The translations under genes were made by a program, and so were the position numbers. Positions 1 through 64,000 of a stretch of DNA of 64,000 nt are shown in pieces. Position 1 is the first letter of the stretch. The number at the start of each line of letters is the position of its first letter. This stretch comes from Sclerodactyla briareus (lineage: Eukaryota; Echinodermata; Holothuroidea; Dendrochirotida; Sclerodactylidae), in NCBI GenBank assembly GCA_026419785.1, contig JAODTK010002132.1, positions 62,001-126,000 on the forward strand, written 5' to 3'. A model generated the notes under the pieces. That model was not told where the DNA came from. It did not search any database and saw nothing but the letters and a program-made list of their open reading frames with translations.

Positions 1-770
1 GAAAGCTAGGTCTGGATGTGAGCGTCATCCATGCTGACATTATGTAGTGCACGGCCGTTATTGCTTGGAGACGGTCCAGGACGGCAGATGTTAAGACGAA
101 CACTGGATGAATAGTGGTTTCTGATGGTAGCCATGCTGTTATACTAGGACAACTTACAGGTCGTCATCCACCCTGGAGATGAGTAGGTCCAGCACGTGAT
201 ATACAGGTATGCTGGGGGTCACGGATATTGTTGAGATTGTAAGTGTCCAATAAGTTGAAGAAAATTACAGGCCTCCCGGTCATTCACTACATCACCCTGG
301 ATATTGAAGTCCCCAGTCAGTAAAAAGAGGGTAGAGACGCAGTCAAAATTTCGGAGGGAAGAGAATTTATCAAAAGAACAGTGAGGAAGTAAGCTTGTTC
401 TTTTTGCTAGGTGGGGGGTCTGTATAGCACAAAACAAGGCGAAAAGACGTGGCAGAAGAAAAGAGATTGGTGGAGGTCCATATATTCAAAAGCATTGAAA
501 ATACAACACAAGTAGTGACGTAATATGGCGACATCAAGAATCAAAATGGCCATACCACCGCCAATACCAACCCGAGATGAGACTGAAGCAATTTATAGTT
601 AGGCAAGTGTTTTGAAAAGCGGCAATGACTGATCATCTCTTGATATCGCCAGTGAGCCAAGTTAGGATGGCCACAACACAGTTGGGCAATAATAACGAAG
701 GCGCATAAGGAAGTGGATTTGTTTTGTATTTGTTTTGTTTGGACGAATAGACCTTGGCATTCAGGATTGA
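1..770 (-). mobile_element. L2/CR1-like LINE, endonuclease part, cut by window start
   Basis: Read on the minus strand, pieces of a non-LTR retrotransposon endonuclease appear in the expected order. First comes QNKSTSLCAFVI near 700, matching the early 'N.RS..NK...L..FV' segment. Then the segment KHLPNYKLLQSHLGL lies near 560-600, LTGDFNIQGD (the GDFN catalytic-site motif) near 300-320, and HVLDLLISRVDDDL near 160-200. The pieces lie in different frames and stops intervene, so this is a dead copy. The order and motifs fit the L2/CR1/Jockey group; the exact clade is inference. The reverse transcriptase would lie to the left of position 1. Sequence from 770 to about 1400 is A-rich on the plus strand and could be the 5' untranslated part, but shows no motif. 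Confidence 0.68.
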
Positions 771-3660
771 AAAGCGACTGAGGGGAATGAGGAGTGCTGA
801 GAGATGAAATTATATTATTTGTCTTACTAACCGACGCTTCTGAAGAATAGTCGACCCCTGTGACAGTATAGATGGTAGTGATAGAGTGCTTCTTGTGTTT
901 CCCACTGCGACAACAAGATAAAGAGGGAGGTGCATTAATAAAAAAAAGGGAATACATGAAACAGAACACTTAGGGAAAAAAAAAAAAAATCAAAGACAAG
1001 AACATTAAATGAAAATAAGAAGAATACAAAATTAAAGCACAACAGACGTGCTGAATGCAGCAGATCGAGATCAGCGCAAAATAAAAACAGTAAATAACTA
1101 AGACAATGAAAGAGCCAAAAAAATTGGCCAGAGCTGTTGGTTTCACCACGCAAATGGTTATCCAGGGGGGAGGTGAAAAAGACTGACTGACCATGGCAAT
1201 TGGTTCCACAAATCTGTAAAGGAAAAGTTCCAGGCCAGTTCAGACGACTCGGACAGCAAATCAATACAGGCAAGAAGGCAATAAAAATTAGATGGTAAAC
1301 GGAACACCATAAAAACAGCGCAGACTGAAGAAAAGAAGTGTGTAAAATTGCCAAGATGCCAGAAATAAAACAATAAACAACCCCCAAGTCATATGCGCAA
1401 CGTAAGTTCGAGTAGATCTTATAGCCTTTGCTTTCTGTCGTATATGGGCCAACTCATAGAAACATGAAACAAACCATTAACGGTAACACAGTAACAAATC
1501 ATTGAAATGCTGCTCTTGCAAATTTTATATACGACAAACTAAAAATTTCTCTCGGCTACCCCCGTCAAACAATCCGTAAGCAATTGATGATCGTAAAATT
1601 CTGCCACAACTTTTGCGTTCTGCAATTTACACAACAGGGAATATCGAATGGTTATAAAACTATTATATATACTTCCTTGTACTTGATTTCGGACGGAGTT
1701 GCACTGAGGACTCTAAATTCTTTCCCTTAGCTTGTTAATGCACTCCGTGGGTATTTAGTTTCACTACTTGCGATGAAGGAAGGAAACAAGGCTTAAATTG
1801 TAATGTTGTAGGGGGACCCCTTCCTGCAATCTGTTCGAAGGTTGTTAAGTATGCTAGGAGTGTTCCCCAAATTTTGAAAGGAGGAGGGGGATGTACACCG
1901 TGAGGAAATCACAAGACAAGTCAAGTACAGGGGAAATAGGCTTCCATATCGGGCGAAAGGTAATATGCATGATGCAACATTAGTGTTCGATAGTCATGTG
2001 AACACGTCTTTTGGATTTTTGCCGTCCTAATTAGGTCCACATCGAGGAAATCTAAAATCAAGACAAGTTCACTCGTAAAAAAGAAAGAAAAAATTAAGAT
2101 TATAGCAAAATTCATGAAGCGAATGAAAAAATCACGAGCGACGTCTCACATTGCCTAGTATTACGCAATAAGTCCATCGCTATGATTTTTTTCTTTTACT
2201 AATTCTGAAGGCCTAAATAAACCCTAATAAATACGGCGGGAAACTGAAGAAGAGCACACTACCTGGCGGTTATGACATCGGTGCGCGTTGGGCGCGTTGG
2301 GCGAACAAAGAACCTTTAATTTCAAGTTCCCTCTCTCTATACGAGTAGAGAGTCGTATCAGTTGTTCGTTTTGAACACTTTAGCGACCTTGTCGCCAGTT
2401 GCTAAGCACTGAATTGTTTCCCGTACTCATGCTCATAGTTCAACGGCGTATCAATCTCCTCATAAGGGTAGCGGTTAATTAGTAGGTTACACTTCACTTT
2501 GGTATATGACTTGTCATTTTGAGCAAAAAATATTCCTCTGCTATAGCCGGACTCGCGCTTGGTCTTTATCTTCAGCTGATTCCACACAATCGCCAGTGGG
2601 CTTGGAACATGTGTTCCTTCGTCCAGGCTAGATGCAAGGTGTTACCAGCACTGCCCGGAAAAGAGCAAAATAGGAGCAGAGTTGAGATCAGATGATCTTT
2701 CTGAGCGAGAAACATATGTGATCAAACTTATAAGTCTTATGTTAATACATAAAACCAACGTCGGTAGTGTGTGGTATTCCCAGCGAGTCCTATAAATACT
2801 GGACTTATTTAATGAGCAGTGAATTTTTTTTTTTTTTTTTTGGGGGGGGGTTGTTTGTAGGGCCAATGACTCTTAACAATATTTATCTGTTCAGATAGAA
2901 TAGAACAATGTTCAAGGCAATTGTTATGGGCTTCCTTTCATTATTGGGTATTGAGAGAAGAGAATATGCAGTGATGACCATAGTGGTTTTGCATAGTACA
3001 AGACCAAAGAAAAGACAAGACAAGAATGGCTCATTGCCTATGAACTCGCAAAAAAATCACACCTCTAGACATGATGCTGTATATGTCTAACATTACCTGC
3101 CGCCAAATATTCGGAATATATTCCAGAACAACATTTCTCCAATATCCAGTCACTACCTGTTAACCAACAAATCCGAACAGCCGAGACAAAAAAGGGACAA
3201 CCAACCTTCTACAACACAAACCCAGCGTTGTTAGCCGAAGTCCTGTAGAAAAAGCCTCAGATGTCTGCTATAAATTTCGCTTTTGACCAGTCACCACATG
3301 GGAACCCTCACCCACTCTGGCCGATGTTATTTCGACCCCCTCCTCATACTAGCAAACCTGATTCAATCCAACAATATTCACATTGTCCTAAAATTAGTTC
3401 TGTTAATGATACAGCATCATCTTCACTCACATCCCCGGCTCCATTCCAATAACAGAAAACTTTCATTTCGGTCGGTTGTTCGAAACAATCGCGGAGGGAA
3501 TAAGTCGGCGTTCGTCCCCCTTTTAAAAGTTCTTTCTATGTTGGTATCTTCCCGACACGTGCCGAAAAAGCAAATTTATGCGAATAATCATACGGATCAA
3601 ATGGATTATTGCATCTATTGTCGGCTGCGAAGCCATACAGATACACGGAATAAGGCAAGG
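771..3660. other. non-coding stretch, no gene recognised
   Basis: Open frames here (for example minus 935-1387 and plus 3283-3675) are short, lack family motifs and are not supported. A T18 run followed by G9 lies at 2824-2850, typical of the poly-G-bearing repeats elsewhere in the window. A short duplication GCGCGTTGGGCGCGTTGGGC lies near 2284-2304. Confidence 0.5.
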
Positions 3661-3689
3661 TCTCTTTGGCGGTAATTATGGGGGGTGGG

Positions 3690-3865
3690 GTAATCACACG
3701 CCGACTCGAAAAATTGGACCCCTGCTCCAATCCCTTTTGCTGAGCATTGGCGAGAAGAAGGCAACAGGTACCATTTTTTAAAGTCTTTGGTATGACTCGC
3801 CCGGGAATCGAACCCCGGAAGGCCACGCTCTAAAATGTGCCAACCCTAGGTAATTTCCGAGTGTT
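3690..3865 (-). mobile_element. tRNA-derived SINE, family A
   Basis: On the minus strand a tRNA-like 3' half with a B box (GGGGTTCGATTCCCGG, 3797-3812) is followed by a body reading CATACCAAAGACTTTAAAAA, then ACCTGTTGCCTTC and a GCTCAGC motif. The same body follows tRNA-like heads at 46262-46440 (plus) and 55840-55985 (minus). Three copies in different places and orientations show a dispersed family and not a tRNA gene. The 5' half of the tRNA head is not convincing in this copy. Confidence 0.6.
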
Positions 3866-4079
3866 GCAGTTACTAGCATAGTGATAGTCGGAAGCTTTGG
3901 ACCTATCCTTGCTAGTCATTCATGTAATTTGCGGCGAATGAGCAACCACCCCCACACACAAAAAATGTCGGCTTTCGTCAGCAAAGATAAACTAGCAGTT
4001 AGCCAACTGTTCTCACGTGTAACGACTTGGCGAACTCACGCACAACAATCTTTCAGGGGATGGGATCAAACCATATAAG

Positions 4080-4450
4080 GCTTCGAATTCTCTTATAAAC
4101 ACACTCTATGATTTTGTTCCTAATTCTGGGGCATTTACTTGGAAGGCAATCCCTTTGGTGATTGAACGCTTCCATAAAACCCTCATTGATGGCCAAAACT
4201 GTTCTCGTACAGCCGAGGTTTGTCTGGGGTTCCACAGGGCAACTGTGTTAGGTCCGCATTCTTCTTTTGTTACATTAACGACTTGCCTGATTGTGTGTCC
4301 TACAGGGTTAGCCTCTTTGCCGACGAAACCTACAGACAAATAGGCTCACGGCGACTTTCCAAGAAGAAATCAAGGCGGACTTGGACCCGTTCGGCAAGTG
4401 GTCAATTGAATCACCACAAATTTACTATGATCATCACTTGACCCTGTCAA
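4080..4450 (+). mobile_element. LINE reverse transcriptase fragment
   Basis: Plus-strand pieces read LIDGQNCSR, SGVPQGN, FCYINDLPDCVS and VSLFADET. These correspond to the conserved reverse-transcriptase stretch SGVPQG...LF..YINDLP....LFADDT of the CR1/L2/Jockey group. The second aspartate of the catalytic FADD box reads as glutamate here (FADET). A frameshift follows, after which TFQEEIKADLDPFGKW continues the domain. It is a short, inactive fragment with no endonuclease or 3' end nearby. Confidence 0.72.
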
Positions 4451-7400
4451 GGCCCACACCCTTACTGCTGTTATGACGGTTATCATGGATCCATATGATT
4501 TTTGACAGCAGAGTTACGAGGCGGCCTAATTTTATTTCAGAATTTTCAAAGCTGTCTTAGTAATGTTAAAGAGACTGAGTATAATGGTTAGTGCGTCACC
4601 AGCTGGAATACGCTCCCAGTCGGTCTGACATTCACGGTCCGGCGGAAGAAAATTAGGAAAGGCTCATTATGGAGCTGGTAGATCGTCACAGGCCGCTCCA
4701 TAGGCGGCGGATTCGATAGTATGAATGCATTCTGTCTTCTCTGCAGTGGGGACTACTTCAGCTCTTGAAACACAGGAGAAATTGTTGATATCATTATCGC
4801 ACAGATTCTTCATGGCAAGTTGGAAATTCACACTCAGTAGGGAAAGTACTTCCAACATTCGACATAGTAAGCAGCCCGAGGCACTCATGATACATTAGCT
4901 TCAAATACACAATCTCTCGAAACCTATTTTGCGGGTATGAAGATGCGAAGGGCTTCTACTCCCGGGACCCGACAAATGAAACAACTCTCCCAGAGCATTG
5001 ATTGGCCATGAGTGAGGACTAACAGAGGGAGGACAAACAATTTTTGCTTGAAACAGCAAATAGCCTCCATCAAATGCCTATCGGGTTGCTTGGAGGACAT
5101 TGATGAGATCATAACCAATGACCACCTTCCGACTGGCAGTAGATCAGACGATCCATTTGGACAGGCTCAGACCAACGAACAATGAAATTTGAAAGGAACA
5201 TAATGCTTCCAATTCACCGCTCGGAAGTTAGAATCCCCAGGGGTTATTTGCCTCGAATGTACTATACTTATATTTCCAATTGAGTCTAGCCAAATCTAGG
5301 TGTTCGTGGAATAGTATTGTTTTTGGTGCACGCGGGGTCTTCGCCACCGCTGTTTCACGCGGAGAAAATTTAGGCGTCAGCGCCATAATTCTTTAACGCT
5401 CCATCCGATTAATTTGAAACTTACATATGTCCGCCCTAGTAAAAATTTGGCGCGGTCGAAAGTGGGCACTACTACATGGTTGCTGCCCTCTATTCTGCAG
5501 GTCTGTATGCAAAATACAGGACATTAGTCGATTCACACAAACACTTAGGGGGACAAAAAAATGTTCACCGGAGGGAAAAATTCGTGGGCGTCTTGCGATT
5601 TTTTTTTTCAACTTTGAGTAGTGAACGACGTGGAGCAGTGGGGGACTACAGGGGCCAGAACTAACAAGTAGGTCATTTCAAAGCCACGGAGGTCAAAATG
5701 GGACATGATTTAATTTTTTTTTGTGAATGAGGTCCACAAAATATTCTGCGGGGATTTTACACGTCGGCAGTTACCTGTCTGCATATTCGTCCAGAAATCT
5801 AGAAACAACCGAGCTGGTTAGCAATATAGGTGGAAGGATGGTAGAGTGATATCAGTGACACATGCCAAGCAAATATTCCTGGTCGAAATCCAGCAGTCGC
5901 GCCGTGGGTGCTGTGCGTGCAGTTTCGGTGGGCGAGGTCTTGGTCTTCGCTTCATGGGTCCAATGTGATGCAATAGACTTCCTGGGGAATGGACTATCTG
6001 AGGTTTGTTGGGGGGTATCCAAGAAGTCTCGTCAGTAGGATGGGGGCGTCATGTGGACCTGAACTCCGCTCCTCCATGTTCGGAGAAGTGTTGGCTCCGG
6101 GAGTTCACTGATCGTCCTTTCGGAGGGGTACGTAAAATGGCGGGCCCGGAGCAGTTTGGGATTGGTACATCCTGCCTCGATATAATCTGCGCACAAGTCG
6201 AGAAGGCGCGCTTCACCGGTGCTCAATCACGATCAATCGGCCAGGGTTCCTTGATGGGCTTAGTTGGTACGTAAACCCGTAGAAGCACATCAAATCAGAT
6301 TAGGCATGTATTTCAAGCCTCCATAACTGGAAATGATGGGCGGATCCAGGCCTTTCAAAAGGGAGGGGTCCAAACTTTGGCTCCAGCGAAAAGGCCTCAG
6401 TCCACCTTTTTCACCACCCTACCCGCGACGAGTTGTACTATTTTTATTCACTGTATTTTAAAATTTTCTCACGAATGTCTCAAAAAAATCTCCTGAGTAA
6501 CCGATTGAAGACATCCGAACCTCAACCAACATCTGACGGAACTGGATCAATTTCCCTCAATTTTGTTGTTCGTTCAGTCTTCGTATAGAGGAATGTGCGG
6601 TTATGATAATTAAGGTGATATAGATAGCCCGTCGTGGCACGAGGGATCGTCGAGGTTCCTACATTTTTGCGCATACCAAACAGCTCCATGGTGGGAAGGG
6701 TGAGGCCTCCGAGGGGGTGCATGCATGAGCGGCATCATGGGGGGGTGGCACCCTCAATAATTTGGTTGACAGGAACGCAGGTGCATTGCCATCCTCAAAT
6801 TTTCGACCAAGCTGCTTTTTGCTAGACTGTTTAGACATATTCGTAGATTCAACGCTGGTATGACCTGCGTGAGCAATATATGACTTCTCAAGTGTGATCC
6901 TCGAAAAATGCGCACTTAGTAATGCGCTGTCTCCACTGCTTTTCATTGTTGTCTATCCGCTTCATTCTTCATGGGACCCGGTCAACATTTAGTTCAAGTG
7001 TATAAGAATCCACCAATGGCTTAACATAGCTCATCAACACGCAAGGCTACACTTAGGCTCTTCGAATTTTGCCAATCGGGTTATAAAGGGTCAAAACCAC
7101 GGCTAAGTTGGTGTTTATGGGGGGTGGACATTGATGGTGGCGTGGGAAGGTTTAAAAAAAACATTCTGAGGTAGCTCTTAGATGCAATTGGTGCATATAG
7201 CACCACTTTCACACTAATCTAATTTTGGAAATAATTTGGCATTTTCCCACCCGGCCTGAGATGCGATTTGGTGTGATCAATGAGTTCCTTCTGGCGTTGG
7301 CGCGAGAACTCACAGAATGTTGATGAAAGGTCGGCAAAACAAGAATTTTGCTAATTAACTTTCCATACTAAAAATCAGTCTCAGTCCAGTTAGTGTGGAA

Positions 7401-7700
7401 CTGTTTCGACTCCTTTATAAAACTATATACAACGATTTCTCACGGAATCTCGCAGCGGAAAATACTGTCTTTTTGCCCCATCTATTGTTTATGCATGATA
7501 TAGGTATAACACTTTAACAAATAAAGACAACCTCAAGAGAGACAATTTCAACTCATGGTTTTCTGAGAGTAGAAGGGGCAATGTGTAAGCTTGAGAGGGA
7601 ATGAAGATACCATATAGCAAGTGAAGGATTCGCTGGGGCCTATCTCAATCTTTGCCGGGGACCGTTGCGTATGAGGTGGATGTAAAATACGGTTAACGAG
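4451..7700. other. non-coding stretch with repeat debris
   Basis: No gene is recognised. Around 6335-6420 there is the kind of G-rich dispersed repeat text (GGCGGATCCAGGCCTTTC followed by a G-run) that occurs widely in marine invertebrate genomes. Other parts show nothing I can name. Confidence 0.4.
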
Positions 7701-7704
7701 AGCC

Positions 7705-7735
7705 GGCAACGCGCGCGAGCGCGCCAAATTTTCGG
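7705..7735. repeat. GC hairpin beside AAATTTT
   Basis: GCGCGCGAGCGCGC followed by CAAATTTTC. It is self-complementary around a short centre and sits next to an AAATTTT flank, the same design as at 7923, 12487, 13333 and 13566. Confidence 0.6.
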
Positions 7736-7922
7736 AGGTTAACACGGAAGATGTCCTGTATATGACAGATAATGTATCACCATACACGTATTCTCATGAT
7801 CGGTGATACACACCTCACCAACTCTCCATACAAAATAGCGTGTCTCCAAAACGTTTATTAAACAATTTTATTTGGGGATAGAATTCAATAGCGTGTCTTG
7901 CACAAAAAGAAGAGCCAACATG

Positions 7923-7941
7923 TGCGCGCGAAAGCGCGCAA
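7923..7941. repeat. GC hairpin
   Basis: TGCGCGCGAAAGCGCGCA is a stem of alternating GC with an AAA loop, followed by a T-run. It belongs to the same hairpin class as 7705-7735. Confidence 0.55.
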
Positions 7942-8117
7942 CTTTTTTTTAGAGTCATGTACATCTTGTAAAGAAGTATGGACTTAAGCAGAGGGTAAAT
8001 CAGCACAGATGCCTTCACATAGATGGGAAAGTAAGGGGGGGTGGGGTCCGAATCCCGAGGCCATCTGGATCTGTGTTTTTTGTTTTTTTTGTTGTTTTTT
8101 CACATTATTGGTAGATA

Positions 8118-8215
8118 CATTAGTGTCGAAAAGCTTCGAACCAGGGGGGGGGGAGGGTTCGAACCCCTGGACCCCCCCCCCCCCCTCTGTATCCGCTATT
8201 GGAACCCCCCTCTTC
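8118..8215. repeat. G-run / C-run hairpin with perfect 12-bp palindrome
   Basis: A G10 tract is followed by the palindrome GGGTTCGAACCC (8155-8166) and then by a C14 tract, so that G-run and C-run can pair. The text GTATCCGCTA repeats twice after it. This resembles the end of a dispersed repeat. A GC motif (TTGCGCGACGCAAAAAA) follows at 8268-8284. Confidence 0.5.
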
Positions 8216-8449
8216 GTATCCGCTACTGCCGTCAATAATCTACGCCAGATGTGGATTTTTTTTTTTGCGCGACGCAAAAAATGAAGATAAGAAACCGAGG
8301 AATATTCGAATATTACGAAGAACGGCACAATCAAAAACTTCGATTACACCGTAGCTGATGGACGGGCGAAGATTACGTTGTTTGGGGGTAATGAATGACA
8401 GAAACACTAAATCCGGAGAAACAGGAAACAAGAACAAATGGAGGAATAA

Positions 8450-10400
8450 TATGAACCGAAAAGATTCTATTGTTCAAAATGATCTGAGAAACATTTGAAT
8501 GAATAAAGAATGAAAGTTATAATGATGGTGTTTGATATGTCCAAAACAGTAGGGGCAAGGGTCTTACGAAATACGATCAGCGATTCACCGTAGAAGTGTT
8601 TCTAACATAGGCTAGTTCAAAGTACGCATGCTCAAACAGAAACTCGCAGAGTAAAACCATGATGTATAACCAGAGTAGATAACGATAGGGGGATTTGCCT
8701 CGTCTTTTAACCTCATAAACATGATTTACCCTCGAACTCCTGAATAGTAATATTTGTACATTTGGTAAGGAGGGGAAACAGACCCAATTACCCAACCTCA
8801 ACTTGGGTACAAATGGGAACCGAAAAGGTTTGGTCCTTCCAATTTTAACGGCAGGCCAGGGCGTGTGAGAGTATACCGAACCACCACCAGCATAGCGCCA
8901 GATAGGGTAGCAAAGTTGACCAAGTCTTTGATAAAACTGTGACACGATCGAGCTCTTCGTAAACTCACGATTCGTAACTTCCTGTCCCGAGATACTATCA
9001 TTTCATTCAATATGTATAGGCATCAGTCCATAATACTTCTTAATTGGCCTATCATCTCACTATTTCTCTTCTCTGAGCGCTAGATGTCAAATCTCTCATC
9101 GTCAGTCTAGATTTTAATTAAATAGGATAACTCTAACTGAGAGGAAAGCACTCGATTTATACAATTGGTTTAGTGGCTGAATCTCGAACAGTTTCACTGA
9201 AATACTACTCTCTACTGCGACCTATAACATTATAATAGTAGACCTTTGCTTAAAAATATACTTGAAGTTGAATTTTTTTTGGTCCCATGGAAAGGCTCAC
9301 TGTATATCTCTTTGTAAATCGCGACCATCTTGTATATGATAATATTTTCTTTACTCCTTCATAACAAACACACTATATTCTGAACTAAGTTTTGTTATAG
9401 TAACGGTAATAAATAAATATGTTTTTATATAAAATTTTTTGTTCGTAACCATAGCGAATCAATTATATTCCAATACACATTGGAAAGTTTCTGACGCCAA
9501 TTTGATCGTTAAGCTATATAACTTTGTCAATGTTTAAAAAACACAAAATATGTGAACATTATAACACATATGAATGAATATCACTCTTTGAGTGAATGGT
9601 ATAGAATAAAACTTCTGTAAAATACGGTAATTTATACACTAAAGTAGTGAACAGATCATAATAGGTACAAGACTAATATCACTAAGTGCAAAATATCACT
9701 AAGCGCAAAAATTCTGGATAAATTAAAATTTGAACTCTTGTAAGTGTTGTTTTCAAATATTTTGGAACATTTCAGTATTATGTACCGTATTTGAAACTAT
9801 TGGTTTCATCTATTTATACTTTGTTTATTACTTTGTCATATATCTCGATGAATAAAATATTATTTCTCGGTTCCTCTTTTTAGTTTCGTTTGTTTGATTC
9901 TCCTCCCTTTATTTTCTCCCTCTTCTTTTTATTAGTGGACACACTCACAGTATGAAGTATGAATATATATATAAATATTATACTACAATTAAAGAATATC
10001 GTGAGGTGTTTGCTGTGCCAGCTACGATAATTAGTTTAATTTATGAAATCATTAATAAAACCACTGGTGGTATTGAAAAATATGCATTTATGAAGTGATG
10101 AATAAAAATATGTTGAATGGAAATTGGAACGAATTATGATATAAATGAGTTTATAAACCTATTTCGAACGGTGAAACAAATCTGAGATGTATATACGTAG
10201 GTTGATGCTTCCCTTAGAAATCGACGGATTAGCTGAATAGACTCCCCCATCACCAAATCAATTTTATCTTGAACTACGTAACCTCCACCAAAAATAAACA
10301 TGTAAATGTTAAAGAAAATGTGTACATTTGATTGAGGTAAGAAATGTTGTTAGTTGAACAGCTGTTTTGGAGACTACCCTAGTTTTTTAAACGGTAGAAT
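8450..10400. other. AT-rich stretch without genes
   Basis: Especially from 9030 to 10390 the sequence is AT-rich and poor in open frames. No RNA gene, tandem repeat or coding motif was recognised. Confidence 0.5.
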
Positions 10401-10810
10401 GGTCCGGTGTGAGTTGGCCATTGCAGCATTTCATGTTACCACCCTGTGATTTGGTGGTAAGAGCCCCGCCACAAAGCAGTACTCGTCTGAGGATTCCCGA
10501 TCACAACTATTACCCCCTCACTGGCATTGGTTACCTCTCGTGGTATAGGCCCGTCACAACACGTGTCCCTGGATGGGTCCCAGGTATCGCCCTCGTCCCG
10601 AGCCGCATTTGGCCCCCCGCTGCATGAGTATGTCTCCCCGCCTGTAACGAGCCAGCATGTATCATCTTCTGCACTGTACTTTCAGGCTTCCCACAGCATC
10701 GATCATTGTCCCCAGCGTTCTGGTGAGGCTAACCTCGGCCAACACCTTGCCCCTCGACGAAGCGTAAATCAAGACTCCCGCAACAGGCCTGAATTTTGCC
10801 CCTGACTATT
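10400..10810 (+). other. GC-richer open segment, unknown
   Basis: After the AT-rich stretch the composition changes abruptly. Two overlapping plus-strand frames (10409-10627 and 10527-10805) stay open, but their products are proline/serine-rich and match no family I know. It may be a repeat remnant or chance. Confidence 0.2.
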
Positions 10811-11878
10811 GGGTCTCGGGTACCTGAATAGAGACGAACAAAAGTGTGGTTCTATTATTCCGCGCCCTTCCAACCGGTCCAGGTTCAGACTTATTCCCCG
10901 AAACACTCCCCTTCGAGAGAAAAAAACCTCTCGTTATTCATATTGAGCTTGCCAATGCGAACGCTAAGAATGGATATATATATGAATATGTTTAAATTGA
11001 AACACGGTGCACATGTTTTAAACTGGTATTACATACTACTGTTTAGCTGCTTGAACGCACAGTGCCTAATTACCGGCATGGTTTTTTCATTACTCAAATA
11101 ATTATCTGCGTCTGAGATTGATGACAAAATAGTACCCGTGGAATAGCGTTCAATTTCAAACCAAACCGTTATGTGTCTCCCTTAGCATCTCAACACAACT
11201 GTAACTTGTGACGTCAAGGGAGTAAGCAAGTCGAATATTCAATTATAGGATAAGCCGAGTAACCGCCGAGTTTATTGTTACAACACTCTGAAACCACATT
11301 TTGTTGATGGTGGCTGATGAGCCAGGGTGACAAGAACGCCCAGCCCTGTTTGCCATGAAAAACCTACTACACCAAATGAAAACAGTTTGAAATAACCGAT
11401 TCTTGAACCCCCAGTTGTTAAAAATGGTACTATTGGTTATTTCGATTCAAATCCCCCCTCCTCAACCCCGAGTTTGTTTGTAGGTATTCTGGGATTGCTT
11501 TCATGAATACTTACTTGAAACCGTTAAAAATACACCATCTCTCGCATTTCCCGTATTGTACTTCACTGGGGTCCACAGCCATCGGATCCCGATTCCCTGG
11601 AACGGTCTTCCTTCGCACATTATCGTCGATGAGTCAAGTTCGGCCCCCGTAACGGTGGTCCGACCCAGAGCAGGTCAGCATGCCTGTAAGGGTTATATGA
11701 AACGTTCGACGCAGCACAGCTTGAGTTATCTCAGGCACATACCTCTGGCCGCCACAGCATTCATACCCTGTAGAATAATATTGCAAGTTATTATTATAAA
11801 TTCCCTAATCGAGCACTCCCACTTCTAAAGAAAACGCTACACAAGTGAGTAGAATCCCCACACAGCGGAGTCACTATA

Positions 11879-11985
11879 AGTGCGCCCATACGGGATCAAG
11901 TGACCCACAAGCTTTGTATGTGCTGATTCACACATAAGGGCGTGAGTCAGCACGTGCGCCCATTTTTCACATGACCCCCAAAGGA
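11879..11985. repeat. compound direct and inverted repeat
   Basis: GTGCTGATTCAC (11920-11931) and GTGAGTCAGCAC (11942-11953) form a near-perfect 12-bp stem with a 10-base loop. GTGCGCCCAT occurs on both sides (about 11880 and 11954), each time followed within 20 bases by a TGACCC motif. No function is known to me. Confidence 0.5.
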
Positions 11986-12253
11986 TGGGCCCCATTCTGT
12001 AAGTCTCGCGGATTGGGGGAGAAATTTTCTTTACTCTGACAGTTCTGCTAATACTAGCTCCATTTCCGTTAATCTTATTAATTTGAGTACTGTAGTTGCT
12101 GCTGTTTGTTGGGTATGAATTTGGCTATACTCATTTTCGGTTAACTATATTCCTTCAAACGTTCAACCTATTTTCTTGACAACATTGATATTCTCCTTTT
12201 TCTTTACATAACGCCTACCCTGAAGTTTCACTACTCACAAGGGCGGCGATCAT

Positions 12254-12370
12254 GGGGGAGGGGGGGGGGGGGGGGGAGGGGAGACGCGGGGGGGGTGGTG
12301 ACTGCTCCCCCCCAATATTTGTGGGTTGGGGGGGGGGACGCAATGCATGTCGTCCCCCCCAATATTTGAG
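12254..12370. repeat. G-tract cluster with duplicated CCCCCCCAATATTTG
   Basis: Long G tracts (12254-12297 and 12327-12338) are interleaved with two copies of CCCCCCCAATATTTG (about 12308 and 12355). Several G-runs in a row on one strand make this a candidate G-quadruplex region; that is inference. Confidence 0.5.
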
Positions 12371-12486
12371 CCCGACTGCTATTTCGCTGACAACTGTATC
12401 CGACATATCCCTCAGCAACCTGTTTAAAAAACAAATGGCATGATGACCTAAATATCGCGTTGAGGGAATTCTGCTGCTCATTTTCG

Positions 12487-12511
12487 AAATTTTGCGCGCC
12501 TGGCGCGCGGA
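12487..12511. repeat. GC hairpin beside AAATTTT
   Basis: AAATTTTGCGCGCCTGGCGC is followed by GCGG: a GCGCGCC/GGCGCGC stem with a two-base loop, of the same class as the other GC hairpins. Confidence 0.6.
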
Positions 12512-12724
12512 TATTTCCAATGTTGTCGGTAGTGTTCAGAATAGATGGTGCCTCCTGCCGACATATGATGTTCTTAACAAAAATGCCTGACATTTACACT
12601 CTGGGTTTGTTCTCAATTACCATGAAAAGCAGGTTCCTCATCCCTATCGTTTACATAAGACAGCTTCACCAGCTAAGTTTTGTCTCTCCTTCATTGGACG
12701 TTGTCAACAAAACTCGCTATCCTG

Positions 12725-13330
12725 AGGTGAAGGGGGGAGACGACGGGGGAGTAGTTCTACCACCTGGCGGGAAATGTGGATTTTTTTTGTTATGTGCGAC
12801 GCACTTGTGAAAGTTTTAGTGCACTACTTGCACATACTATCATATGAGGGCACACGGTGCGGCATCGAAAATGCAACCAGGGCACGCCACAAATTACTTG
12901 TCAGAAAGACATGATTCTCACAATTCAAGTGAAGAAAGGCTGTCCAAAAGTGAGATCCACATATTGCCTAATGTTTGATGGATTCCAAATGTAAACTCTG
13001 TTGTCTTTGAAGGAAGATGTTGGGACGGAGGCTAGTCTACACCTGGCGGGACCTATGATTTGTTTTTGGCAAAATATGGTCTATCGCAACTTTAAATAGA
13101 GTATTCGGGCAATCATTATGGGTCGACCCCTTTTTTGAATTTGGTTGCGTGCACGTTGCACCTCTAACTAAGGGGCAGAACACCGGTGGGCGGGTGGAAA
13201 CCCCATGAAAATAGTCTCGAAGATTCGGCCAGGACACGCCATCATTTCGTGCAAGATCATTTGAGTAATTTTTTGGTGAAGACAAGTTTATATCCAAGAT
13301 TGCCTGTCTTTTAGATGAATGTCCAAAAGT
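12725..13330. repeat. two degenerate copies of a ~300 bp repeat
   Basis: Copy one (about 12725-12960) and copy two (about 13015-13330) share, in the same order, CACCTGGCGGGA-like text (12762 and 13040), a CACGCCA motif (12883 and 13238) and TGTCCAAAAGTG (12940 and 13320). The text between has diverged. No coding content was seen. Confidence 0.5.
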
Positions 13331-13332
13331 GT

Positions 13333-13362
13333 AAAATTTTCGCGCGTGCTTCGCGCGCAGTT
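13333..13362. repeat. GC hairpin beside AAATTTT
   Basis: AAATTTTCGCGCGTGCTTCG followed by CGCGCAG: a CGCGCG-type stem around a TGCT loop, directly after the second copy of the ~300 bp repeat. Confidence 0.6.
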
Positions 13363-13565
13363 GCGGTTTTAATTTCCTTCTGTGTTATACTCATTTGAAC
13401 CAGTCCTGGCCCAAGTAGCAATTCCCCCCATGCCCTGTGGTCGCAAAGAAGATAAAAACGGGGGCCGTAATCTTTAAGTAAAAAACATCATGGCCTGCCC
13501 TATCGTAAGTGATAGTCAGAGAGTGGTCAGTGCAATGTCGATCGGTGGTCCAAATTTGACCCTGC

Positions 13566-13588
13566 AAAATCTCGCGCTTCGCGCGAAC
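13566..13588. repeat. GC hairpin
   Basis: AAAATCTCGCGCTTCGCGCG forms a CGCG stem with a short loop; same class as the others. Confidence 0.5.
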
Positions 13589-13811
13589 GTCTGGTGGTGC
13601 ATTGTCCATTTTCGATGCATCTTCATACTGAACCTCCCTTGCCATCGTAATTTCAGATTGTTCACAGCACCCGCCGCAAAACCTTGAAATTGATCCCTAG
13701 TGCGATAATTTTTGGAGAACCCCCCCTGAATGAAAAACTGTTATCCGTTAGAATGCTGCTGCTGTCCTATGAGGCATGAAGAAGTGCCGTTCCTGCACAT
13801 CTAAGGGGGTC

Positions 13812-13910
13812 TGGCAAACTAAAAATTTTCTTGTAAACGCTACGCGCAACCTGTGGTGGCGCTCTTCTTAGATGGTATTCATTTGGTCCGTCCCCCCCAA
13901 CCGCCAACAA
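13812..13910. repeat. dispersed repeat, first copy (second at 52630-52745)
   Basis: The text CAACCTGTGGTGGCGCTC (about 13847-13864) recurs exactly near 52648-52665. Both copies are preceded by a GC-rich word and followed within 50-60 bases by a C-run. Both are plus-oriented. Confidence 0.55.
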
Positions 13911-14416
13911 ATCGCCGCCCTTGCTAACTCATTATTACATATCTATACTGTTGTCATCTGATTGGCTCTTCACGATGACGATTCCGGATCAGGTTGACTC
14001 CTCGAGGTGAAGCCTTCACACATTGCATTGGAAGAATCAGTTTGGTTATGCTTGGAGTCTGATTCTCATGTTGCTTTGAAAAAAAAAAAAAAATACTCTA
14101 TTTCATTTCACGCATTTCAGTTCTATCTGAGGCTTGTGTTTCTTATTATCAGGCTTTCTTTTGCTGCCCCGGTCTGCCACTAGGCAAATAACCAACTAGT
14201 GTTATAACGTGTGTATTGACAGCCAGGTACAGGCCAACAGAGAGTTGTTGCATTATGGCTGTTATCACACGCCGTTGGTAGTTGATGGGAGCATATCGTT
14301 ACAATTCACATGTTGACGACCTATGTTTTCGAAGATACAGTATTTGGAGCTGAGAGAGGGGCGGCGATAGAGAGCAGAACAGCTAGTGAAGGCCCTCCGG
14401 AATCGATAATACAAAC

Positions 14417-14620
14417 CTCCATCTTTTTCCATCAGAGTTCCCCCCGCGCAAGCAGATGTTAGTTTCCGTGTCGAATCCCTTCGATCGCCCCAGGCAAGCA
14501 GCAAATCGCTTGATTCCCTTCAGCATGTTTGATGTGCGGAATCATATGGCCCTGGCAGCATAGTGTCCTTCTCATTGTCGTGTATAGTACTTCCGGCACC
14601 GTAGCAGGTACGAGGGTATG
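14417..14620 (-). CDS. galaxin-like exon 8, heavily disrupted
   Basis: Galaxin-type words are spread over three frames in the right order: CYGAGSTIHDNEKDT, LCCQG, PYDSAHQTC, GNQAICC and KGFDTETNIC. At least four frame changes are needed within about 200 bases. Borders are approximate: the start is after GACAAGCAG (a purine-rich, poor acceptor) and the end at GGAG|GTTTGT. The density of breaks is higher than in exons 1-7, so this exon may be truly decayed. No stop codon or 3' end was recognised downstream. Confidence 0.5.
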
Positions 14621-17600
14621 CTGCTTGTCCTCTTTCTTCGGATGTTCATCGTGTTGTCGCATCCATCAACATCGCGCTGTCATAGGCTGTTACCCGCACT
14701 TGCCAAAGGGGTCATGAGAAGGATTGGTTTAATTGAGCGAGAGAGTGTTATAGGTTGTGAACAATGTTTTAGTATTGTATAAATCAGGTGTGATGGTGTG
14801 TATACGCTGATGATTTCATTTGATGATGTTAATTACAATCGGTGCCTCACTCACTTGGTGTGCATATTCATCCGGGATTAGAAATACTTCCTCTCCGCTG
14901 ATACAAGTTTCTTTCATGGGGGGAGTATGGGGTACCAAAAACACCTTCACAGCAGCGTCTTTCTAGGCCATTGAAAGAATTTAAGAGATTCTGATCTTGG
15001 CAACAATGCTGTTTTCTAGGCTGTAGATCTGGTTACCACAATCGCCCATTCCTCGGAATAGCCATAACGGCCCTCGATTGCATTTCCTGTTGAGGATATG
15101 AATGTTCCCCATGAATAATGGTGAATACCTTCATTTTTCTGTCCTCATCGCACACTTCATTGCGCCTTAATACATTCGTTAATAATCAAATAATAGGCAG
15201 CACAACGGGGAGGTGGGCACACATGAAAACACTGAATGAACCCACAGGCCACAAGAGCGGTAGCACGCACAAAAACACAAACAAACCAGGCCACAGAGGA
15301 GGTACCACGCGTTTGCACATTGCATTCAAGAGTGGAAAACGGACAGTAAAATTGTATAAACACAATTCATTGCGTGCGTTCACACTGTCAGACCGATATT
15401 GCCGAATTTGGGTGCCCCTTTTTAGCATAGCCTACTTCAAACCTTTCCTGACTGGTGACCAGTCCCTAATTAAATTATATAGGCCCCACTATCACTGATT
15501 TGCCATTGAATACATGACTTTCATCGATATGGTTTTTGAATGTGGTATTCCTTCCGAAATAAATATCCAGACTTATCTTTTGTGTCAATTCGATGAAGGC
15601 TCAGTCGGGGCTATACCGAGTTTTTCGTGAAATAACGAACAAGATAGCCATTATTATTGCCTCACCGAAGTTTCGCATTGTACGGAATCTATCGAGTTCG
15701 CCAAAGGACGGGGTCATGACCTCCATATTGCACACTCGCTGTTTTCTCGTAGCATGTGGTACGTTGTTGCAGTTCGAGCCGATATCCTGACCCCATCTTT
15801 GGGAGAAACTGGGAGCCCATTCAATTGTGCTGATATATTTGTATTATCACGTAATTCATTATGTGCCTTCCAACACTCAGACACTGTAAAAGATGACTAA
15901 GCTGTAAAGTATTGCAGTATTCCGGTTTAGTGATAATGTATTTTACCAATGGATGAGCTATACATTTTTTTTAGGAAAACTAGCGGATTTAAAAATCATT
16001 TTCTTCCATCATGTTTTTGGCGATAATTCATAGTAATTTATTAACAGTTCAGGTTCATCGCAGTTCCCTTTTTGGGGGTGGGGGTGGGTGGGGGATGGAG
16101 CGATAGAGATGGAGTATCTTGCCCAAGGCCACACTTGTAAAGCTGTTTCAGTCTCATTGGGATTCGAACCACCCCCACTCAATTCTAGAACTTTATTTAT
16201 GAATTAAGCATTCATATGTGTTTTCTTCACATTATGAAAAAATAAGGATTGTGTTCACTCTTGTTTTCAATTCATAGATCCTTATGCCGCATTTTGGCCA
16301 ATTGGTTAGCTTGCCTGATTGGCAATATTTTCAATACAAGCGCAATATCGGCCAAATGTTGATGTAGCAGTATGGTTAGATAGTTGCAGTATGGTTAGGA
16401 TTCTTGAGAAATCAGCAATAGAGAACACCATTCTGACCTATTTATTATTCAAAGAGGACCTTACAATCATCAAAGTTGGATTATATGACACTTCTCAAAC
16501 GAAAATTGTCAGAACGGGTTGAATTGGCGAAAAATTGCAAATTAAACACGTTGGTGCGAAATTTTAAAAGAGTAATATTTCGGAAAATATATTGAACGAC
16601 TGAGTTTCATGGATATTTTAGTATTAGCATTTTCTATCGAATGAAAAATTATCAACATTCTTCTAGGCGTCCAGCCAGAGCGCCTTGATGTTTTGACATG
16701 GGCTGATGGAATGCTATCGCCAAACGACTCATTGCAACACCCCGTATATGAAGAACATGTTCTGGATTTCAAATCTTTCAGTGTATTGACTCTGCGCTTT
16801 AGGAGTCAACAAACTACGGTACAGCACACCAGATCAGGGAATATATATAGGCCTACGGGCGCATTACGGTCACTAGAAGAAACAGTTATACCCTAACACC
16901 AGAAGAAACAGTTATACCCTAACACCAGAATAACCAGGTAGACAGATCTCCCACTTACCAGGGCAACATTGCGCTGTACTCGGATCGTATACTTCGTTGT
17001 CGTTGCAACATTCTTCCTCGTTGAGTTCGTATGACTCTCCCCCGCAACAAAGGGATGTGGGTGACTCACGCCGTACGAGGATGGAACTTCGTCATGGGCC
17101 GCAACAGAGATCGTTGATGAGTTGTAGTTATTGCTGTCGATAATCAAATATAATATGAATCGGATGAAGGAGCATCCTAAAGAGTCCGAAGAGGTTGGGC
17201 GATCCGAATTCGTTTGGAGAGATCTTGCAACTTCCTTTGTTCAGGCTTATTTCCCTTGATGGGTAAAAGAAGAGGAACCTTGGCCTCCAAAACCAAATCT
17301 CTGAGAAAGTTATCTCAACCTATAAAGATAACAGAACAGAGGTAAACTGAAAGAGACCATGGGTTGAGAAGTTTCCCGAAATAGTCACGTTGTTCCACAA
17401 GGCTCTGATGAATACGTGTGTGTGTGTCGGGGGGGGGGGGGGGGGGGGGGGGGTTATGTTGCAGAATGCAGTGAGCTTATGGATCCAACCTCCACAATCA
17501 CCTACATAGTGGCTAACAGTCCTCTGATCTACTCCTACCACCCCGCTATCACATCACACACCGCTGAGGCCTGGCGGTGCTGAACAGTCATACCAGGACA

Positions 17601-20600
17601 TGGTAACAGTGGCGCTACGCTATCACACCGAGCCACTGGGCAGGAAAAAACAAAACAGAAAACGTGAATGGAACCAACCTCCGCCACAGCAGGCGTTACC
17701 GTCAGTTCCGTAGTGGTAGAGTAACCCTCCGCACTCAAACTGCTCAGTGGAGAGGTAGACTGTGTAGTTGGATTCGAAGATCTGGGTTATTCCCGGAATG
17801 TTGGGAACGAGGGGATCCAAAATAGTGTCCTCACTCCAGGTGGACTGGTGGTCGTTATACGGCTCATCATAACAGCAGCTGGCGCCCCCTGCATTAGGAA
17901 TGAGGACAGAGTAGCTTGGTTGGTAGATACACACTGATTAATCCTATGGAATATGATGCGAGTGGTGTCAGCTGTACAGGGTATTCCCCCTTTGAATCAT
18001 ATCTTGGCGTATATTTCGATGTCCGAGTATGCTCTCACATTTTGACAATTATTTTCCCTATCATCTATGTCTAACAGTTTGGGAAACGTTATTTTATTGG
18101 AAGTATGACAAGTTGTAACGGGCCGTTACTTGCCCTGAATAACTGATTGACGAACGAGTTAACAACCGAACGAACTAACCTGCAAAACTTGAGACGATCC
18201 CATGGCAACATGCTTGGTTGGCTGGATTGTACGGACTCTGGTGACAACACTTCATATTGTGAGATTCTCTTGGGAACTTGAGACCGCTGCAGCATATCTC
18301 TGTGGTCTCGTCGAAGGTGACGCGCCACAGCAACCGGTGGCTGGGGTGGCCCGCTCGTTAACAACCTGTCACGAGAAAGGAAAAAGACATTGAAGGGTGA
18401 CTCGCTTGAATTGGAGCGTGACGGCCTAATGAGTTGAAAGTCAAGCTAGTAGTCACGTGGGTGTGGACACGTCACAGCTGTCGTTATCGCACAAAAGGTT
18501 GGACAATACTCGCCCTTAGTTAAACTACAAAGTCAGATGGACAGACTGCCTAACCAACTTACTCCTCATGGGGGCACGCCGCATATACCCGGCCCATTGA
18601 CCTACACACTAACTGACCCCATTCCATCAGCTGCTGAACCTGGCAGAACATACTTCCAGGGATGAGCCTCCCACCATTTTAAAGCTGACTTTCATACCTG
18701 TCATGGCACGTTCAATTCACCATTCCTTCACCGTTTAGATTTCTCGCCAGAGTTGCCTGTGTCTTTTTAGGTTATTTTCGACCGGGGCTGCCAGTCGGAA
18801 AGTCAATATTCCCAGCATCCAAGTGTGAATTCAGAAGATGGTCAGAAATTTGCCCCCAAAATTCCCAACTGGGCATCCCACTAAGAGTTCATGATTCTTA
18901 ATATTTTTTTTCCACTGCAGGCAACACCAGACCCAGCAGGGATCGGGAAATTGCTATAAAGTGCGCTCCAATGTAATTTGGGGGACTATTTTTTAGGGGT
19001 AACTTAGGGCTGGTGGAGGAACACCAGTCTAAATGTGGTATGCTGCCTTATAGGACCACCTCTCGGTAGAATTGGAGCAATATGCCCACTGGTACTGTAA
19101 AGGCTATATTGTTACATGATATGAAGATTCATGAGGTTTTCGTTTGATGATATATTTCCTATAGTAGGTGGGGTCATTCTAGGCAGCTAGCCATCACGCT
19201 AGCAACTTGCATGTATATGGCAATAAATCTATTCTACCAGACTGCAGCAAAGTTGGGTATCAGGGTCGTACACACTGTCGCTCCCGCCAACAGGGCCCCC
19301 AAACCGTTGACCGCATTACCGTCACAGCATGTACTGATGGTGGGGTCGAACAGGTTACTACCACAGCAAATAGACCCTAGTTAGGTCGAACAGAAAAAGG
19401 AATGTTATTGATAATATGTTAAATAATGACATGAGTGTGCATACGATTATGCACCGAGGAACGTCAAACGCTTAACGCATTATCTCGATCTCGGAAACAT
19501 ACTCCCACAGGTGACAACAGTTCTCGGGGGGAGGGGGAGGGAAGTATGTAGCTGGAGCTTCTTTTCAAGTACCCAATTACCACCTGAATCAGGAAAATAC
19601 AATGAGATAACGTCATCGCCTCAAGTTTCAGGTTCAGTATGTGGAATTTAGTGCAATATACACATTCCAATACTCACACATTCGCATCTTCAAACATTCG
19701 AATTCTCACGCATTCACATTCTCATACCTTCGCCCAACAAGGACCACATTGTGCACGGATAATCTCCAATTGGGTTGCCAGTTTGTATTGTGTGACTGTA
19801 TACCCGTTTTGTACTGAATCATTTGCAGCAAATGGAAGTTGTACCTCTGGACAATGAGTTAACTAGGAATGCTTTCGTGATGTTTTGGCTATGCATGCTC
19901 CTGCATTCGTATTTTGATGAGCTCATTCATGATTTACACGTTAATGGCATATCGAGCAACTGATACCAGTAAGTTTTTTTCATTCCTTTGCCGAAGGCGG
20001 AAAGAATCTACGCAGTCATGCCACGGAAGTCTGATTATCACTGGAAGGCAGGTTTTGCATATGCGGCTGTACTGGAAGAATGTCTCCACCACAAGGATTG
20101 CGCAATGGGCAACTACCATTCCGAAAGCAATCAACGCGGAACTAGTTTTATTGTGGTGGTGAAAGAAGTTTCGATTAATTTTGTAGAAGGGAAAGAGGAT
20201 TATATCAGAGTTAGTTTGACAGTTTGCCTGCCTCAATATCAGCATTAGGCTATTTTGGGCGTTTATACAAATGATTTGTATGCAACGAAGTGATGTAGAG
20301 ATTTTATACATGGCATGGAGGGTTGCCACTTGGAGATGATTATCCTTGTCGTTTTGGGGTCAGGTCGAAGGTCAGCTAAGTTCTGTCTACGCACATTTAC
20401 AGATCCATTATAAAGGATTGAACGAGAAAAAGAAAGGAAAACGTCAGTCGTTCAGTGCAGTAGCGCGGTGAAGGAATCACGGAGCTCGTGGTTCTTGTTA
20501 TTAAGAATATTCAACTGGCTAAAGGTATACGACTAGACATCATCGATAATTCAGTACTTGCAGAAGGATTTCGTTGCTATAAGGATAATTTAGCCACACA

Positions 20601-23600
20601 AAAAAAAGAGGAAAAAAAAAGAAGAAGAGATGGAGTAATACACTTGCTGAGCCGGTAAAATTGCCTTCGTAGGACCTACCTTCAATATACGGATGGAGTC
20701 TGTCCTCGCAGCAAACGTTAACGGTTTTGTCATAGATTTCTCCTGCGCAGCATCCGTGGGTGGCAATGTCGTAAGAACTCGAATAAACCGAGTTTAGTCC
20801 ACAACACGCATGCGTAGTTCTGTCCACTATTTCCGTCACGCCGCAGCAATCATGAGAGGCGGTCCAGTACATGGATTTTTGCTTCGCTTGCTGTTGGTGA
20901 GAAAAACATGTACGAACGTTGAGATGCGTCGCATAAATTGTAAGAAAAATTATTCGACTGATTTTAAACACTGTTTACAGGCCACTGTTTTTTGACTTTT
21001 TGTCCAACTCAGACACTGATTGGATTGTAATAACTGCAATGTACTTCCCTTTTATGATTGTGGAATACCACCTTACTGGAGATGCTTGATCCTATTAATA
21101 ATGATAACGCTAAAGACAGTACTTTGTTGCCGGATTATAACCGCAGAAGTTGCGGTCCTCACGGTGTTTTTTTGAATGCCCGCAGTTTACGCCATAAAGC
21201 ACGGAGCTTCAGGCTCACTTATTGAGCCATTTTTACCACTTCATCTGTATTTGCGAGACTTGGCTGTCAGAGGCATGTGCGACCAGTAAACTTGGTTTTC
21301 CCCCAGACTTCGCCGTTTTTTAGAAGGGATCGTGGGGCAAGAGGTGGCGGTGTTCTTGCAGCGGTTTCAACAACCCTGGATCCGATACGCAATCCAGTTT
21401 TGACTCCGCCGAGCTGGAGGTGCTGTGGGTGGAGATCTCTCTTGACGGTAAAAAGTGGCTGCTTGGTACCTTATATAGCCCTCCTAATGCTGACCATCAC
21501 TTCTTAACGCAGCTTCAACATAACTTACAAAAAATCGACTCTTCGAGTTATGTCAGGATCATCTTAGGCGGTGATTTTAACGTAATTGGTTGGATGAAGC
21601 CCATTGTAACACTGCGGAATGGCTTCACTGATGCTTGGCTATGGCTTTGATCAACTTGTTATCTGACCATTATTACCGTTCCGCTTTGAACGATAATCTC
21701 ACTGGGACAGTTATTGACCTAATGTTTCTAACTTCTCCATCTTATCCATGCTAACTGTAGTGGACAAATGCTTTAGGCAGTGAACACCATGCTATCGAGG
21801 TTGAGCTAAAAAATATACGTAAGATCCCTACTAAACCTAATATTATTAGGAGCTTTTTGAATTATAAATTAGCTGATTTTAAGCATTTCAATAATCTCTT
21901 TATCTGGCTCACCTGGGATCTGTATTTTGATGACAATGATATTGGAGTCGTCTTGGGGTGGCTTTGTGGGAGTGTGGTTTCTCCTTCTATCAAGGGATCC
22001 ATTCCCTCCAAAACTTGTATTGGCCGTAGTAAGAGCCCTTGGATTAATAAGGATCTTCAAAAAACAACTTCTGTTAAAGAAGCGTCGGCTCTTTATCAAA
22101 GCCAAAAGAAGCAGGTCCCCACCTGCTGGGCCACCTACAAGAATTTCGTAACCTTTTCACACATCATCCTTTTGTAAGCCTCTTTGGGCATATATTAATG
22201 ATCTTTTATCTCTTCCAGATAATTACAAGCGTTTCTGGTCCTTTGTCCGCAGTAGGCGCAATCACCCACTCCATCGCGCTTTACGGTTAGTATGGATCAA
22301 TTGTATAAGCCAGCAGACATTTCTGATGCTTTTAATTCTCATTTTGCATCTGTGTTTGGCCCTTTGGAGGGCCCCATTTCTATTCCTCCTACCTGTGATT
22401 TGCCCATCCCGACACTGAGTCGTATATCTTTCTCTGTGTCTGACATTAGTAATATACTTGACAATCTCTCTGCTATTACGTCTGCTGGCCCTGATGGCTC
22501 TTTTAAAAGAGTCCTCTAGTGTTATTGCCCCTGTTCTTTACAGACTGTTCTGGTGTTCTTTAAATACTGGGCAGCTTCCCTGGCAGTGGAGATCTGCCTA
22601 TATAACACCCATACATAAAACTGGGGACACTACTGATTTGCATAATTATAGACCAATTTCTTCTGTCTGACACTCTATTGGTGTAAGTCTTTGAAAAAAT
22701 TGTTTCTAACTCTATTCTTCATCATGTCTTTTACAACCTACTGACGCCTTGCCCTTGTTTTTTGCCCACCTCTTGTAATACAAACAGCTTTGTAATATGT
22801 CTTATATTCTTGGGCCAGTGCTCTTGATAAGGTCAACCCTCCAATAATTGATGCTATATTTTTAGACTTTTCCAAAGCCTTCGATAGGATGCCCCATAAT
22901 ATACTATTGCAGAACTTTCTCAGCAATTTAATATCACTGGCCTTTGTTGGGATATGGATTCCGTGGTTTCCTGTGTAATGGCTGCAAAGGGTTCCAATAT
23001 CAGGGTAGTTTTTCTGATTGGGTTAGAGTTCGGTCTGGGGTCCCTCAGGGTAGTGTATTGGGTACTACCCTATTTGTACTTTTATGAAAGCTTTTATTCC
23101 TAATCTTCACTTCGCATTGTTCCTGTTTTGCTGATGATGCTTTGTTATATAAGTTTGTTTCCAACAATGAGGATGCCAGGAGTTTGCAGGATGATCTTGT
23201 CAAGGTTAGTGAGTGGTGCCATAGTAATCAAATGGCACTTACTATTGTCAGAGGCAAGCACTGCGTCTTTCTAGAAGAGGCATGTTCCTACTCAGTATTA
23301 CTTTATTGACGGTGTTAAATTAGATACTGTTGTTAACTATAAGTATCTTGGTATCACTTTTGACAGTCGACTCTCCTGGGACCCTCACTGTAACATGTGT
23401 GCTACTAAAGCAATAAATTACTAGGTTTTTTGCGTTCTATTTCTGCTGGCCTAAATAAGGAAGTCCGCTTAATATGCTTTTTAAATCCCTTGTTGTGCCT
23501 GTGCTTGAGTATGGGCTGCCTGCTTGGGGGCCTCAGAACTTGACCCAGGAGAATTGACTGGAGGGGTCCAGAGGAGCGCTTCTCGTTTTATCTCAGGGCA

Positions 23601-25103
23601 GAAGAGGCGCGAGATGGATATAATACCGCCTTATTAATAATTAATTGGTATTCTTTTTTCTTATGGTTACCATCTCCTTCCTATTCTCTTTGTTGCCAAG
23701 TGTCTCCTTGGTAACTTTGTTTGTCCAGTTTTTGTTTCCAATAATATTAAGATGAATAGTCGTCATGGTGATACTCTTCTTTTTTAATCACCTATTCGGT
23801 AGAACTGTTCTTTTAGGACTAATTTTATTAATACCTTTCCTAGAGTTTGGTCTACTTTGCCACCTGGAAACGTCAGAGAGTTGCTCCTCTTCGCTCCCTC
23901 CAGTGCCCTCAACCATTCTGCAGAGGGTCGTAGAAGACATTTTCTGTCTTTATCCCACTATATTTGATTTGTTGTTTGTATTGTTCTTCGTTATTTATTT
24001 ACTAGGGTGCACAGGCCTCCGGGTTATAGGAATTTAAGTTTCACTTTTGTTCATCCTGATCCTTCATTTGTTTTATGTATTGTTTGTTTGTAGTTTCCGG
24101 TCAAATATATAATGATGTAATTCCGTGAAATATTCGAGGGGATTAATATAACCCCCCCCCCCCCCCATTAAAATTCTGGCAAATGTGTTGGAATGACATG
24201 CGTAAGCCAGCTCTAACAAAACATTAACAGCTGCATCATGCAGGGAGCAATAAACCCTATTATTTTCAGATGTTGGCAATAGCGCATAAATGCAACACAA
24301 GTGCAAATCAACACAGTGTGCAATTCCAAACATGAAGTTCTGTTGAGCATTAGGCGAAACTTGGACATACTTGAACGGAATCGAAATATTGTATTAATAA
24401 AAGTGGGTCATTCTAGGGAATAATTACGGAAGACTCCGTCATTTCAAAATCGTACCATGCCATAATCGTTTCGTTTGCAGGAAGACAGTAGGGAGGGGGT
24501 ACGCTGATTTCACATTGAGGAAAGAAACGGAATAGCGCGCTTAGAAACTTTCAGCTTTGATATGAATTTTATTTTCTCGATGCGAGATACCCTCCGTCGA
24601 AGAGTGCACTAGTGCATTGTGCATTGTAGCTCCCCCATTCAGGCTTTCTGACGAAATGTTCCCAGTAATGGTTGTGGGGGACTCCTAAGATAGGGGGAGC
24701 CTACCCCAAACTTGACGAACGGAGAGACATGTGATTTTTTGAGCGCACCCCGCAGCTAAAAAATAAACGTGCTTATTATGATCAATTGATTCAAGTTCTC
24801 ATCCATTTAATCCAGTAGCTCACTTGCTGCGATGGGGAGAAGGGAAGGGGGGGGGGGGGGGGGTCTTCATCTGGGATTATCGGGAAGGTTTTAAACTAGC
24901 GGTTATATCCTCCCCCCCCCCCCTCTAATCTGAGTAAGGGGATACGTTATTGATAATCTAGTTCGTCATTTTCCTTTACTTACAGCAGTCAGTGAGGGCA
25001 TCTTTTTGGTATAAGAGGTCCCCGCAACATACTTCGATAGCCGTGTCGTATTTCACAGGGCAGGAAATGGGGCCGCAAGACGACACTTCTCCTTCCACTG
25101 GCG
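14417..25103 (-). CDS. galaxin-like paired-cysteine repeat gene, partial, at least 8 exons
   Basis: Minus-strand exons at 24984-25103, 20680-20886, 19238-19376, 18180-18340, 17679-17888, 16959-17133, 14945-15086 and 14417-14620 encode repeats with the signature (Y/F)D-P/E-x-T-x-x-CC-x(G), spaced about 12-30 residues apart. This is the hallmark of galaxin, first found in the coral skeletal matrix and later seen as galaxin-like secreted proteins in molluscs and other animals. Galaxins are extracellular and cysteine cross-linked; a role in matrix, mineral or mucosal surfaces is inference here. Most exons run phase 1 to phase 1, so modules could be added or skipped without losing frame. No signal-peptide exon, start codon or stop codon was found. 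Exons 3, 4, 6, 7 and 8 need one or more single-base corrections, so it is either a pseudogene or sequenced with indel errors. The first intron contains an antisense LINE. Confidence 0.78.
14945..15086 (-). CDS. galaxin-like exon 7, two frame breaks
   Basis: The acceptor CATATCCTCAACAG opens a phase-1 frame reading EGRYGYSEE. One base out of register it continues GDCGNQIYSLENSI, and again one base out CCQDQNLLNSFNG and ERRCCEG, up to a possible donor GAAG|GTGTTT. The length of 142 becomes 144 with two added bases, which restores phase 1 at both ends. The motif NQIYSLENSI followed by CC is typical of galaxin repeats. The donor is weaker than in exons 1, 2, 4 and 6. Confidence 0.58.
16085..16180 (-). 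mobile_element. tRNA-derived SINE, family B fragment
   Basis: On the minus strand the B-box-like GGTTCGAATCCC (16159-16170) is followed by CCTTGGGCAAGATACTCCAT (16109-16128), nearly the same as in the full family B copy at 61262-61590. It lies within the intron between exons 6 and 7 of the galaxin-like gene. A G-rich run borders it. Confidence 0.55.
16875..16930. repeat. 26-bp perfect tandem duplication
   Basis: The unit beginning AGAAGAAACAGTTATACCCT occurs at 16875-16900 and again at 16901-16926 without a difference, with the start of a third copy. It sits about 30 bases from the donor of galaxin-like exon 6. Confidence 0.75.
16959..17133 (-). CDS. galaxin-like exon 6, internal frame break
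   Basis: The 3' two-thirds reads SLCCGGESYE, EECCNDN and VYDPSTAQCCP in one frame up to a good donor, CCTG|GTAAGT (phase 1). Upstream, the same frame has NDLCCGP followed by a TGA stop, while the next frame over reads TKFHPRTA across the stop. The start at 17133 uses the acceptor ATCGACAG. The length is then 175 bases, one more than a multiple of three, consistent with a net one-base error. Confidence 0.7.
17416..17453. repeat. GT microsatellite joined to G25 tract
   Basis: A short GTGTGTGTGT run passes into 25 consecutive G bases, inside the intron between exons 5 and 6. Confidence 0.8.
17679..17888 (-). CDS. galaxin-like exon 5
   Basis: The 210-base exon is open throughout and phase 1 to phase 1. 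The acceptor is CTAATGCAG and the donor GGAG|GTTGGT. It begins GASCCYDEPYN and ends GTDGNACCGG, with a long spacer of about 50 residues between the two CC pairs that includes ITQIFESNYTVYLS and a single cysteine. The NYT triplet is a possible N-glycosylation site. The long spacer is unlike the short repeats in the other exons. Confidence 0.75.
18180..18340 (-). CDS. galaxin-like exon 4, one-base frameshift
   Basis: The acceptor CACCCCAG and the donor GCAG|GTTAGT are clear. The frame starts TGCCGAS and then, one base out of register, continues FDETTEICCSG, KCCHQS, YNPANQACC and HGIVSSFA. The exon is 161 bases; one added base would give 162 and phase 1 at both ends, exactly as in exons 1, 2 and 5. 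The intron to exon 5 is only about 290 bases. Confidence 0.75.
19238..19376 (-). CDS. galaxin-like exon 3, one-base frameshift
   Basis: After an acceptor CTAG the frame gives SICCGSN, LFDPTISTCC and DGNAVNG. It then shifts, and the next frame gives GGSDSVYDPDTQLCC. The shift lies at or beside a G5 run near 19307-19312; one missing G would join both halves. The donor is uncertain. CTG|GTAGAA (exon end 19238) has the better site but phase 0, while A|GTCTGG (exon end 19243) gives phase 1 like its neighbours but is a weak site. Confidence 0.7.
19655..19735. repeat. degenerate ~14 bp tandem repeat (CATTC-rich)
   Basis: CATTC or CATCTTC words recur every 8-16 bases with CTCACA or CTCACG between them. 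It looks like an old minisatellite in the intron between exons 2 and 3. Confidence 0.5.
20340..20385 (+). repeat. AGGTCA-rich dispersed repeat scrap
   Basis: GGGGTCAGGTCGAAGGTCAG resembles the start of the repeat at 49655-49850 (GGGGTCAGGTAAAAGGTCAT) and the inverted scrap at 47538-47565. Confidence 0.4.
20680..20886 (-). CDS. galaxin-like exon 2 of those visible
   Basis: The 207 bases carry four paired-cysteine motifs in one uninterrupted frame: SHDCCG, RTTHACCG, YDIATHGCC and YDKTVNVCC. The donor is AAG|GTAGGT (phase 1). The start is chosen at an AG within CAGCAAG because it gives phase 1; the alternative AG four bases earlier would give phase 0 and break agreement with the other exons. 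Being intact over 69 codons, this exon argues that the locus was under selection until recently or still is. Confidence 0.82.
21130..24095 (+). mobile_element. non-LTR retrotransposon, nearly full ORF2, many frameshifts
   Basis: Plus-strand pieces appear in proper order. The endonuclease gives FLNARSLRHKARS (about 21170), RDRGARGGGVLAAV (about 21315) and GGDFNVI (about 21570). The linker gives SPWINKDLQK and DAFNSHFASVFGP. The reverse transcriptase gives ITPIHKTGDTTDLHNYRPIS, FLDFSKAFDRMPHN, VRSGVPQGSVLG, an ADDAL box near 23130 and KYLGITFDSRLSWDPH. The C-terminus gives VPVLEYGLPAWGP and INTFPRVWSTLPP. The stretch 21130-24095 thus holds most of a CR1/Jockey-type ORF2. Every domain is broken by frameshifts or stops, so it cannot be active as written. 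It lies in the first visible intron of the galaxin-like gene, in the opposite orientation. No 5' ORF1 was seen and the 3' end is approximate. Confidence 0.85.
24152..24166. repeat. C15 tract
   Basis: Fifteen C bases directly beyond the LINE 3' region. Confidence 0.8.
24847..24923. repeat. G17 and C12 tracts facing each other
   Basis: A G17 run (24847-24863) and a C12 run (24912-24923) are separated by about 48 bases and could pair as a hairpin. It lies 60 bases from the donor of galaxin-like exon 1, within the intron. Confidence 0.6.
24984..25103 (-). CDS. galaxin-like exon 1 of those visible
   Basis: On the minus strand a TTTTTTCCCCAG acceptor precedes the exon and a GTAAGT donor follows it. 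The 120 bases run phase 1 to phase 1. The reading includes SCGPISCPV, KYDTAIEVCC and TDC at the end, where the codon is split by the intron. This is the cleanest exon: perfect splice sites, no frameshift. The frame that reads this is not the longest open frame in the region. An upstream exon with the signal peptide must exist beyond 25103 but I could not identify it. Confidence 0.78.
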
Positions 25104-27080
25104 CTGGGGAAAAAAGAGACTGGGGCTCGACTGAATGAGGCACGGTTTATTTTGTCTGTGTATACTCGTACGAAGTTATTGTCTATTGTTGCGTGTTTGG
25201 TCGTGTTGCTACGTGTGGTTGTCTTCATTAAATAACGATAACCACTCATAGCCGAAGCGAGAATCAGAATATTCCTAATATGGTTCTCATTTTTTCATAA
25301 GATTTTTTGTAAGGAGGTAAAACATAACATGCGGTTATGTGCGTGTGTGAGTTTGACTTGCTCTCATATTGACGACCTGAAGAAATGTTCTTTACTGACC
25401 TCGTGAGTCATTTGAATAGATTATATTTTCATTGTTAATCAAAGTACAATTGAATAGGGTATACTCATGACTGCACGATGAATGTAAAGCCGACTTCTAT
25501 AGGCATTTGAGCCTAAATGTGACCCTGCATTTTTATCATACCGGGGACAGACACATTAATGCATACCTCAGTATACGACTCCACTGGTCCGAGACAACTC
25601 CATAAATTGCCCTTTCGTCTCAAGTGTTACTTACAAATCCGTCGAAAATCGAATGCTGGCTTTAGTCGTCCTCTTATTGATAAGATACACTCCAAAACAA
25701 ATAGAATATGTAGAATTGGAAACATGATTGAGAACAAATGAAAACAAAAAGAGAAAAGTTGATGAGAGGCAAATTGGGAAGAAAAACAAGGAATTCATGC
25801 ATAAATGGGATTGTTTTCGAATTCAGGCAATTCTTAACGAAAATTTGAACTAATGTGAAGAAATCGTAAATTGAAAAATACCAGGGATGCGTGCATCAGT
25901 GCAATAGCAGGGGCTAGATAAGATACTAGCCTAATTTTGATTTTCCTTTTGGCAAATTTTTCCTGCTAGTAAAAAAATAAGCCCACGTAGTGTCCCCGTT
26001 ACTTTTAGTTTTTAGTAAAGAGTAGTAAGCAGGTGAGAACCATGTAATGAGGGAAGGTAAAGTATTGGGTTACTGCTACTCTATTCTTGCATTTCGGTGA
26101 GATCGATAGATCGGCTTACTGCCGTTCTGATAGGTTTGCAAGTTGATTAGCATACGGTGCAGTTACGGGACGATTTCCAATAATTATTTCAATTTCTTCG
26201 TGTGAAAAATACAATTTTAAAGCTCGGAAACATGTTAGTTTTGTATTGCCTTGAAGTGAACAAAAATGGATAACAAAATCATTCAATTTCCCATGATGTT
26301 GATTATTTCATGTAATAAGCCAGTCCGTAGTTGTAGGTGCGCATGCTCACCCTTGACAGTTCGGAGGAATAGAGGCGATTCCCCTATAGCAATATCGTTA
26401 TGGACTATTTTTAAACTGTCACCACTGTTTGAAAACGAACCAATTTAATCCCATTTTTCGGATGTTTCTGTTGATAAGTATGTGGGATCTGTGTATTTTG
26501 TGTTGAAGGATTCGTATTTTCGGCAGGTGAGTTTCGAAGATCGTTCCGCACACTGTACGTTCAATGTCGACTGCTGTCGTTCCCGTATGACCTTTGACAT
26601 AAAAATCATTATCATCTCATTAACTGTAACTCCGAACTGGCTTATAGGTCAATCACAAATGAACTGGGTGAGAATATTACAAACAAGGCAAATGCATGGA
26701 CTGATGAAAAGAGTGGGAAAATGGAAACGTCGTATACAATGCATAGACACTGGAACCGAAATGAGAGCCTCTTGTTTCTCCAGTTTATGAAACGTCTAGG
26801 CCTCTCCACCACCAATGAAAGTTGAAAAACAATGTTACGTGATAGCCTACCTGCATCGTTACCACATCCTTCGATTGTCGTGAATAAACAATAAAACATT
26901 TCATGAAATCAAAGTATATTCAAGTTTACTAAATACATGAAAGGAATTCTTCTTTGTTTCTAGTGATATCATAAGAAATGTTTGCGCGGTTGTAACAGTT
27001 AAGATTTCTTTTGAAAGTTAATTGATGTGGAAGCTTGACCTAGGTTATCCTGGTACCGTCCTATTCCGGCGATTAATGAC
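25104..27080. other. upstream of galaxin-like exon 1, no exon recognised
   Basis: The missing 5' exon or exons of the galaxin-like gene could lie here or further right. No CC-rich frame and no convincing signal peptide next to a donor was found. Open frames at 25559 and 26482 (plus) match nothing. Confidence 0.4.
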
Positions 27081-27084
27081 GACT

Positions 27085-27350
27085 CCAGCACTATATTTCA
27101 TACAACTTATCATACAACTAATTTTTTTTATGTAATATCTCATACAATTAAATCTATACGCTATATCTCATAACTATATACAAGTCTATATCTCAGTTCA
27201 GCTAAATCTCCACCGCTAATCTCAACCGTAACCGTTAATCCACATATAGCAACTCTTCAAGCTATATCTCATGTAGCTAGTCTATACAGCTATATATTTC
27301 ATTAGCTAATCATAAAGTTATACCTCACCCAGCTAACTATACAGGAATCC
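27085..27350. repeat. degenerate ~25 bp minisatellite (CTATATCTCAT)
   Basis: CTATATCTCAT or a close variant appears repeatedly, each followed by a short ACAACTA or AGCTAA word. About ten diverged units fill the stretch. Confidence 0.6.
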
Positions 27351-28138
27351 CCCTACAGGTTTTATCCTACTCTGCTCTATATAGCGTGATACCCAGCCCT
27401 ACTTCGGAAAGCTACTATATATGGATCAGAATCGACTCAAATATAAATAACAATCTACTCGTTTACAGAATAGTGAAGTATAAATTAACTTCCCCATCGG
27501 ATATCATCTTCCGTCTTTCTGCTATCAAAGTCCAACTCAAGGCAATATTTACTGTGTAGACCGATATGCGACCTCGAAGTTGAAATTTGAAGTTTGAATG
27601 TTGAAAGTAAAATAAATAGTCCAGTAACTGCACGAATTATGTAACTGAAAATAACAAACTTCAGTAACAGAATTCTGTTGAAACTGATCAAATTGTTCAT
27701 GGTTATCGGCCAGGATTCGAATATTCATGAAAGTTATAGTTCTTGGGTAACTGTAGGTAGACTATCCACACGTGGAGCGCATTCAGCATTAAAAAAAGGA
27801 TTTTATTCGCCCTTCGCTTTTATCACCATTATAGGTACTTTTCTCACAATTATAAGCCATACACCTGCCGCCTGTAGTCGGTATTCCTATTCTGTGTAAA
27901 AACACCTTTTGTTTGCTCAAAGGTTCTCCGTATAACAGAAAGTACATGGTTGTGTATTTACTACCGCCACGTCTGTTTTTGTTTGCAGTCAGTTGGAAGA
28001 GTACAGTAGTTCCTCGTTATGCAGATCAATAGGCTAGGCCTACTGAGGCCTGTGTGGAAACCTTTTTCACACTCGCGAAATTCGTTGGCCCCAGAGAAAC
28101 TTCGTAACGTTTCTCCTTACCTTCTGCAAATAGTTATT

Positions 28139-28210
28139 TACTGGTTCATATTGTATTATTGGAATACCTTGCAACGTATTACTGGTTTATATTGTATTAT
28201 TGGAATACCC
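28139..28210. repeat. 36-bp tandem duplication
   Basis: ATATTGTATTATTGGAATAC occurs twice, 36-39 bases apart, each preceded by TACTGGTT. Confidence 0.65.
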
Positions 28211-28387
28211 GCTAGAGGTGACTATAGGGAGACCGATATCATATGTCGCCTTGAACGATCCGGCATTCAGCAAAGCCGTGTTAATAACGACTGTCAAATC
28301 AATGCCTTCATAATGTCATTGTTCGAATACATTGTAAAATTTCAGGCCGGAACTTCCAGTGAACAAAAATGGTTATCAGGAACACGG

Positions 28388-28548
28388 ATAAATGAAATGG
28401 GTAAGTTGGTTCAGTTGGCAACATGTATACCAGGGAGTTCCTGTGTCATTTTATTATTGTTGATGTAAATGAATGGTGTGAAGTTGTTCAGTTGGTCACA
28501 TGTTATACTAGGGGAGTTCCTGGTCATGTTATTTATTGGTATGAGGTA
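28388..28548. repeat. ~78-bp diverged tandem duplication
   Basis: Two neighbouring blocks share AAGTTG(G/T)TTCAGTTGG, then CA(A)CATGT, GGGAGTTCCTG and a GTCAT motif in the same order (first near 28400-28455, second near 28480-28530). Confidence 0.6.
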
Positions 28549-28569
28549 AAGTTTCCTTTGGATCTCGGC

Positions 28570-28586
28570 GGGGGGGGGGGGGGGGG
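28570..28586. repeat. G17 tract
   Basis: Seventeen G bases after CTCGGC. Confidence 0.8.
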
Positions 28587-28599
28587 TTAATTGAAACTA

Positions 28600-31500
28600 G
28601 GACAAAAAGGCTTAAGCAGATTGCAAACTGTTGGATCAATATAGACAGGCATTAAGGATGTCTATAAATGGACACCTGTCATGATGTTTTTATTCGCGAT
28701 AGCTGTTGCATGCTATCTAGCCTGTCTCTGCTATATACTATACTAAGAGGGGAGGGGGAAAGTCTATGTAGTAAATAATGGTTTTCATGCTCCGCCCCCT
28801 CTGAAAGGCGTGTTGGCCTTGCGTCGAGCATTGGAAAGCGTGAATGTGTTTAATACGGTAGCAGCCCAATGCACCTAAAACTAGAAGAGGAGGAGGGGCT
28901 GATGAAGGGGATTTCCTAATCATGCACTTCAAGAAATGTTGGGAAGAGTTTCCCGCTTGTTTACACCTACCCCCTTCCTGATAGAAACATGATAAGTAAG
29001 TTATTAGAACGTATTCAAAAACGTTTATACCCCTCGAGATGGAGGGGAAGCTTTTTCAAAAGCGTAATCACAATACTGAAATTAATCATACTATGATAAC
29101 TCACCTGATCGGATCAAAATCCACCATAACCGTGCACAAGATCCAAATCGTTGTAGCAGGGAAATGAAGATCCCTGATCGAAGCGCGAAGATTCATGTCG
29201 TGTTTCACACAGTGTCACCTTATAATAAGGTGGGTGCGAATTCTGAATTATAGCCTTCTATCCACTTTCTGAATTATTAATCTATCTGGTTACGTCCTCG
29301 GTTTCTTTTCTCAAACTATACTGAATATCTCATTCAGCCCTGTTACTTATACGGGAATGTGCTAAGCGCGGCATATTGGGAAGTTCCCTCTTCGAGGCTG
29401 TTCTATTTATAGTACACTAACGGGGGTGGTGCCGGCAACGCTAAACCGCTATGAGACGTATTGGCAATACTCAGAATCTCGCCCGTGAACCAGGCCAGTG
29501 TTCTGCACACCCTGACGCTATTCAATAATTGCAGATTGTTCGGGTGTGTTGTCTCCCAGCTTCGGTTGATATCTCTATTCGCATATTGAATTATCGATTA
29601 GGGTAGTGTTGCACCGGTTTCCACTTTTGAAAAATGTTTCGTATTCAGCGACGACGGCATTAATAAATACATCCCAAGTTTAATGGATTTGTCTGGACGA
29701 TTGGATATTAGCCTTAGGATCGACGTTATCACTGCAAGGTTAGCGCTCTGAACGCGGTTCGCAAAAAGTTTCACGGATTGAGTGTAAACATTGACTAACA
29801 GAGGAAGGGGAGTAAAGCAGGTGGAGAAGGTCAGGCAGGGCCAGGTTATGCCAGGGAATTCGGTGGTATAAAAACAGTCAATAAGGACGGTTGTGTCGTA
29901 GATAGCAAATAGGATTATTAGCAGGAAAACCTGGGATTCAGGCGCCGGGATAATAGGGCGTTGTTCCTGCATAGCGGCTCGTGGTTGCTGAGTTAGTCGT
30001 CCACAAAAGGGGAGGGAAGGAAAAGAAAAAAAACAGAGGCCATCCTTTCCAATTGATTTGGCTTCGTTACAACTAGGTAGGGCCTAAAAGTATGTCAAGT
30101 TCATTTGCAAACCTTTCTGGGGATGATTCCTCGGGCAATTAAAATGCTCGAGTGATTTACCTACTCCATAATAGTAAAGTAAAACGTGCGAATGGCCGGG
30201 GAATTGCCTTGCGTTCATTTATAAATGATGTCATCCGCCTCAAGGGAAATGTGTCGGATGAGTACCGTATTTATACGTGGAAACCACACATTTCAATGTT
30301 GAAGAATTTGAAACGATAATTCAAGCGTTCTGGGTATAGAAAAATAGGATACAGATATGTGGCTTACCGTGGGATATGGCAAAAAGATTACGTCATTTGA
30401 CCTAACGCACTGCCTCAACCTGCCTCTTGATGGATTATTTTCTAACACCAAATTCTAAAACACATTCCTGATATGCTTAGCTGGCGGTGCTGACCAAAGC
30501 CTATTTTCGGCAATCTTCATAAGTGGAAGACGATTGGAAGAATTACCTTAATCGGAAGGAGTGGGGAAGGGAGACTGTGATCCCTCACTTGACCATCTGC
30601 TACGAACACGATTGGGCAGTGGTAGGTGATGAACATTAAAAAATTATGGTTATAGCGCCGACTCGACACAAACTGCACATTAATAGGTCACAGCCGGATT
30701 TTCACATGGTAATCTACTTACGTATACTAAAAAACTGACTAACATCATTGTGGAAGTTCATCGCTTGTTCACTGATCAGAACTTGCATAATGGATAAAAT
30801 TATTAGGGAGAGTCATGCTCCTGTTTTAAAGCGAAAATGTCGGTAGTATAATTGCAATTGTTCAAGGAAGATATTATAGACCTGTATACTCCTTCGTTCG
30901 TGACGTAGATGTAGTCCGGAATAGGATTATTCAGTTTGTACCGTCTGTTTTTTCGGACATTTCGCTGCGCTGGCCTTTTCGTTAGCCTTGGGCGTGGTAC
31001 ATGATTTCTGGACGACCATGTGGTTATAGGGGAAAGACGCACATAATATGACCACAGGCAACAAAAAAGGAAGCTGAGTTTAGAAAACTGGGCATGATCA
31101 CACCCCACCCAAAAATACACCTTTCTATCAGAGGACTCTTGAAGCAGTTTTCGGGAAGGTGTGCCAGACCTAAGATTTCGCATGATATGCCTATCCGCGA
31201 AGACTATAGCATTAAGGAAATATTACCCCCAGACATGTTTTTTGTGCAATTTATCTGCACCAGTATCGTATGTTATAGATTATTAACATTTTGGAATTTA
31301 CGAATTTTCACTATTTTTCAAGATATTTGCTGATTCCAATGGCTGAAGGGTTCCAGATTAATGATAACAGAAATACAATTTCTTCCAAGCAATTCACGGA
31401 AATCACCGAAAATGTGAATTTTAGGAGGGGATTTTTTTTTTCTTCAGAAAATAGGTAGGCTACTTTTTTCCAATACATAGTTAGAGACTTAGAATGACTG

Positions 31501-32050
31501 CATGGTTCCGAACTTCAGAACATGGTACGAAGTAATAGAAAAAACAAGGGTTTCTGGAGCATTTATGCATTTGGGGGGGGGGGCTACGGTTTCCAGTATA
31601 ATCCCCTGCATAATCTCATCAGCATCACTGATAATGTGAAACTATTCAGTCGTTTTTATCTCTAAATATCGTGCAAATTGCAAATATTAAAATACTCCAA
31701 TCTATGGTAGTAGAGTGTAGTGTTCCTGAGTTGAATGCCTTAATCAAGTCCTCCCTTTCAACAAAAGGAAATATGCCAGGCCTATTACTGAGCCATGGGA
31801 CATACAGAGGTAACACAGTATTCTATGCTTGAAGGTTAGTGTCAACTATTCGGGAAAGTAATCACTACGCAGAGCTGTGTTCTTGTTTCGCATTTCCATG
31901 CCGCAAACGATGATCCAGGCCACGAGTGGAGGTGTCGTCGTTCTATTTATTTGCAGAACCGGCACTATTTATTTAGAACATGTGGGCTTCCCCGAATACT
32001 TTGTATCGACGCATACTAGTTCTGCTTTGTAAACCCTATCCTGTTCGCAG
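28600..32050. other. non-coding stretch, nothing recognised
   Basis: Scattered short open frames (for example minus 29598-29972 and minus 30803-31183) show no family motifs. Short G or T runs occur near 31430 and 31573. Confidence 0.45.
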
Positions 32051-32057
32051 TGAATAG

Positions 32058-32123
32058 TTTACCCATGTGAGTTTATTGTAGCAATAGTGCTTTACCCATG
32101 TGAGTTTATTGTAGTAATTGTAC
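32058..32123. repeat. 33-bp tandem duplication
   Basis: TTTACCCATGTGAGTTTATT opens both units (32058-32090 and 32091-32123). They differ at a few positions at the 3' end. Confidence 0.8.
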
Positions 32124-32984
32124 TTTGTCGGTGTGACAGCGTCAGCCATGAATGACCTGTTATTGGAACAAATAAATCAATATAGACCCCTGGAGTAGGC
32201 TAGGCTGACTATGCGATTAATGAACTTCAAATCGGAATTCACTTCTTGGGTCTTGTGATTAGGTATTGGAAAACAACCATCGTAATTGTATCATACCACC
32301 GAGTTGATGACAAATTGTGGGAACTTCGTCATCTTCAAATCCAGGCCGTTGAGTTTTTTAGTTTGCTTCATTCACACGGTTAGTTTATATACTTTCGGAT
32401 TAGTTTATTTAACTGAGAAAGTTATTTTAGCTGCATTCTGATCGTTCTATAGAAGTAGAATGGTTAGTGGAATGTGACTTTCTGATTCTTTCTATTTACT
32501 TCTTTTGATAACATCATGGTAATCAAACCACAGACTAGATTTCAACCGATTCAGGAGCCCGTAGTATTAGAGAAAAGGTTTAATTTTAAATAATAAAACA
32601 AGTACTCTCGAAAAATTGTGGTTTGAAAAACTATAGTTGGGGATTGAATACAGGGCATGTTCACATATATTGAATCTCCCCATTCATAATTAGTGAACAC
32701 CTGTTGCTCGGTTTCCCAATACCGTGGGGATCTGATCTATACCTGAAACAAGGCTATAGTTCTATTGTTGATGCATATCCTCCTCCAGAAATGAAAATTA
32801 ATACATTCCTACTGGGCACCTATGGTACCCACTAAGGGAGAGTAGTGAGGTACTATTTCGTAATGTATTTTAGAAGGCGTAGTGAGAACCTGTAGTAGCG
32901 ATCGATGCAATTCTTGCCTTGTGAAACTGAAGGGAATACTTTGCAAGCTATTGCTCTTTTAGTTGACAAAAATGGGAGAAACCT

Positions 32985-35900
32985 CAGGGGTTCGGTTAGG
33001 CCCCCACGAAGTGAACAGTCTTCTTAACCATCTCGGGTTTGTGGGGGGGGGGTTTTTGGGTTTGTCGGTAAGGCCCCACATGAGTAGGACAGACCCAACC
33101 ATCTCGGGAGGGGCTCGGCTATAGTCCCACATTGAAGTAGGCTTATGTGGGACCTAACGAGGACCCGAGATGGATAGGTCTGTCTACTCATGTGGGCCTA
33201 ACCGGGCCCCCCGAGTTGGTTTTAGAACTGCCTACGCATGTGGGGCCTAACCGGCCCCACGAAGATAGTAAGTCTGTCTACTCATTTGGGGCCTAACCGA
33301 GCCCCCCGAGATGAATAGGTCTGTCTACTCATGTGGGGCCCAACCATCTCGGAGGGCTCGGTTAGGCCATCCACCGGACGGGACGACACTGACCATCTCG
33401 AGGGCTACGTAGGCACCCACAATGAGTAGACAGACCTAAACATCTCGGGCGGGCTCGGTTAGGCCCCTCATGAGTAGACAGACCTATCTATCTCGGGGTG
33501 CTCGGTTAGTCCGGACATGAGTAGACAGACCGACCCATCTCGCGGGCTCAGTCAGGCCCCCACCTGAGTAAGCAGACCTAACCATCTCGTGGGCCTCGGT
33601 TAGGCCAAACATGAGTAAACAGACCTAACCATCTCGGGGGGCTCGGTTAGGCCTCCACATGAGTAGACAGACCTAATCATCTCGAGGTGCTCGGTTAGGC
33701 CCCACATGAGTAGACAGACCTAACCATTTCGGGGTGCTCGGGTAGCCCCCAAGAGTAGACGTCCGAACCATCTCGGATTGCTCGGTCAGGCCCCACTTGA
33801 GTAGACAGTCTAAAAAACCCAAATCTCGAGGGGCTCCGTTAGGCCCCACATTGAGTAGACAGACCTAACCATCTCGGGGTCCTCGGTAGGACCACCTGAG
33901 TAGACAGTCCGAACATCTCGGAGGGGGGTTGGGCTCGTTAGGCCCCACGTGAGTAGACAGTCCTAACCATTTGCGAAGGGCGCGGTTAGGCCCCACAGAG
34001 TAGACAGGCCTAACCATCTCGAGGGGGCTCGGTTAGGCCCCCCATGAGTAGACAGACTTAACTATCTCGTGGGCCCGGTTAGGCCCCAAATGAGTAGACA
34101 GTCCTAAACATATCGGGGTGTTCGGTTTTTAGGCCCACCTGAGTAAACAGTCCTAACCATCTCGGAGGGGTCGGTTAGGCCCCACATGAGTACAGTCCTA
34201 ACCACTCGGAGGGATCGTTATGCCCCACAGTGACGGGACAGACCTGACCATCTCGCGGTGCTCGGTTAGGTCCCACTTGAGCAGACGCCTCCATCTCGAG
34301 GGGCTCGGTTGGCCCCAAATGAGTAGACAGTCCTATCCACTCGGGGGGCTTTCGTCGGTTAGGCCCCACATTTAGTAAACAGTCCTAACCATCTCGGGGG
34401 GGCTCGCGATAGTCCGCGGGTTAGGCCCCACATAAGTAGACAGACCTAACTATATCGGGGGGCTCGGTTGGGCTCAATGAGTAGGGCCGTCCTAACCAAA
34501 TCGGAGAGCCCGATTAGGCCCACATGAGTAACAGCCCTATCCATCTCAGGGGGGCTCGGTAGGCCCCACTGAGTAGGGCAGACTAACCAATGTGGGCTCG
34601 GTTAGGCCCCCCCAAAAACCCATGATTAGACAGACCTAACCTTCTCGGGGGGAGGGGGGGGGGCTCGGTTAGGCCCCCACATGAGTAGACAGACAAACCA
34701 TCTGGGGGGGGGGGGGAGCGCGTTAGGCCCCACATGAGTAGGAAGACCTAACTTCTAGGGTTCCTCGTTAGGCCCCACATGAGTAGGCAGACATAGCCAC
34801 CTCGGGGGGGCTAGATTATGCCCCACATGAGTAGACAGACGTAACCATCTCGGTCATCGGTTAGGCCCTTTTTTTGTTTTTTATTTATGTTTTTTGTCTC
34901 GAACCTCTCGGAGCCGGTTAGGCCCCACAGTGAAGGGACAGCCTGACCATCTCGCGGTGGGGGGGGGGGGGGGTGGGGTGCTCGGTTTAGGCCCCACATG
35001 AGTCGACAGGAACTCTCCATCGGGGGGGGGGGGGGCTCGATTAGACCTACTGAGTAGACAGACCAATCCATTTCGAGGGGCTCGGTTAGGACCCACATGA
35101 GTAGACAGACCTAACCAGCTCGGGGTCCTCGGTTAGGCCCCACATGAGTAGGCAGCCCTAACCAGTCTCGGGGGGCCTCTAGGCCCCACATGAGTTGACA
35201 GGACCTAACATCTCGGGGGACTCGGTTGAAACAACATGAAGTAGACAGACCTAACCACCTCGGGGGGCTCGGTTAGGCTCTCCAATGAGGAGACAGACCT
35301 AATCATCTCGGGTGCTCGGTTAGGCCACACATGAGTAGACAGACCTGACCATTTCGGGGTGTCGGGTAGGCCCCACTATGATAGACAGGTCCTAACCTCT
35401 CGGAGGGTCGTTAAGGCCCCACTTGAGTACAGTCCTACCATCTCGAGGGGCCCGTTAGGCCCCACATGAGGAGACAGACCTGACCATCTCGGTGTCTTCG
35501 GTTGACACCACATGAGTAGACAGTCCTAAACCACTCGGAGGAGCTCGGTAGGCCCCCACGTGAAGTAGACGTACTAACAATCTCGAAGGGCTCGGTTAGG
35601 CCCCGCATGAGTAGACAGTGCTAACCATCTCGAGGGGCTCTGTTAGGCCCCACGAGTAGACAGACCTAACCATCTCGGGTGCTCGGTTAGGCCCGACATG
35701 AGTGAAGTCCTAACCATATCGGGGTGTGGTGAGGCCCTACATGGTAGACAGTCATAACCATCTCGGGGCCGGTTAGGACCCCCATGAGTGCAGACAGTCT
35801 AACTATCTCGGGGGCTCGGTTAGGCCCCACCCCAGTGACGGGACAGACCTGACCATCTAGCGGGCTCGGTTAGGTCCCACATGAGTAGACAGGGACCTAT

Positions 35901-38900
35901 CCATTTCGCGGGGCTCGGTTATGCCCCACATGAGTAGACCGTCCTATCAATCTCGGGGGGCCTCAGTTAGGCCCACATGTAGGCAGACATAACCAATCTT
36001 CGGGGGGCTCAGTTTAGGCCCCCACAGAGTAGACAGACCAACATCTCGGGGGACTCGGTTAGGCCCCAATGAGTAGACAGACCTAACCCTCTCGTGGGAA
36101 TCGGTTAGGCCCACATGAGTAGACAGAGCCTAACCATCTCGGGGGGGCTCGGTTAGGCTCAAAATGAGTAGACAGCTATATCTCGAGGGTGCTCCGGTTA
36201 GGCCCCAACATGAGTAGGACAGACATAACCATTTCGGGGTGCTAGGGTAGGGGCCCCACATGAGGAGGACAGTACTACCATCTCGGATTGCTCGGTAAGG
36301 CCCCACTGAGTAAACAGTCCTAACCATCTCGAGGGGCTCGTTAGGCCCCACATGAGTAGACAGACCTAACCATCTCGGGGTCCTCGGTTAGGCCCCACAT
36401 GAGTAGACAGTCCAACATCTCGGAGGCTCGTTAGGCCCCAAGTGGGTAAACAGTCCTAACCATCTCGAAGGGCTCGGTTGGGCCCCACATGAGTAGCAGT
36501 GCTAACCATCTCGAGGGGCTCGGTAGGCCCCACATGAGTAGCCAGAACATAAACCATCCGGGGTGGCTCGGTAGTCCGGGACATGAGTAGACGTCTAACC
36601 ATATCGGGGTGTCGGTTAGGCCCCACGAGTAGACAGACCTAACCATCTCGAGGGGCTCGGTTAGCCCCACATGAGTGGACAGTCCTAAAATCTCCGAGGG
36701 CTCGGTTAGGCCCACAGTGAAGGGACGACCGGACCATCTCGCGGTGCTCGGTTAGGTCCCAATGAGTAGAAGACCTATCATCTCGAGGGGTCGGTCGGCC
36801 CCACATTAGTAGCCGTTCCTAACCATCTCGGGGGGCTCGGTTAGGCCCAACATGAGTAGGACAGACCTAACTATCGGGGCTCGGTTGGGCCTCCACATGA
36901 GTAGGCGTCCTAACCAACTCGGAGAGCGGGTAGTCCCCACATGAGTAGACAGCCCATCCATCTCGGGGGCTCGGTAGGGCCCCACATGAGTAGGCAGACC
37001 TAACCACCTCGGGAGGCTCGGTTAGGCCCACCTGATTAGACAGACCTAACCTATACTGGGGGAGGGGGGGGGGGGCCTGCGGTTAGGCCCCACATAGTAG
37101 GACAGACCTAACCATCGGGGGGGGGCTCGGTGAGGCCCCACATGAGTAGAAGACCTAACTATCTCGGGGTTCTGGTTAGGCCCACATGGTAGGCGACCTA
37201 GACACCTGACGTTGGGCTAGATTAGGCACCAAAATGAGTAGACAGTCCTAACATCTCCGGGTCCTCGGTTAGGGCCCCATGAGTAGAAAGTCCTAACCCT
37301 CTCGGAGTGCTCGTTGGCCCCACAGTGACGGGACAGACATGGACCATCTCGCGGTGCTCGGTAGGCCCACATGAGTGACAGACCTATCCATCGGGGGGGG
37401 GGCTCATTAGCCCTACATGAGTAGGCAGTTAATAACATCTCGAGGGGCTCCGTTAGGCCCCACATGAGAGGACAGACCTAACATCTCGGGGTCCTCGGTT
37501 AGGCCCCACATGAGTAGGAGCCCTAACCATTTATCGGGGGGCTCGGTAAGGCCCCACATGAGTAGACAGACCTACCATTCGGGGACTCGGTGACCACCAC
37601 ATGAGTAAACAGACCTAACCATCTCGGGGGCTCGGTGGAGGCTCCACATGAGTAGACAGACCTCATCATCTCGGAGGGCTCGGTTAGGCCCCGCATGAGT
37701 AGACAGTCCTAACCCTCTCGAGGGGCTCCGTTAGGCCCCACATGAGTAGACAGACCGAACCATCTCAGAGGGCTCGGTTAGGCCCCACTTGAGTAGACAG
37801 TTCTAACCATCTCGAGGGGCTACGTAAGGCCCCACATGAGTAGACAGACCTAACCATCTCGGGGTCTTCGGTAAGGCCCCACATGAGTAGACAGTCCTAA
37901 CCATCTCGGAGCGCTCGGTTAGGCCACACGTGAGTAGACAGTCCTAAACAATCTCGAAGGGCCGGTTGGCCCCGCATGAGTAAACAGTCCTAACCATCTC
38001 GGTGGGCTCGGTTAGGCCCACATGAGTAGACAGACCTAACCATCTCGGCGCGCTCGGTTAGGCCCGACATGAGTAACAGTCCTAACCATCTGGGGTGTTC
38101 GGTAGGCCCTACATGGTAGACCAGTCCTAAACCATATCGAGGGGCTCGTAGGCCCCCATGAGAGACAGTCCTAACAATCTCGGAGGGCTCGGTTAGGCAC
38201 CACAGTGACGCGGGACAGAACCCCCCCCCCCCCCCACCAACCCCCCCCCCCCCCCCCCCACCCCCCCCCCCCATGACCATCTCGAGGGGCTCGGTTAGGT
38301 CCCACATGAGTAGACAGACCTATCCATCTCGAGGGGCTGGTATTGCCCCACATGAGTAGCAGTCCTATCCATCTCGGGGGGCTCAGTTAGGCCCCAATGA
38401 GTAGCCAGACCTAACCATTTCGGGGGGCTAAGTTAGGCCCGCACATTGAGTAGGACAGACCAACCATCCTCGGGGGACCGGTTAGCCCCCACATGAGTAG
38501 ACAGGACCTAACCATCTCGGGGGACTCGGTTAGGCTTACACATGAGGTAGAACGACCTAATATTAGGGGTGCTCGGTTAGGCCCCACATGAGAGAAAGAA
38601 CTGACCATGGGGTGCTCGGTAGGCCCACATGAGTAGACAGAACCTAACCATCTCGGGGGACTCGGGTTAGGCCCTACATGAGTAGACAGACGTAACCATC
38701 TCGGGGGCTCGGTTAGGCTCCACAGAGTAGACAGACTACTCATCTCGGGGTGCTCGTTAGGCCCACAGAGTAGAAAGACTGACCATTTCGGTGTGATCGG
38801 GTAGGCCCACAGGAGTAGACAGTTCCTAACCATTTCTCGGAGGGCTCGGTAGGCCCCATGAGTAAACAGTCCTAACCATCTCGAGGGGCTCGTTAGGCCC

Positions 38901-41900
38901 CACATGAGGAGACAGACCTGACCATTCGGGGTGCTCGGTAAGGCCCCACATGAGTAGACAGCCTAAAAACATCGCGGAGGGCTCGGTAGGCCCCAAGTGA
39001 GTAGGACAGTCCTAACAATCTCGAAGGGCTTCGGTAGGCCCCACATGAGTAGGAAGTGCTAACCATCCTCGAGGGGCTCGTTAGGCCCCACAGGAGTAGA
39101 CAGACCTAACCATTTCGGGGTGCGCGGTTAGGCCGACATGAGTAGCACAGTCTAACCTCTCGGGGTGTTCGAGTTAGGCCCCACAGGAGTAGACAGTCCT
39201 ACCATCGCGAGGGGCCGGTTAGGCCCCACATGAGGAGACAGTCCTAACCATCTCGGAGGGGCTCGGTTAGGCCCCACAGTGAAGGGAAAGACCTGACAAT
39301 CTCGCGGTGCTCGGTTAGGTCCCACATGAGTAGACAGCCATCCATCTCGGGGGGCTCGGTTAGGCCCAATTGAGTAGACAGTTCCATAACCATCTCGAGG
39401 GGCGCGTTTAGGCCCCACATCGAGTAGACAGAACTAAACCATTATCGGGGTGCTCGGTAAGGCCCCACATGAGTAGACAGTTCCTAACCATCTCGGAGGG
39501 CTCGGTATGCCCCACGTGAGTAGACAGTCCTAACCACTTCGAATGGCTCGGTTAGGCCCCGCATGAGTAGACAGTGCTAACCATCTCGAGGGGCTCGGTT
39601 TACGACCAATGAGTAGACAAGACCTGACAATCTCGCGGTTGTCGGTTAGGTCCCACATGAGTAGGACAAACTATCCATCTAGAGGGCTCGGTTAGGACCC
39701 ACATGAGTAGACAGTCCTATCCTTCGGGGGGCTCGGTTAGGCCCCAAATGAGTAGACAGTCCTAACATCTCGGGGGGCTCGGTCAGGCCCAACATGAGTA
39801 GACAGACCAACTATGCGGGGGCTCGGTTGGCTCAACAGAGTAGGCTTCGTCCTAACCAACCGGAGGGCCCGGTTAGGACCCACATGAGTAGACAGACCTA
39901 TCCATCTCGGGGGGCTCGGTTCGGCCCCACATGAGTAGGCACGCACCTAACCACCTCGGGGGGCGGTTAGGCCCCACATGATTAGACAGACCTAACTTCT
40001 GGGTGGGGGGGGGGGCTCGGTTAGGCCCCCCAGAAGTAGACAGACTAACCATAGGTGAGGGGGGGGGGGGCTCGGTTAGCCCACATGAGGAAGACAGAAC
40101 CCACCGAGACATATCTCGGGTTTCATAAGGTTAGGCCCACCATGGAAAGCGTGGAGGTACAGACGAACCTAACGGCGACACCTCGGCGGGGGAGATAGGG
40201 TTGAACGGGCATCCAAATGAGTAAAGGACAGTCCTAACAATCTTCCGGGTCCTCGGTTAGGCCCCCACATGGTAGACAGTCCAACCATCTCGGAGGGCTC
40301 GTGAGGCCCCCAGTACGGACCAGACGTGACGCAATTACTACGCGGGCTCGAAGTTAGGCCGAACACAAGAGTCGACAGACCTATCCATCGGTGGGGGGGG
40401 GGGATCGGTTAGAGCGAGACCTAACCATTGGGGGCTCGGTTAGGACCCACATTAGTAGACAGACCTAACCACCTCGGGGACGCGGTTAGGCAAACAGGAG
40501 TAGACAGACCTAACCATCTCGGGGTCCGCGGTTGGGCCCCCACATGAGTAGACAGTCCTAACCATCTCGGAGGGATCGGTTAGCTCCCAAAGAGTAAACA
40601 GGACCTTTAACTCTCGGAGTGCTCGGTAAGGCCCCACATGAGTAGACAGATCGGACCATTCGGGGGGCTCGGTTAGGCCCACATGAGTAGAAAAGTTCCT
40701 AACATTCTCGAGGATCGGTGTAGCCCCACTTGAGTAGACAAGTCCTAACCATCTCGGGGGGCTCTGTTAGGCCCCACATGAGTAGTAGGGACCTAACCAT
40801 CTCGGGGTGCTCCGTTAGGCCCACATGAGTAGACAGACGTAACCATCTCGGGGGGCTCAGGTTAAGGCAACCCCGTGAGTAGACAGTCCTAAACAACCAA
40901 TCTCGAGGGGCTCCGGTTAGGCCCCAATGAGTGAGACAGACCGACCATCTCGGGTTCCTCCGGTTAGACCCTACATGAGTAGACAGTCCAAATCATCTCG
41001 GAGGGCTCGGTTAGGCCCCCACATGAGTAAACAGTCCTAACCATCTCGAGGGCTAGGTTAGGCCCCAAATCTGAGTAGACAGACCCAACCATCTCGGGGT
41101 GCTCTGTTAGGCCGACATGAGTAGACAGTCCCAACCATCGCTCGGGGTGCTCGGTAAGGCCCCACATGAGTAGACAGTCCTAACCATATAGGGGGTCGGT
41201 TAGGCCCCACATGAGTAGACAGACCATAACCCATTCCCGGGGTGCTCTGTTAGGCCGAATGCGTAGGACAGTCCTAACCATCTCGGGTGTTCGGTTAGGC
41301 CCCACATGAGTAGACAGTCCTAACCCCTCGAAGGGCGCCTCGGTTAGGCCCCACAGGAGTAGACAGTCCTAACCATCTCGGAGGGCTCGGTTATGCCACA
41401 GTGACCGGGGACAGACCTGACCATTCGCGGTGTACGGTTAGGTCCCACATGAGTAGACAGACATATTCCATCTCGAGGGCTCGGTTTCGGCCCCATCTGA
41501 GTAGACAGTCCTATCCATTCGCGGGGGGCTCAGGTAGGCCCCACTATGAGCCAGGCCCAACCATCTAGAGTTCTCGGTTAGGCCCCCCATGAGTAGGCAG
41601 GAATAGCCACCTCGGGGGGCTAGGTTAGGCCCCACATGAGTAGGAAGGTCCTAACAATCTCCGGGTCTCCCCCCGGTTGAAGGGGCCCCAACAGCCTGGA
41701 GAGTAGAGGCACAGTCACTATCCAATCTCGGAGGGCGCGGTTAGGCCCCACAGTGAAGGGACAGGACCTGACCATCTCGCGGATGCTCGGTTAAACCCCA
41801 CCTGAGGCGACAGACCTATCCCATTGGGGGGGGGGGGTGGTTAGACCCTACGAGTAGACAGACCTACTATTCGGGGGGCTCGGTTAGCCCCATATGAGTA

Positions 41901-44700
41901 GGCAGACCTAACCATCTCGGGGGACTGGTTAGGCCCCACATGAGGGGACAGACCTGACCATCTCGGGGTCCTCGGTTAGCACACACATGAGTAGAAGTCC
42001 TAACCTTCTCGGAGGGCTCGGTAGGCTCCACATGAGTAAACAGACCTAACCATCTCGGGGTCTCGGTTAGGCCCCACATAGTAGGACAGACCTGACCATC
42101 TCCGGGTGCTCGGTTAGGCCCCACATGAGTGGACAGTAATAACCATCTGGAGGCTCGTTAGGCCCCACTGCGTTAGACAGTCATAACCATCTCGGGGGAC
42201 CTTCTGTGAGAACCATACAGGGGTTTGGGCGGCTTGGAGAGAGACAGTTAAATAATCCAATCTCGAGATATGGAACGTGCAGAACGTAACGTTAGTCGGA
42301 CCCCAAATGAAAGGTAGACAGTCCTAACCATCTCTGGGTGTTCGGTAGGCCTACATGAGTAGACAGTCCTAACCATATCGGGGGGCTCGGTAAGGCCCCA
42401 CATGAGTAGACAGTCCTAACCATCTCGGAGGAGCGGTTAGGCCCCACAGTGACGGACAGACCTGACCATCCTCGCGGTTGCTCGGTAGTCCCACATGTAG
42501 ACAGACCTATGCCAGTCTACGAGGGCTCGCGTTAGCCCCACAGAGTAGTCAGTTCCTATCCCATCTCGGTGGGCTCGGTTAGGCCCCAAATGAGTAGACA
42601 GTCATAACATCTCGGGGTGCTCGGTAGGCCTAACCTGAGTGAGGCCGACCTAACTATCTCGGGGCTCGGTTGGGTACCCAATGAGGGTAGGCCCTTCTAC
42701 ACCAACTCGGAAGCCGGTTAGGCCCCACATGACTAGGGCGACCTACCAGTCTCGGGGGGCTCGGTTAGGCCCCAAATGAGTAGACAGGAACTAACCTTAT
42801 CGGGGGGGGGCCGGTTAGGCCCCACATGAATAGACAGACCTAACCATCGCGGGGGGGGGGGAGGCTCGGTTAGGGCCCCCACATTGAGTAGACAGAACCG
42901 AACTATCTCGGGTTCTCGTTATGGGCCCCACATGAGTAGGCAGACTAGCAGTCTGGGGGGCTAGGGTGTTTAGGACCCCACTGAGTAGACAGTCACTAAC
43001 AATCGTCCGGGTCCTCGGTAAGGCCCCACATGAGTAGACAGATCTAAACACTCGGAGGGCTCGGTTAGACCACAGTGACGGGACAGACCTGACATCTCGC
43101 GGTGATCGGTTAGGCCCCACATGAGTAGTACAGACCAATCCATTTCGAGGGGCTCGGTTAGGCCCACATGAGTAGACAGTCCTAACCATCTCGGCGGACG
43201 TCTCTGGTGTAGGCCCCACAGTGAGGGGACAGACCTGACCATCTCGGGTGGCCCGGTTAGGTCCCACATGAGTAGACAAACCTCCGCGATCAGTCTCGGA
43301 GAGGTCGGTTAGGCCCAACTAGGAGTAAGCAGTCCTGACCAGTCTCGGGGGGCTCGGTAGGGCCCAATTGAGTGACAGAGACCTATCGTACTCTCTGGGG
43401 GCTCGGTTGGGACCCAATGAGTAGGCTTCCACCAAACTCGGAGGGCCCGGTTAGGCCCCAAATGAGTAGACAGACCGATTTCTCGGGGGATCAGTTAGGC
43501 CCCACATGAGTATCCAGATCCTATCATCTCGGGGGTGACTCGGTTAGGCCTACATGAGTAGACAGACCATACCTGCCGGGGGGGGGGGCTCGTTAGGCCC
43601 CACGTGAGTAGACAGACATAACCATCTCGGGGAGGGGGGGGGTCGTTAGGCACCACATTGAGTCGGACAGTCTTCACACTCTCGGGGTCCTCGGTTAGGC
43701 CCAACTTGGGATTTAGACAGTCCTAAACCATATAGGAGGATCGGTCAGGCCCCACAGCGACGGGACAAACCTGACCATCTCGCGGTGCTCGGTTAGGCCC
43801 CACAGAGTCGACAGAACTATCCATTCCCGGGGGGGGGAGGCTCGGTTAGCACCGCCATGATTAGACAGACCTATATATTCGGGTGCTCGGTAGCCCCACA
43901 TGCAGTAGGCCAGACCCTAAACCATCTCTGGGGGCTTCGGTTTAGCCCCAATGCGTAGGACCGAACCTAACAATCTCGGGGGGCTCGGTTAGGCGGCCAC
44001 ATGAGTAGACAGACCTCACCATCTCGGGGATCTGCTCGGTTAGCACCAAATGGAGTAGTCAGTCTCTAACACCCGAATCTCGGAGGGCATCGGTTAGGCC
44101 CCACTTGAGTAGAAGTTGCCTAACATCTCGAGGGGCTCGGTTAGGCCCACAGGGTAGACAGACCGTACCATCTCGGGGTCCTCGATTAGGCCCCCTCAGA
44201 GGTAGACGTTCATAACATTCTCGGAGGCTCGGTTAGCCCACATGAATAGACAGACCTAACCATCGCGGGGTGCTCGGTTAGGCCCGCATGAGTAGACAGT
44301 CCTAACCCCATCTCGGAGTGCTCGGTAAGGCCCCACATGAGTAGACAGTCCTAAACCATCTCGGGGTGCTCGGTTAGGCCCCACAGGAGTAGACAGTCAA
44401 ACCATCTCGAGTTGTGGCTCGGTTAGGCCCACAGAGTAGACATCCTAATCCACTCGGAGGAGGATCAGGTTAGCCCCACAAGTGACGGGACAGACCTGAC
44501 CATCTCGCGGTGCTCGTTAGGCCCCACTTGAGTAGACAGACCTATCCATCTCGAGGGGCATGGGTTAGGGAGACCACAATGAGTAGTAGTCCTAAATTGG
44601 AGCCAGTCTCGGGGGATACGGTTAGGCCCCACATGGAGTAGGCAGTCCGAACCATATCCGGGGGGTCGGTTAAGCACCAATGAGTAGGACAGGACTAGCA
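32985..44700. repeat. ~45 bp satellite array, about 250 copies
   Basis: The monomer reads GGTTAGGCCCCACATGAG then TAGACAGACCTAACCATCTC then a G-run and CTC. It fills about 11.7 kb head to tail without spacers. Variant monomers recur in a set order. One variant contains CAGTGACGGGACAGACCTGA and is followed by a GGTCCCACATGAG copy and a CTATCCATCTC copy. Another set is a pair of monomers with long G tracts, then a CGGGGTTCTCGG copy, then one with TAGCCACCTCGGGGGGCTAG. This is higher-order structure. GGTTAGG and CCTAACC within each unit can pair as a 7-bp stem with a 19-base loop. Copies differ mostly by one-base gains and losses. The minus strand has one nearly stop-free frame because 45 is a multiple of three, which creates spurious open frames. 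Location at a centromere or subtelomere is possible but not shown. Confidence 0.95.
38221..38272. repeat. C-tract insertion inside the satellite
   Basis: About 50 bases of almost pure C, interrupted by ACCAA and single A bases, split a CAGTGACGGGACAGA-type monomer between its GACAGA and ATGACCATCTC parts. All other long tracts in the array are G on this strand and sit at the G-run position of the monomer. Confidence 0.8.
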
Positions 44701-44715
44701 GCATCTGGTTAATGG

Positions 44716-45225
44716 TTGTATTATATCTCTTATCGATCGGCATGCGACTGTTATATTGAGCGACTTACAGCGCGTCCGAAATATGGCGTGCCGAAACTGA
44801 TGGTGGGTAGATATCGATCCTTAAAGGCTCTTTGCAGTGTGCGGCGGAGTGGATTGGCTTCCCGTCTCCCTACGTTATCCAACTTGAATACTCACAATGT
44901 TTGGAAGTGTCTCAATGGACAATGCCACCTGATATCTCAGGGTTTACTGATATTACCAACGCCAAGAAGGGGGGGACTACGGGGATAGCTAATATTCCAG
45001 GTATAGGTGGGAGAAATTCGGCGACCGCGCTTTGCAGTTGTGGGCCCCGAGCCCTGGAATGTGGAATTGCCTGGCAATATGCAACAAGCTAAGACTATTT
45101 CACAGTTCAAGTAACATCTTAAAACGTGGATGTTCTCGAAGTTGTAGGTCTGTTTGTACAGCGCATTAGAGAACTTGGTTGATAGTGCGCTTTTAAAGCT
45201 ATTTATTCTATTATACAGGTTGTTC
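44716..45225 (+). mobile_element. L2-like LINE 3' end (RT C-terminus and tail)
   Basis: Plus-strand pieces in several frames follow the C-terminal order of L2/CR1 reverse transcriptases: LSDLQRVRNMACR (about 44757), DWLPVSLRY (about 44851), WKCLNGQC (about 44900), then a WN.LP-like stretch near 45050 and ISQFK with LKTWMFSKL near 45100-45145. A GCGC-rich 3' tail (AGCGCATTAGAGAAC, then GTGCGCTTTTAAAGC) follows. It begins within about 20 bases of the last satellite copy. Confidence 0.65.
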
Positions 45226-46261
45226 TATTCAATCTGCGTGATAATGTTCTAGATACCTCACGTGATACACGGACATTAAAATTCAAATTACCACATATGC
45301 GCATTTTAACTGAAACAACGGAAATGTTAGTTGATTCCAAGGGTCCGGTCACTAAAACTGTTCACCAAAAATCGTGTATTAAACTACATAGGTCATGCAG
45401 CAGCAGTTCAAAGATTTGACCATTTGGCTGGTTTATTCATATCCTTTTTTAAGAGGATGGAAGAATATAAAAATGAGCGTTTGGTATTTTCCAGTGATTA
45501 CAGAGATCCTGTAGTATAAGATGCTGGTATTAATTAGTTGTTGATATTCTCACAGGCTGGGACTCCTACTGGTATAACACGTCATAATCCAAGTCGTGGG
45601 AATGGTATTTTAGGTGAAGTTCGCAGGGGCCGGCAGTTTTTGAAGAAGGAGCCTGATATCGTAAAATCATGGCCTTGCTACCAGGAAGGCAAAAGCAGTT
45701 GGGATACAATTGTAAACTGAAAATAGGACCGTGGCATGGGTTAGCGAGTCTGAGACAACTGGCACGCCATGTTAGGGATTCAAAACGATGTACGTCACGG
45801 TAGGGGAGGGCGGGGTAAGGAACGCGACATTCGCTCATCAACCATTTCGGTCATTGGCCAGCGGAAGACGAGAAAGTGGTATTCACAATTAATCCAATAA
45901 TTTGTGAGACTCTTTCGACCCTATATAGCTAAATTGATGTTTTGGAAAGGTTTCGCATTTTCTCATTACAGAGGTGACCAAAAATCCGCACCCCGTGCAT
46001 CATACAACCGTAGCGTAACTACTAGGAGAATAGGCAAATGTACCGACAACATATAGTTAATATACCGAAACTGTCGGGCGCGGTGGCTTATCTGTTGACA
46101 ATAGTTGGGGGCTATTTACTGTGTGATGTTTGAGCGGAGGCACCGCCGTCGGGTGGGTGAGTATCTACAAGAAAAAAAATGCACATCTCAAATCACCAGA
46201 CCAGGCCTTTCCCCCGTGAAAGGGCATCGAGTATTACCTGTTCAGCGCATTATCATGTTAC

Positions 46262-46440
46262 AAACATGACCGAGTGGTTGGCACCGTTGGTAGAGCATTG
46301 GCCTTGGGTCATACCAAAGGCTTTAAAAATGGTCCTTTTGCTTCTCGCTACACGCTCAGCCTAGGGAATTGAGCAGGGGCAAACGAGGGGTAGGCAACTT
46401 GCCGTCTGCGTGTGATGATACCCCCCACCCCGCATGAGGT
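46262..46440 (+). mobile_element. tRNA-derived SINE, family A
   Basis: GAGTGGTTGGCACCGTTGGT (tRNA-like head, A-box region) is followed by GGTCATACCAAAGGCTTTAA and then by TTCTCGC and CGCTCAGC, the family A body. The tRNA part looks shortened: the B box is missing between head and body. Confidence 0.6.
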
Positions 46441-46449
46441 ACCGCCAAA

Positions 46450-49400
46450 GAGGCATCGATTTATTCCGTGTACTGGTCAGGGATTCCCAAGCCGAACAAT
46501 GGAGCATTAGGAGGGGAGGGGGGGGGGTCTCAGGGGAATTTTGTGAAGCTGGAGGCTTCCCATGGTGCCCTATAATATCCACAGTGAAGCCTCGCATGGA
46601 CACAGGTCATCATTACCGAAGAAGATCCACACAGCTGTGAATCATATACCTTCCCCTCCAACATTAACGGATATTGTATGTATCCTCATATCGCCGCAAT
46701 TAGTCATCAAATAGTATCATTCTAAGGATAAAGAGTATTCCATATTAAAAGCAATTCCTATACACTTCGTGTTATTCCATTTAAACAGTTTTATTACCCT
46801 GTATGAAATGGGCATGGTCTATGCGATAACTTAATCCTGATTATTAGTGCCGATGAACGCTGCTCAATGCAATACACCAAATACAATCATTCAGAAAAAT
46901 AACAGTGATCCTGTATTTGAGTATCAATAAAGAAAAAGTGCCGGTATCCTGCGCAGTGGTGGCGCCACGATTTCTCCGACGGGAGGTTCAATCAAGTACC
47001 TGAACAGCTGAACTACTTGCGGTTGGAGAAAGGACTTTGTGTGAGGACTCTCACCAGGCGTGAGGACACTGCGTGAGGACCTTCACAAAGCTTTGCCCTT
47101 CATTGCTTCGATTCTCTGAATTTCTCAGTGCAGCAGTGTAAAAGAAGACCGATACCAAAAGTCACGTCATATTTGATATGGACCACGGTTTAAATTCATA
47201 GATACGATGGGAAAGGGTCAGAAAAGAACTGTTGACCCTACAAACAGTTTGAAACTGGTTCAGTTTCATGACAGTGTATCGCAGCGAGTTATTACAATTC
47301 ACGACTGCGTTCGTTATAGTCTACGTAGTATCGTATACATGCCAAGTATACGCCCTCAACATCCTTCGTGGACATGTTACAGGTTTTGAGGGTATTGACC
47401 ACAACTGACCCTAGACTTTATTGACAATAGGATTTGTTCACCTCCAGATTGACAATCAAATGCCAAGGGAAGCCCGCAACCCAATTTTTTTTTTGAAAAG
47501 TTATTGTTTACTCTGTTTTCTATCTGTTGTCCATAGTGACCTCGGACCTGACCCCAATAGGAACAATAGGATCATTACTCCAAATGGGCAAACCTAACTC
47601 ACAAAGGTTTGCACCGCCATTACATGAGTCAGTCGAGGACATCTACCGTGCCCACGTTTGTAACCTCCTCTGACCTCTCCAGACCTTCTACTAGAACGGA
47701 AAACAGAAAATGGATAGTCAGTGTTACATTTTCATACCAAGATATAAAGTCATAGGGCAAAGGTTATATTGAAGCCACATTTTTACTAACCCAATGGGAC
47801 CCAGTGAGACAGTATGGTTCGATTCACTGTCTACTCTGTAGCGGTATATTATTTTCTACGTAGTTCCAATACAGTATTCACCTCCAGTTTGAGCTCCGAC
47901 GCAACTGCACTCAATGCAACCCAGTTACGTGACGCATACAAGCGACGGCGTTTGGTTGCGATACGACAGTCCTCCTTGAAATTGTGCAAGAATATTAGAA
48001 CGTCGAATTTTTTTTTTCCTTTGGATTAGTGCTCCACTTCAGACAAAATCACATTTGGAAGTTGTATTGTTATGATTTTCTGAATATGTGAAGATTCAAA
48101 TGGCCTGGCAGTTTCGAATTTTGTAAAAAGGCAAAATGTTCACAAAATGTAGGTTTTTCTCGAAACTAGATGTAATGTGATGTGATATTATGTTAGAGTA
48201 GGCCTATAGCCTATACATGTAGGCATATGTCGTAGAGAATTCGCATATCGCTTACACGGACTGACGGATGAGATTTTGCGCTTAATATACGTATTTTATC
48301 ACTGTCTAAAAATCGATATGTGGGGTCTACCAGTGAGCTATTGCCCGAACGAGTAACACAATGACAAACAACCATTATTGCCCCTATGCCCTAGGGTAAA
48401 TGGCGACAAGGTAAGAAAAAAAAACCCTGATACCACCTGAAAATATCGCTAGATCCTGTGTTTCCCTGATCAATTGAGAATGATTTGTATAACACACGAC
48501 ATGACTACAAATAGCAGATTTCACGAAGGGCGCTATTAATAGAAAACGGTGTATCGTGCAATTTGAACCCGTGACTGGAAGTCAGTCCTCAAAAGCAACT
48601 AATTCGGCGGGCTAAACGAGGCTAAACTGCGCCTATCGGTGCAAGGTAAACCTAGTCTCAACAATCCGTTCCGCATGCCTGGATTTGTTGTTTAAACCCA
48701 TTATCCGTTTAATTTGCAGATAGTCAGCAGTAGAGACTTCACCAAGTTCACTCGAGCCAAAGCAACCACACGCAAGCGTCCAGTTATAGTTTTTCTTATT
48801 CCCAAACCACGTGGCTGCCTATTCTTTCACTTTTACATTCAATGCACAATACCCGTAGTCATTGTGCAATTTTGGTTTAGAAAATTGTTCGGCTCCGTCG
48901 TGGGTGGTGTTCCGTATAGGAATCGGTAGGCGAGCATATAGGTAGGTGGATATTCACTATCAGGCGCGGTTCTAGAGTCCCATTTTTTTTTTTTTTTTTT
49001 TTTGGGGGGGGGGCTTGCTCTGGGCGAGCCGGGGGGGGGGGGGGGCTGAACAGGTGGCTCTAAGCGGAAGCGCCATTCTCGGTTAGCGCGGAGCGTACAA
49101 GACATTTCTGACTTCACAAACTCTCCAGATGGCTGGAAACGGCACTCCACGAGTGTCTATCCTGCATGTTCCCAGCCTTGAAATATAGATCTTGTGTCTG
49201 CAAATTTCTCAATTAACGTGGAAAGTGCTCTGTAAGAAATAGTACTAATATGATATCACATGGGTTACTGACGATATCAGAATCTTATTGGCGTGTCGTG
49301 GCATTATTGCAATATGACATTTGCTTCGTACTTGACCGATGCACATTTTTGTACGGATGTTAGGCTCATATGAACTGTAACAATCACGGTCACCAGATTG

Positions 49401-49550
49401 CAATTGCACTTGCTGTTTGAAGCCAGCAGGCGCGGCTCTCGACCTAGTCTTCAATAGTGGTTTGAAAGGGCAGAATATAATCTGACTGAAAGTGAGTGAG
49501 TGACAGGTAAAGTTACTCGATTCCTTGACGAAGTTAGAGGAAGTTATGCA
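46450..49550. other. non-coding stretch with repeat scraps
   Basis: GTGAGGAC occurs three times at about 47040-47082. An inverted AGGTCA-type scrap (CCTCGGACCTGACCCCAATA) lies at 47541-47560. A T21-G10 tract lies at 48983-49013 with a further G15 at 49031-49045. No gene is recognised. Confidence 0.45.
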
Positions 49551-49639
49551 GTCCTGGCAGTGTATGTGTGTGTGCGTGTTTGTGTGTTACCACTTGGATG
49601 AATCAAAATCATACTAGTGATAGGGTTCCCCATAATACG

Positions 49640-49850
49640 TACATGATCCCTATTTATTTGGGGTCAGGTAAAAGGTCATCTGAGGTCAAGAGATGTCAAA
49701 GTCTGAAAATCTTGTTAACACGATAAGTCCTGAATGTCTAACCCGATCAGTTTGGATTCTAGTACCGTATGCAGCTTGTTAACCCGAACTCATCTGTATG
49801 GATGTTGTTCATATTTTGGGATTTGGGTTCCCTATTTTGAGTACTACAAT
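49640..49850 (+). repeat. AGGTCA-rich dispersed repeat
   Basis: GGGGTCAGGTAAAAGGTCAT is followed by CTGAGGTCAAGAGATGTCAA and a GAAAATCTTGTTAACACGAT segment. I recall similar AGGTCA-laden text from dispersed repeats of echinoderms; that recall is not a database result. Scraps of it occur at 20340 and 47541. Confidence 0.45.
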
Positions 49851-50824
49851 GATTCCTATAGTAAATCTGACAATGTTTAGCTTGATCAACTTAGTCAGGA
49901 TCAGTCAAGGACACACTACGCCTTTTGGCTTTTTGCGTCTACATTTCGATCAAGGAGAAGAAATCAACTCGAATCTACATATATGGATGTCACTTAATAG
50001 ACGGCATCCGGGCCCAACTCTGTATATGGTACCATGCCAAGTGTCATTAAGGTGTGATGTGATTCACTGAACCTAAGCGATGAAACAAAATCCCAAATTT
50101 GACTCTCAAATACAACTAGGCCCCAGATTTTTTATCTACTACGATCCTGGACCAATTTCAGTCCTTATATCCTTATATGTTCTATGTAGTAAAATTATGC
50201 AGCAGGACGTAAAGAACGCTGCTTTGTAACCACTACCACTGTGCACCGTGTGTACCCACAGTACGGAAAGGGGCGAAACGTGGTTGTCGACTGGACAGTT
50301 GTCACTAATCTGACAAGCATCATAGGTACTCGACCTTACGAGAATATGAGATAGCATTCATACTGACATTGAGGAGTAGGCGTAACCTGGTTATCGCGAG
50401 TAAATGTGACCTGCGGGAAATTGGGTTGGCCTAAGGGTATGGAAGGAGGCATGACGGGCTTATGTTAGTTCAATATGCCAATACGAATTCAACATAAAAA
50501 TATCAACACCCTCGGGTGTTCTCGGGGCTAGCACATTGGGGGGGGGGGGCTTGAGCCCGTAGAACCGCGCCTGTTCACTATATAGTAGCTGGGTATAGAG
50601 GTAGTTAGGTCGACCATCTAAATGCAAGCGTGGGGTCTTTGGTCTTTGGGCACTGCCTCAGAAGAGTTTCTGTGATTGACTAGACTAACCCTAATCCATA
50701 TCCCAAATCCCCAACCCCAACAAAGAATATAATGATACGATACAATACCACTGGCCAATAGAACAATACATTCCGAAGCAGTGCGAATGTGCTGTACAGA
50801 CAGTTGGACAGTGTCGGGTGAGTG

Positions 50825-50890
50825 ATAATCAGTGGCGTCGTGCCCATTGGGGCCGAGGGGGGGGGGGGCGCCCCCAAATTTTGTCGGAGG
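50825..50890. repeat. G-tract dispersed repeat end
   Basis: AGTGGCGTCGTGCCCATTGG is followed by G12, CGCCCCC and AAATTTTG. This 'AGTGGCGT...GGGGGG...CCCC' layout is common in dispersed repeats of marine invertebrates. The G and C runs can fold on each other. Confidence 0.45.
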
Positions 50891-51544
50891 GGTCATAACA
50901 TGTTGTCATCATTCAAATGAGAAGGTATTCTCGAAATCGAAAAGTAGATTATATAGCAAATGTTCTCTGATAATCGTCGCGGATTGCCCCCCTCCCCCCA
51001 CACCTCATATCAAATATACATAGCGCCCACTAACTGACCAACCTGAGGTCCTTACAGTTAAGACTTCGACCGGCCGAGAAAATGCGAGGTAATGCATCGG
51101 GGGTTTCTAAATGGCGGTCCGCCGGCCAAAATCGGCCTGCCAGATGATGCAATTCGGCACACCATAAACACCAAGTTAGGAAAAAATGTGTTAAGGTTTT
51201 TTCAGACAAGAAAAGGAAGCAACTATTAACGAACGTTCGATAACGCTGGAAAAACGTCAATGATTCATTAGAATGTCACTATCAATGAAATATCAAAGTC
51301 ACTTTTGGTCAATTAATTTGTGACCACTATATATTTTCCGGGGCTGAAGGAATGTTTTTCAGTTTGATATTAATACCCAACTAGAACTACCATTTGCGAC
51401 CACAAATATCCCTTCTTTGACAATGTTCTTGCTACGCTCTTGACAAATCATGTGCCATTGCCCACTTCACTTAGGCTAATCGACAAAGGCATGAACTGCT
51501 GAAGCGATATTCTTTTAATGTTTGCAGTTTTGCAGTTTATTTTA

Positions 51545-52265
51545 ATTTCAATATAAAAAAAGGCCATCTGTCCCTCACCATTTGGCGTCTAAGAACACCC
51601 AATTTGGGAATTTTTTTTGCATAGTCACGGCTATCGTGACGATGAATTACTTTTTCATTTGTGAATGTTTATTTATTTCTCAATTTTTCAGATAAAAGTG
51701 GCTATCTGGCACTCACCACCTGGCATCCGTAAAGACCTTCACTTTAATAGATTTGTGCGTACGCTGCGCGAAACCAATCATGTCGCTTCGAAATTAATAA
51801 GCCCAAATTCACATGAACACAGAGAGGTTAAGGTGAAATCCATTCTAAATTGTAAAGTTAACTTTAAATTTATTTAATGAAATGGCCATTTCTGGAAAAT
51901 CACCATTTGGCATTACAAAAAAAAGCTACGCTGCGCGGCAAATAGTGGTGCGTTCCGATTGGATATTTTAGAGCCGCTTGAACATACCGTGGCTAAAATG
52001 GAAATTTGTTAATTTGCAACGTTCATTTCAATTCACTACGGCAAATGGCATCTGGGGCACAGCTGTACGCGTGCATATTGAGAATACCATATTCGAGTTT
52101 TCCTAAGCTTCTCGACAACCATGATGCCGCTCTGCTCTCATAGGTATAATCGTATCGTAATATTGTTTGCTCAGTGATATTCCTTTTTTCTATTTTCAAA
52201 GTTTATTTGAATATTTTGAATGAAAGATCACCATCTGGATCTCCCCATGTGGCAACGGAGAACAC
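51545..52265. repeat. five diverged copies of a ~140-190 bp repeat
   Basis: A recurring pattern is an AT-rich TTTATTT...AATTTC lead, then a GGC(C/T)ATCTGG-like word, then CACCA(T/C)(T/C)TGGCAT. It appears at about 51561, 51700, 51882, 52041 and 52227. Two copies carry TACGCTGCGCG downstream (about 51760 and 51930). Spacing is about 140-190 bases. Confidence 0.55.
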
Positions 52266-52629
52266 TTTACTTTAAAAATTCGAGCTTAGATAGATCACGA
52301 CAAGAAGTCAGTGGCACTCTAATTTATTTCACATATTTTTTTTCTGGCCCATCTGAAAACCATCATTGGAAACCCCTGGTAAATCCTCTGTGATGCATAA
52401 CTGAAGAGATGTTGAACGAAGTGATTGTAGCCATGAGCCATCACCGAAGATTGGAGATGTAAAGGATAAATGTTAGCCCGAAGCCTATCAACTGATTATT
52501 TTCGAGAATATTTCCGGAATAAAGAAAAAGTTGGGAGTCTCTGTGTAAATTTTAGGAGTGTTGCTTCTCTCCCATACGGTAACTGAGTGGGGAGTGCCTT
52601 TTCCTGCTATCTGAACGACATTTTGTATT

Positions 52630-52745
52630 TAATGATGCGCGCCGGCAACCTGTGGTGGCGCTCGGCTTAAAATGTCATCACCTGCTGATGCCCCCCCCCC
52701 CCGCCCCCCCCCCCGCCCAAAAAAAATGCACGACGCCCCTGGGTG
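52630..52745. repeat. dispersed repeat, second copy
   Basis: It shares CAACCTGTGGTGGCGCTC with 13847-13864. It is followed by C-runs (about 52690-52717), then an A-run and ATGCACGACGCCCC. Confidence 0.55.
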
Positions 52746-54194
52746 TAATCGTCCAGGTTCCTAATCCTCTTGTGTAGGCTTCTGTCAGTCTGTCACGTAT
52801 ACGGCACTACCGCGGACACATCCAGTGTAGATTCAGTGTAGATTATCCAGCAAATTGAATATTGAGGTTTTACCAATATTGAAACTGTAAGTCGAAGCCC
52901 TGTTGGACGATGTGTTCATACTAGTCAGTTATAGGACTGTTTTTTTTCACCCCCGATTTTTGCGCGCTTTTCATTCACGGACAAAATAATCTAATAGCTT
53001 CATGGCAAATAGGTTCGCAAATAATAATATAATACAAACGCACTTTTAGAGCGTAATTAGGCTGCTTTTCCACGAGGCGGATGAGCGGTATCGCGTGCGG
53101 GAGCTAGCATTCCGTTTTGATTAAATTACTGTCTCCTGGTGTGTTTGTGGCGACGCCTAACTTTATCACCGACAATTGACCGTATATACATCAGGGGCCT
53201 GATGTGTCTTCGGGATGAGGGCGAGTTCTGGGGTTCAAAGCAGTAAGTAATGGGGCCATTCTTGTATTGATACAGGAGGCGTCTATGTTGGAGGCCTCCA
53301 TGATGATGTACAAAGGGCCCGATTCTAGTGGCTGCGCCCGCTGCAGGGAGGTGGAGGAGAGGGGGGAGGGGTGCCAATGAAGCGCGATAAAAAATGGGGA
53401 AAAATGGGAAATACACTTAAATCTCATTTATGTTTACGTGGCATGCAATAATCGATCAGGAAGGCAAACAAAGGAAGAAAAAAGAAGAAAAAAGAAGCTT
53501 GCCGCTATAGCCCCCCCCACCTCACAATTTATTGATTGGTCATGAGGCAACCCAGGAAGGATGATGCACATTACTGAGGCACGATCTCTATTCCCATGAA
53601 TGTATAGTTAATAGGGCTATTAAATAGCCTAACAAATGTATGAATACTTGGAATATCACCTCCATGCCATAATGCGACATACCTTGACATGTTTATCAGA
53701 GGAATAAGGAAATCCTTTATAGAAAAAGGGCATGGAATGTAATCATAACCGCGACTTCGCATTTCCCTGACAGGGGTCAGGGTTTTACCCGATTGCTCAA
53801 CCGGTTGGCGGGGTCGTTTGTTTAAACATGATCCGGAATGAAGCGGAGATTTCTATATAACCATAGACGAGAGCTGAAACTCTATGAAAAGTTACAAGGG
53901 CTCCCACAAGCATCGTTGTCTGTTCCGCATGCTTGCGCGCGGTAGGTTTTGGTTATGTCGTCTTTTCAGAGCACGGAAAGTCTATTTTAGAGGGGAAGTC
54001 GGGGTCACATAATATGTGCTGTACAGTGAAAATGCCACCATCGTGGGGATTGCAACAATATGATACCACTCCCAGAACAGAGCGATATTGAACTATAGTT
54101 ACTAAAGTAAAAGCAGTATTGATGAGAGAGAATGGATTATCAGAGAGACTTAGCATGGAGCCTTGCTTCAATATTATCAACATCGAGGCTATTA

Positions 54195-54833
54195 AGCGGC
54201 GTTTCCATGCACGCGGGGCGGGCGGGCGTCTAAAATCGCTCACGTTATTTTCAATGGGGCCGTTTCCATGAACGCGGGCGGGCGGGCGGGCGTTTCCTCG
54301 AATCGGTCATGCAGCGATTTTTCCGCCCGCCCGCGTGCCCGCGTGGTAATTCGTAATCGATTTCCGGGGATTTCCCTGCAATCTTACTGGCTTGTAGCCC
54401 GATAGTGCAAAGTAGAGAACAATATTCGCATGTTTGAAACCATTCAGTGTTAAGTTTTGTAATTAAATCTCCAAAACCTGGGAATTGTGAAGTTAATTGT
54501 AAATTATAATTATTTGTATTTTAGGCGCTATCGTTGACATTTGAAACAATGGTTCTAAGAAACTAAACACCGGTGTGTAGGTTTAAAAACACTAGTTAGG
54601 CTATGCGTCCGTGTTTAAATAAATAATAATAATAATATAATACTGATAATAATATTGATAATAGCAATAACAACAAAAATAAGAGTAAGCTGCACGGTTC
54701 TTATGAGAGCTCATATACACACATAAGGGAGAGGTGCGAGATTTCTGAGAAAACGCACGCCGCCGCGTGCGTGGACGCGGGGGACACTCGCGTTGTCTGC
54801 CGTGCCCGCCGCCCGCGGGCTGGATACGCGGCG
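54195..54833. mobile_element. non-autonomous DNA transposon, probably Harbinger-like
   Basis: The left end AGCGGCGTTTCCATGCACGC runs into G-rich text and mirrors the right end, which read on the minus strand is CGCCGCGTATCCAGCCCGCG followed by GGCGGCGGGC. The imperfect inverted repeat covers about 30 bases. TTA stands immediately outside both ends (54192-54194 and 54834-54836), the three-base target duplication typical of PIF/Harbinger elements. Inside, the left-end sequence is repeated near 54263 and an inverted CGCCCGCCCGCGTGCCCGCG lies near 54326. There is no transposase frame, so it would depend on an enzyme supplied elsewhere. The ends are diverged, so the class is tentative. Confidence 0.55.
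54615..54690. repeat. AAT-rich microsatellite
   Basis: AAATAAATAATAATAATAAT followed by further AAT and GATAAT units, inside the putative DNA element. Confidence 0.7.
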
Positions 54834-55839
54834 TTAGGGGGCTTATACTTATGACGTTGTACGGTATTGAAATTGTAGAAAAAAAAAAAAACTATATGAA
54901 GACAAGGTTGGCAAGACCATAGTATGATCGGTATCTAAGCAACCTACAATATGGTCCGGCCTTTTTTTTCAATGCATAGGTGGGATGATAAGTCGTTAAG
55001 TTTTGCAAGTCATTCACATTGACTCAAGCCAAGTCATTTTATACGACCACTATACCAGCTCGATCACGCAAGTCACTGAATCGAGAGCAAAGTCACCAGC
55101 ATTTTAACCAGCATGGAGTCACGTGTGATTGTTGGCGTAGCCAGAATTAATCAATCTAGGGTGGTTTTATCGAGTGGGGTAGTTCCAGCTGATATTGCAG
55201 GTACTTAATTTCCTCAGTCAGTGATTGTGCTTAGGGGGTAGGAGGTAGGGGGTGGGCAGCAACGATAGGGGTTCTGTGATATGTGTAATATTTAACTCCC
55301 AGTATATGTCAGAGTCCTGTTTATGATTTTACTTTTATAATGCCGGAGATGTAGCTTCGCCACAAAAGCGCGTCGTGTGAAATAATGAGCCTATGCCCAT
55401 CATTACTCCCCATCGCCGCCCTGGGGATGAAGTGGGGTCAGATATCATTGATGCCTACGGATTGAACGTTCTCCCTCATCCTTATTGGTGGAAGTTCAAC
55501 TGAATTACGCAGGTGGTTCTTGCTGAAGTTTTCGGGGAGTGAGAGGCGCTAGGGACAAATTTTCCCTTCAATAGTTACAAGCATGAGGCCGTCACTGTCT
55601 CTCCAGTTATTATAATAGGTACATAGACTGATTTACGCACTGGTATTTTCCAATTGCCAGCTAGTGGTATCGCATTGCAGCTTTATACCCTGTTGTCTAG
55701 GGTAGGATGGGGATCGGGGATTAGGGGAGTGGTAGGCAACCTCAGACATCTTTCTGGGGACAGTGGGCATCGACCTTTCAATAACTGCAAATTGAGTCCA
55801 CAGTGTGTGTGCATGATTATGTTCTAATATTTTTCCGAA

Positions 55840-55985
55840 CTCTTCGTAAACCCCTTGCTGAGCGCCTAGCGAGAAGGCAGCAGGTATTATTTCCTTAAGT
55901 AATTAGTAATTTGAACGGGATTCGAAACCACCGATCTTTCAGTCGGTAAGCCGACTAGCTGAGCTAACCACTCTGGTTTCCCGAT
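55840..55985 (-). mobile_element. tRNA-derived SINE, family A
   Basis: On the minus strand the A-box-like TGGTTAGCTCAGCTAG (about 55955-55972) and the B-box-like GGTTTCGAATCCC (55917-55929) are correctly spaced for a tRNA head. They are followed by ACCTGCTGCCTTCTCGC and GCGCTCAGCA, the family A body. This is the best-preserved family A head in the window. Confidence 0.65.
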
Positions 55986-56184
55986 CGTTTAAGATTTTCG
56001 AGTTCATTTCCTGAGAGTAAGCTCATCCTTTCAGTTGCACCCGGGAATTGAACTGACACACACCCACGTGGTTTTCCTTAGATCATCGGAGTAGTTGCCC
56101 AGCAAATTGGTCGCTACAAGCTGAATCATAAGTTTAAAAAATTGAGGAATTAAACCATGTGTAAAAAACATTTGAAGCATATTA

Positions 56185-57460
56185 TTATTTTATTTTATTA
56201 CGAGCAACTTATATGGCGCTCTAACAAGAACAGGGCGCCTTACAAAATGGAAGGAAATGGAGAGGGAACAGAAAGACCACACCTTAGTGATTTCGAATAG
56301 GAAAGTCTAGCGCCCTCGTGAATCCAGGACTGAACTTGCTTCTCAGAACTCTAAAGGAAGAGAGTTTCCAGAGACGAGGATCACCAACCAAGAAAGAGGA
56401 TCAACACATTCCTCTTTGAACGGGGGGATGCAAGCCGGGTCAATCCATGACGAGCGAAGTCGGTGCCTGTAATCACGAGGGTCATTACTTCTCTGCAGCG
56501 TATGAAGTCAGCCAAAAACACCAGGAGATTGAGAATGTAAACCATTTAAAACGTTGAGGCAACTTTTGTATGTGACCCTTTTCTCACTGCAGCCAGTGTA
56601 ACTCTTGCAGGAGGCCTCGAGAGGGTCGGTCCCCACCCACACGCAAAACCACGCGTAGCAGCTTAGTTTTGAGAAAAGCAACTGGATACCGTTTGCAAGT
56701 CAGTCTTACGGCGCACCGGTGGAGAATAGTTAGCATAGAGTCTCTAGGCGGGATATGGACCAACCCTAGGACGCATGTGCAACCTTCCTGTGTGATTAAG
56801 GGACGTATGCGCCACAATTTCTCAAATGGAAATTAAACTATTTTACATATGGAGTTGACCTGATTAGAGATGTTCAGGAGCATCCAAATAACACCTAGTT
56901 TTTTACTAGAAGGGACGGAGATACCACATTGCCCAGTTTCAACTCAATATTTGATAAAGTTGGCAGAACCTTGTTGTCGCAAAAACATAAACTAACTCAG
57001 TTTTCTCCTGATTTAGCTGGAGCAAATTTTCCACCATCACCCTTTGATCTTGTAATCAAGGATGCTGACCTAGTTCACCTACTGACTTGCACTTCAACTC
57101 TGGGTCAAAACCTCGACAAACTGGTGTCATCAGCATCAAACGTGGAATGCTAGAAACCAAATCCCGCAGATTTCTCATGGGGATGGTGTAAAGGGTGAAA
57201 CTCTGGGGACCATGATGGAGCCCTGAGGAAGAGAGTGTGTCAGTCGGTGTTCCCTAGAAAATTCACCCTGATCGAGACCCTGGTGAGACGATTATTCTGA
57301 TACGTACTGAACCATGACTAACTGCAACACTAAGCCCAAACCGTCTTTCAGGTCGCTGTAGAATAACGTTGTAATCCACAGTTCGAAGGCTGCTGACAAT
57401 GTCCAAGTAGTAGTCATACGAACAAGCCGTGCATACAACTTCAGATTGGCACATATGAAG
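56185..57460 (-). mobile_element. L2-like LINE, RT core to 3' tail
   Basis: On the minus strand, in order: YLDIVSSLRTVDYNVILQR (motif for the AFDTVDH region, about 57400), ERRFGLSVA, SLPQGSIMVPRV (the PQG region, about 57220), DADDTSLS (catalytic ADD box, about 57130), LLQELHWL and YKLLL near 56600, then LNG and RLRSS text. The tail, a GGCGCCCTGTTCTTG region, ends in ATAAAATAAAATAATAATA at about 56182-56200. Several frame breaks make it inactive. The order, 'LHWLP' segment and short AT-rich tail fit the L2 clade. Confidence 0.8.
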
Positions 57461-57469
57461 CTTATTCCT

Positions 57470-58770
57470 TGATGAGGACCTGTACTACTCTTTTCTGTGT
57501 GAGTAAGTGGAACTCACTGAACACATACTGTGGACTAATGCACATGACGTGTTGTGTTTATAGTCAACGTTTTCGTTTGGTGTTTGCAATTCGAAGTTTT
57601 CGAAGCCTTTTTATATTGAGGGATTGTTCCATTTTAGCTTATTCCTAGAGGCAGTGACGCTGCCACACTGACAACGAGACGAGTCCCTCTTCTGCTTCCG
57701 TACATACAGAACACATTTCGCCTAATATTTTATTCCTCGGGAAAGGGGCGGGAAGAACGTATCTCTTCATGAACGACCCCGAGGCCACGATGTCACAAGA
57801 GAGTCGATAACACAGAACTGCGCAGTTCTTGCCAGGAGAAAGAACACGAAAAGTCGTCGTTAAGGGCATTCAACACTCTTAACAAAACACATCGTCTTGG
57901 AAGGCTAGGCCACTCGTACTACAGAAAAAAAAGTCCGAAATTCTTAACCAGTAATTAGTCCTGCGACCTTGAGATAGCCGTCATTTGGACAATTGTGAAG
58001 TAGTCGGAAGGAAGGCCATCGACCCATAGCAATTTCGCAACCCACACTCTTGAACGTGGGTCACGTGGCTCAAGTAGACGGATTACTCGAGGAACTCAAG
58101 GTAGGGACATCGCGAGCGTATCAGTTTCGAAAGAAGGAGTTTTCAACGTGGGGCTGGGGGTCTCAATGGGCCCGCTCTACGAAAGGCCGCCTGATAAACA
58201 CAACTGCAGAACTGCTGATTCTGTTTTAGAGTGCTGACAATGCCAGCGGTGATCATCGCTCGTAAAATTAAGAAACTGCAATGGAACAGACACTTGGTTG
58301 GCTAGGGCTCCGTATGGAAGTGTAGCTTTTGTCTGAGGAGTGATCTCACGGGGGAATGTTATTCTACTGTTCGACTTCGACTTCCGGTAGAATCCATATT
58401 CATACCTACATTCGCCTTTGTAACATATCTTGTCATTGGGATGACTTTGTCATGAGAATACCTTGAGTTATAGTCTTGTGTTTATAGTCGTGTGTTAGAC
58501 TAGCCAGCACTCTTCAAGCTTCGGGTTGGCAAAAACCAATAAGTTGTGCCTCCTCGCTTTGGTATATCAGATGGAGGAAGATGGAGGATGCTCATAACTG
58601 CAGGTCTTCATGAGTGCCCAGTCTTGCATGGATACAGGTTGCTGGTTATTTCACTCAGTTTTGCTTCAAAAATCCTATGGGGAGCTATGGAGGGGGGGGG
58701 GGGCTCTACCTTCAAAAAACGTGAACCACTGAAGATCCGAAAGTATCCACAGTGTATTTCCTGACAATCT
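57470..58770. other. non-coding stretch, nothing recognised
   Basis: No coding motif or repeat that I can name, apart from a G14 run near 58691. Confidence 0.4.
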
Positions 58771-58989
58771 AAAGCGATCGTTGAGGAGCGGAGTGGACAG
58801 GGGCAGACTCAAACCTGCATCCTCGAGACAGCCGCATCTGGAGCGTCCTAGGAGGACGCACTGGTGCACTGTCTAGGCGAACAGTTGAAGCTACCAGCCG
58901 GGTCGCTGGCCGGGCTCGAGGTAAGACCCCTTTCTTGCGCATGGCAATTGGAGGCATCTGCGGGATGCGGCCGTGAAACGGAGGTCCAG

Positions 58990-60160
58990 CGTCTCTGTGA
59001 TTCTGTGGAGAGGCACCTGCACGGGTGTCCCAGCAGCCTATTCAAGACACGCCATCTCGGCCTCTGTGGCGGGGTGCCCAGCTGTCAATGCAGACGACCG
59101 CAGGAGTAATCTGATTTGAGGGCCCGATGGGCTAGGTACAGTGCTGAGCCCCAAAGATTTGCGATTCGGATGGATAGTGTTGCAACCCTGGGTGGCGGAA
59201 CGCCTGTAGACTGCGACGTGCATACTATCGATACAACTCGAGAAGCATTGGAGCTGGAGCAGTTCAAGGGCGTTGATGTTTCTCTGGGTCTATGACATAC
59301 ATCTAGACTGCTGGGGAAGCTCCGGTTGGTGTTGCATGCTCTACTCTGTTTGGAGGTGTCATACCAACTGACTGGAAAAGGGGACGTATTGTTCCAACTC
59401 AGTACCCTCTCAGTACCTGGCTTAATCTTTGCTTGGATTCTTGTAACTGCTTGCGCCTCAGCGTCCTGAGCAGTCGGGATTCACTCCACTGTGGATCGCA
59501 TTTTTGGTCTTCGTGTCCAGGTCTGCATGTACGTATTCGGATTCGGTATGGGCTTTTTGTGCCCTAATCGATTATCGGAAGACTTCCAACTCTGTGTGTA
59601 GGGATGCTCTGCGCAGAATTCCTGAGTTACGTGGTGTGCCAAATCGTCTTGTACGTGATGTTCCTCCTTATTCTGGAGTGAGAGTGGTGACGTATGCGGT
59701 GTAGTCCTCCTGACTTTCACCGTTGTCACGTGTGTGAAACGAATGTACGCTGGCTCCATCACTCTTCAACACTTGGTAAATCGACTGGGTTTATGGGTAG
59801 GGTTGCAATTGTACCGACTGTGGGGTCCCATTTAGTGGAATGAGGGTTTCTAACCTGGACTTCGCGGATGGTGCCGCATTACTTGCCAAGTTCGTGGATC
59901 CTCGGTTGATGCTCTTGAAACACTCAGTCGAGAAACAAATCCGTTCGGCTTCCAGGTGTCATGGGCAAACACTAAAATCCAGTCCTTGGGGGATTTTGGA
60001 CAGTGCTGCTGGGTATGTCTAGGTGTTGGGCGAGAAAGTGGAAGAAGTTACAGAGTCATTCGTTTACCTCCGCGTGTCATTGATGATTCTGTTTCATGCG
60101 AGCTGCCGTCGCGTAATCTGAGCAAATAACAAACAAACAAAGCAAAACAAACAACAACAA
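58990..60160 (+). mobile_element. LINE reverse transcriptase fragment of a second type
   Basis: Plus-strand pieces: FKTRHLGLCGGV (about 59040), LRARWARY (about 59115), GGVIPTDWKRG (about 59350), PEQSGFT followed by DRIFGLRVQV (about 59470-59525), ALRRIPELRGVPNRLVRDV (about 59607), NLDFADGAALLA (the FADD region with D changed to G, about 59850) and FQVSWANTKIQSLGDFG (about 59955). The QSGFTP...DRI and VSWAKTK motifs mark a different LINE group from the L2-like copies. I do not assign the clade. A CAAA-rich tail lies at 60126-60160. Frames are broken throughout. Confidence 0.75.
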
Positions 60161-61255
60161 GCTCTGTAGTTCACGCTTGTGGCAATACTATACGATAAAT
60201 TTTCATTATCGACGTCGAGTTAAAAAGTGGTATTTTCAGTAGGAGTGTTCACACTTGTGCGATACGATACGATACATTAATTTTATCGGACGTCAATTGA
60301 CTTGCAGGCCATCGTAGGCCTAAAAGGGGTATTTCACGTCTGAAGAAGCTCCGGCCGAGAAGGTTCAGTTGATATTTTGAATCGATCCTGATCGATTTGG
60401 CACTTATTTGGTCCTAAACAGATCCAATATACTTCAAATGAATGCTCGGACGATGAACTCTTATTAGTTCCGGATCCGGCAAACTTCTGGTCGGTAGCAC
60501 CATATGGGCACAAAACAAACACCATTACATAGGCTTCAGGTACGAGAATTTCCAGCGATATGTATAGACCTTTGAACGTTTCACCAAATGTAAACAACGA
60601 TGGAGGCTGGCTAATTGAATCATCGGTTACTACCCTGTGAAAGCTTGCGACATATTATATAACACCACCAGGTCTGAAAAAGATGTCATACTTTGTATAA
60701 ACGTTTTTTCTTCGTTTTCCGGTTATAAATAATATGAAGCTGAATATCCTGTAACGATACTATAAACGTGTTTGGCAAAGAGATTGACGATATACGTTGG
60801 CGATAAATGATTTGTGGCTCGGAACATAGTCCACAATTCGACATTCAACAGTTTCTTCAATTCTAAGATTGTTTATTATTTCCTCCCAGAAGTAAAGTTA
60901 TAGTACCAGGTTATGCTTTTCATCGGATAAACAAACGGATAGTTCCAGGACAGGCCGGCTTGTCAGGCGGTCCGCGAGTCAGAAGACCCACCAGTCAGTC
61001 CGGAGGCTCGCGAGGCAGAAATAAAGAGGGGCTCTGCGAGTTAGAAGCCCGAGAGACCGGACTTGCAATGTACCCACGAGTCAGGAGAATGAGATGACCT
61101 GTCGTTGGACAAGGCGTATATTAGGCCTCCTCACCCTAACTTTGTGATAGTTGTGAAGGGAACTGAGTAATACCCTGGGAAGAACAATTGATTGCGAGTC
61201 CGAAATCAATTGGGAGTGATCTCCCGCAGTGAGGTTGGACCAGCCTGAAAACCCC
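60160..61255. other. non-coding stretch
   Basis: GATACGATACGATAC lies at 60258-60272. From about 60955 to 61075 a degenerate repeat built on GCGAGTCAGAAG or GCGAGTTAGAAG (three or four units) is visible. No gene was recognised. Confidence 0.4.
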
Positions 61256-61261
61256 CCGGAG

Positions 61262-61590
61262 ATCGGATTAGCTCAGTCGGTAGAGCTTAAGACTGTTGAT
61301 CGGAAGATTGTGATTCGAAACCCCCAGACCGATCAGCTTTCCCGGGGTGTCCTTGGGCAAGGCACTCCATCTCCAAGCGCCCCTCTCTACCCAGGTGCTA
61401 AATGAGGCCCTGTGAGGAACTGAGTACAACCGGCGTTGTTGCTGCGGCCATGCGACCTGTGAGGAACTGAGTACAACCGGCGTTGTGTTGGGCTGCCAAT
61501 ACCCGGGTTGTCGCGTGCATATACCAGTTCCTATGAACATGTAATATCTGTATAAAGCGCTTTGAGCACTTCGATTTTATTATTATATAG
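61262..61590 (+). mobile_element. tRNA-derived SINE, family B, full copy with internal duplication
   Basis: The head has an A box TAGCTCAGTCGG (61269-61280) and a B box GATTCGAAACC (61312-61322), the two internal RNA polymerase III promoter elements. The body contains CCTTGGGCAAGGCACTCCAT (61351-61370). CCTGTGAGGAACTGAGTACA begins two copies 47 bases apart (61409 and 61456), a tandem duplication. The 3' end TATAAAGCGCTTTGAGCACT resembles LINE tails of the L2/CR1 group, on which such SINEs usually depend; this last link is inference. The end runs into ATTTTATTATTATA. Confidence 0.75.
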
Positions 61591-61873
61591 TATTGTAGAG
61601 GTGAGTTTGGAGTTTCGAGTGAGTTTTCATACAGGGGGTGGCAAATGAAATCCGGACGCCATTTTGTTTCCTAAGAACTGCGTGTATAGCAACTGCGTGC
61701 GTATTCTGAATGACACACTTCTCATTTCGAGATGTATCCGACTGCTCGCAATTTACTAGTAGGAGTCTAGGTGCATTTTTTCGAGGGAATCGTTCACTCT
61801 ATTAGCAACATCATGCGTTTTGTTTAGGGATATCAGAATAAGTTTCCTGGCCTTCCCAAGTTCAAGGGAAGTT

Positions 61874-61980
61874 CGTATTTAATATATTATAATATAGTTC
61901 GTATTTAATATAATATAATATAATATAATATAATATAATATAATATAATTAATATAATATAATATAATATAATATAATTA
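61874..61980. repeat. TAATA microsatellite
   Basis: Repeated TATAA units, preceded by two copies of GTTCGTATTTAATAT (61871 and 61897). Confidence 0.85.
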
Positions 61981-62199
61981 GAATAAGAACAGTTGACCTT
62001 GTAGAACCGATCTCGTTTTTTGCTTCTTGGTATTGACGTTTTATTATTCACATGTAATATGTATAGTCTCATAATTTTACGTATGACTTTGTCAATATCC
62101 TCCATTTCTCTACCATTTAGCCAATCATTATTTCTTGTTACCTTGTGAATATTATGATGTATTCGCTTTGCTTGTATTTATTGTTTTGAGAGCCAATAT

Positions 62200-62262
62200 A
62201 CAGAACAAATAACAAACGAACAACAAACAAACAAACAAAACAAACAAACAAACAAACAGAAC
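62200..62262. repeat. CAAA microsatellite
   Basis: A run of ACAAACAAACAAA units with small interruptions. Confidence 0.85.
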
Positions 62263-62264
62263 TG

Positions 62265-64000
62265 TACGGGAGTGTTAAGGTGTTACATTCAAGGGGGGAA
62301 TGGAAAAAAGGGAATGGCGGTCGGGACCTATATGCTTTCCTTTTGACCTAAATAGAGATTAGTGACATAGGCAGGTTTAGTTGGATGGAGGGGCCGGAGT
62401 TGAGCACTCTATAGGAAGAGGACGAGAGGCAGTCGGTTTGCTAGGGACCAGTGGTTACAGGTTCATGTTGTTGTTTTTTTCTACATGGTTCCATTGAGTA
62501 TGTCACCCAGGAGTAGTAGTTCATTTCCAGACTATACATGGGTGTAAGGTATTGGATACACAGCCCAGAGGAGTGGGTTGATATGTGAGAGGATTACTGG
62601 AGGCATGAGGAAAAGTAGCACGTGGTGGTTTACTTGGACCGGGTCCAATACGTTTCGCTTGTAGTTTTTCTCCAAAGTGAGGTTAAAATTGCATACGATT
62701 GTATGAAGGGGTAGCTTCAAGAGTTAGTAGAAAACGGGCTGGGAGTTATAGGAGTGTACAAGGGAAGGAATGGGTGGCGAGCTCAAACCAGGCACCTGGG
62801 GAGACGGTGTCCTCTCCCATGTTTCGTTTTTTTCCCTCATCTAGTCTGAGGTCAGGCAGGAACATTCTTCAAATTGAGCCTAGTTGAGGGGCTAGTAGCT
62901 GAATGGGACTGGATGAAGGTTGCGGTGTTGTTTTCTCGAAACTTGTTGGAAATATTGGCACAGGAACATTACTCCTGCATTTTCCAATTCCCCAAAGAAC
63001 AAATCAAAAAAAAATCTGCCCTAGTTTCAATCAGGTTTTCAGAGAAGCCCCCTCGAAGATTCCTCTCAATCTTGCCGTTAGCGAAAAATGGATTAATGTA
63101 CACGTCAAACCTTGTGTGGTCGAGTGGTACTCTCTGTTCCTACTCTGATACCTATGCTCACCACCATACACTAATTAGAATTACACCCCGCTGCACTACC
63201 CCGCTGAGGTGTACCTCATTGACCGACCAATAACCCAAGAAGTGAAACAGCTGAAAGTTTAATTCTCTGAACACAGTACCGGTATAACTTCCCCATGGCC
63301 AGTTCACCTGTTTTAGGAATAGAATCGAATTCCTAGGACGGTTAATCGGCCCTGTATTTTTCAGTTGAATGTTTGTTTGTTTGTTTATTCACACCAAATG
63401 CTGCTTGGGAAAGCCCCCAAATGATCAAATGATCAGGGGTCACCTTAACCGTCATTAGTAGAAAGAATTAGAAAAAAATCTTAATATTATGTTTATGCAG
63501 CTGGTACTACTAACACGGGTCAACAGGACTTCACTATATGCAAGTCGATGGTGGAATAGGAAAGACACGAGAAGAACTACTGGGGACAATCCATGAAGAC
63601 GAATGGGGGGGGGGGGGGTCTGGCCGCATCTCATACTCGCCACCAACAAGTCGACCTTCAACTACTTCCCTTCCCGGAAATTTTCTTTTTAGTTTCAGAT
63701 CTCCATATGTCTTGGGCAGAAATGTTGAAGACGAGTGGGGAGGAGAACGTAGAAAGAGGGCGGGAGAGAGGTGGGGGGGGGGGTGGCAGCCCACGCGGGA
63801 TAGATTTGCGCCCAATGAGAATGAGGTTGGAAAAAGCTATTGCGTTAGCGGGTTTCAGCATAAAAACAAACCGACGGGGGCTCAGGTTTCCCTGACAAAT
63901 GATGGGCTACTCCTGGAGACGGCAAGATGGGTAGCTGTGTATCACTCAATAGCACCAACAGAACAGGGACTGCTCGTTTTTTTCCGATGTTTTCCGAAGG
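62265..64000. other. non-coding stretch to the window end
   Basis: Short open frames (for example plus 62874-63233) carry no recognisable motif. G tracts near 63607 and 63773 and a TGTTTGTTTG run at 63368 are the only repeats seen. Confidence 0.4.

What the first reader, a model, noticed from the sequence alone, without database searches (positions are those of the whole stretch)
14417..25103. Galaxin-like gene built from phase-1 exon modules
Paired-cysteine repeats with the D-P-x-T-x-x-CC signature occur in eight separate minus-strand exons. Exons 1, 2 and 5 are exact multiples of three and phase 1 at both ends, and exons 4, 6 and 7 become so with one or two bases changed. This modular structure suggests growth by exon duplication. 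Galaxins are best known from corals, and a multi-exon relative in a probable deuterostome would be worth describing.
Basis: partly seen in the sequence, partly recalled or inferred. Interest (0 to 1): 0.75.

Follow-up and report, generated by a model that had tools for sequence, protein, structure and literature searches.

The report
Galaxin-like animal gene, error-ridden assembly
The window holds a many-exon animal gene for a cysteine-pair repeat protein related to coral galaxin, a family already reported from many animals, and its broken reading frames most likely reflect assembly errors, so it is largely ordinary.

Summary
The minus strand carries exons with paired-cysteine repeats; two of nine translated pieces reach Pfam's Galaxin_repeat cut-off (30.4 and 37.7 bits, cut-off 28), and these exons give the two best matches listed for the 319.5-Mb assembly. 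Two further candidate exons (about 11.5 and 10.6 kb) extend the gene to about 25.1-10.4 kb. The exact D-P-x-T-x-x-CC signature occurs twice, its relaxed form in four window exons, not eight. Phase 1 dominates (7 of 9 introns with a readable phase) but is not uniform. The frame breaks are most likely assembly errors: an alpha-tubulin gene of the same assembly is also split over three frames. The left flank holds a second copy whose differences look noise-like. No DNA-level trace of exon duplication was found. Galaxin-related entries are already in print for Ciona, Oikopleura, sea urchins, annelids, molluscs and sponges. I could not establish that the source is a deuterostome. Verdict: a new member of a known, widespread family; low interest.

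The parts
24984..25103 (-). exon 1, 120 nt, phase 1 at both ends
   Evidence: acceptor 18 of 20, donor 6 of 9; phases; no Pfam match
20680..20890 (-). exon 2, four CC pairs, open frame; 211 nt (acceptor 20890, 15 of 20) or 207 nt (acceptor 20886, not listed by the scan); donor phase 1
   Evidence: Pfam Galaxin_repeat 30.4 bits
19238..19376 (-). exon 3, frame changes between its CC pairs; acceptor phase 1, donor phase 0 in the frame of the last CC
   Evidence: 18.8 bits, below cut-off; donor taken from copy B, where it reads GTAAGA; in A it scored under 6 of 9
18180..18365 (-). exon 4, 186 nt, one frame break that copy B shares; acceptor phase 0 in the CCG frame, donor phase 1
   Evidence: 37.7 bits; acceptor 18 of 20, donor 8 of 9
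17679..17888 (-). exon 5, 210 nt, open, phase 1 at both ends
   Evidence: 14.8 bits, below cut-off
16959..17135 (-). exon 6, start uncertain, frame broken; donor phase 1
   Evidence: 20.3 bits, below cut-off; donor 8 of 9
14855..15074 (-). exon 7, start uncertain, frame broken
   Evidence: CC pairs; no Pfam match; donor candidate 8 of 9
14417..14700 (-). exon 8, ends uncertain, frame broken
   Evidence: CC pairs in copies A and B; no Pfam match
   Evidence: one copy B piece 19.7 bits, below cut-off, another nothing; acceptor stretch identical in A and B
   Evidence: copy B piece 27.4 bits, E 3.6e-6, just below cut-off; copy A piece nothing; DTWDPSRDTCC in A and B
20985..24176 (+). insertion in intron 1 (about 3.2 kb, against 0.2 kb at that place in copy B); holds reverse-transcriptase-like frames on the + strand
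   Evidence: gap in the A/B alignment; frames, recognised by eye only
1387..33100 (.). segment with a second copy (copy B) at window coordinates -39598 to -6003 of the same contig

Best explanation
A galaxin-related gene of an animal, minus strand, with about ten exons over about 14.7 kb. Shown: tandem di-cysteine units (about CC-G-x-x-x-[YF]-D-x-x-T-x-x-CC), mostly phase-1 introns, and the best Galaxin_repeat matches listed for the genome. Inferred: the exons are joined in one transcript; the product is secreted and forms a disulfide-rich structural protein of extracellular matrix, cuticle or epidermis, each exon adding one or more repeat units. The frame breaks are mainly assembly errors, not loss of function.
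For: Pfam PF24748 at cut-off on exons 2 and 4. 5 of the 8 genome-wide matches at E up to 1 lie on this contig (3 in the window, 2 in copy B), including the best three. The architecture resembles galaxin as described in PMC2726143 (repeats of around 30 aa with two di-Cys motifs; passages). Exons 1, 2 and 5 are open. Alpha-tubulin on L025 is split over three frames (tubulin residues 76-279, about 243-296 and 295-408). A/B differences are noise-like: 916 transitions against 1,595 transversions, 1,171 of 1,663 gap openings one base long, codon positions 11/12/10.
Against: No signal-peptide exon was established: three candidates in copy A (0.36 expected), none in B. No transcript was available. Exon 4 carries a one-base frame break present in both copies, which a shared disabling mutation would also explain. 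A/B indels in the in-frame exon segments (17 insertion openings and 28 deleted bases over 767 aligned bases) are far denser than the breaks seen in tubulin. The absence of a third-position excess would also fit neutral decay. The fold model was too poor to use (pLDDT 50.2).
Confidence: 0.75

Rival explanations
1. A decayed galaxin-related pseudogene, duplicated after or during decay, with both copies dead.
For: Frame breaks in exons 3, 4, 6, 7, 8, 9 and 10; the exon 4 break is shared by both copies; no third-position excess in A/B differences.
Against: Exons 1, 2 and 5 are open, with donors of 6, 8 and 6 of 9. A ts/tv of 0.57 is unlike ordinary neutral substitution (recalled expectation: above 1). 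Substitutions in approximate exon intervals are fewer than elsewhere (115 of 1,798 against 2,396 of 21,832). An alpha-tubulin gene is broken in the same way.
Confidence: 0.2
2. Copies A and B are the two haplotypes of one locus, or noisy passes over it, wrongly laid in tandem by the assembler; there is one gene. (This can hold together with the best explanation.)
For: Noise-like differences; a 2,132-base DNA query from the gene found only A and B in the assembly.
Against: Large structural differences: the 3.2-kb insertion in A, and extra stretches in B. Non-exonic substitutions exceed exonic ones, so some of the divergence looks real.
Confidence: 0.45
3. Chance cysteine-rich open frames, not a gene.
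For: One of five reversed pieces scored 17.5 bits. Of the 16 pieces tried, 2 reach the Pfam cut-off, 1 falls just below it and 13 (one of them from another contig) lie clearly below it or give nothing.
Against: Two matches at Pfam's cut-off and the genome's best listed hits here; CC-CC excess over simulation; splice-site candidates flank the modules.
Confidence: 0.03

Closest known systems
Galaxin sensu stricto (Galaxea fascicularis, Acropora)
   Same: Tandem di-cysteine repeats; PMC2726143 gives repeats of around 30 aa with two di-Cys motifs (passages).
   Different: The RXRR motif that PMC6824150 uses to set galaxins sensu stricto apart (passages) was not found in any CC-bearing frame of the ten exons; one RXRR lies in a frame of exon 10 without CC pairs. 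Skeletal role untested. No signal peptide established. PMC2726143 section 13 and PMC4890752 (passages) restrict true galaxins to corals.
Galaxin-related genes of Ciona and Oikopleura
   Different: I had no sequences of them to compare.
Galaxin-related proteins of sea urchins, polychaetes (Riftia), molluscs and sponges
   Same: Putative homologues with di-Cys repeats (PMC6824150 passages; PMC2726143 section 13).
   Different: Not compared at sequence level here.

Membership tests
Galaxin-related (Pfam PF24748) | Profile match at the curated cut-off | tested here: met
   exon 2: 30.4 bits, exon 4: 37.7 bits, cut-off 28; the other 7 of 9 pieces below it or nothing; 7 further pieces all below it or nothing, best 27.4; in the six-frame genome search exon 2 passes only with its neighbours in the frame (28.4)
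Galaxin-related (Pfam PF24748) | Tandem repeats with di-Cys motifs | tested here: met
   (the model was built from these same units, so it is circular)
Galaxin-related (Pfam PF24748) | N-terminal signal peptide | tested here: inconclusive
   three candidates in 8 kb upstream in copy A against 0.36 expected, none in 14 kb of copy B; the nearest, at 25725, is disrupted in B
Galaxin sensu stricto | RXRR endoprotease motif | tested here: inconclusive
   none in a CC-bearing frame of the ten exons, but the N-terminal part of the protein is missing
Galaxin sensu stricto | Scleractinian origin, presence in skeleton | not testable with these tools
   source species unknown, no proteome

The most novel reading that the evidence does not exclude
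Copies A and B are two true tandem paralogues of a long galaxin-related gene in a deuterostome lineage whose galaxin repertoire is undescribed, with mostly phase-1 modules that let repeat number change by exon gain or skipping.
Probability: 0.2. Interest if true: 0.3.

Novelty: new member of a known kind. Interest (0 to 1): 0.17.

Why it matters
It adds one long, many-exon member to a metazoan matrix-protein family best known from coral skeletons. The more useful lesson is a caution: in this assembly frame breaks should not be read as pseudogenisation, and the divergence of nearby duplicates should not be used to date them, before polishing.

Tried and rejected
Salp origin was considered because of poly-G tracts; Salpa thompsoni (742 Mb, 8,815 contigs) and S. 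aspera (903 Mb, 7,850 contigs) do not fit 319.5 Mb in 3,171 contigs (PMC10686999 passages; searches). Species markers came back empty: COX1, GH6 (its control rang nowhere, so this does not show absence), exact let-7, miR-2012, part of an Oikopleura spliced leader. A single exact pattern in a noisy assembly is weak evidence either way. Rfam found nothing at gathering score in the window or in 13 loci. Structure prediction of exon 2 with four other exon pieces as alignment gave pLDDT 50.2, so no fold search was made. No PDB relative of exon 2 at E up to 0.1. Signal-peptide exon: inconclusive. DNA-level exon duplication: none seen.

Full report
What was checked. The window is bases 62001-126000 of a 188,290-base contig (C1957) in an unnamed 319.5-Mb assembly of 3,171 contigs. 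I fetched contig bases 1-70000 and 126001-166000 and examined 166 kb of the contig; bases 166001-188290 were not examined.

The repeats are real. In 166 kb, both strands, the pattern CC-x(6-26)-CC occurs 33 times (28 minus) against a mean of 4.25 in 20 order-3 Markov simulations; eight of these are overlapping hits in one low-complexity stretch near 68.7 kb. The relaxed signature D..[TSN]..CC occurs 9 times, all minus, against 2.45 expected; exact DPxTxxCC occurs twice against 0. Five of the nine lie in the window, in exons 2, 3, 4 and 6, so 'eight exons' holds roughly for paired cysteines in general, not for the signature.

Family. Of nine translated pieces, two reach the cut-off of Pfam PF24748 Galaxin_repeat (exon 2, 30.4 bits; exon 4, 37.7; cut-off 28), three score 14.8-20.3, and four give nothing. 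Of seven further pieces, three match below the cut-off: exon 10 of copy B 27.4 bits (E 3.6e-6), exon 9 of copy B 19.7, and a piece of another contig, C2718, 22.4; four give nothing. As a control five pieces were reversed: one (exon 4) still scored 17.5 bits, E 0.004, so scores below about 20 mean little alone. In the genome the profile gives 8 matches at E up to 1 (the tool scores only its best candidates), of which 5 lie on C1957 and hold the best three ranks; two are over the cut-off, one of them (exon 2) only together with its neighbours in the frame.

Exon map. Splice-site scoring (a simple consensus count) and frame arithmetic give: exon 1, 25103-24984, 120 nt, phase 1/1; exon 2, to 20680, 211 nt with the listed acceptor (phase 0) or 207 nt with a weaker one (phase 1), donor phase 1; exon 3, 19376-19238, acceptor 1, donor 0 in the frame of its last CC pair (donor taken from copy B); exon 4, 18365-18180, 186 nt, donor 1, acceptor 0 in the frame of its first CC pair; exon 5, 17888-17679, 210 nt, 1/1; exon 6 donor 1; exon 9 acceptor 1, donor 2 (read on copy B). 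Counting introns for which at least one side could be read, the one before exon 1 included, 7 of 9 are phase 1, intron 3 is phase 0 and intron 9 is phase 2. Several phases thus rest on a frame that the sequence leaves uncertain. The splice joins themselves are untested.

A second copy. Window 1387-33100 aligns with window coordinates -39598 to -6003 of the same contig, with a 3.2-kb insertion (20985-24176) in the window copy only. Part of it (4010-6787) aligns a third time at about -47.7 to -44.9 kb. Over 23,630 aligned bases 10.6% differ, with 916 transitions against 1,595 transversions; of 1,663 gap openings 1,171 are one base long. One-base gaps are only slightly enriched in runs (55% against 49% of bases). 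In nine approximate exon intervals (exon 9 was not among them) 115 of 1,798 bases differ, elsewhere 2,396 of 21,832; gap openings are 5.7% and 7.2%. In in-frame segments of six exons the differences fall 11, 12 and 10 on codon positions 1, 2 and 3. This is the mark of sequence error, or of neutral decay, rather than of two genes diverging under purifying selection; the lower exonic substitution rate leaves room for some true divergence. A 2,132-base DNA query (window 16329-18460) found only A and B in the assembly.

Why the frame breaks do not show a pseudogene. The tubulin profile gave 7 matches; I looked at three of their loci. On L025 the alpha-tubulin gene matches solved tubulins at E 6e-121 (residues 76-279), then continues in a second frame (about 243-296, E 2.7e-16) and in a third (295-408, E 1.2e-76). 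L026 and L028 show tubulin stretches in several frames by eye. Two facts run against this reading: the break in exon 4, between TGCTGT and GTCACC, has the same length in both copies, which a systematic error or an old mutation would both explain; and the A/B indels are much denser than the tubulin breaks, so this contig, or copy B, must be poorer than the tubulin contigs, or partly decayed.

Function, inferred. By the family's known cases the product is probably a secreted structural protein held by disulfides. PMC2726143 (passages; section 13) suggests that ancestral galaxins were structural matrix proteins recruited later to coral skeletons, says that clear galaxin orthologues were known only from scleractinians, and names galaxin-related database entries of Ciona (expressed in tailbud epidermis) and Oikopleura. 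PMC6824150 (passages) lists polychaetes, molluscs, sea urchins and sponges, and uses the RXRR motif to set galaxins sensu stricto apart; that motif is in no CC-bearing frame of the ten exons. PMC4890752 (passages) calls galaxin coral-specific; PMC3923803 (passages) adds nothing on deuterostome galaxins. So a galaxin-related gene in a deuterostome is not new. Paper searches on galaxin.

Exon duplication. No DNA similarity between parts of the gene region of copy A was found (self-blastn, same strand, E up to 1). Recent exon duplication is not supported; old duplication is not excluded.

Species. Not resolved. COX1, GH6, exact let-7, miR-2012 and a spliced-leader fragment all gave no match; none of these is strong evidence, and the 18S search did not complete.

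Noticed in passing
window 20985-24176: Insertion with reverse-transcriptase-like frames on the + strand inside intron 1, absent from the second copy; by eye its frames look broken by shifts more than by stops (not counted).
   Followed up: partly
window 33164-44692: Long array of a 47-bp satellite, about 68% matches and 13% indels in its main part, GC about 57%; the second copy also ends in it.
   Followed up: no
window 1387-33100 and -39598 to -6003 of the contig: Large tandem segmental duplication, true or an assembly artefact, with a third partial match at about -47.7 to -44.9 kb.
   Followed up: partly
L021 (C2718:158349-158429): Possible second galaxin-like locus: two CC pairs with WYNPQEDLCC, 22.4 bits, below the Pfam cut-off.
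   Followed up: partly
window, e.g. 17429-17453, 24847-24863: Twelve poly-G or poly-C runs of 14 bases or more in the window.
   Followed up: no
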